47,041 nt of DNA. Source: Fragilaria crotonensis. Lineage: Eukaryota; Bacillariophyta; Fragilariophyceae; Fragilariales; Fragilariaceae. The DNA is taken from assembly GCA_022925895.1 (NCBI GenBank), contig JAKSYS010000506.1, positions 1 through 47,041 on the forward strand. Direction: 5' to 3'. The notes below the pieces were generated by a model. The model was not told the origin of the DNA, searched no databases, and was given only the letters and a program-made list of their open reading frames with translations. Shown one piece after another: positions 1-47,041 of this stretch. The stretch's first letter is position 1; each line of letters opens with the position of its first letter. The translations under genes and the position numbers were made by a program.

Positions 1-225
1 ATCGCGGCCGCAGGTCGCGATAGTTACGCGACGAAACCCTAAAAGTATCGCAACTATCGTCGTGGATTTCAACGGAAGTTCTTTACCAACGAAGCGTAAC
101 CCGAGTGAACTGCGTGCGTTCTAAAGTGCCGAAGCCCACCTGACAACGTTGTGTTTGATGACTCGACAACCAACAAACAATGAAATACAGTCGTCGAGTA
201 CTTGTACATACGAGCACGCTTCTGA

Positions 226-620
226 AACCTTTGCGCTGCCCTTTCGAACAGATATGACATACACGACGATCACATTGTGTTCGTTCTTCTACAGTACTAC
301 CTGTACCTTGCGTGTACATAGTAGGCACAAGTGTAAGTACAACCCTATCGAAATCACTTTGCAGTCATTTGAACATCTGCAGTTGTGCAGTACTAACACT
401 ACCTCACTCCGCATCTAATCTTTGCACTGTCCATTGAACAGTTACATATGCATACACAAGCACAAGCTTGTTTGAAAATCTGTGTGAAGCCCTTTGAACA
501 TTGTTGTTGCACAGTACTCGGAGTACTCTGCTTCTGAAATCTTCATACTGGCCTTGAACTTCTGCCATAGTACTACAATCTTTACGACATCCTTCAGCAT
601 ATTTTGTGCGACTACAAACA
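226..620. repeat. Degenerate ~60-65 bp tandem repeat array
   Basis: A loose motif, AATCTTTGnAnTGnCC followed by TTGAACA, recurs at about 226 (AACC variant), 352, 417, 477, 538 and 577. The spacing is about 60-65 bp, with one double step. Units also share CAGTACT-like stretches. The array lies directly upstream of the tyrosine recombinase gene and ends about 85 bp before its ATG, so it may be part of that element's leader. The copies are strongly diverged and the exact unit edges are not clear. Confidence 0.5.
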
Positions 621-704
621 GGCTTACCAGAGTTATTGGTGCATGGTCAATAACATTCAGTGCCATCGTATTTTAATTTGGCTTGCAACAACCGATATTT
701 GAAC

Positions 705-3176
705 ATGGCAGAAGAGAATTCAAGAAAGAAACAGAAACTGGGAAGTGTGCTTGATGGCCTTGCCCCAGCGACGCATGCCGGGAGAGATGCTGCTATCATC
801 ATGTTCGACAAATTCATGGAAAAGCAAGGGGAGCCAAAATTTGATGAGCTTGGCCCCAACGATGCCCTCGGTGACAATCTTAAGGTAGTCCTTGTCAACT
901 TTGCAGAAGGATTGTTAGGTGACCCACCTACAAAGGGTTGCACCGGCGAGGGAGGGGAATACACTGGCAGCACCCTGATTAAATATTTCAATGCATTCAA
1001 AAATTGTCTGATCAAAAAGTTTCCGGAGAAACGCGGCATGTTGAATGACCAGGCATGGGTAAAGGAAGTTGAAAAAAATCTCCCGAGGCTGCTTAGCAAA
1101 AAAATTCACAAGGGCACCCAAGAGGACAGTGTTATTAGCAAAGTGATTCCACTCTTCCGGAAGACTAGTAAGAGAAATAGTGTGTACCTGCACCCATGTT
1201 CAGACATGATGGAACCTCTCGAAGTTGACCTTGTTGGAATTTGCAGTGGATTAATGAATTCCAATATCCGTGGCTCACAGGAGAAGAAACTGCAATACAA
1301 TATCACCCACAGCTCTGTTGGGCGAGGTGGTGAAATAAAATTCATCAACTACGATAAAATGTACTGGGAACCATTCTTCCAAGTAACGGTTGCCAAATGG
1401 TTTCAAATGAAACAGGTTACCAGTGTTCCAACTTCCTGGTGCGTAGATTTTGAGTATGCTGAAACGTGTATCCCAACTTCATTCGCGTGTTTTTGGATGG
1501 TCGAAAATGGTCTAGCCCGGAGTGGCAACCCATATGAAATTCGAAGATCATCGGAAAGTCGCGCTGCATCATACGTCTTTCAATCGCTCCAGAACCTGAA
1601 TGATGGCTACACTTCGCAGCTTTCCAACAAACTAAAAACATTTGTTCCAGAGGAGCTGAAGAGCATGATCACAATGAAGTCATTGCGCATTGGTGCCAGT
1701 ACAGAGCTGGCAGCAAACCGAGGTGTTCAATTTGATGAAAAGATTGCACGAGGTGGATGGTCAACTGGTACAAGTCAAGACCACTACACGTGGATCCTGC
1801 TGTGCAACATCTTGTCTCCCATGCTTGCATTGGCCGGCTACCCTGATCCAACAATTACGCCAGTGGCACCTACGCTTGATGCCATTGGGAAAGATGGCCT
1901 CGAAAAGATTGATGATTTCATATGTGCTCTGTACATAGTTCACGTGCCTCACTTCTTTAAGAAGGGAAAACTACGTCCTATGTTGGAGGTTGCAACTGCA
2001 TCTGTCATCATGCATTTCACCCATTTTCTTGCAAAGTATGGACGAACAAACACAGTCGTCGACAAGATGATAAAATCCATTGTGAGAGTTGGCCTCGCTA
2101 CCTATGATGATGATGCGGTTGTGCTTCTTTCCGCTTGGTCATCCAAGGTTAAGGAAGACTTCTATAGCCGTGTAACTACTGTGAATGAGTCATCCTCCGA
2201 GATTTTGAATCTGATCCGTACGCTTCAGGCAAACAATTCTCGCCAGTTTATGGATATGCGCGAAACAGTGTCAACAATGTTGCGACAAAATTCAAAATTG
2301 ACTGAGGAGATTACTTTGTTGAAGGAACAGTTAGTGCATAGCCGACAACGGGAGACTCAGCGAGATCAGCAATCAACTATTGTGGCAAATGAGATCACAG
2401 AAATTAAAATCCTTTTGCAAGCCCTTGTTCCTGGCAAAATAGGGTCCCCTCGAAGTCCAACTGAGCTCATCCTATCACCAGCATTGTTGCAGCATTTGGA
2501 CCCTGACTCACCAATCATCCTCAAAGTTGTTGCAGATGAAGGTAATGTGGCGGAGAACAATGCCCAACCTTCAAAGGCAAAAGGTCAGACAAACTTATTT
2601 GCTACGCTTAGATATGGCAAAGCTGCAGAGGAGCAAGCCTCTGATGCATATTTTAAGAACAAGCTTGTGAGCGATGTGCTGATGGACTTGTTTGACAATG
2701 GCAAGCTCAAGAATTTATGCAAGATGCCACTGTCAAGGCTGAAATGCAAGTTTGTTCCTACAAAGAATTCAACTATCTACATGGCTGCACTTGATCTTGT
2801 TGAAGCTCTGTTGATGTATGAAGATTGCCAATTTCTGATCAATGCTAGCAACTGCAGCCCTGTCACACCTGAAACTCGCCATAAGCTTTCTGCGATGTTT
2901 CTCAATCTTGACTATTGGGTTCGTAAGGCTTGTTCATCTCTCCTGAATGTGAAGCTGACAGGTGCTAGAAAGGCCTATCTTTATGGAACTGGGAATGTGG
3001 TTAAAAAGCCGGGTACTTGGAACCTGGTGAAAAGTTTTATTCCTGCCTGGACTGATGCAATGCTTGGTGAACCTAACATAGCACCAGATAATGCAGTGAT
3101 GACTTTTCGCGAATGGGTCAATGACAAACAAGCTGCAACAGTTGATGCCAAGCCCAGCTCCTTACCACAAAAATAA
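705..3176 (+). CDS. Crypton-like tyrosine recombinase (transposase), apparently intact
   Basis: An 823-residue protein from the ATG at 705; the open frame extends 15 codons further upstream but without an ATG. Tyrosine recombinases cut and rejoin DNA through a covalent tyrosine-DNA intermediate and act in the nucleus as the mobility enzyme of Crypton and DIRS elements. Visible catalytic signature: R207 in VGRGGE, K325-x-x-R328 in MKSLRIGAS, W352 in RGGWST and the nucleophile Y361 in DHYTWI. Lys replaces the usual His of the HxxR pair. Residues about 500-580 look like a coiled coil, and the last ~250 residues are an unassigned C-terminal domain. There are no reverse-transcriptase motifs nearby, which favours a Crypton over DIRS. 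There are no stops or frameshifts, unlike most neighbours. Superfamily call is firm from motifs; Crypton membership is inference. Confidence 0.75.
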   Translation: MAEENSRKKQKLGSVLDGLAPATHAGRDAAIIMFDKFMEKQGEPKFDELGPNDALGDNLKVVLVNFAEGLLGDPPTKGCTGEGGEYTGSTLIKYFNAFKNCLIKKFPEKRGMLNDQAWVKEVEKNLPRLLSKKIHKGTQEDSVISKVIPLFRKTSKRNSVYLHPCSDMMEPLEVDLVGICSGLMNSNIRGSQEKKLQYNITHSSVGRGGEIKFINYDKMYWEPFFQVTVAKWFQMKQVTSVPTSWCVDFEYAETCIPTSFACFWMVENGLARSGNPYEIRRSSESRAASYVFQSLQNLNDGYTSQLSNKLKTFVPEELKSMITMKSLRIGASTELAANRGVQFDEKIARGGWSTGTSQDHYTWILLCNILSPMLALAGYPDPTITPVAPTLDAIGKDGLEKIDDFICALYIVHVPHFFKKGKLRPMLEVATASVIMHFTHFLAKYGRTNTVVDKMIKSIVRVGLATYDDDAVVLLSAWSSKVKEDFYSRVTTVNESSSEILNLIRTLQANNSRQFMDMRETVSTMLRQNSKLTEEITLLKEQLVHSRQRETQRDQQSTIVANEITEIKILLQALVPGKIGSPRSPTELILSPALLQHLDPDSPIILKVVADEGNVAENNAQPSKAKGQTNLFATLRYGKAAEEQASDAYFKNKLVSDVLMDLFDNGKLKNLCKMPLSRLKCKFVPTKNSTIYMAALDLVEALLMYEDCQFLINASNCSPVTPETRHKLSAMFLNLDYWVRKACSSLLNVKLTGARKAYLYGTGNVVKKPGTWNLVKSFIPAWTDAMLGEPNIAPDNAVMTFREWVNDKQAATVDAKPSSLPQK

Positions 3177-4997
3177 ATACTTGAACTTACTTAAACTTTC
3201 TTTACATTATATCAGAGCTATGTCTCAAGGACCGCGGTCTACCCTGCCTCCATAGTTTGAGATCCAGATGAACCTTTGATTTCATCAACATCATTTGAGA
3301 CCGGTCAACAAGCATTTAAAAGGAACCATCCACTAGCAACAAGGTCAGGAAGAAGATTCTCTGGATTCAACTGAACCCTTTGGAAGACTTCTCACTTCTC
3401 AGATCACATCCAAAGTTGACAATTACTATCTGTCCCAGAAAATCACCAAAAATCTCCCCATTACTACAAGAAACCAGAAAACTACATCAATGGATCCATC
3501 TATTGCCCAGCACAACATTTAACATACATCACTACAATCAACCCTTTCTTGTGTTTTGATTTGTTATAATTGCCTGCACCTATGTGACAAATCTGTATGC
3601 AAAATTATTGTGCCAGTTATTGGGATAGGAGTATCTCACCTTGCAAAATTCACAGAATTGACCAGAAGGTGCGACGTTCTTTTAGTTGACTCTCACTCAG
3701 CCTGCTTTTTGACAATGGCCAGCAATCAGCACCAGAAACTCCAGCCATAATGTGAGAAGCCCATTGCCTTGTCAGCACATTTGATTTTAAAGCAGTGCAC
3801 CTTTGTGACAAGCATACATTCTTCTTTCTTTGTCTGGTGCTAAAGCTGCCCCACCTTCATCAGCAGTTATGATCACAATTAGCACATTAAGCTTTTCATT
3901 CAATGTTGCTCTGACCACAGGATCAGCAAAAAGTGAAAGTGATGATACTCTTCACACTCAGTGTGGTGACTTCCATATCTCTGTCACCATCAGGATGAGC
4001 TGCAACCCTTGCCAATCAGGATAAGTCCAAAGCATTCTTCTGACCCTGGAAGATGCAGCCACAATAGCTACTGCCAAACCTGGCCCTCACAAGCTGGGCT
4101 GATGCCCCATCCGGCCCTCACCACAAGCTGCTTTGTTTACCAGAACCAGTTCTGGTGAGATTTTTACAGATGCATAGATGTCTTTGGTTCAAGCTTTCTC
4201 AAGAATGGCACAAGATTTAATGGATATGCCACATCAGCCAGGCGGGTACTGCTCCTCCTTCTGACATGTATGGACAATATGCTGAATTTCTGAATCATAA
4301 TGGGAATAGGAACAAAATTCATGGCAAGGCTGCACAAAGTGAATGCAACCTGCTGGTTGACAACAAGGTTAAACTAACCAGCCTTTCCATTGCTATGGTG
4401 GCCTGCACAAAGTAAAGTGTACGATGAGATTACTGTCTTACCGGCCAAGGCAACAACTGTTGAAAAAATGACTATCTGGCACAACAGCTCCAGCTTGATC
4501 ATCATTAATCCTGAATTGAGGCAATGTCAGTTCATTGCTGCATGGTACTAGATGTCAATACAAGTGCAAATGATGATTACACTTGGTGCTGCCAATGACA
4601 AGCTCTGCTCCTATTCGTGAGCTGAACTGGAGGAGTCAATGCATCCTTGCAACGCACAAACAAATCAAATTAAAACATGAGTGCAACAAAGCAGTATAAA
4701 ACTTAAGGCTTATTGATTGAATGAAGTGTGTGCAAGAAGAATCAAAGGACATAAATGAATGGGCAGTTTGCACTAACCTCTGAGATGCAACTCAGGCTAA
4801 GGCAATGGCAATCACTGACAAGAAGAAGCGAGAGACTGATCTTATCTTGGAGAATGAAAAGAAAAGGAGATCAACTCATGATGCAAAGAATGATTGGTTG
4901 CTGGATGAGTGGTTGCACATGGTGTTCATGGTGACCTCGTAGCAGCATACGCAGCCACCTCCACCGCGTTGGTTGTTACATGAAGAAGGGGGGGTTG
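3177..4997. other. AT-rich stretch without a recognisable gene
   Basis: About 1.8 kb downstream of the recombinase. I see only short open frames with no recognisable motif. Around 4800-4920 one frame reads as lysine/glutamate-rich (DKKKRETDLI) and may be a coding remnant. The stretch could be the 3' part of the Crypton-like element, but no terminal repeat was found to fix its end. Confidence 0.4.
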
Positions 4998-5368
<371 letters not shown>

Positions 5369-5716
5369 CAAGAGGCAGAAGACGACTGACCCACCACATA
5401 TCTGATTCGAACCGGGCACAACCAAGGCCAGAGTGAGGAACACAACCAAATCCGCAGGAAACCCCTCCCAAAACGCACGAGTGACCGACAGAGGCGCGCA
5501 CCCACAAGGAACCGTGGGAACAACAACAGAGACCCCTGTGACAATGACCGGCCCGACCAGGCTAGGAACGACAAGCTCCTGGACCCAAGCCAATCCCCAC
5601 GTAACAATCCGAGCCCTCTCCCAACGCTGTCCTGCAACCATGCACAGTAAGGGGGCAAGGAAACCAACAGCATCCCCAACCGGGGGCGCAACACCGGAAA
5701 TCGCGACCGCCTACCA
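5369..5716 (+). other. Arg/Asn-rich open stretch before the decayed recombinase
   Basis: The frame that runs on from the trinucleotide tract is open after a TGA near 5387 until a TAA near 5660. It translates into arginine-, asparagine- and proline-rich sequence without a recognisable fold. It may be the leading part of the element that carries the decayed recombinase downstream, but nothing in it is diagnostic. Confidence 0.25.
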
Positions 5717-7081
5717 ATGCCAGGAACAACCGGAGAGAAAACCCCCTCGCGCAAGCACCTGCGCATCACATTTGGAGGGTCCGCCAACCTGCTGACTTGG
5801 TGCATGGTATCGTCGGAGATGGTGACCGACCTCGCTAATGAGATCTGTCAGTGGCTGCAAGGACTGGGACCCAACCACATAGCACAGCCTGGCACATCCG
5901 CTGAGTCCAGTATGGCGCTACAAGAACAACCAAACCATCCTGTTGGCCCAAGCATACTACCTGAAGGCGGTTATAGTGCCCCCAATCCTCAGGGGGAAAG
6001 TGGACTGATAAATTGACGATCTCATCCACGTCTTCTGGGACCCGCCGAGTAATATTGAACGACTCCCCCATGCAGTACCGCTAGCCGTGCATGTCACCAG
6101 CTGTCCCCACCCGCCGGAATCCAGGGAACCACTCCCACGACGAGTCATATTGTCCTGCCCAAACTTGAAGCAGAAGGGGTACCCACACCCAAGCTCTTGC
6201 AAGGGATGATCAGCCTATCTGAGGCAGAATTGCCCCACCTCAAAGACTCCCACTTTGCCATCATAAGCGAAATCGCAATCGTAGGATTTTTCGACGCCAT
6301 GCGATCGTGCGAGGCAACCACAACCCCATTGCCCGGGCGAACCAAAATCATCGCCACCAACGGAGTCGTCGTGTTCCGAAACTCCCAAACCAGATCGTCC
6401 CTCATGACGACGACGACCCGAAGCTCGCACAAGCTGAACTAGTCACCATCACGTTCCGGAACCAAAAGAACAGGGCCAAGGATGATGACAAACAAACCCA
6501 TAATCCTGTGATGTGCCCGGTACTGTGACTGGTGGCTGGCATCCATCAACTGCCAGACGCGCCACCTACCACAACCATAAACACAACGCTGGCCGGAACC
6601 CAAACTGTTCTTCTGCCCAGCAAATTACTGATCCATCACCTATGAACCCCGTGCAAACTCCTGGTGGGAGGAGCGGACACATTCGGATACGACCCACCGG
6701 ACATCAGAACAAAGTCCTTACGGTCGGGAGCGGCAATGGGATTATTCCTCATGGACCACTCAGCTACAAAGAGTATGCTGCTCGGACGGTGGTTGTCTGA
6801 TGCATTTGAACTACATTAGACCTCAGGTGCTCAAGTGCTGGACTACTAGTAAGCTTAGCAGCGATATGATCCACCACAACTCCTTCCTCGAAGTCACCGT
6901 CCCGCGATGCAACTCAAAGGACGCCCCACGAACTCGACGCCCCCATTCCACGGCCTCCAAAAAGCCTACACCTGCACCACTAAAACCAGGAGCTGTGACT
7001 TCAATGGCTGGACACATAAATCTGGGGGATTTGGTGAGCAGGGACCTCACTACCGGTCTTGGTTTCTGCAAAACCCACTAG
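5717..7081 (+). pseudogene. Decayed tyrosine recombinase of a second family
   Basis: Spread over several frames, the plus strand keeps the core of a tyrosine recombinase unlike the intact one upstream. Seen in order: FFDAMRSCE with the first catalytic Arg (codon 6302); GRTKII and ITFRNQKN; a CPV motif near 6515; GYDPPDIRTKSLRSGAAM with the second Arg (codon 6721); GRWLSDAF (Trp codon 6790); and NYIRPQV with the presumed nucleophile Tyr (codon 6812). Frames change after 6440, around 6525 (followed by a TGA near 6650) and at about 6808. Lys sits where His is usual. The RSGAAM...GRW.SDAF..YIRPQV order matches recombinases common in diatom genomes, from my knowledge of the family. Residues before about 6190 are not recognised. 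The block looks more GC-rich than its flanks. Non-functional as it stands. Confidence 0.7.
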
Positions 7082-7427
7082 CTCTCGAGCTACTACTCTA
7101 CGAGTACGTGAAAACAATTAGCTACTACTAGCTACTAGCCCATCGGGACAAAAAACCCCTAGAGAAAGGCGGTACTACTGTAGCTAGTAGTAGACTTGTT
7201 TCGACGCACAACGCGGGACAATTAGCGTCAATTAAGTACTTGTGCTAGTACAGGAGGACTGGCGTACGGGAGTACTCTCTAGTTAGAACGAGGTGCACGC
7301 GAGTAAACCGAAAACGCCGAGCTCTCCGAACTCCGAGTTCCTCGGGTACCTCCGATGTAATCGAGGTAGTCGAGCGATAGTTTTTCATTTAGTCGAAGTA
7401 GTCGAGCGATACTTTCGTAAATTATAT
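7082..7427. other. Intergenic stretch with a 20-bp direct repeat
   Basis: No gene seen. The stretch is rich in CTAG/CTAC runs. A near-perfect 20 bp direct repeat (TCGAGGTAGTCGAGCGATAG) lies at 7361-7380 and 7393-7412, shortly before the conserved leader of the first kinase gene. Confidence 0.5.
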
Positions 7428-7668
7428 CATAAAAATGAAACAAATACGGTTAATCGTGGTATGTGATGAGAAAAATTCGGATCTCGTGGTCTTGTGAATC
7501 TGTGAAGAAGTCATCCCAGCTGAAATCTCTCAAACGCGCGTCCATTGCTCACATGGTCATTTGTGCCGCCATTTGGCACTTTTTGCAGACCAGCATTGCA
7601 GCTCAAACACAGGACATCTGTAAGAATTAGAGAAGCTGCCTACCGGTAGTACTCCACTATGACTCTTG
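7428..7668 (+). promoter_or_regulatory. Conserved leader of kinase copy 1
   Basis: About 240 bp that closely match 11176-11432, with small indels, and run up to the first codons of both genes. Shared landmarks include GATGAGAAAAATTCG, TCATCCCAGCTGAAATCTCTC, GCAGACCAGCATTGCAG and the palindrome CTACCGGTAG at 7640-7649, about 10 bp before the first ATG (at 7660). Because mismatches and indels are scattered without a reading-frame pattern, I treat it as promoter and 5' leader, not coding. No TATA box was identified. Confidence 0.55.
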
Positions 7669-9515
7669 ATGAAGAATTTGATTGGTAGTGCCAAATATGG
7701 ATATCTCGACAAGGTTCCTAACCTCTTGCGAAGAGGGGCAAACGTGAATGCCAAGGATGATGATGGCAACACAGCTCTTCACTATGCTGCTATGAGTCAT
7801 GATGTTCGGTTGCAAGATTTGGAAGAAGTCGTTCGTGCTTTATTGAATCACAATGGAGTGGATGTGAATATCAAGAATGATCGAGGCAACACAGCTCTAG
7901 ATGTGGCTTTCTATTGTGAAAATTTCGAAGTTGCAGGTCTCTTGAAAGAACACACGGATCGTGAGAAGCATAGCAAGGAGAACGAGCAGAATCCCCACAA
8001 GAGACCTGAAGTTGAAGCGCACGCATCGGAAGAGAAGCGCCCATCCAGCACTGATGAGGCGTTTGGAAAAGGACCAAACGCTGCTTGTTCACGTGATGAA
8101 TACAACCTCCGCTGATCCTGTTGAACTCTCATTGGAGTACATTGAGCGATGCATCAAGAAGGACCACGACGGCAAACTGATGAAACTTGGATCGGGTGCC
8201 TATGGTGATGTTTTCTTGGCGGAAGATTGTCGCCTGCCAAAGAAGTTCGCAGTGAAAATGATTAATCCTACTAAACTTGATCAGGATACCATTGAGGACA
8301 TACGCAAAAGCTTTCAGACGGAACTGTCGGCAAGTTCCGATAGAGTCTTGTCATTATTCAGCGGCAGCGATGATCAATTTTCATGACCTCGGACAGTTCC
8401 TTATGGCGCATTTCGTTTATTGTACACAGACTCTCACGACATTCCGGCATCCTAACATTATTGTCTTGTATGGGTACAGTTTAAATGCCAACAGTACGCA
8501 GCAGTGCTTGGTGTATGAATATGCCGCAAATGGCTCCCTCGCTGACTTCTTCACTGACGAGGGCAACAGAGCCCGCCTGCCTGCAGATATGCGATTGTCC
8601 ATTATGTTCGAATTGACAAGAGCGGTTCACTTCTTACGCACTGGTGGGTGCAAGGTGGCAGGTAATGGTTGGAAAGTGTTTCATCGCGACATAAAGAGCG
8701 CCAACATCTGTTTGGCGGCCGATTTCACCCCTCGGCTGATTGATTGCGGACTGGCCAAATTTGTACGTGACGACAACTACAGTGGTATTCCGGGGGCTGT
8801 CACACTGAAGAGCACAAGTCGAGATGGCACATTCGGAACCCCTGGATACATGTGTCCAGAGTATAGCAGGAAGAAGTCTGAGGGCACTCCCTGTCCTTAC
8901 ATCGCCGCCTATGACGTGTTTTCTCTTGGCGTCGTCTTGGTTGAGCTTATTTTGGGATGCTTGAATGGAGGGCATTCAACTAGAACTAGAAATGGAATGC
9001 AATTCGAGAATGCGTTTCGTCGATATGTCAAGGATGATAGTGATCGGCTGATTGTCGATGGATTGGAAAAGCTCATGCGTGATGCCGATCCCACCATCAT
9101 CTGGAATGCAGGGACTCTTGACCTAGTTTGTAAGGCTGCTATTCAGTGCATGGCTCCCTTCTCTGACGAAAAGTTGAGCACCGGTGACCTGCTCGATAAG
9201 CTCAGAGAGACAATCGGTTTGAAAAGAGATACACGCGTTTGGTATCCTGCCGCTGTGCATTCAGTAGATAGTGGCCCACACTGTGATATTTGCAACGATT
9301 ATTGTGCGGATTTAAAGTGCAGCGAGGGGCACGCCCTGTGTACAAGCTGTGTCGAGGAAAATCTGTTGCAGCACCTCTCTGACGGGGGCCGACTTTTGTG
9401 CCTGATCAACGGGTGCTCAAGCCAACCATTCAAAGACAACGAACTTGTCAAGTACATTTCTGTCGAATTATACAATCCACGTTTCAATGCCTGCGAGCAA
9501 ATTCATTTTGCTTGA
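7669..9515 (+). pseudogene. Ankyrin-TKL kinase-RING gene, copy 1 (frameshifted)
   Basis: Two to three ankyrin repeats (7669-8000), a charged linker, a split kinase domain and a C-terminal zinc cluster. Kinase motifs are GSGAYGDVF, FAVKMI, HRDIKSANICL, then LIDCGLAKF where DFG would be, and GTPGYMCPEYS. After the kinase, CDIC...C...KCSEGHALCTSC...CLINGC forms a C3HC4-like cluster. The chain stops soon after, lacking the ~250-residue C-terminal domain of the copy at 11433. Lesions compared with that copy: an extra T in TTT near 7677 separates the upstream ATG (7660) from the frame, and another in TTT near 8073 separates the ankyrin part from the kinase part. A 100 bp intron splits the kinase. 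A read error at each homopolymer is possible; otherwise this is a young pseudogene. Confidence 0.75.
8330..8429 (+). other. Predicted GC-AG intron in kinase copy 1
   Basis: Exon ...GAACTGTCG is followed by GCAAGT and the intron ends TGTACACAG before ACTCTCACG. Removing 100 bp in phase 0 joins FQTELS to TLTTFRHPNI, the expected helix C to strand 4 transition. The paralogue at 12363 has a GTAAGT donor at the identical position, so GC has replaced GT here. Confidence 0.75.
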
Positions 9516-9535
9516 TCGGATTCCAACTTCGAAAT

Positions 9536-9830
9536 GATCAAGGCCTACGTCATGGACACTTATCACTGCAGTTAAACAATGTGATCGAGCTTCACAATTA
9601 ATGAAGGTCTACGTCGGGCACCCACATTACTGCGTTCCAACACTCTGGTTTGAATGCTTTTGGAATTCAAGTTTTCGGTCGCTCCATTGAATCATCATCA
9701 CTTTGCAAGGATGAAGGCAAGGCCTGCCATCGTCAGAGGCACTCAGCATTCCAACAGTAGGATTCGAGGTTTTGCAAATGGATCAAGGCCTACGTTGGAC
9801 GTATCACTACTTGCGAGCGAGCAGAAACGA
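9536..9830. repeat. Degenerate ~65-72 bp repeats after kinase copy 1
   Basis: A motif GATCAAGGCCTACGT, followed by a CAC...ATCACTGC-like stretch, recurs at about 9537, 9602, 9710 and 9782. The copies are diverged. The rest of 9516-10262 shows no recognisable gene. Confidence 0.35.
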
Positions 9831-10262
9831 TTTCGCACATTTTGTGCCTATTGTACATATCAAATTGGTGGATGAGTTTGTGTGACCACCCGGTTGGAAC
9901 GGCAAGGCGGGAAAATATGGAAATCTTGCTGCGTGGAGAAAGAGCTATACCATCAAAAGCATCACCTCGATATCTGTCGGTGAGCTTCAAGGTAACGCCA
10001 TTCTCAATACGGGATACTGGTCCTACAGATATTTCTCTTTCCGAGCATGATTTTTTTACGCCCTCATCAGGTCACGCCTTCTGTGCACTGGCGCAGAGGA
10101 TCATAGTGGTGCACAAGTGGACAGCAGACCTTGCGTTGGCGTGACAGATCAGCCGTCCGAGATGAGCCATCAGCCATCCGTCAGTCATGTCTCAGCCAAC
10201 ATTTTTGATTTCGATCGACGCTTCGCCTTGTTTCGTTTCTGACAAATCTACGAATTATGAGT

Positions 10263-10510
10263 CATACGGTCATACGCCTTCTCTTGATTCGCAATGGATT
10301 GAGAACGTCAGAGATGTTCTTAATCTCGACGATGTTCTTGAGCTCTTTCGCAAGGGAGGAGAATTTGAATGCCACGAATGCCGTAATACAGCTCTCATCT
10401 GTACGAGCTGTAATGGCTATTTGGAGGCGGTTCTCGTGCTTTATTGATTGAAGACAGGGTGCACGTGAATGTGAAAGGTGAATACGACAACACTGCTCGT
10501 AGTAGTGCCC
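10263..10510 (+). pseudogene. Ankyrin-repeat scrap
   Basis: The translation carries the start of the family pattern in decayed form: SLDSQWIENVRDVL, then LELFRKGGEFECHECRNTAL and a GYLEAVLVLY helix. This parallels the intact order LDEEL...VRDLLRRGANVNAK...NTAL...GHLEVVRALL of the neighbouring genes. A TGA at about 10445 interrupts it, and the next frame continues with VHVNVKGEYDNTA. It is probably the leftover 5' end of another family member whose kinase part is gone. Confidence 0.55.
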
Positions 10511-10620
10511 TTCGATATACACGCTTTACATATTATTTATATTTAGCATGTATTGTTGGTTGCAACGAGATGACGACAACAATATGATCCGCAGGCGCTA
10601 CTACCGGTAGTATAAACTTA

Positions 10621-10690
10621 ACAACACAAAGCACCGAATACATACTCGAATCGCAACAACACAAAGCACCGAATACATACTCGAATCGCT
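10621..10690. repeat. Perfect 2 x 35 bp tandem duplication
   Basis: Units 10621-10655 and 10656-10690 look identical (AACAACACAAAGCACCGAAT...ATCGC). The duplication is recent enough to carry no visible mismatch. Confidence 0.9.
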
Positions 10691-10710
10691 CGCAAATCTT
10701 ATTGGACTTC

Positions 10711-11262
10711 TTGTCATTTCATTCTGCGCTGACATTGTTTTCAATTCCGCATCCCAGCCTTTTGGAAACAATGACATTGTAACGCACCAACATCGCTATT
10801 TGCTGTTGGAGAAAAGGAGTGCCTGCTCGATTTGTTGTCTATGTCATACAATGGCGAAAGTGCATGTAATTGATAGCTTTGGCTAGCCCCCCCCGTTCTT
10901 CGTACTCGCACCAGAAGAACTGTTTGCTGTTATGGAGTTCTCCTTTGGAACGCTGTCTCAATCGCCGTCACCGTCGCCGTCAATCTCATCGTTCTTACTC
11001 ATTACTCATTACAGGCACACATCGGTTTAGTTGTCAGTTCAGCAGCGTGCATACACGATACACGCACATACTGCATACGTAAATGTATATACTCATACTC
11101 GTATGATACACGGTAGAACGAGTATGTGCATGTACTGTTGTAGCCTTGTTGCATGTTGCATGCGCTTCCATATACATAAAAAGAAACAAATACGGATAAT
11201 CGTGATATGTGATGAGAAAAATTCGCATCTCTTGGTGTCTTGTGAATCTGTGAAGAAGTCAT
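10711..11262. repeat. Upstream segment duplicated at 19320-19800 (copy 1)
   Basis: Several hundred bases before the gene at 11433 match 19320-19800 with scattered substitutions and indels. Shared landmarks are CATTTCATTCTGCGCTG, TGGAAACAATGACATTGTA, GTTATGGAGTTCTCCTTTGG, CGCCGTCAATCTCAT and TTTAGTTGTCAGTTCAGC. The duplicated unit therefore included the upstream region together with the gene leader. Confidence 0.8.
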
Positions 11263-11432
11263 CCCAGCTGAAATCTCTCAATCGCGTGCATTTCTCTCCT
11301 GGCCATTTGTGCCACCATTTGGCGCTATTTGCAGACCAGCATTGCAGTTCAAACACAGCACATTTGTAAGAATTAGAGAAGTTGCCTACCGGTAGTACTC
11401 CACTATGACTCTTGATGAAGAATTGAGAGATA
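11176..11432 (+). promoter_or_regulatory. Conserved leader of kinase copy 2
   Basis: Counterpart of 7428-7668. It contains the same CTACCGGTAG palindrome at 11386-11395, about 10 bp before an ATG at 11405. That ATG opens a frame that stops after 20 codons because of an extra A in GGGGAAATC. The usable start for the long frame is the ATG at 11433. Confidence 0.55.
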
Positions 11433-14197
11433 ATGCGAAAGAGGGGAAATCTCGACAAGGTTCGTGACCTCTTGCGAAGAGGAGCAAACGTGAATGCCAA
11501 AAATGTACATGGCGATACAGCTCTCATAGAGGCCAGCCAGAGCGGCCATTTGGAAGTGGTTCGTGCTTTATTGGAGCACAACGGAGTGGATGTTAATATC
11601 CAGACTAATTATGGCAGCACAGCTCTCACCTGGGCAAGCCAGAAGGGTCATTTGGAAGTGGTTCGTGCTTTATTAATGCACAACGGAGTGGATGTGAATT
11701 TCCAGAATAAGTATGGCATGACAGCTCTTATCTATGCAAGCTATTATGGCCATTTGGAAGTGGTTTGTGCTTTATTGAATCATGATGGAGTAGATGTGAA
11801 TACCAAGAATATGTCTGGCGATACAGCTCTCATCTGGGCAAGCTTTAATGGCCATTTGGAAGTGGTTCGTGCTTTATTGGATCACGAAGGGGTGGATGTG
11901 AATAGCAAGGAAAGTAATGGCAAAACAGCTCTTGACATTGCTCGCGAGAAGACCAACGATGCTGTTGCACGTCTCTTGGAGGAACACATGGAACGTGAGA
12001 AGCTTCGCAAGGAGAACGAGCGAAACCCCCGCAAGAAACATACAACTGAAACGCCAGCATCGGAAGAGAAGCGCCCTTCCAGCACTGATGTGCCGTTGGA
12101 TAACGACCAAGAGCTCCTTCTTCACGTGATGAATACAAGCTCCGCTGATCCTGCGGAACTGTCCTTGGAGTACATCAAGCGATGCATCAAGAAGGACTCT
12201 GACGACAAACCGATCATACTTGGATCGGGTGGCTATGGTGATGTTTTCTTGGCGGAAGATAGTCGTCTTCGCAAGAAATTCGCAGTGAAAATGATTAATC
12301 CTACTAAACATGATCAGGATACCATCGAGGACATACGCACAAGCTTTCAGACGGAACTGTCGGTAAGTTTTGTATTGAGTGAAACACGACACAGCAGCGT
12401 CAATCATATCTTTTCACGAAAACGGACACCTTCTCACTGCGCATTTCGTTTAATATAAAACAGACTTTAAAGCGATTCAGGCATCCCAACATTATTGTCT
12501 TGTACGGCTACAGTTTAAATCCCAGCAGTACGCAGCAGTGCTTGGTGTATGAATACGTCGCAAATGGCTCGCTCGCTGACTTCCTTCATCACCACGGCAA
12601 GACAGCCCGCCTGTCTGCAAATATTCGCTTGTCGATCATGTTCGAATTGACGAGAGCGGTTCACTTCTTACACACGGGTGGGTGCAAGGTGGTAGGCAAG
12701 GGATGGGAAGTATTTCATCGCGATATCAAGAGTGCCAACATTTGTCTGGCGGAAGATTTTACCCCCCGGCTGATTGATTGTGGACTGGCCAAATTTGTAC
12801 GTGATTCGAACGCTACTCCGGGGGCTGTCACGCTGAAGAGCACAAATCGAAACGGCACGTTTGGAACCCCTGGATACATGTGCCCAGAGTACAGCAGGAA
12901 GAAGGGTGCAGGGCATCCATGTCCCTATATCGCAGCCTACGATGTATATTCCATTGGTGTTGTCATGGTTGAGCTAGTTTTGGGCTCCTTGACGGGAGGG
13001 CAATCGACGCAAAATGACTCTCAATTCCTTGACGTGTATGAGAAGTATGTCATGAACGACCATCATCAGCGGATTGACGATGGATGTGGAAAGCTCAAGC
13101 TTGATGCTGATCGCACCATCATCTGGAATCCGGTCTCTCTAGAACTAGTTTGCAAGGCTGCTATACAGTGCATGGATCCTGTCTCTGGAAAAAGGTTGCG
13201 CACGAAGGACCTCCTAGGAGAGCTGAACCGTGCCATTCAGATAAACGCCGGTCTAAGGAGTTCCGAGCCGGAGGGTGCAGCTGGTGGCGGCTGCCTCTGT
13301 GATGTATGCAATCTAAATTGCGCCAGTATGAAATGTAGCGAGGGTCACGCACTGTGCTCCAGCTGTATCGAGAAATCTCTTTTGAATGCCCCCCCTCCTG
13401 GCATTGGCAGATGCCCACTCATGTGCCTGATCAATGAGTGCTCTGTCGTTTTGCAAGATGAGGATCTTTGTCGAAACATAAATGTTGGGTTATTCATCAA
13501 GTACATTTTGAATCGAGAAATTGACAGTCCTGCATCCACGTCGAATGACAATGACATTCCTGAATTGCTGAAGAACTTGAAAATTAGTGTCGACGAAATC
13601 CATGCAGGACAGAAGGGCATCAAAAAGGTTGTGGATGACAGCCATGCATGGCAGAAGAAGTTGGCAACAGGACTGAACTGGGCATTGGGAGCGTTGTCGT
13701 TGCTCACTGCGAACGAATTTAAGGAGTGTCCGAATCTTGTTCTGATGACCCCAAGCTCGTTTGAAGAGAAGGACTGGAGTAATCCCAAGAATTGGGTCGA
13801 GTGGGTTGGGAACCAACAGTTCAGGGTGGTGTTCGTCTGTTTCCACTCCCATCAACCAGGCCATGAAGCCTTTGAGATCTCGGTGACACGAGAATGGATC
13901 GTCAAGGCTGCACCATGGCTCCTAAGGTGTCTCCAGTTGTTGACGTGGAGCGCCAAAGTCAACAAAATTCCATTGCCAATCCCAATCCCAAGTTCTTCGG
14001 TTTTGGATCAATGCAAAAGATTGAAGGAATTTTACGATTCGTTGAAAGAAGAAGGAACGCAGGGTCCAATGACGACTTTGGAGGGTGATGCATTCAAAGT
14101 GATTGCAGAGAGAAGGCCAAGGCCAAGGATAATCGATTGCAGTGGGACGGTCCCATGGTTCCTGTTCTCGATGAGAACGGAGCGCCAATTTGGGTGA
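11433..14197 (+). CDS. Ankyrin-TKL kinase-RING protein, copy 2 (most complete)
   Basis: Two exons, 11433-12362 and 12464-14197, give 887 residues. Five ankyrin repeats (about 1-170) with GHLEVVRALL helices are followed by a charged linker (180-240). The kinase domain (about 262-570) has GSGGYGDVF, K286 in FAVKMI, E308 in helix C, H395-R-D in HRDIKSANICL, D415-C-G where DFG is usual, and GTPGYMCPEYS. The HRDIKSAN loop points to the TKL/IRAK-like group. A C3HC4-like zinc cluster lies at about 589-635 and a ~250-residue C-terminal region is not recognised. The likely role is protein phosphorylation and possibly ubiquitin ligation guided by ankyrin contacts; this is inference. Two oddities: an extra A near 11446 uncouples an upstream ATG. 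After GCAGAG at about 14105 a 2-base AG expansion moves the end out of frame. The alternative frame continues with VLDENGAPIWVKGEYKG to a stop at 14251-14253. Confidence 0.75.
12363..12463 (+). other. Predicted GT-AG intron in kinase copy 2
   Basis: Exon ...GAACTGTCG, donor GTAAGT, acceptor ATATAAAACAG, then ACTTTAAAGCG. It is 101 bp, phase 0, and joins FQTELS to TLKRFRHPNI. Position and length match the intron at 8330-8429. Confidence 0.85.
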
Positions 14198-14253
14198 AAG
14201 GTGAATACAAGGGATTCTACCAGGTATCGTCTTCGGGATTGGTTGAAATTTGA

Positions 14254-15672
14254 CCATGAGAACCAGTTGTTGAGAAACCCACCGACTCCCTTCTGAGTTT
14301 TGAAGCCAAAAGACACGCAAACGTCATCACTCCAGTCAACGCATGTGCCAGTTTTTAGTATGAGTAGTAGTATGTTCATCGATTTCCAACACAGTCCCTT
14401 CTCAAGTTCAGCAATGCAAAAAAACAACATATTCTGCTGGTAGAATTATTCAATCACATGATCGGGGTGAGTCGCTACCGCTCTACCGGTACCTTGGGTG
14501 ACAAGAAGTACTGAGTAATTGCTGTTTGCTGCACTGGAGTGATTGTGGCAATGCTATTTGGTGTTCGAGACAAGGCTGTGACATCAAAGATAACACAGGA
14601 TTGCTACAGTACCGACATATTGATGTGCACGGCAGGATTCTCCGTACAACCGGTTCGTACGATTCTACGATCACGGGGTTTCGACTGTACAGTACGTGCT
14701 ACATCGGTCAGAGAATGAATGCACAACACAGAGTAAACCCATGACATCATGGCGCACAATTCCCTTACACGGTCGCAACGCGGTGCCAGGCGCGGCATCT
14801 TCCACCTGTTTGGATTCGTGACAACGATGGTTGGACTGTAATAAACACTTGAACACCCGTCAAGGCATAATTGGATCGAATGGCCAGCAAGACTTGGAAG
14901 TGTCAAGTCACGTTCCGTCAGACAAGTCCCACTTGTTCTTTACCACAACTGCTTGGTTGTTCCATGTCACTTGTAGCGACGAAGCCTCTCTCATTTCGCA
15001 TGTCGCATGTACTATATATGCATATAATACCGGTTGACGTGACACGTAACTCAGGATCGAGATCCTTCGACACGAATCATTGAAATTGGCACATTATGGA
15101 ATCCATGATTTGTCTTTTTGCCAACAATGCACCACCAACTAGGGAAGGCAGCAATGGATCATGGGCCGCTCCGCTACAAAGTTGTACAAAAAATGCCATT
15201 CTATTTGCCTGAAAAAGGTCAAAGTTGACCGTGCGGGGGGTCTCAACGTGGAGATGCAGCATTGCTTTGGATCAGAAGTAGCTATTGGAAGTAGAGCAGG
15301 TTTGTCATTGGTCGGTTATTGACATTGACATTCATTGGCTGTTGTACGAGGAAGTTGTTCGGGAGATCTACCGGTAGACAATTTGATTTATAGTCAAGGG
15401 GGTTCTTCATATGACGGGCTGCGTTATCCATAATGACAAACGTTGTTTCTGGTGACAAGCTACCACATGGGTGATTTCATCGTCACTAGACTTCATCATT
15501 AAATCTTCCCTCGCATGGCCGATTCCTTTGTGTTACAGATACACAGACATTCCTCGCGACGAGGATAATGAATGAGCACGTGACGGTTTCAACAATTCTC
15601 GGCAAGAGATTTGGAACGACAAGCACATGTTTGCTCGACCTGTGATCCCAATCTGTCAGTGCCTACAGAGAA
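14254..15672. other. Intergenic stretch, no gene recognised
   Basis: About 1.4 kb between the kinase gene and the convergent ankyrin pseudogene. Only short, unsupported open frames are present. A perfect CTACCGGTAG palindrome lies at 15368-15377 and a variant (CTACCGGTAC) at 14483-14492. Confidence 0.5.
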
Positions 15673-17142
15673 TCAAACTCCCTTCATCCAATCTGCGCCT
15701 TTGCGTCTACTTCTCTCTTCTGCCTCGCGGCGACGCAAACAAACCTTGGTGTATTCGTCCAGACATTGTGCAATCTCATACATCTCACTCTTGCGGGCGA
15801 CATCAAGCGCAGTTGACCCTTCATTATTCTTTAACGTCACATCGACAGCGACATTGTCGTATTTCAACAACTTCGAGACAGCGTCAAATCTGCATTGGCG
15901 ACACGCCCACATCAGGAATGTGTAACCAATTTCACCTTGAACATTCACATCCACTGCCCGATTTTGCAGCAACTCGCCAACAACATCCCAATACTCATAT
16001 TTGATCGCCCATAACAAGGCGGTGCGACCATCACGATTTCTGGCGTTCACGTCCACCTTACACCAAGATAGGTCATGCCAATAAGCTTAGCGGATATCCA
16101 TCAAGTAACGGGCGTAGCCATTCAGGCTTCTAGCGTTCACGTTCACCATGTCGAGGTCCAGCAACTGGCGAACAACGCTCAAATGGCCCTTAACGCAGGC
16201 GATGATGACGCTTGTGTAGTTGTAATCATCACTGGCATTCACATCGATCTTGTCGTGTTTTAGCAGCTCACGAACAACATCGCAGTGGCCATTCCTGCAT
16301 GAGTAACTGAGGGCTGTTTGTCCCCATCCAACTCTCGCATTGTTGTCCACCTTCTCGTGTTTTAGAATATCCCAAACAATATCCAAACGGTCTGCTTGAA
16401 ACGCGTTAATGAGGGGTGTTTGCCCCCATACATCTCTCACATTCACATCCACCAAATCGTGTTTCAGTAACTCGCACAAAGCACCCCAACAGTTATTTTT
16501 GCAGGCAACAATGAGGGCATCGGAGCGAATGTTGCCAATGCTGTGACCGGCATATTCCTTGCCGTGTTTCATCAACTCATGAAAGATATCCAAAGTAGAA
16601 CCTACCCTTGGGGCATCGTGGTAACATCTTCTGCTTTGAACTACAACCGTTTGACACATCATCATTTCGCGAACTACATCCAAGTGGCCATAATAGCATG
16701 CCCACTCAAGGGCATTCCAACCAAATAAGCCTGACGCATCGACATACACCTTGTCCTCTTGCAACAATGCACAAACCATATGCGAATGACCGAGTACACT
16801 TGCCAGTGTAAGGGCTGTGTCGCCATTTTTATTACTTGCATTGACATCCAAATCTATGTGTCTCAACAATTGACAAACGACATCACCATGCCCCCTATGA
16901 GCTACTAGCCACGAGAAAAAGGGCGGTGCTGCCATTTTCGTTCCTGGCATGGACATCCACCCTTGTCGTGATTCAGCAATTCACGAACAACATCACACTG
17001 GCCCTCTGAGCTTGCCGTTATGACGCCTGTGTTGCCATATTCATCTCTTGCATTCAGATCCAACTCTTTCATTGTTCAGCAACTCGCGCAGTTCATCCAA
17101 GCGGACCATTGCGGCTGGCATCCATGAAAGCTTTGCTTTCAT
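15673..17142 (-). pseudogene. Ankyrin-repeat gene with several lesions
   Basis: Minus strand, from an ATG at 17142 (MKAKLSWMPAAMV). About ten ankyrin repeats can be followed, such as GHSHMVCALLQEDKVYVDAS, RLDIVWDILKHEKVDNNAR and GHCDVVRELLKHDKIDVNAS, then a basic tail (RRREAEERSRRKGAD). Frames change near 17075, near 16960 and again near 16890. A TAA at 16087-16089 interrupts an otherwise continuous frame between two repeats. There is no kinase domain. Repeats use LLKHDKVDVNA rather than the LLNHNGVDVN of the kinase copies, so this is a separate ankyrin subfamily. Adaptor or scaffold function is typical for ankyrin arrays. As it stands it is non-functional or yields truncated products. Confidence 0.7.
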
Positions 17143-17655
17143 TTCGACTTTGAAGGTGCGAACTTGTCACGCTGCTCATTAACGAATTTAAGGTAGGATA
17201 CCATGATCAAGAGACAACGCTGTTTCTCTATTGAAGAATTCATGGGCGTTGCGATGTCAAGGTATAAGAATGTGGTGCTGTGGCGATTCGTTGTGAACTA
17301 CAAGTAAAGCGGTAGACCCAAAAAACACGTCAGACAAAAGGATTCTGGTGTAAACGAGTATCCTTGGAGTCGATTGAATCATATTGTCAATCAAGATGAC
17401 ATCTGCAGTTGTCGATCAAACTTGTCGTACCAGTACTCCTAGCTAGTACAAGTACTGGTTGTAACTCACACCTCACTCATACCACAGCGCAAAGCGGAAT
17501 ACTGGGAACAGACACTGAAACCAATTCCTTTTCGAACTCAAGCCCGAACGTCCATTCTTTCATGAGCATTGGGCACTTGTGCCGACTATATTGGTAAACA
17601 ACACACCTTGCGTTTGCGTGACAGCATCAGCTATCAGTCACGCTCAACCAACAGT
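17143..17655. other. Intergenic region between divergent ankyrin genes
   Basis: About 510 bp separating the starts of the minus-strand ankyrin pseudogene and the third kinase copy. It may hold promoters for both. No specific element was recognised. Confidence 0.4.
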
Positions 17656-18756
17656 ATGAGCCATAATCTTGATTCAGCATTGATTCGGTATGCCAAAGAT
17701 GGTAATGTCGACAAGGTTCGTGACCTCTTGCATAGAGGTGCTAATGGGAACGACAAAGCACTAGATGAAGATGGCCATGACTGGACAGCTCTAATGTGGG
17801 CTAGCGATTAGGGCCATTTGGAAGTGGTTTGTGTTCTCTTGAATCACGCAGAGGTGGGTGTGAATATCAAAGGTGCATACGGCCTCACAGCTCTCGCGCG
17901 TGCAAGCAGGATTGGAAATTCGGAAGTGGTTCGTGCTTTATTGAATCGCAATGGGGTGGATGTGAATATCAAGGATATGTTTGGCAACACAGCTTTAATA
18001 CATGCAAGCTTTAGTGGCCATTTGGAAGTGGAAAGTGTTTCATCGCGATATCAAGAGTGCCAACATTTGTCTGGCGGTAGATTTCACCCCCGGACTGATT
18101 GATTGTGGGCTGGCCAAAAATTTGTACCAGATGACAAATCCAGCGCTACTCCGGGGTCGTCCACAGGCACTTTACAGAGCACAACTGGCGGGTTTGTATT
18201 TGGAACTCCTGGGTACATGTGCCCAGTGTATGTCAAGAAGCAGGGTGCAGGGCATCCACGACCCAATATGGCAGCCTATGATGTGTATTCCATTGGCATT
18301 GTCTTGGTTGAGCTAATATTGGGATGTTTGAATGGAGTGCAATCGACGAGAAATGACTCTCTATTTCTTGATGTGTTTGAGAATTACGTCCAGGGTGAGC
18401 GTTCACATCACCGGATTGTCGATGGATGGGACAAGCTTAAGCGTGATGCAGATCCCATCATAGTGTGGAATCCAGGCGCTCTTGAAATTGCATGTAAGGC
18501 TGCTATTCGGTGCATGGATCCTTTTCCTGAAGAACGGTTGAGCACGGAGAATCTCCTCGATACGCTGAGCGATGCAATCGTTTTGAATACCAACGCAGGC
18601 ATTTAGCGTCCGGATGCGGCGAGTGGTGATATTTGCAACACCAATCGTACAGAGATAACGTACAGTGGCGAAGGTCACGCGCTGTGTACGGTTTGCATCC
18701 TGGACAAACTTGGTCATGACAACGGAAGCCAACTTTCGTGTCGTCCTCAAGGCTAG
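17656..18756 (+). pseudogene. Ankyrin-kinase-RING gene, copy 3 (internal deletion)
   Basis: It begins MSHNLDSALIRYAKDGNVDK, the cleanest N-terminus of the family. An in-frame TAG at about 17809 interrupts the second ankyrin repeat. After two more repeats the sequence jumps at about 18022-18037 from GGCCATTTGGAAGTG directly into TGGAAAGTGTTTCATCGCGAT, deleting the rest of the ankyrin array, the linker, the intron and the kinase N-lobe. The join is out of frame. Kinase C-lobe motifs follow in two frames: HRDIKSANICL, LIDCGLAK, GTPGYMCP and the C-terminal lobe. A TAG at 18604 precedes the remnant zinc cluster (GEGHALCTVC), in which several cysteines are lost. Clearly a pseudogene. Confidence 0.85.
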
Positions 18757-19319
18757 GCAGTACTCGTAATAATCGCAACCGTAGTCGCAGTGTCATTGCA
18801 CTCTTTGGGTATTCCGTTGCAGTGTAGTCGGCATCCACCTCTCGATAGCTTCAACCCAGAACTCAGCATTCCGCTTCCAAGATTGTGACTTCTTCCTGAA
18901 AAGAAATATAAAGGCTCGGCAATAGCGTTTTCTCAACGAAAGGCAAGGTGGAAGTGTATGTATCAAGTCTCAATACCCCCTCGCTCATGACTAAAAAGTA
19001 CCAGCAACTTGCACTCCAGTAGCTCTTTGTTGGAGTTTGACGGCAGCATCCACAGTGAATAACACGAGCATGACTGTGGAGATACATGCATCCCATATAC
19101 GCTCCGATAAAACACACTCGGAGTGAAACTGCTGGGTCGAAAGTGCGCGAGCACATATCAAAGGAATTGGGTTTTGATCTGTGGAGGCACGGCGTGGTTT
19201 CGTTTTCGGGGTGGTGCTCGCGCGTCGTGTTCACAAAGTTGTGGCTCGGTCGCAATCGTTGCTTGTTAAGTATCGCATTACGCTGTGGCACGTCGTGTTT
19301 ACAAGTCATATCTGTGTTC
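18757..19319. other. Intergenic stretch, no gene recognised
   Basis: A 180-codon minus-strand open frame crosses this stretch but shows no motif and overlaps duplicated non-coding sequence. The segment 19186-19245 resembles 44339-44400 (GGCACGG...TTTTCGGG...CTCGCGCG), a small dispersed repeat. Confidence 0.4.
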
Positions 19320-19800
19320 CGTTGACTTTTTGCCATTTCATTCTGCGCTGGTGTTGTTTTCAATTCCGCTTTCCAGCCTTTGGAAACAATGACATTGTAG
19401 CGCACCGACAGCTCTTATTTGGTGTTGGAGAATAGGGGTCCCTGCCGACCTGATTCGTTGTCTGTCTCATACAATGGCGAATGTGCATGTAGTTGTTAGC
19501 TTTGGCTTGCCCCGTTCCTCCTACTCGCACCAAAAGAACTGATTGCTGTTATGGAGTTCTCCTTTGGAACACTGTCTCCTCGCCGTCGCCGTCGCCGTCA
19601 ATCTCATGGTAATTACTCGTTACAGGTACACATAAGTTTAGTTGTCAGTTCAGCGGCGTGCATACACCAACGTATCATACGCGTATGATACACCGTAGTA
19701 CGAGTAGGTGCATGTACTGTTGTTGCCTTGTTGCATTATTGTACTGTACACGGTTAATCATGATGATGAGAAAAATTCGGATCTCTTGGTCTTGTGAGGC
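19320..19800. repeat. Duplicated upstream segment, copy 2, cut by the copia insertion
   Basis: Matches 10711-11262 and ends with GATGAGAAAAATTCGGATCTC, the first part of the conserved kinase leader. The match stops a few bases before the copia LTR at 19809. This was probably the upstream region of a further family member. Confidence 0.75.
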
Positions 19801-19808
19801 AGAGTCCG

Positions 19809-19972
19809 TGAGTAAAAACAGTCGTACAGAACATGGGAAACATGCGATAGCGTAACATCGTAAAAGGTATTATAACAGGAGAGCAAGCACACAAGCCTAC
19901 TTATCGCCGTGTACCAGTACACCGTTGGACTGTTACAGTGCTACTGGTTCGCAATACGGATACATTAAATCA
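19809..19972 (-). repeat. 3' LTR of the copia element
   Basis: 164 bp, seen on the plus strand as TGAGTAAAAACAGTCG...TACATTAAATCA. It shows no mismatch to the LTR at 27597-27760. Confidence 0.95.
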
Positions 19973-20126
19973 GTCCCCTCGAGCTAATGGGGTCGGGAAC
20001 CGTCGGGCACATTAGGTCGTCGTCTAATGATTGCGATACTGGTCTTTTGTCACAGTGATATTTAGCTGCCATCATAGGGCAAGCAAGGGAACCCTAGTAA
20101 CCTTCAAACCTCATTGAGGGGGAGTA

Positions 20127-23100
20127 TCAACTGTGATCATTCAGGTCGTACAGGATCAGGCCTACTAGATGGTCACGCTTCTGACCACCGGGTATGATCT
20201 TGGTACAAATGTCGGCGGGGTTATCATGTGTTGATATATGTCCCGTCAAGCACTCGCCCATTGCCACTGCCTCGCGCATGGCATGATAACAAACGGCGTT
20301 GGACTTTTTCTTTAGCGTCGACTCCGGTCGTTGAGTGTTGTGGATGACGGACATATTGTCACCATAGATGTATGACGGGCCGGACAATAAGACACCCATC
20401 ATGCGTAGTTTGTAGCGGATGCCACGAAGGGTTTCCATCCCTTGTTTCATGGCCACGAACTCGGCTCCAAAAACACTTGTCTCAATCGTGGACTGTTTCT
20501 TTGAAAACCAAGTAATCGGCGCGAGGTTCATGTATATTAGGAACCCGGTTCGAGATCGCCTCGTTCGCTGATCCCCAGCATGGTCCGAGTCAACAAAGAG
20601 GCGTAAATCCACCTCCTTGCCTCTCGGTTCGGGTGCATTAGGTGGTATGGCCTCAATTACGTTACCGTAGTACTGTTTCCAATCACACTCCTTAAAAACC
20701 GTCATATCAATGTCGGGATATGTTGGGTCGAACACAATTCTCGCATTGTGTTTCTTTTCAAGGTACCCGAACAAATGGAATACGGCCTCCAGATGTCCCT
20801 CACGCGGCATGGCGAGGTACGATGCGAGTTCCGAAACTTCAGTTATAATGTCAATACGGCTCAGTTCCACGCACCATCGTAGAACGCCAATTTGCGACTG
20901 ATAAAAAGTTGACTGCGATGCGTCGAGCATGGGTGTTACATCTAGTTCCGGCGAGTAGTTTAGCGGGAACGGTCCCTTTGCTTGTTTCAACCATTGCCGC
21001 GTCGGGTAATGCTTCTTGTGATATGCCTTTACATTGGTCACGGCAGCCTGTACATACTTGCTGGAACTCATCGCCCACGCACAGACGCCGTTCGGTAGCC
21101 TTGTCAGACGGAGTTTTGCCCCAAGATAGTACTCTGGGTCACGTATTGATCCCGGCTTAGTCTTGAAGAAGTGGTCGATCTCATTCAAAGCGCGGATGCT
21201 ATCATGATGGACCATAAGTATGTCATCAACATACAGTAGGCAATAGGCATAATACTTATACCCATCATCGCCACGGATTTCGGGCTTCATCCATACGTCA
21301 GGGTCAGCGATGCAGGACGACCAGCCCAGGTGGCGCATACAGTCTGCTAGGTGATTCCGAAAGGAGGCACCCGCAGACTTCAAACCATACAAAGCGCGTA
21401 CGATGATCGCCATTTTTTCAGCGTCCCGTCCAAACTCGGGTCCAAGCCTGCACCAAATCTTCTCACCAACAGGAGCCGTGAGGTATGCATTTTCAATATC
21501 GGCAGTTTTAACCTCGAGATCGTTAAGGGCGGCGAGTGTCAAGGCTATGCGTACAGACTCCCTAGACACGACGCTGGCATACGTCACGAACGCTGGCGGT
21601 GACTCAGTCATGTGTCCACCGGCAACCAGCCTTGCCTTTCGTTGGAAATCTTCCATCTTGATGTCAAACACAAGATGACACTTGATCTCTTGGAAAGTAG
21701 GTGGCGGGAGCGTTCCGTCTTCTAGCACCTCAAAAGCGACCTGTACCTTTGCCATTTCCTTGCGGATTGCGTCTTGCCAAAGAGTATTGCCGTTTTCACG
21801 GTCAATCCTGAGGCAATCTTCAAATCTTTTCGGCACCTCGATGCCGAATTTGTGTGTACGTTTGTGATAACGCGCATTTACGGCCGCGATGATTCGATTA
21901 CGCCGTCGCAGCGTATACGGTACCCACCATGCAAAGGCTGGTTCGCCGTCAATCCCATGTGCTATGGCGTAGTCGGCCACTTCCACCGGGTTTGATTCTT
22001 TTAAATCGGCGAGTCGCTCCCACGATGTCGTTCCATCTTTCCATTCCACGCAAAGCTTCCAGCCCTTTGTGGTTTTGCGTATATGGCGGTTGGAACCACG
22101 CTGGACGTACATGTCGGCGCGTTCAAGTGCAGAATCATCTTTCCGGTGATCAACGATTCCCTCCAGCAAGATGAATTGATTCCCCTCAGTATCGCACATG
22201 GCGTACATGCTCTGGGCAATCACATTTGCCGCAAGTTCCGCTGTCTGGCCGTCAGAGAACACAACGTCAAACGTCCGTGTATCAAGTATCGGATTTACGT
22301 TGGCCTTCCCAGTGAGTTTTCCGTCGGCCTTTCGTTTGCGACCTTGGACTTTTGCACTGAGCATCTTGTCCCCGATTGGAAGTGTAACCTCCGCCCCCAC
22401 ATATTGGTCGTATGTATCTACGTCGACTTCATCATCGGCGTCCGGGGCTGGGGACATTTCACTATCATCATCATCACCATACCGTTCGTATGTAGGTGTA
22501 TCGAGATCCTCAAGTTCAGGGTCGTTAATAAAATCCTCATACTTAAAACCTTCACCGAGGGCAGAGTTAATCTTTTCAGTGAAGAGTTGACGTTTCACCT
22601 TCATGGTTTCGTCTGCAATTTCGTCAGGTGTTAACGCTCGTACGGTAGACCTATATACGACCTGGCCGTTCTGCTTTAGGACCTTGCGAGTCATCGCAGG
22701 CCCAATATCTATAGCAGGACCGAGATCGCGTCCAAGCACCATTGTATCGTCCGGATACGTGACTGACGTGTCACGGAATAAAACCCACTCGTACCACTTG
22801 AATAGTGCGAATGGTGATATGTCGGCGGTCTCACCGCTGACGATAGTTTCTGGTACCTGGCCGTCAAGACGGTAGATATCATGCGCGGTGTGGGATCTGA
22901 TATACGCTTCACGCTCGAGGCAGTCATCCCAGAGACGCTTCGGCGCAGCAGATCTAACCATCTGTCGACCGACGCCTTTCTTTAATTCGCGGATTGCAGC
23001 TTCCGCGGCGTTTGACCACGGAGTGTGCGGTTCCGTTTGTCGTACTCGTACACCAACTTCTCGACATTTTCTCCGAAAAAGGCCCATAGTCTGTTCCCTC

Positions 23101-24209
23101 GCACCATCCATGATGATAGTGTTTGGGACGCCTTCCCGCTGGAAGAGTAATGACAAGCCTTCGTGTGCCAGGGACTTCTTCGACATTGGAAAAGCCCGGC
23201 ACCAGCCTTCCGGCGTAGCAAATATTTGAGCATACTTGTTATTTCGGCGTGATGCCGTGTTTGATATCAATGTGTCGGTGAAGCAGTCTACGGGTAGACG
23301 CCTGTATCGTAACTGCCTATCGTTCGTCCTGAAACGTCTAGACAAGGTTGGGTGGAGAACTGTCCGGACTCCTCGCTGCGTTGTCACGTCAACCGTTCGT
23401 TTGGCAGTTTGTAGGTCGATACCCCAATTACGTGCAAGAGTGTGTGCCTCAAATTGCTTACCGGGGACGGAGGGTCGGATCCCTGCCAGTGTGACGCTAA
23501 GTGTGCGGGAAAAAGAAAGCACATCGAGTGTCGGTGTCGTTTGTTGTAAAGACAATGTCGGACCGTCATAAACAACGGTTGAAAACATGTTGGAGACCGC
23601 ACAAAGGCGGCGCAACGGAGGCGGGGCGCCTATACGGTCCCCTGTCTGCGACATGTATTTCAACAATGTCTCCTCTTGCTGTGCGAAAGAAGTATCAAAA
23701 GGGTCGTACACTGGCTCATCACTCGTTAAGGAGAAGTGAGGTAGTGACTCGTACTCCACAAGGGTGGGCTTGCGGGTCGGGAACGAAGACGTGACGCCAT
23801 GTAAGGAGAGCGGGATCACATACGGTTGATCGGAACCGTCAAAAGGGATTGCGATCGAATGGGTCAAGTCGGTAAGTTGGTCAGTTAAGAAACGAGGGCA
23901 ATCGTTTACAATAACGTCATTCAACCGAACTTGCATAGTCGATAGCAAATTGTGACTGATGTTGGGGAGGTATATTGCTTGATGGACAAGCAGAATTACC
24001 GTCTCACCAGTCACAGGGTTGTCGTATGCTAGTGCACCTGTGACTGTCCGCATGTCCTTATCAACAGGACCGTCAGGGTTGTAACCCGTCACGTTGACTG
24101 GACGATCATAGTCGTGGACAATCAGCGCGTTGCTGCCTACGGCACACTGGTCGGCGTGTGAATCCAAATCAGTTCTACTTTCGTTAGAAATCGAGACTGA
24201 GATGTCCAT
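20127..24209 (-). CDS. Copia pol polyprotein (protease-integrase-RT-RNase H)
   Basis: 1360 residues without interruption. Protease: DLDSHAD (14-20) and NISHNLLS. Integrase: D312, D368 and E403 form the DDE triad (34 residues between the last two), preceded by a segment at 255-305 with no HHCC zinc finger. Residues 560-600 are acidic. At about 682-760 a chromodomain-like module (KLCVEWKDGTTSWERL) sits between integrase and RT. RT lies at about 800-1010 with AYLTAPVGEKIW and YVDD at 993-996. RNase H has D1207 (DSDHAGD), E1250 and D1284 (YGDN). The frame upstream of the ATG is open back to a TGA at 24249-24251. Every key residue is in place, so the enzyme set looks competent. Confidence 0.93.
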   Translation of the reverse strand: MDISVSISNESRTDLDSHADQCAVGSNALIVHDYDRPVNVTGYNPDGPVDKDMRTVTGALAYDNPVTGETVILLVHQAIYLPNISHNLLSTMQVRLNDVIVNDCPRFLTDQLTDLTHSIAIPFDGSDQPYVIPLSLHGVTSSFPTRKPTLVEYESLPHFSLTSDEPVYDPFDTSFAQQEETLLKYMSQTGDRIGAPPPLRRLCAVSNMFSTVVYDGPTLSLQQTTPTLDVLSFSRTLSVTLAGIRPSVPGKQFEAHTLARNWGIDLQTAKRTVDVTTQRGVRTVLHPTLSRRFRTNDRQLRYRRLPVDCFTDTLISNTASRRNNKYAQIFATPEGWCRAFPMSKKSLAHEGLSLLFQREGVPNTIIMDGAREQTMGLFRRKCREVGVRVRQTEPHTPWSNAAEAAIRELKKGVGRQMVRSAAPKRLWDDCLEREAYIRSHTAHDIYRLDGQVPETIVSGETADISPFALFKWYEWVLFRDTSVTYPDDTMVLGRDLGPAIDIGPAMTRKVLKQNGQVVYRSTVRALTPDEIADETMKVKRQLFTEKINSALGEGFKYEDFINDPELEDLDTPTYERYGDDDDSEMSPAPDADDEVDVDTYDQYVGAEVTLPIGDKMLSAKVQGRKRKADGKLTGKANVNPILDTRTFDVVFSDGQTAELAANVIAQSMYAMCDTEGNQFILLEGIVDHRKDDSALERADMYVQRGSNRHIRKTTKGWKLCVEWKDGTTSWERLADLKESNPVEVADYAIAHGIDGEPAFAWWVPYTLRRRNRIIAAVNARYHKRTHKFGIEVPKRFEDCLRIDRENGNTLWQDAIRKEMAKVQVAFEVLEDGTLPPPTFQEIKCHLVFDIKMEDFQRKARLVAGGHMTESPPAFVTYASVVSRESVRIALTLAALNDLEVKTADIENAYLTAPVGEKIWCRLGPEFGRDAEKMAIIVRALYGLKSAGASFRNHLADCMRHLGWSSCIADPDVWMKPEIRGDDGYKYYAYCLLYVDDILMVHHDSIRALNEIDHFFKTKPGSIRDPEYYLGAKLRLTRLPNGVCAWAMSSSKYVQAAVTNVKAYHKKHYPTRQWLKQAKGPFPLNYSPELDVTPMLDASQSTFYQSQIGVLRWCVELSRIDIITEVSELASYLAMPREGHLEAVFHLFGYLEKKHNARIVFDPTYPDIDMTVFKECDWKQYYGNVIEAIPPNAPEPRGKEVDLRLFVDSDHAGDQRTRRSRTGFLIYMNLAPITWFSKKQSTIETSVFGAEFVAMKQGMETLRGIRYKLRMMGVLLSGPSYIYGDNMSVIHNTQRPESTLKKKSNAVCYHAMREAVAMGECLTGHISTHDNPADICTKIIPGGQKRDHLVGLILYDLNDHS

Positions 24210-24248
24210 TGAACCTAATGACCGGAAAACCGCAAGAGACGCCGCCAG

Positions 24249-24458
24249 TCACTTGGAGTCATCGGTTGTGGACTTCTTCTGACGAGTGAGAGCGGAGTTG
24301 GTGCGATTTGCACCGACTTTTGCCTTTTTCGTTGGCGTTTCCTCCACGGAGGACACGGAATTGCTGGAGCCAGCCGTGTGATTATCGTCAACTCCAGTCT
24401 TGCTCATCTGCATCACAAGGTGGTTTTTGGTGACTTGAAAAAAATAAATTGAGTTCAA
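24249..24458 (-). CDS. Short gag-end or linker frame in phase with pol
   Basis: 69 codons; from the internal ATG at 24407 it reads MSKTGVDDN followed by a Lys/Thr/Ser-rich segment and ends in TGA (24249-24251). The next in-frame codons continue without a stop into the pol ATG at 24209. The TGA is followed by C, a context associated with leaky termination in some systems. It may be a nucleocapsid-like basic tail that becomes joined to pol by readthrough. No zinc knuckle is present. Function is inference. Confidence 0.4.
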   Translation of the reverse strand: MNSIYFFQVTKNHLVMQMSKTGVDDNHTAGSSNSVSSVEETPTKKAKVGANRTNSALTRQKKSTTDDSK

Positions 24459-25653
24459 AATATATTGATAGTGAACGGGGACTATTCACCAAATAAAACT
24501 ATAATCAACATTTATGTTGATTATTCATCGTTTATTTTAGTATGACGTTTTAAAATAATTACATACATCACTTGTTTTGTTGAGTTAGATCACCGTGTGT
24601 ATTGTGTCTACAATGTTTAAATTGATAACTATGACAATGTGAAATTCATAACAAGCTTAAAACTCTGAGTACATACACACTAATTTTAAATGTATCACGT
24701 ACATCATATTTTTTGTTGATTTATATCACCATGTAGATTGAGTGGCTGACATGTAAATTGAATACTACAACAATTTCCATTCAAAACTAGCATTAAACTC
24801 TGAGTTCACACACACAACTCTGATCGAATCAAGTTTGAAACCAGATTGTTGCTCCACCTCTTCTCCCTCATCCGAAGTCCACAATACACCACCAATGACA
24901 GCAACATTCTTTCTGGCTCAACCCTTATGGTGCCAGAAGCAAGTCAATCCTTGTTGCCTCCATCTGCATTGTGATGACAGTTGCAGTGTCCTCATTCTCC
25001 GAACAAGGACACCACAATTCTCGAATGTTGGTGCTTTTGCCATTAGAGGATTGAGGTGTCGTTGTTTTCTTGATCAGTCTTGTCGTTGTTGCTGTTGTGT
25101 GTGTTACACATACATTTTTGTGATTTGAATCCAGTTCGAGCATCCGCATTTTGAATTCCTGTAGCGATGTACAGAAGTCCTACGAGCACAACCTCTGGTA
25201 ATTTTTGTTACAATTTCAAACCGGACAGAGCTGGAAGAGTAAATTTTTAAATTCCAGCCATTCACCGGACATTCTTATCCTTTTAAGTAAGAAATGACTT
25301 TTTATGGTGATATGAAAACACCAAGTCAACCTCTTGGAAAAACGGTTGCTACTGCAGAAACAAATTTATGTTTTTGTTGACTCCAGTAGAAATGAATTTA
25401 TGGAATCCACCGTGGGTTGACTCCCAAAGAAATAAACTTATTGGATCCACCGATTTTGTTTACTTCTCAAAAATTAAATTTGTAATAGTTTTATAAGTCA
25501 TCGATTCTATCACCAACTCAAAAGAACCATTACATTTAATACGTTAACATCTTAATATAAAAAATAAATACGTAGATATCACTTTTTAATGTTGAAAATG
25601 ACCATAATCATAACTATAAACAGTCATTATTGACTACAAGTAGATCAACTCAC
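24408..25653 (-). other. AT-rich 1.25 kb spacer between gag and pol, possible intron or insertion
   Basis: Strikingly AT-rich compared with gag and pol and without any credible frame. On the minus strand it begins just after ...TGGCATAAA with GTGAGT, a good donor, and could end at GATGCAG before ATGAGC. Splicing there in phase 0 would join the end of gag to the pol-phase frame. It contains a diverged ~150 bp duplication (24560-24690 and 24695-24820; shared ACTCTGAGT and CACACACA) and ~40 bp repeats around 25376-25490 (GTTGACTCC). An AT-rich insertion is the alternative explanation. Confidence 0.4.
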
Positions 25654-27054
25654 TTTATGCCATGTTGTGATGTGTTTCGCCAATTGGGAAACTTGGCGAT
25701 TCATGACCTTCCTGAGATTCTTGATCACCTCGGCCTTCGCCTTATTGCCGTCGGTCCTGACTTTGCTGTCCTTCGCGCCAGGTTTATGGCCCCGCTTGAG
25801 GCGCTTGGAAGCGAGCTCCTTCTTCTGATCAGCAGAGAGCGCGGCGTATTCGTCCTTGGTGTAATAGCGGTCCTCAATCGCACCGGCCTTGCGCTTTCCG
25901 CCACTTGTCTTTAGTTCCGAAATGTTGACAGTGTTATTGGGCCGGGTCTTGGTTGTTTGGCGTATATAATCTTGATACAAGGTTACACAGCCGTCAAAAT
26001 CAAGTCGCAGCCTTTCGTCTGACATGATTCGTGTCTTGACTGCGTCAAACTTATCGGTTTTGATGCCATCAAGTAGGTAGCGTACCTTGGATCGTGGATC
26101 TATCCCCGTGTAACCGTGTTCCACCAGTCCCTCCATAATCGAGTGCTGTTGCTTGTGGACATTGACGTACTTCTCGAAATCCCAACGGCGTTGCTCACCA
26201 TTGTAGACGGTTGACTTTAACTTGTCTTCGGCCATCGCGGCCATGTTGTCGACATTGTTAGGTCCAAGATAATGCAAGTAAAGACTGTTGTAAGCCATGC
26301 GACCATCACGAGTTTTCTGCGCCGGTTTGACATATGTCCAACAGGACAGGTCACGTGTAATTCGAGAGATGATTTCCCATACCTTTTCGCGGTTTATAAT
26401 GTAGGTGGGATCCAGAGTTCGCACCCCTGCAGTGTTGACGACATAATGAGGCACCCCTGCAGTGTTGACGACATAATGAGGCGCCCTTGCAATCATCTGA
26501 TCCTGAATAGTTGGATAAGTCAGGTCGGCATCGTCGGGCACTTCAATGTCTTTACGAGTGACGTAGGCAAGTGGGATTTTGCGTTCCCCCAGAACCGAAC
26601 GGAGGTATTCGTCGATCGCCTCCATCGTCTTTGGCCAATCTTTGGCGTTGATCGTTGGGAAATCCTCTGGCTTCTTGTATGAAGCCTCGAACTCTCGGAG
26701 TTCACGAAGTTCTCGGATCGCATCGAGGGTGACGTCGGGGGCATTAACAGTCTTGCTGATTCGAGCTTGATGACGCAAATAGAAGGCAAGCAGCTTTAGG
26801 TGGCCTTCAGCTCGTTGGTTGACATTCACGCCAGGGTTTGGTATGTTAACGGCACCTCCAACGGCGCCTCCCGGTGGGGCAGGAATCAGTCCCCCAGGCC
26901 GGCGGATTACCTTAATGAGGCTTTCGATCTCATCGTCGCTAAGCAGCCTTATTTCTTCAAGGGTGTCCAAACCCTGTTCTTCAACAAGGGCTTGAGCGGC
27001 AGCTTCAGTAAAACCAATGCGGGTCATGACCGCGCGCATTACCGCATTGTTCAT
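25645..27054 (-). CDS. Copia gag capsid-like protein
   Basis: 469 residues from the ATG at 27054 (MNNAVMRAVMTRIGFTEAAA); the same frame is open upstream to an ATG at 27303, which would give 552 residues. I prefer the inner start because the extra part reads like leader sequence (YIYIYRIS). The start region EEQGLDTLEEIRLLSDDEIE resembles gag of diatom copia elements, from my knowledge of that group. The C-terminus is very basic (KRLKRGHKPGAK) and has no CCHC zinc knuckle, so nucleic-acid binding probably relies on this tail. Residues near the middle carry a 10-residue duplication (PHYVVNTAGV twice). Gag assembles the particle in which RNA is copied. Confidence 0.75.
   Translation of the reverse strand: MNNAVMRAVMTRIGFTEAAAQALVEEQGLDTLEEIRLLSDDEIESLIKVIRRPGGLIPAPPGGAVGGAVNIPNPGVNVNQRAEGHLKLLAFYLRHQARISKTVNAPDVTLDAIRELRELREFEASYKKPEDFPTINAKDWPKTMEAIDEYLRSVLGERKIPLAYVTRKDIEVPDDADLTYPTIQDQMIARAPHYVVNTAGVPHYVVNTAGVRTLDPTYIINREKVWEIISRITRDLSCWTYVKPAQKTRDGRMAYNSLYLHYLGPNNVDNMAAMAEDKLKSTVYNGEQRRWDFEKYVNVHKQQHSIMEGLVEHGYTGIDPRSKVRYLLDGIKTDKFDAVKTRIMSDERLRLDFDGCVTLYQDYIRQTTKTRPNNTVNISELKTSGGKRKAGAIEDRYYTKDEYAALSADQKKELASKRLKRGHKPGAKDSKVRTDGNKAKAEVIKNLRKVMNRQVSQLAKHITTWHKVS
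26421..26480. repeat. 30-bp tandem duplication inside gag
   Basis: GCACCCCTGCAGTGTTGACG... occurs at 26421-26450 and 26451-26480 with no mismatch. It is in frame, adding ten residues, so gag stays open. Confidence 0.95.
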
Positions 27055-27582
27055 GTTGACACCAGGGATAGCAGCGCCACGAAAGAGTGAGGACAACGCC
27101 GGTCGTTGACCCAGCAGAGGTACTGATTTCCCCAGTCCGTTGATCCGTTTTAGCCGTTCAACGGTGATCAAATTAAGCTTAGCGTCGGTTGTGCCAGGAA
27201 ATATTGAAATTCGGTATATATAAATATATGTCCTGGTGTCCAGCACTAAGCTGCACCTAACGGTTGTGGTGCGAGTCGAATTCGTCCACGATGGTATGGA
27301 CATGGGTCAAGGCGCCCCTTGGGCCCCATCGAGGTTGCCAGATTCGGTTTGACATTCAGGTGTATCGGGATGCAGAGACCACCGGATACCCTCCCAGGCT
27401 ACATGCTCCATCAATCATGTTTGAGTTCACTGGAAGTGGGCAGTTCGAAGCATACCTAGGCATAATAATGGTCGAACAGCAGAACAACGTGACTTGAGAG
27501 TATGCGGATCCCTCATCCTGGGATGATCTACAAACCACGGAATAACGAAAAGGCATGGCGTCAATGCCCGTCCCAGAGCGAT

Positions 27583-27596
27583 TGGGTCTGATAAAC
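27583..27596 (-). promoter_or_regulatory. Possible primer-binding site
   Basis: Directly inside the 5' LTR the element strand reads GTTTATCAGACCC. TATCAGA matches the core of the initiator-tRNA(Met) primer site used by many copia elements (TGGTATCAGA). The match is short, so this is tentative. Confidence 0.35.
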
Positions 27597-27760
27597 TGAG
27601 TAAAAACAGTCGTACAGAACATGGGAAACATGCGATAGCGTAACATCGTAAAAGGTATTATAACAGGAGAGCAAGCACACAAGCCTACTTATCGCCGTGT
27701 ACCAGTACACCGTTGGACTGTTACAGTGCTACTGGTTCGCAATACGGATACATTAAATCA
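27597..27760 (-). repeat. 5' LTR of the copia element
   Basis: 164 bp, the partner of 19809-19972. It carries the element's promoter by analogy with other LTR elements; no TATA box was assigned. Confidence 0.95.
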
Positions 27761-27885
27761 TCCGGACAACAAAACTTCGTACGAAGTTCCAAGGGCACAT
27801 AACCAGATAATTTCAGCTTCGATTTTCTTGACCCCGAGTGTCGTCCGGACAAGAAATTTTAGTTCGAAGTGTCCAAGTTCTGAAC
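27761..27885. repeat. Imperfect ~80 bp tandem repeat between copia and DDE element A
   Basis: TCCGGACAACAAAACTTCGT at 27761 and TCCGGACAAGAAATTTTAGT at 27845 start two diverged copies (both continue CGAAGT...CCAAG). No gene is seen between the copia LTR and the TA at 27967. Confidence 0.55.
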
Positions 27886-27968
27886 TCCCAAGTTTCCGAC
27901 GAAGGTCGAAGGTGAGTACAATATGTACAGCAGCTTTACATACAGAGTACCACGTACAGTACCTGGTA

Positions 27969-30900
27969 CAGCAGGTTTCATGCTAGACCGTCCTGGCGTA
28001 CCCCCACGCACAATTTATACTAAGTATACAAAGTCCCACAGTAAAATTCTGAAAGATTTTTTGCAATCGAACTCCCTCCTTGACGAGCGACGACGTATCA
28101 TAAAGAGCATCATTCCACATCTTCATCAGGACTTCTTCTTGCTTCATTTGCTTCCCTTAACTGAGAATTGACAAAGCCACGGTCAAAATCAAGGGCGCAT
28201 CGGTGTCCTTTAAAGGCTTTCATGAGCCTCTCAATCTCATTGTACAAAAGCTCTTGTTTTATATGAGTTGGAATGGCAGCGTGAGTACCAGCACCAGCTG
28301 AATTCGCTTCTTCAAGTTTCTGATCAAGATAGTGGTAAGTGCAAATATATGCACGCGCTCTTGCAGCGAACTTTTCTATTCTCACTCTGCTTAGAACATC
28401 CACAGGGCATGTGCATTCTCTTACAAGTTCTTTGAAGTTCTCTCGCCCTCGCTTTCGGGACACTGGAACTCGTCGGTAGAATGACTTCGCATGTGCCCAG
28501 CTGTATTCTATGCCTTCACCAGCAAGTTCAGCATGAAATTTTGGCGTCAGCTCAACACGAACTCCAAGTTGAGTGCCCAAATATTGGAGAGCAGTTTCCT
28601 CTGTCTTAAAATCCACACACTCCGCCATAAGATGCCGAAGGGAGTATTGTAAGTCGACATGTCCTGATGTTGGATCCTTGCGTCCGTCCAATGTATACCT
28701 CCCTAATGACCCTTCCAAAATCAACCCCCGCTCCCAAAGGACTTGCAGAAGGCCTTTAGGCTTTCCTTGCCACCCTGCGATGACTCCTTGCTTCTCTTCG
28801 AACACGTCGATGCCATGTCGCCTTGCAAATGTTTGTAACTCTTTCCTTGTGTAGCCCCGTTGTTCTGGCATCTCAACTCCAGCTTCGGACAGAGCTTTGA
28901 TTAAGAGCTTCTTTGACCGTTCAACTTGCCTGCTCGTCCCTGTTGCTGTATCATGTCTCTGAGCTTCTCTCTGATCATGGGAGAGGTACCATGGACCAGA
29001 ATCGTGTGGTTGGAAAACCATGGACTGAGTGTCGCCAACGTTTAGTTTTGGTGAGTGCGAGCCAAGGTAACCATCTGCTTGTAAAATCATTGTGTCTCTC
29101 ATCATTGGCTGTGCCCCTCCGAAGGTTCGGGGTCATGACATATGAAATGCACTCAGAGCTCCGCTTCGCTTGCGTGCGTGACCCTGACTATGATCAAACA
29201 AGAAGACAAAATCGTATTCAGAATATAGAACCTGCAAACAATCCACGACATCTTCGAATTGCAAGCTCATGTGATAACTGTTCCAATAACCCTCGTTGTT
29301 GGCTCCGATGTAGAGATACTTGACAAACGGCGATTCAGTTAACAGCGGTTTTTGGGTCGTCTTTAAAATCTCCATGGCAGCGTGAGTGTCAAGGTAAGTC
29401 TTGTGTGTTCCTCGCCTTTCATCATTGACCTTCGCTAACTCTTCCGCCGTCATCTCCCGTCCGAAGCCAAACTCTCTCGCAACGAAGGCAGAAAGCATAT
29501 CATAGCCGTCGCCATCGGACTTCGGGAGCAACGGGCGTTGCCCTTTTTGGTCCTGTCCATGTCTTGCTTCCAAGCAAGTACTGAGCGAAGACGCTCTCGT
29601 CTTGGCCAACTATCATCAAAGGCCGTGCCTGCAAGGAAACGCGAATGCTTTTTGTTGGTGTTATCTTGTCGGTGTTGTCGTGATCAGCAGTCCTCTCGTT
29701 CTTTCTTGTTGCTTGATTCCAGTAGTCAATATGGAATTCAATCCTGTCCTGGTTCCCGATAATATCATGATACAAATAACCGAATGTGAGATTAAGATTC
29801 ATTGCCTTTGCTTCATCAACCGATACTTGCACCCAGCGTTTACAGTAGGGCTCAAATTCTGTTAGATAACGTTTGCAGAATATTCGCCGATTGGCTACCA
29901 CATCATCACGTTCATGGCCGTCAACGTAAAAGCTCTTTTTCCTTGAATCGTAGTTAAAACCGAGACATCGCATCCACCGCCAAGTTGTCGTCAAACCTAC
30001 AGACTCCAGTCTGTGAGCATTTAAGAAGGAACGGATTGGTGTGTTGGCATCCTCATCTGGCAGTTCAGCACCCGCAGCATTGCCTGTAGTAGTGTCAGTA
30101 GTACTCGCTGGTGGTGTCACCACACCATTTTCTTCGCTCCGCCAAGTTCTTGCTAGCCTTGGAATCACTGATGTGACAAGGAAATCGTGAACTCGCTCTA
30201 TAGTTAGTGTTGCTAAGTTCTTGATGCCGAAGGAGACAATCTGGTCCTTGGCATCGGGAAACAGTTCGAGCAACCGCGGGAGTGGACGTTTTCCACATTG
30301 AACATACGGATTGGGGTGCGGAAAACCCTCAAATTGCCTGAACACCTTGTTCCAATTTGCAACGGTCTTGAAGAACGTTGCCTGACGGAGTCCAAGGCTA
30401 TTCAGAACCTTGCATGCCTGCTTACAACAATCATGCCATGTTATCTGATTCATGTTGGTCAACGCTATCTGGTACGCACAACAAAGGAAGGTCGCCCGTT
30501 GTCGAATCTCAAAAATCTCGACCTTGGTGCAGAAGTTGTTCTCGTCCCTGCCGATTAATATGTTTCTCCAGCCGTCCTCACAGTCATGCACAGATTGTAG
30601 CAGTCCTATCCGTCGCTTAACTGCCTCATGTGCAGTTTCGTTGCTGCATTGCCTCGCCTCGCCGCCATCGTTGTCGGTACTGACAGCTGGTGGTGGTGTC
30701 AAAGCTCTCGTTATCCTTGTTGGACGAAAGAGTCGACGTGCTTCAGGGCTATCAGGCCAGTATGACATTGGTACGACAGAATCCTCCTCCCTATGCTCTA
30801 ATCTTGGGCGTTTCTGTGGTGACGGCTGTTCGTTAATTGCTTCTGCACACACATCATCCAAATTGGTAGATTCAGTCGTGTCGACACGAGTTGCGAGAGT

Positions 30901-31550
30901 GATTGCTGGTCTCGCTCTTGTTGAAGGAATGATAAGGGCATTTGATGCCGTTTCCAGCACTCTTTCCTTCCAAGCCTTATTCAAGGGATACGGATAGCTT
31001 ACCTGCCTTGTTTCATTCGTCAAATAATAAAAGTGTTGATGATTGTAGTTGATTCTGAAGACTCCGCTCTGATTTGACCCGTCAAATCTTGACATGACGG
31101 ATCCGAATGTAGCGGCCTTGGACATTGCCGTATTAAACTTTCGAACGTCAATGACAATTGCGGGATCAATGTGTCCCGTTTTTTTAAGTGCTTCAACCCA
31201 TGTTGACGCAGGGAGCCAGCAGTTTGACAATCGAGGTCCGTACACAGGATCGGCGCGAATCAACATCACAGCATTCACAAAAATAGTGTAAATGCCTTGG
31301 TCAGCCATCTTGACTATCAACCCAACTTCGTCAGATCGACTCTAAAGTGTATTGAGAAGGCAATTGTCAGGGTTGGGTTGATAGATCAGAGTGCAATGTT
31401 GTGTTGAGCGGCATGAAATCTCATTGTGGAATGCCTTGCTTCCAACACGAGAATATTCTCATTTGATTACGTCATAACTAAAATTCTATTGGCTACACGT
31501 ATGTTTTGTACTGGGTGCTGCGCCAGGTTTCTTGGTGATGAAACCTGCTG
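27969..31550 (-). mobile_element. DDE transposon A (3582 bp, TA target)
   Basis: Ends are CAGCAGGTTTCA (27969-27980) and its inverse (31539-31550), each flanked by TA (27967-27968 and 31551-31552). Inside the shared 12 bp the two ends differ: the 5' end continues to AAACCTGGCGCAG, the 3' end to GACCGTCCT. It carries one transposase gene on the minus strand. TA duplication plus a CAG...CTG boundary and the D-D-E spacing fit the IS630/Tc1/mariner-pogo supergroup. Confidence 0.85.
28110..31308 (-). pseudogene. DDE transposase, element A (two lesions)
   Basis: From ATG 31308 (MADQGIYTIF). It consists of an N-terminal region with probable DNA-binding helices, a conserved FYVDGHERDDVVANRR motif, then the catalytic core. 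Core motifs: GQDESVF (first D), FLFDHSQGHAR (second D) and FHAELAGEGIEYSWAHAK (E). Between second D and E lies a SAP-like segment (GYTRKELQTFARRHGIDVF) followed by KGLLQVLWERGL. It ends with FKGHRCALDFD and an acidic tail. Lesions: one extra base in the T5 run at 29544-29548 and a TGA at 29133-29135, which interrupts an otherwise continuous frame. Apart from these it is whole, so activity may have been lost recently. Proteins of this kind (DESxF ... DGHER ... ERG ... KFHxEL) occur in fungi and algae, from my knowledge. Confidence 0.75.
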
Positions 31551-31585
31551 TACAGCAGGTTTCATTTCCGATAAACCTGGCGCAG
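31518..31585. repeat. Nested palindrome at the A/B element junction
   Basis: A perfect 28 bp palindrome (31538-31565, centre TA at 31551-31552) is formed by the two adjoining terminal repeats. It is bracketed by a 13 bp inverted repeat, CTGCGCCAGGTTT (31518-31530) and AAACCTGGCGCAG (31573-31585). The whole 68 bp could extrude as a cruciform. Confidence 0.95.
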
Positions 31586-34500
31586 GAAACAGTATAAACT
31601 CTACGCGACTAGATTTTTGTTCTGCATGTGACGTCATATTTACAAGTAGTTGTCGTGTTAAAAGCGTGAGTTCCACCATGAGATTGCATGCCGCCGTTTG
31701 CCTTGTTCCCACTCCTTACAAAGTGCCTCACCCTGGCAATCCTCTCCAGAATACCCTCTAGAATTCAACAGAGTGATTGAGGCACTTTGCAATGGCCGAC
31801 AGTGGTCGAATAAACGCAATAATAGCAAGGGCTGTGACCGTTCTTTTGGATGACAGCCGATTTGGACCGAGATTGTCAAACTGTTGGCTCCCGGCCTCAA
31901 CGTGGGCAGAAGCTTTGGCCAAATCAGGGCACATTGATGCCTCCCTTGTTAGTACTGATGCTCGAAAATTTAACGTTGCCATGTCGAAGTCCAATTTATT
32001 TGGTGAATCGATGACACGTTTCGATGGCACCAATCAAACAGGAGTGTTCCGAGTGAAATATGCTCGGCAATATTTCTATTACTTTACTGAGAAAAATCGG
32101 CAAATTGAGTATCCATTTCCATTGAATAACACATGGAAGGATAGGGTCCTGCAAGCTGCGGCTAACGTGCTCGTAATTCCGTCAACTCGGGCAAGACCTG
32201 CAATATCCTCAACTGCTATTCTTCACGACAACGACAGTACTATCGAAGGCGATGAGTCACCAAACAAACGTCCAAGAATAGAAGAACGCACAACAACAAT
32301 GTCATATTGGCCTGATAGCCCAGAAGCCCGCCAAGTTTTCAGACCAAGAACTATGAGGACAATGAGGACTGCTGTTAGCAGTACTGGTCGTGATGAGGAT
32401 GGCAATACGATGACACTTTCTGGAGAAAGTGCGAAGGAAGCACTGGAGCGAAGGATCAAACTGCTACTGACGGTTCATGAGAAAGAAGATAGCTGGCGAA
32501 CTATAGTCATGGGAAGAGATGAAGAGAACTTTTGTACAAAGGCTGAGATATTTGAGATCCGACAGCGTGCTTTATTTCTCTGCTGTGCCTACCAATTGGC
32601 ACTCTCAAAAATGAACGATTGGACGTGGCATGACTGTTGCAGAGAGGCCTGCAATCGTTTAAATAGTCTAGGCCTTGTGCAGGCAACATTTTTCAAGACA
32701 ATCGCGAACTGGAACAAGGTTTTTAGGAAGTTCGAGTGCTTCCCACATCCCAACCCGTATGTACAATGTGGAAAGCGACCCTTGCCGCGACTCCTCGAAG
32801 TATTTCCAACTGCGAAGGACCAAATAATTGCATATGGAATCAAGAATCTAGCGACACTAACAATAGAAAGCGTCCACGATTTCATCCTTTCTTCTGTCAT
32901 TCCAAGGCTAACAGTACTGTGGGAGAAGGAGATGATGGTGCCAGCGGACGATTGCGACAATACATCCGAGCCAAGAAGTCGAGCGATTCATTCATTTCTT
33001 AAAACTCATCGGCTTGAATCAATGAGTTTGACTACCACTTGGCGATGGATGCGTTTGCTAGGATTCCAATACGACACGAGGAGGAAAAGTTTTTACGTTG
33101 ATGGTCACGAACGTGACGATGTTGTCGCGAGTCGTTCTACGTTTTGCAAGCGTTACCTAACAGAGTATGAACCATACTGTAATCGGTGGATTCGACTACC
33201 TTTGAGAGAGGCAACAACAATCAAGAATCTTAACGTTGCATTTGGCTATTCCTATTTTGACATTATTAGCAACGAGGAATGGATCGAGTTCCACGTCGAC
33301 TATTGGAAGAGTCGTATTATGGAGGAAAACGACCAAACAACAACCGCCAGCCATCAATGATATCCAGATTGAAGAAAAGAAAGCAACCACCAGCATTCGT
33401 GTATCAAGCGCAACGAGGCCGATCATGATCGTGGGGCAGGATGAGAGCGTCTTCGCGCAGTACCTTCTTGGAAGTAAGACTTGGGTAGGACCGAAAGGCC
33501 AACGCCCTCTCCTACCCAAATCGGAGGGCGATGGCTTTATGCTATCAGCCTTTGTGTCGAGAGAATTTGGATTCGGAAGAGACCTGTCGGCAGATGAGTT
33601 AGTAAAAATAAATGCAGCAAGGCGAGGAGGTGACAGGACTTACATTGATACTCAAGCTGCACTAGAAATTTTGAAGTCGACAAAGAAGCCCGTCTTGACG
33701 GAATCACCATTCGTAAAATACTTGTACATCGGAGCCAACAACGAGGGATATTGGAATAGCTACCATATGAGTCTACAGTTTGAGGACGTTGTCGATTGCC
33801 TGCAAGTCTTGTATCCTGAGTTCGATTTCGTGTTCCTGTTTGATCACAGTCAGGGACACGCTCGCAAAGACCTGGGGCACTTAATGCCTTTCAAATGTCG
33901 AAGACCTATGGTGGCGCGCAGGCAGTAATGAGAGACACGACAATAATGAGTAAAGACGGATACCTTGGGGAACACGTACCTCGATTGAATGTCGGTGACA
34001 CTCAGTCGTTCATTTTCCGCGCAGATGATTGTGGTCCATTTTATCTGTCACCAGAACAGAGAAAGAGCAACGACACGATCGACCAACTGGGAAATTCAAA
34101 CGTGTGGAGCGGTCAAAGAAGATGCTCATGAACGCCTTAAGTGATGCTGGAGTATCATTTCAGCAGCAACGGAGTTACACAAAGAAGGAGCTTCAAGATT
34201 TTGCAGGATCCGTGGCATTGATCTTTTCGAAGAAGAACAAATAATTGCGGGATGGCAGGGGCAACCGAAAGGCCTTCTGCAAGTCCTAAGGGAAAGAGGT
34301 CTTATTCCTGAACACTCGTTAGAAAAATATACACTTGATGGTCGAAAAGATCCAATCACAGGCGTTGTCGACTTACATTATTCGCTGAGAAATCTACTTG
34401 CCGAGTGCACCGATTTTAAGGAGGAAGAAACAGCACTACAATACTTGGGGACTCAACTTGGAGTTACAGTTCAGCTCACTCCAAAGTTTCACGCCGAGCT

Positions 34501-35066
34501 AGCGGGTGAGGGGATAGAGTACAGTTGGGCGCATGCAAAGGCATATTATCGTCGCGTTCCAGTCTCAAGAAAGCGAGGACGTGAAAACTTCAAAGATCTG
34601 GTAAAAGAATGCACCTCTCCTGCTAAGGTGTTAACAAAAGCCAGAATTGAGAAGTTTGCATCAAGAGCTCGCGCCTATATTTGCACTTACCATCATCTTG
34701 AGCAGGTGCAATCAGCACGAGCTGCCGCAGTTGCTGGTGTTGATCCAATCGCAGTTTTGCCAAAGAAGTGCTCCGTACACTGACATTGAGAGGGTCAGGA
34801 AGGCCTTCAAGTGTCACAGGTGTGCCCTTGACTTCGATAGTGGTTTCGTGAATTCGGAGCTCAAGGAAGAAGCAACAACAAGAGAGGAGGTGAATCAAGA
34901 CGATGATGATGAAGTGAATTCGGAGTAAGAATGAGTTTTATGATGAGCAGCGTGGAGGCAATCTGATTTCGGAAGGATCTTTCAGAATTTTACTTTAGGA
35001 AATTGTATGATGTGTAGAAATTGTACTAATCTGTACGCGAGGACGGTCAAGGGTGAAACCTGCTGT
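31553..35066 (+). mobile_element. DDE transposon B (3514 bp, TA target)
   Basis: Same 12 bp ends as element A: CAGCAGGTTTCA at 31553-31564 and its inverse at 35055-35066, followed by TA. Its 3' subterminal GACCGTCCT also matches A. It carries one transposase on the plus strand, so A and B are transcribed away from a shared TA. Confidence 0.85.
31792..34928 (+). pseudogene. DDE transposase, element B (several frameshifts)
   Basis: Starts MADSGRINAII and aligns along its length with element A at clearly more than half of residues by eye, so the two are relatives rather than fresh copies. All motifs survive: FYVDGHERDDVVASRS, GQDESVF, FLFDHSQGHAR, a SAP-like segment, and FHAELAGEGIEYSWAHAK. Frame changes occur near 33330, 33865, 34085, 34205 and 34760. 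For example, the region after HARK continues as ALNAFQMSKTYGGAQ only in another frame. It cannot make a full protein. Confidence 0.8.
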
Positions 35067-35178
35067 ACAGTTATGATTCAGCTGACCTTGGTTCTCTTGT
35101 GTACTGTAGTACTAGTACTAGTACCAGGTATTCCATAACTCTGGTTTGTGCGTTCGTCTACTAACGTTCTGGAGTACA

Positions 35179-36110
35179 AGTACTCGCATAAACATAGTAT
35201 CTGGACGACCAAAATTACGAGAGTAGCTGGACGGATTTTGAAAACCACTCATTTCACCACATTCATGCACGAAGATTGTGCATTTCAGTAACTAGAGAAT
35301 TGTACTATACCCTCAAACATATGGGGTTACTGTAGCTTGTTTGTGGTGAGGTGGGACAGTTCAAAAGATGCGGCGAGTTAAAATTTTGGATTTTTTTGGG
35401 GAATGTAAAGTTTTGCTTCGTAATTTAATTGCACATTTTTGTATCATGTCAACAGATGCAAAGAACGACAGTAGTGCTTCTTTGACACTGTTAGTACTTG
35501 TTAGTATGCCGGTATTCTAATGTCCGGTCAAATTTGCAGTCACATAACTTACTTTTGCATTTCTGACGGCCACTGCAAAATCAACATGGTCAAAGTCAAT
35601 TTTGAACATTGAAGTGCGTCAACGTCGCAATATTTTAATCCTACGGCACTTTCCATATGTTTCATACAAAAAATTGCATGCTACTAATTTAATCGCATAC
35701 AAAGCAAGAGTTTCATTACGAACTTCGAAATTTTACTGCTGTCCATCTCAATGCCAATCCGAATGTATTTATTGCTGAATACATAAATTTCAAGATGGCA
35801 CAATTGTAGAATAGGCCCTTGTGATATATTTGTAACGTGAAAAAAAACTTGTTCCAACTTGACATTGTCAAAAGGGACTCAATTTGCCACACTAGTGACT
35901 GAAAGTCCAGGTACTATGTTAAAAAAAATCTCGAAAAATAAAATTAGACCACTCATAACTCCATCAATAGATATTGTATCACGGCTTTGAGTAGCTGAAA
36001 AGAAAGCCTTTCATGAGATCTACAATTTGGTGCCGTTAGAAGTTGTGTATGAAGTGTCCCTACACAACGAATAATTTTACTTGTCCAGGTACTATGTTTA
36101 TGCGAGTACT
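35179..36110. mobile_element. Non-autonomous element with inverted ends (~932 bp)
   Basis: AGTACTCGCATAAACATAGT...CTGGAC at 35179-35206 is the inverse of 36083-36110 with one mismatch in 28 bp, and weaker similarity continues inward (AAAATTA). The inside is AT-rich and has no credible gene. A partial extra copy of the end (GTCCAGGTACTATGTT) lies near 35903. The tip AGTACT is itself a palindrome, so the exact edge and target duplication cannot be told apart. It fits a MITE or a deleted DNA transposon. Confidence 0.6.
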
Positions 36111-36196
36111 CCAGACTCCAGAGTACTCGGAGTACTCGGAGTGTACTCGTATGGTGTATGGTATTTTTTGCGGGTTATAGACGGGATTAGAGATTA

Positions 36197-36238
36197 TGGC
36201 TGGGTGCAAGTTTTGTGAATTTAAGGTAGCCACCGTAG
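36197..36238 (+). repeat. Left terminal inverted repeat of element C
   Basis: Two conserved blocks of 12 and 14 bp separated by 16 variable bases, mirrored at 39714-39755. Such bipartite ends are typical transposase binding sites; which block is bound is not known. Confidence 0.85.
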
Positions 36239-36394
36239 ACACAGTATGCTATTTTTTTAATTCATGCCGACAGCCATTCTGTTTATCTCGTCGATCACCA
36301 CACTTCATTGTTGATGACCTTCACCAACACATATCTCACGTTCCGTTGCGTCTCCCGCGTGCACCGATAGCTCTATATCTTCGTAAAGAACACC

Positions 36395-39300
36395 ATGAGC
36401 AGTTGCAGCATCGGTGCACGCGGCAAACATAATGCATCAACTTTTATCTTGACTTGCATGCGCAAGGTTTTCAGCGAGCACACTCTCCACAGGAGATGGT
36501 TACCAGCTGAACAGCTTCGAATGTATATGCACATGAAATATGAAATTGGCGAGGATATCAAGTTTACATTGAGTAAAATGATGAGAGCAATCGACAAGGT
36601 GCTTCCGCTGACGAGCTCGGTTCCAAATGTCGTCGAAATTCCAGGGGATCACAGCTTCAAGTTTTCCGACATACCTTCCAAAATCGGACAAGGAGATACT
36701 TTTTTGGGTGACGATAGATGTCGGAGAGGTTCCATCTTTCCCTTCGCAGCTAAATGCAACAGCATGGGAACAAGACTGTGTCTTGACTAGACTTTTAGCC
36801 GGTGGTCGCGAACAACCGTTGTGTATGACAAACTTGTGCGAGCCAGAACCAAAGCGACAGAAAGGCATGATGGAAGTGGAGTCTGACCCCGAATTGAGTG
36901 ACTCGAATACACTTCATCCCAGAGCGGCGTTTGCATTCTCAATAGAGAATCATGATTGGTGGGACTCGGGCGATGCACGTCGGCTCTTTGCACCAGTATC
37001 ACCGACCTCCACTTTACGCTACGATACTGATTGCCGTGTCAAGGACATTGTTCTGGAAAGGATTGAGCTACTGGAGTCGGTAAATCGAGCAGCAAGAAAC
37101 TGGAACCTCATCATCGACAAAAGTACGGGTAGTTCAAAAAGCCACTACTACTCGGAAGCTGATGTATTCTCCTTAAGGTATAGGAGCATGTACTTGGCTA
37201 TCGCATTGAAGCAATTTGTACTCAATGTCACTGGTGACATAAGCACCCAGTGGACATGGAAACGGTGCCTACAGTATGCAATTGAAGAAATGAATGATGT
37301 TGGGGTTGAGTTTTATTCTAGTTTTGCAACCCTGTCCCGCTGGCACAGGAAGCTTGCTCGTAACAGATACTATTTCTATAAAGCTCCAGAAGCAAAGAAT
37401 GTGTGTCCCCGTTTCTTTATTGACAATCCCGATGCGATGGAAGCATTCAAGAAGCACGGGGTTGAAAACATCAAGGACCTCAGGGTTGAGATGATGCTCG
37501 AGTATGTCCACTCGCAGTTGATTCCAAAGCTGATTGTGAGGAGGGACTGCGCTTTATTTGACGACAATGGTGATGATGTACAAGAAATTGCAGGACGACA
37601 AGAAGAAATAACTCCTACCACTAAAGACGAATTCTTACAATCCTACGGCCTCTCAACTTTAAGTATTACAACAATGGCAAGGTGGATGCATGCTTGCGGC
37701 TTCAGGTACAAGAAGCGCGAAGCATTACTTCGTGGACGGTCACGAGAGGCCAGAAACCATTGCGTACAGGCCAGTTTTACTAGAAAGTACCTTGATGACG
37801 AGGTACGAGCTCATCGTTGGCTCCAAATGACGTTGACCGAATCAAAGAGTTAGAATCAAATGGAAGCATTGCTCCTAATTGTGGTTACAACTATGTTGTC
37901 GATGGTGTTGACATGGTAGAATATCACATCGACACATCATACGCATTCGAAGAGCGACTTGGATTGCTCCCATTTGGAGGCAACCTCAGTGTTCGCAAGC
38001 CTACGGATTCTAAGACGGTAGTCTTTATCGGACAAGATGAAGCTATATTTAAACAATTTCTATTTCTTACTAAGATGTGGGTCGGCCCTAATGGTGGCGT
38101 CCTTTACTTCCAAAGGATGAAGGAAGTGGTACAATGATATCGGCATTCATATGCCGGGAGTATGGCCTCATCAGAGTGGTGCCACCAGAGACACTTGCAG
38201 AAGTAAATCGTCGACGAATTGGGCAAACATATGCTGATCCTGAGGCAGCGACTGAGATCCTTGGTAGTCCTGACAAGCGACCACTCATCAGACAAGTCTC
38301 CATTTCTCGTCCTTTTTGAGTACGGCGAGAATCGTGAAGGCTACTGGGCCTACAACAACATGGTCCTCCAGTTCGAGGATGCCGTCGACGTGCTCCAAGT
38401 CATGCACCCATCATACGATTTCGTCTTTTGTTCGACCATAGTGCCGGTCATGCGAAACAAAGACCGGATGGTCTAAATCAGTACAGGATGAATCGGTCCT
38501 TTGGAGGCAAGGCAGGTTCAATGCGTGACACTATCATTGCACAGGAGGAGGGTTACCTGGGAGCTTTTCCTCGAAGTTTACAGCCCGGAGATATCCAGTC
38601 TCTTGTATACAGCCAGTCCGACTCTGGTCCCTTCTGGATGTCAAGCACCCAAAAGAAAGCCGACACGACAAACAACTTGGAATTATGACAGATGTGCAGC
38701 TGAAGATACCGGAAATGATTGAGCAACTGAACGTAACTGCTGGTGTCTCTAATGCTTTGGGAAAAAGTATGAGACAGCTCAAAGACCTCTGTTTCCGACA
38801 CGGAATCCCGACGTTCAAGGCTGTGCTGAATTCTATCGAACGTAATCGATCGGGTTGGAGATCGAACTTAGAGGAAAGAATATCACTACGAAGGAAAGAA
38901 TAAAAGAGAGTTAGTTGAGTTATGTCAAAATAACAACATTGCGGTAACAAAGACAGTTGAAAAAATAAAGAAGGATGGGAGGGAAAAGCAAAAGGCTTAT
39001 TGCAAGTTCTCTGGGAACGAGGATTGATTGACGGTGCCAATGTAAAGCAGTACTCACTTACCGGGAGAAAAAATGACTTGGGGACGGTTGATGACAGCAC
39101 CAGCTTACGACAGATCATGGGCATGTGTCACGATTTCATGAATGAGGAGGGAATGTTGCAGCATATCGCAAAGACTCTCGGTGTCAAAGTTCTCTTGACA
39201 CCAAAATGTCATGCCGAACTTGCAGGCGTGGAGTATGTCTGGGCCTGCTCCAAAGGTGCATACAGGAACTTAAGCCTTCAAGCAAAGAAAGGTAAAGACA

Positions 39301-39548
39301 ATTTCAAAGCTAGCATTCGGTATTGCCTGTCGGAAGAGGTGATAACAAAAGTGAGAATCAGAAGATTTGCGAGACGAGCACGACAATATTTAATGGCATA
39401 TCATGCAATCGATACGTGCCAAGTTGATGATGAAACTCAACACGATTGCAAGACTCATGGTCCAGTGGCACTGACAAAGCTGATCGGTCAGTTTAAGACT
39501 CACCGTTGTGCCTTTGACTTTGACTTCAAGTATATCATGGAGGCATGA
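36395..39548 (+). pseudogene. DDE transposase, element C (heavily frameshifted)
   Basis: Same family as A and B but more distant. Recognisable parts: RRWLPAEQL near the start, WWDSGDARRLF, GQDEAIFKQFL (first D), MFDHSAGHAKQ (second D) and CHAELAGVEYVWACSK (E), ending FKTHRCAFDFD. At least seven frame changes (about 36725, 37730-37830, 38100, 38270, 38420, 38690, 38890) break it. The SAP-like segment appears twice: SMRQLKDLCFRHGIPTF near 38770, and KRELVELCQNNNIAV near 38905 followed by KGLLQVLWERGL. Most decayed of the three, so probably the oldest. Confidence 0.75.
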
Positions 39549-39713
39549 TGAGCAACAGCTGTGTTGATCTGTAATGATTTATGACATGCGAATGTAAAAT
39601 GTAAATTTCACTCATCGAAAGATATATATATTAAAATGCTTCATGTTTGTTTAGAACTATACTCCATGAGTACGCTTCAGTTAGTTGGGAACTAAATTTA
39701 TTTTGTACGAGCG

Positions 39714-39755
39714 CTACGGTGGCTACCCAAAATACTATTTATCTGCACCCAGCCA
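39714..39755 (-). repeat. Right terminal inverted repeat of element C
   Basis: Inverse of 36197-36238, with identical spacing of the two conserved blocks and a TA directly outside. Confidence 0.85.
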
Positions 39756-40695
39756 TAGGCGGACACAAGAACCACGAACAAGCTGCTCAACAGAACTTTA
39801 CGCCCTCCAGAATTCTCGATTCCAGACGCTGTACGATTGTTCTGTATATATCCTACTATATTATAAATTAATTGTGTGCGTGTGTGCGTGTGTGCGTGTG
39901 TGCGTCTGTTACGGAGTATGACCACTCTGGGGTACTGGATCAAATGAATACTGTCTCATACTCGGAGTATATGTCATACATGCATACTGGAGTACTCCGT
40001 AAGCGATGTCGGTAAGATTTGCATATACGTAGTTGCGTCAGTGCGTGCGTCTGTTACGGAGTATGACCACTCTGGGGTACTGCACTACTTGCGTATAGTA
40101 CTGAACTGTACAAACAGTACACACAACCGTGCACAAACCATACCGTACACGTATTCCAAAAGTCCGACCAATTGGGAGGTACCCACTAGTTTTGTATATA
40201 TATATGTATAAAAAAGCTCACTGTAGGTCTAGTAAGTACTCTTTAATCTGTAAAATTAGTACAGTACCTGCTACAATTCAGCAGTATTGAATTGCGAGTA
40301 GAACGTAGGTCTCTATGATAGTATTGGGGAATAGACAAGGTCTGGGAATGAAAAGGAGCAAGCCTGCTTCTGGATGCTCGGACGCTGGGACTACACTGCA
40401 AATATGATGGCAAGAGTCGGAGAATGAAGGTAGGATGGTGCTGCGCTAGAGCCTACTGGCTACTGCTACGAAGAATGCACTTACATACTATTTGTTTTGT
40501 ATTTTGTACACGACTTACCACGCTCGTGTTGACGAGAAATCTTTCATGAAACCATCAGGCAACACGAATCAGGAATCAGGACTCTCGGCAGTCGGAACCA
40601 ATCTCGATCATGTGCTGTATTCGCGCAAAAAGGTTTCATTCATTTGATTCATTGTTATTGACCATAAATTGACCTTCTGGCAATAAAGTCAAGCC
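39756..40695. other. Intergenic stretch with microsatellite and 38-bp direct repeats
   Basis: A (GTGTGC)n run lies at about 39874-39905. A 38 bp sequence, GTGCGTCTGTTACGGAGTAT..., occurs at 39900-39937 and again at 40045-40082 with no visible mismatch. The stretch holds many GGAGTACT-type palindromic bits. No gene recognised. Confidence 0.6.
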
Positions 40696-41111
40696 ATGAG
40701 ATTTTTCTTGTCGAAAACGAAGAAATCGTTGAGTGAGAATGATCAGAGTTTGATTAGAAATGCCTCTTATGGTGATCTCGAGGAGGTTCGTGACCTGTTA
40801 CGTGCAGGAGCCAATGTGAATGCTCAACGTGATGATGGTACAACGGCACTTTACATTGCGAGTCAAGTAGGCAGTGCAAATGTCGTCCGCGAGTTGCTCC
40901 AAAACGACAAGGTGGATGTGAACCTCCAACGTTCAGATGGTTCGACAGCCCTGTACATTGCGAGTAAAAGAACCATGAGGAGGTTGTCCGCTTGTTGCTC
41001 CAAAACAACAAGGTGGATGCGAATCTCAAATGTACCGATGGTTCAACAGCCCATCGAATGGCTTGTTCCAAGGGCCACATTGCTATTGCAAGTCTTTTGA
41101 GGTGCATTTAG
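40696..41111 (+). pseudogene. Short ankyrin gene with one frameshift
   Basis: MRFFLSKTKKSLSENDQSLI followed by ankyrin repeats (GDLEEVRDLLRAGANVNAQ, SANVVRELLQNDKVDVNLQ). At about 40970, in the run GAGTAAAAGAAC, the frame slips. The adjacent frame continues with HEEVVRLLLQNNKVDANLKC and GHIAIASLL and ends at TAG 41109-41111, so one missing base explains it. With the slip the protein ends out of frame after 41000. About four repeats in total. Confidence 0.65.
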
Positions 41112-41152
41112 AGTACCGTGGGCTCATCCAGCACTCTTTCAGTGATTATGCC

Positions 41153-42250
41153 ATGATACCCGACGCATTTTGTTTGATGGCGGGAATTCATGACTTGATT
41201 ACTCACGCTAAGAATGGCCGCCTTGACAACGTTCGTGACCTCTTGAAAACCGAAGCAAACGTGAATGCCGAAGATCTTAATGGCGACACCGCCCTGATTT
41301 GGGCCACCTTTAATGGCCATAAAGATGTGGCTCTTGAAATATTGAAACGAGACGACGTGGATCTGAATATCAAGAGTGTTGGTCGGACAGCCCTGATATG
41401 GGCATGCGAGAAGGGTCTTTCAGCTGTAGCGCTTGAGATCTTGAAACGAGACGATGCGGATGTTAACGCCAAGGATAGTGGCGGTCGAACAGCCCTTATC
41501 TGGGCTTGCAAAGAGGGGCTTTCAGATGTAGCTCGTGAGATCTTGAAACGAGACAATGCGGATGTGAATGCCAAAACTGAAGGAGGGACAGCCATTATCT
41601 GGGCTTGCAAGAAGGGCTTTACAGATGTAGCTTTTGACATCTTGAAACGCGACAATGTAGACGTGAATGCCATGGATAATGGTGGTCGGACAGCTCTTGC
41701 TTGGGCTTGCGTGAAGAGACTTTCAAATGTAGCACTTGAAATCCTGAAACAAGACAATGTGGATGTGAATGCCAAGGACAATGGTCGCCGGACAGCCCTT
41801 GTCTGGGCTTGCAAGATGGGCCTTACAGATATAGCTCTTGCTATCTTGAAACGAGACGATGTCGATGTGAATGCCAAGAACAGAATTGATATGACAGCCC
41901 TTTACATTGCAAGTCAAAATGGCCATGTGGATGTTGTCCGCGCAATTCTCAAGCACAGCAAGGTAAATGCAAATCTCCAAGGTACTGATGGTGCAACAGC
42001 ACTTGATGCTGGTCGTAAGTTGAACAAAGGTGATGCTGTGCGGCTTTTGCCGGAATACGTTGAACGTGAGAAAGCGATGAAAGAGCAGAAGCTTTTGGAG
42101 GATGCTGAACGTAAACAAGCTACGCAAGAGAGGCGCCGTCGACAAGAAATGTTGAATAGAATGCCAACAGGAAGCGGAGGTCATCATCGAGTGACACAGC
42201 ACGATTCCTGTTGTCGAAACCGTAGCAGCAACCTGAAGCCGAATGAGTAA
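41153..42250 (+). CDS. Ankyrin-repeat protein
   Basis: About 365 residues from the ATG at 41153; another in-frame ATG at 41177 (MAGIHDLITHAKNG) fits the family N-terminus better. Eight to nine ankyrin repeats run through residue ~300 with the unit GLSDVALEILKRDNVDVNA. Repeats 2 to 7 are very alike also at DNA level (99 bp period), implying recent unit duplication or conversion. The tail is a charged helix (EREKAMKEQKLLEDAERKQA), probably a coiled coil. The last ~25 residues may be out of frame, since the neighbouring frame reads QQEAEVIIE then stop. It likely acts by protein binding; the partner is unknown. It lies 41 bp after the preceding ankyrin pseudogene, a tandem pair. Confidence 0.75.
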   Translation: MIPDAFCLMAGIHDLITHAKNGRLDNVRDLLKTEANVNAEDLNGDTALIWATFNGHKDVALEILKRDDVDLNIKSVGRTALIWACEKGLSAVALEILKRDDADVNAKDSGGRTALIWACKEGLSDVAREILKRDNADVNAKTEGGTAIIWACKKGFTDVAFDILKRDNVDVNAMDNGGRTALAWACVKRLSNVALEILKQDNVDVNAKDNGRRTALVWACKMGLTDIALAILKRDDVDVNAKNRIDMTALYIASQNGHVDVVRAILKHSKVNANLQGTDGATALDAGRKLNKGDAVRLLPEYVEREKAMKEQKLLEDAERKQATQERRRRQEMLNRMPTGSGGHHRVTQHDSCCRNRSSNLKPNE

Positions 42251-42505
42251 TCGCCAACGAGTAGGTCTTAAACATCACTGTGAATGACGGGGAACAATAT
42301 CTATTTGACCTGTCTTGACCTTGGCGATGGATGGGCTACTGTACCTCTGTATCTGCTCTATGTGACTCCCACAATTCTTCTAATTCAGCAGTTACGATTT
42401 AGCCACACTGGTAATCAAGTAATGGCAAACAGTTGTGCTGATCATTTCTGTACGGCAGAATGGTTCCAAACCGTGAGTAGGACTTATAGGAGTATGCCGC
42501 TATTA

Positions 42506-43227
42506 CTAAATTTGACATGAATATTCAACGCTGTCTCGCTCGCAACGGTCCACTGCGAGCACATTGGAAGCGACCAGTGTAATGATCCACATGATGATGT
42601 AGGCCAATGTCGCAATCAGCAAAGGAGAGCGAAGATGAAACCCATGACGTTGCCTTCCATTCCGCATGTGGACCATACATACATATTGAGAAGTCCAGGA
42701 ATCGCCCAAAGGCAGGAGACGATGCTGACGTAGTGGTTGTAGAATATTTCAGCATCAAACGTGCATTTGGTCGAGCATGCGCGTGTGAGTAACGTGACTT
42801 GAAGCCAAATCCAAAAAACGAAAAGCGGGAAGGTGATCAACACGTAGAGTGCAGGGTTGAGCCATGACACATTGTCACCAAGTCTTTTGATCGATGTGAT
42901 ACCCAAGATTTTCTTGCCGTCTTGCTCAGACTCATTGTTCATCATGGTAAACATGTAGAGGAAGAATACGATGGGATTACCGAGGTAGACGATACTACCT
43001 CCGATGATGGACCGAACCGGCTGTTGTTTTGCTATTTCGATGAGATCATCCATGGGGGCGAATATGGGAGGTGGTGTGGCCTGAGATCGTTGTCGCAAAG
43101 GAAAAGATTGTAGGAACACCTTGCTCGTTTGTGTTTTCAACGCTACGACACCAGGTGAGTCGTGGGCCGCTTTCTGTGTCGTGCAGGGAAGAACGGATCC
43201 GCTTTGAAAAAAAAAACGTGACGCCAT
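42506..43227 (-). pseudogene. Small multi-pass membrane protein gene with a late frameshift
   Basis: From ATG 43227 the frame gives 203 residues. Hydrophobic segments: IIGGSIVYLGNPIVFFLYMF, YVLITFPLFVFWIWLQV and VSIVSCLWAIPGLLNMYVW. The fourth, LLIATLAYIIMWIITLVASN, is only reached by a one-base frame change near 42640, after which the chain runs to a stop at 42506. A later start at MDDLIEIAKQQPV (about 43053) is plausible, because the first residues are coded across a poly-A run on the plus strand. No family recognised; predicted to sit in a membrane. One base error or one mutation separates it from a four-helix protein. Confidence 0.5.
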
Positions 43228-43524
43228 AGGTGAGGTCTGAGGTCCTACTACTATATATGTTGTGGAGGATCTTTTTTATACACATTGTACAAGATGCTGC
43301 TACTGTACTCATCGGAATCTTGAACATCATTTTGGAACAGGGATTTCTTTTCCACAACAGGCGTCACCTGCGTACCTTTGTTCGAAGGAGGATGGTTTTT
43401 GAAGTATGACAGTATGACACATATATAGGTCTACTCTAGAGTGCAGCCGACAGAAATGTTCTATGATCCGTTATGAGGCCGATTCAGTACATCGACGTTT
43501 CGGTGACACTGATCCACACTACAG

Positions 43525-43698
43525 CACACAACACACAACACACAACACACAACACACAACACACAACACACAACACACAACACACAACACACAACACACA
43601 ACACACAACACACAACACACAACACACAACACACAACACACAACACACAACACACAACACACAACACACAACACACAACACACAACACACAACACACA
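43525..43698. repeat. 7-bp minisatellite (ACACAAC)n
   Basis: About 25 near-perfect copies. Because 7 is not a multiple of 3 the tract is open in all frames and gives repetitive Thr/His/Gln/Asn or Cys/Val/Leu translations that are not genes. It does not match the TTAGGG-type telomere repeat. Confidence 0.95.
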
Positions 43699-45354
43699 GC
43701 ACAGGACGACTCCCATTGCTCAAAATGTTCCTTACCGATCTCGTCGTTTCAACAAGCGACCCTCGCTTGGGAACTTGCCACAGACTCACATTTGGTAATG
43801 ACATGACAGTTGGATGCCAAGATTGGTGATGAAAACGGATCCAGAAGCAGAACAGAATTGCACGTGGCGATCTCTACGAAAATGATTGTAAAATGACGAT
43901 GAGCCCAGCCCATCGGAAGCAAAGTTGATGGATTGTCAGTTTCTACTATGATCCTTTTCATCGAGAGGAACTTGCTGCATGGGTCTCCTCCAGCGCACTG
44001 TCACACCAGTCATTGGGAACGGCCTTCGGCAGCGTCAACAGAACGTAATGACGTCCCAAATTGTCATTCACAAATCTCTGATTCAGTTCAATTCATCCCA
44101 AATCCACTCATGGACTCATCTCGCAGAAGGCCCTCTTACACGGTCCATTTGACAAAATTCACGACATTTAACCACGATTGATGGATCTGATGGTCAGCAG
44201 CGAATCAGCCGCACAAACATGTGCATGAGTGCATGAGTCGTATTCTCTCATGTGTTGGAACAGCAAGCATCGAAGGATGATCACCAAATTCTTGTTGTCC
44301 TTGACCCTTTCTAGGTGGGACGTAGATGTTGCCAGGTGTGAAGGCACGGCTTGGAATTGTTTTCGGGATGGCTCTCGCGCGCTGCGATCACAACATCGTG
44401 GTTTCATTGCAGTCCGCTAGTGTGAATCCTCGCTCGTTGTGGCTCGTTGTGTTCACAATCATATGTATAAATATATGACTGTACCAACAGCAACATTTAC
44501 ATGTTAACGGAGACAGAAGCAGAAGGTGGAGTACCCTCTGTGTCACTCGCAGTCGAACATTTGACCGGGGATGCCATGGTCACTGGACAATACGGAATAG
44601 GTCGAGTGTCAATTACAAGGGTACATATATTTTAGAGGGTGGACAACGTGTACCAGAGTTCATGTTCGATGTCTCGGTAAAATCGTCCTTCCGTCATCGG
44701 TGCCATCACGCACACCGAAAATCGCTCACAACGAGAACATCAGTAACAACAACACCACAATTGAACCATGACAACAGCAACATCAACCCCTACACCAGTC
44801 CTTGACTCTCCTATGGTGTCCTTCATCAAATGGAAATGATATGGGCTGAAAACCCCATTAAGCTCCAGCTTGCTCGTCTGGGTGGTGGCGTCATCCTCAG
44901 CATTGTTGACAGAGTGTGTGTTGGCGTGCAACATACGTCTCGCACGCTTACACGCTGGTCGTACGAGAGATTTGACCGGATTGAACGGATCAACTTCAAT
45001 TTGGAGATGGATATTCAATTGTCACACTCCAAATGGCCGTGCTCGAACCTGATGACATTAACAAGTCGCCTTGCAAAAATGAAGATGTGAAGAAAGGTTA
45101 ACAAGCTCTCCCAGCAGGAGTATCAAGATTCTTGTCGGGGGATCATCGCCGCCAGCGAAGCCTCGGAAACGAATTTCAAACTGAACCAGGAGTACTACAC
45201 AGTACTACATGGCCATGAAGTACCTCGACAAGATGCAAAGATGCCTATGTGATTCGTTGCAGGGACCAAGGGCTTGTCGGGACGAGATTGTGGAGTTGCG
45301 CGAGGAACGGAGTCAAAGGCATTGACATAAGGATGAGCTTCAAGGAGAAAGGCG
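43699..45354. other. Stretch without a convincing gene
   Basis: Short frames only. 44501-44635 (MLTETEAEGGVPSVSLAVEH) and 44768-45235 contain protein-like pieces on the plus strand in changing frames, possibly a decayed gene, but no motif allows a call. 44339-44400 resembles 19186-19245. Confidence 0.35.
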
Positions 45355-46931
45355 TTATTTGTTGGGATCAACTACAATACCCTCGCTTTTGTGGAGATTC
45401 TGTAGACTTTCCTCATTCTTCATCTTGGCGGCTTTCTTCTTGGTGCTTTTTGATGATGCCTCCAATTCAACACGTAATGGTAACTTGGTCGTGTTCTTTG
45501 CCTGTCTTCCCGTATAAAGTTCTTTGAATCTCCGGGAAATCATGCCTGCCCATGCATGGATTGTTTTTTTTGTCAGGGCCGTGTACAGTGACTGCAGGGT
45601 GTTAGTGCTTGTGTTTTCTCTCCTCTCATTACTGTAACTTGTTTCGCAACACGACCAAAAGATGCGTTTCAATTTTTCAGAATGGAGCACATCAGAAACA
45701 AGGTCCTCAATAGCCCGGTTGCCTTTTTGAAGCACTGTTTCAATGGTCAACTTCTTCACCATGGTCATCAGGCTTCTTCCGAAACCTATAAAGTTTGTTG
45801 CCACCAGTGTGAGACCGCCTTTATTCATGACTTCATTGGCAATGGGGTAGCAATTCTTCATATAGAGTTCATCGTTGATCACCTCATGGTGAAATACCGA
45901 CATTTTCCAGTAAATCAAGGCCATCCTTGTTGTCGCATTGTTCGTTTTCCAGTTTTCGCTTTAGCGAGAAATGGACCAGCCAGAAACGCTGAACTTGACT
46001 CATAATCACGTCTTGGGAATTGTCCACGGTGTTGGTGGCATTTGATTGACGGGATGATGCAATAGCTTCTCTTTCAATTTTTTTTTCTGACAACCTTGCA
46101 GACATTGCGTCGTACACCCATTCCAACAAGATATCGGACAAGCATTGGATCAAAAGACATACCGGTGCATCCTTCAGTCTCAGACAGGTCGGCAGCTTAT
46201 CGATCACAATTTTCCATGCTACATGATTCCTCTCCTTCATCATTTTATACAGTCGGTGGTGGTAAGAAGAGAGAACATGCTTCCGATTGAAAGCAGATGC
46301 TTCGTATAAGTTCTGAAAAAGTATTAACAGGATGCATGAACAAGCTGAGTTGAAGTTCATTTCGTCGTCTCCTTCCAGGCTGTACAGCGATTTGTACCAA
46401 CTCTCGTTGACAGTAAAGATTGAAGCCTTTGCCGTGGCAACAAAGTCCTTTTCGTTCCCTAGCAGCAGACCTAGAAAGCCTTTCATGCCTAGCCTCTGTT
46501 TTGCGTTGCCCACTAAGATGTCGTGAAGACGCCGGTATCAGGCGAGAGACATGAAGAATCGATTCCTTCAAATATGTTCTCCACTTGATAAGAAGTTGTT
46601 GCCGCGTTGGCATTGATCTCATTCTAGCCTTCAGAAAGTCCGAGAAAATTTGGTTTCTCTCTGCATCTCTCCTGCTCAGCAAATCGAAAGTGTTTCATCC
46701 ACATCAGGAATGTCCTCGCTGGAATAAGCAGGCTTGTCAAATGTTTTCACCACAGCAATAGCTCAGTCGCCTTATTTTCGTCTCCATGAAAAGCGAGAGC
46801 AATAGGGTCTTGTAGTCCATGAACATGGACCAGGCTCTTCCACGCGTTTCCAACTCCTTTACTCTGCAGAATTCTTCGCAGGCATGACCACGCACCAGAT
46901 GATTCTGGAACCTCTGTCTCAATTTTCTCAC
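45355..46931 (-). pseudogene. Unrecognised gene with several frame changes, running to the right
   Basis: Continuous protein-like sequence on the minus strand in at least four pieces: 46931 to 46737 (MRKLRQRFQNHLVRGHACEE), 46682 to about 46520 (RRDAERNQIFSDFLKARMRS), 46513 to about 45920 (GMKGFLGLLLGNEKDFVATA) and 45924 to 45355 (MALIYWKMSVFHHEVINDEL). The pieces follow in order with frame slips between them. It ends in a Lys-rich tail (STKKKAAKMK). It looks helical and leucine-rich, with no catalytic motif that I recognise. The 5' end may lie beyond the window. It could belong to a transposon or be a host gene; no function assigned. Confidence 0.45.
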
Positions 46932-47041
46932 AATAGTGTCAGGCGTTGTTACTATTTCAGATTGAGGAGTGGGAGGTAAAAGAGTCTCGCGGTGCTAGTG
47001 GCGAGTCGGGCTAGTAGCGCACAGCACCAGTAAAGGTTGGT

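Follow-up and report, generated by a model that had tools for sequence, protein, structure and literature searches.

Two related but distinct DDE-type transposons stand head to head in the window (the whole 47,041-nt stretch that was analysed, comprising all of contig C455) and have a single TA dinucleotide in common. The pair probably arose by ordinary cut-and-paste insertion of one element at the edge of the other. Element A occupies 27969..31550 on the minus strand (3582 bp) and element B 31553..35065 on the plus strand (3513 bp), with boundaries based on solo copies (five of them full for B), terminal sequences and reading frames. The two align over their full length in opposite orientation, with 66.7 % identity over 3337 nt. 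Their 5′ ends meet at CTG-TA-CAG within a perfect 28-bp palindrome (31538..31565), with the TA alone (31551..31552) and no other DNA between them, and outer TAs adjoin the 3′ ends of A (27967..27968) and B (35066..35067). The original prediction of a pair of transposons that are related yet distinct and have a single TA in common was thus borne out. Its anatomy also stands, apart from the end of B, which had been placed at 35066; this base is the T of the outer TA, B ends at 35065 and the corrected empty site for the pair joins 27968 to 35068.

The sequence CAGCAGGTTTCA begins at 27969 and 31553, and TGAAACCTGCTG begins at 31539 and 35054. Terminal repeats have the form CAGCAGGTTTCA-N11-CCTGGCG at both ends of A and CAGCAGGTTTCA-N11-CCTSGCG in B. 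This bipartite 30-bp repeat (12 bp, 11 variable bases and CCTSGCG) was found at the ends of 17 of the 20 family members tabulated; one inner block is a variant in the element on C260, and the block is absent from those on C137 and C346. Both outer ends of the A and B pair, which are both 3′ ends, carry the repeat. Longer terminal repeats that did not end at CAG had been named as evidence against the original prediction; the repeats are longer, yet they end at CAG.

Solo copies of A and B, searched for across the assembly (62.1 Mb in 881 contigs, evidently from a eukaryote), exist and end at CAG. Full-length solo copies of B are present on C254, C158, C556, C453 and C596 (98–99 % identity), with a truncated copy on C818, while solo copies of A are present on C389 (98 %) and on C68, C647 and C766 (86–87 %). 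The nine full-length A/B-type copies outside the window have the same CAG/CTG ends and a TA on both sides, and all 18 tabulated solo elements are flanked by TA on both sides, those on C137 and C346 occupying the same site. A second subfamily ends in TGGC[AT]GG and is likewise flanked by TA. Exact ends followed by TA numbered 305 in the genome (158 and 147), as against 4 and 7 for the reversed pattern. Several pairs of TGG-type ends face each other about 1.4–1.9 kb apart, below the 3.5-kb class, and perhaps belong to non-autonomous members. A third, degenerate relative lies at 36197–39755, with repeats TGGCTGGGTGCA/TGCACCCAGCCA and a TA on both sides; C12 and C87 also carry its first 200 bp, at 99–100 % identity.

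The junction itself appears once. The 26-bp core of the palindrome had no second place in the assembly with up to three mismatches allowed, and a degenerate junction pattern covering both subfamilies in any orientation matched the window and one further place in the assembly, on C109. The latter was rejected as a single element end adjoining unrelated DNA, with three mismatches. A candidate second pair on C804 was also rejected, as its facing relatives form an inverted duplication with other DNA between them; this duplication (C804:9860–13091, L046 and L024) is 1.5 kb long at 93.7 % identity and includes pieces of a related transposon. Four of the nine full-length A/B-type copies outside the window (C254, C766, C596 and C556) stop 3–12 bp from a contig end, and further end-to-end junctions could be hidden at contig ends.

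The transposase gene of A, on the minus strand, is interrupted in the assembly by a single frame change and one in-frame stop. Its N-terminal ORF piece (606 aa, 29500..31320) contains a putative first catalytic Asp (GQDES), its middle piece (29133..29609) a putative second Asp (FLFDHSQGH) and its C-terminal piece (28110..29105) a putative Glu (HAELAGEGIEY). The plus-strand gene of B has five frame changes and consists of an N-terminal piece of 527 aa (31777..33360), a middle piece with both putative Asp residues (33236..33928) and a C-terminal piece with the putative Glu (34445..34783). A relative on C231 (P0001) has an uninterrupted 1066-aa ORF with putative residues D580, D713 and E941, chosen by eye from motifs, giving a candidate DD227E spacing with 227 residues from the second Asp to the Glu. 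This intact protein matched no Pfam family at E values up to 10, no NCBIfam and no PDB sequence, and a PDB profile search gave one match (E 1.4), to an unrelated fusion protein. The ORF pieces gave sub-threshold matches only, including HTH_33 for the third element and SAP_new25 in 8 of 17 pieces (best E 0.0069). A predicted structure model of 639 residues, from an alignment of 17 rows, was too poor to use in judging whether an RNase H-like DDE fold is present (mean pLDDT 43.2, pTM 0.22). In scans based on short peptide patterns, neither P0001 nor alignment A3 found relatives among viral contigs, and A3 found none among prokaryote genomes. No description of the family was recognised in the portions of the literature that the search covered.

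Among known systems the family can be compared with Tc1/mariner elements, with which it has in common a strict TA target that is duplicated on insertion, short terminal inverted repeats (the 12-bp repeat with its CCTSGCG block), one transposase gene and putative D, D and E residues in similar-looking motifs. It differs in its length of 3.5 kb, its 1066-aa ORF, the absence of a known transposase profile match for P0001 and a putative DD227E, as against a Tc1/mariner spacing of DD34–41E/D (PMC8533490). The Sailor (DD82E) superfamily, recorded in stramenopiles among others, also has a long spacer between the second D and the E. However, its spacer is 78–111 residues and its target duplication mostly TATA (PMC8533490), compared with 227 and TA here. 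From the TA target and the motifs, placement in the IS630-Tc1-mariner group is plausible, and the family, for which the profile libraries used gave no match, probably merits a classification of its own.

Both elements are young, with one private substitution in B and five derived substitutions in A. Private substitutions among the six B copies numbered 1 (window), 1, 1, 3, 4 and 17. Since the split between A and the copy on C389, 5 derived substitutions were assigned to A and 17 to C389, with 4 left unassigned and 57 gap columns. Dating was tried as a means of ordering the A and B insertions and rejected, as five and one substitutions are too few. The copies differ mostly through isolated one-base gaps, and in B 22 of 39 such columns lay in homopolymers of three or more (such homopolymers make up 15 % of bases), which suggests a long-read assembly; the frame breaks in A and B may in part be assembly errors.

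Target sites of the family show a clear bias. GTAC was found at 18 of 38 distinct target sites compared with 10 % of TAs (P=4.5e-9), and R-TA-Y at 28 of 38 compared with 34 %, where the background consisted of the 1793 TAs of the window outside A and B. The 38 sites are distinct ones with both flanks readable and include 19 sampled TGG-type pairs taken from the first 100 of the 305 listed ends. Sites on C556 (contig end, right flank like that of C453), C346 (the C137 site) and C100 (TA mutated) were left out, as were those with one readable flank (C818, C11, C58, C804, C271, C127 and C405). G was present at −1 in 31 of 47 half-sites, a count that still includes C346 and C556.

This bias bears on how the pair could have formed. 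A and B belong to one family of DDE-type transposons, approximately 3.5 kb in length, whose insertions are at TA with a preference for GTAC. An element with CAG...CTG ends landing in GTAC leaves G-TA-C at each edge, here CTG-TA-CAG, so that its own edge is again an acceptable target. The second element to arrive would then have used the TA that adjoined the first at its 5′ end, and this TA would now serve both; B may be the later insertion. Precise ends with a single TA, the identical ends of solo copies with a TA on both sides, the GTAC bias, the empty sites and allele-like match of C526 described below and the youth of both elements are in favour of such nesting, and the original suggestion that insertion of one element into the TA at the other's end is the simplest reading is supported. 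Two observations count against it. Under random insertion the number of end-to-end junctions expected genome-wide is 0.016 (0.016 with and 0.017 without the GTAC bias), from a model with 152 elements, 305 ends and approximately 2.8 million TAs in which the number of CAG-type ends is taken as 40 (52 matches minus 12 controls). The pair is therefore rare; it is, however, one instance chosen after the fact. The second observation concerns the left flank.

Empty sites had been proposed as a check, and the sequence GTACCTGG-TA-CAGTTATG, with one TA and neither element, is present on two other contigs, C526 and C83. To the right of the pair, C526 is identical to the window over 1328 bp (35067–36394) and matches 39600–47041 in two further blocks at 99 %, as would be expected of an allele. 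A repeat of about 930 bp at 35179–36110, with 39-bp inverted ends at 90 % identity, is absent from C83; it has many copies elsewhere, and most of those listed have 97–99 % or 72–91 % identity. To the left, C526 and C83 agree with each other (96 % over approximately 1.19 kb), whereas the window has no homology to either beyond 8 bp from A. The sole stretch left of A that agrees is 27958..27968, with GTACCTGG and TA at its right end, and a local alignment of the two left flanks gave a score of 20, within the range of 200 shuffles. The 8-bp agreement is a weak match, as the motif is common in the genome: there are 13 occurrences of GTACCTGGTA across 192 kb of examined DNA (both strands), and the 24-bp left flank matches 23 other places with up to three mismatches (reversed control, 0). 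GTAC-rich strings such as GTACAGTACCTGGTA are frequent genome-wide. The outer end of A may therefore no longer be in its original target. As the left flank is unmatched beyond 8 bp, there is a rearrangement breakpoint or a misjoin beyond this distance: a second change may have taken place at 8 bp from A, the breakpoint may be A itself, or the contig may be incorrect at this point. Ordinary nesting would thus need a second, separate event with a breakpoint very near A.

Several other features lie further left. A dispersed repeat at 27761–27926 ends near 27915–27926, short of A; its other copies end near GGTGAGTA, which is like a 5′ splice site. Inserted into this repeat is an LTR retroelement (19809–27760) that by eye looks copia-like; its 164-bp LTRs are identical, and TCCG flanks it on each side. 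An 838-aa ORF at 660–3176 resembles, by eye, a tyrosine recombinase.

A rearrangement through A is possible, though rather unlikely. In one version, an alternative transposition (of the hybrid-element type or another) involving the end of A and an end of another copy would have attached A to the TA that borders B at its 5′ end, with the left chromosome arm of A carried along; in the other, the left arm would have been exchanged by ectopic recombination between two copies of A. Within 8 bp of the outer end of A the window ceases to be homologous to C526 and C83, as if the element were the breakpoint, and for the left part at 13600–19800 the best-matching contig is C409 (93 %), not C526. C409 was considered as the partner for the left half and rejected, as it does not continue into the left flank. 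Under this explanation the 8-bp agreement at GTACCTGG has to be coincidental, yet among 70 other half-sites the match never extends past 4 bp, though GTACCAGG is present in 4 of the 70. There is also no reciprocal product in the assembly, the C526-type left flank being found at full length on C526 and C83 only, both with empty sites. Alternative transposition and ectopic recombination events are, moreover, rarer than simple insertion. The cited account (PMC3744419) documents alternative transposition for P and Ac/Ds elements.

Misassembly, in which the assembler would have linked A and B from separate loci, is unlikely. The assembly does break at elements, as in the four copies that stop close to contig ends, and the best partner of the left half of the window is not that of the right half. 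However, the join is base-exact at CTG-TA-CAG, and with long reads, as the one-base gaps suggest, a 28-bp palindrome should be too short to cause a false join. A further scenario, which we regard as improbable, would combine an undescribed lineage of TA-inserting DDE transposons, in which the region from D to E is very long and contains a SAP-like segment and the ends rebuild GTAC, with a pair made by alternative transposition. The end of A would have joined the edge of B with a different chromosome arm, and the palindrome would be the scar of that rearrangement.

Active targeting of the family's own ends, for which further tail-to-tail pairs had been proposed as support, is very improbable: element ends do provide a G-TA half-site in a family that favours GTAC, and one junction was observed where 0.016 are expected, but it is the only one among 305 exact ends in the genome, and one event does not show self-targeting. 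Tn10 channels insertions towards its own terminal repeats, while Sleeping Beauty and mariner autointegrate, Sleeping Beauty without channelling of the Tn10 type in the account cited (PMC3952818). As in nested insertion and autointegration, an element has here been targeted by another of its own family; the difference is that the target is the TA just outside an end, so that neither element is disrupted.

The pair also resembles a composite transposon in that two related elements have correctly oriented outward ends, but it has no cargo, A and B being separated by the TA alone. The mobility of the pair as one 7.1-kb unit, which had also been suggested, found no support, as no second copy of the pair was found in the assembly; it is possible in principle, since the bipartite repeat is present on both outer ends, but these are both 3′ ends.

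On the preferred reading of ordinary insertion at an edge, A and B are a clean example from nature of a transposon inserted immediately beside the terminus of a relative, and they can be compared with solo copies and an empty site. This suggests a rule whereby an element would remain liable to end-to-end stacking if its terminal bases recreate the target motif that it uses. If the left breakpoint is A itself, the locus would instead be an instance of rearrangement driven by transposition among clustered ankyrin and kinase-like genes.
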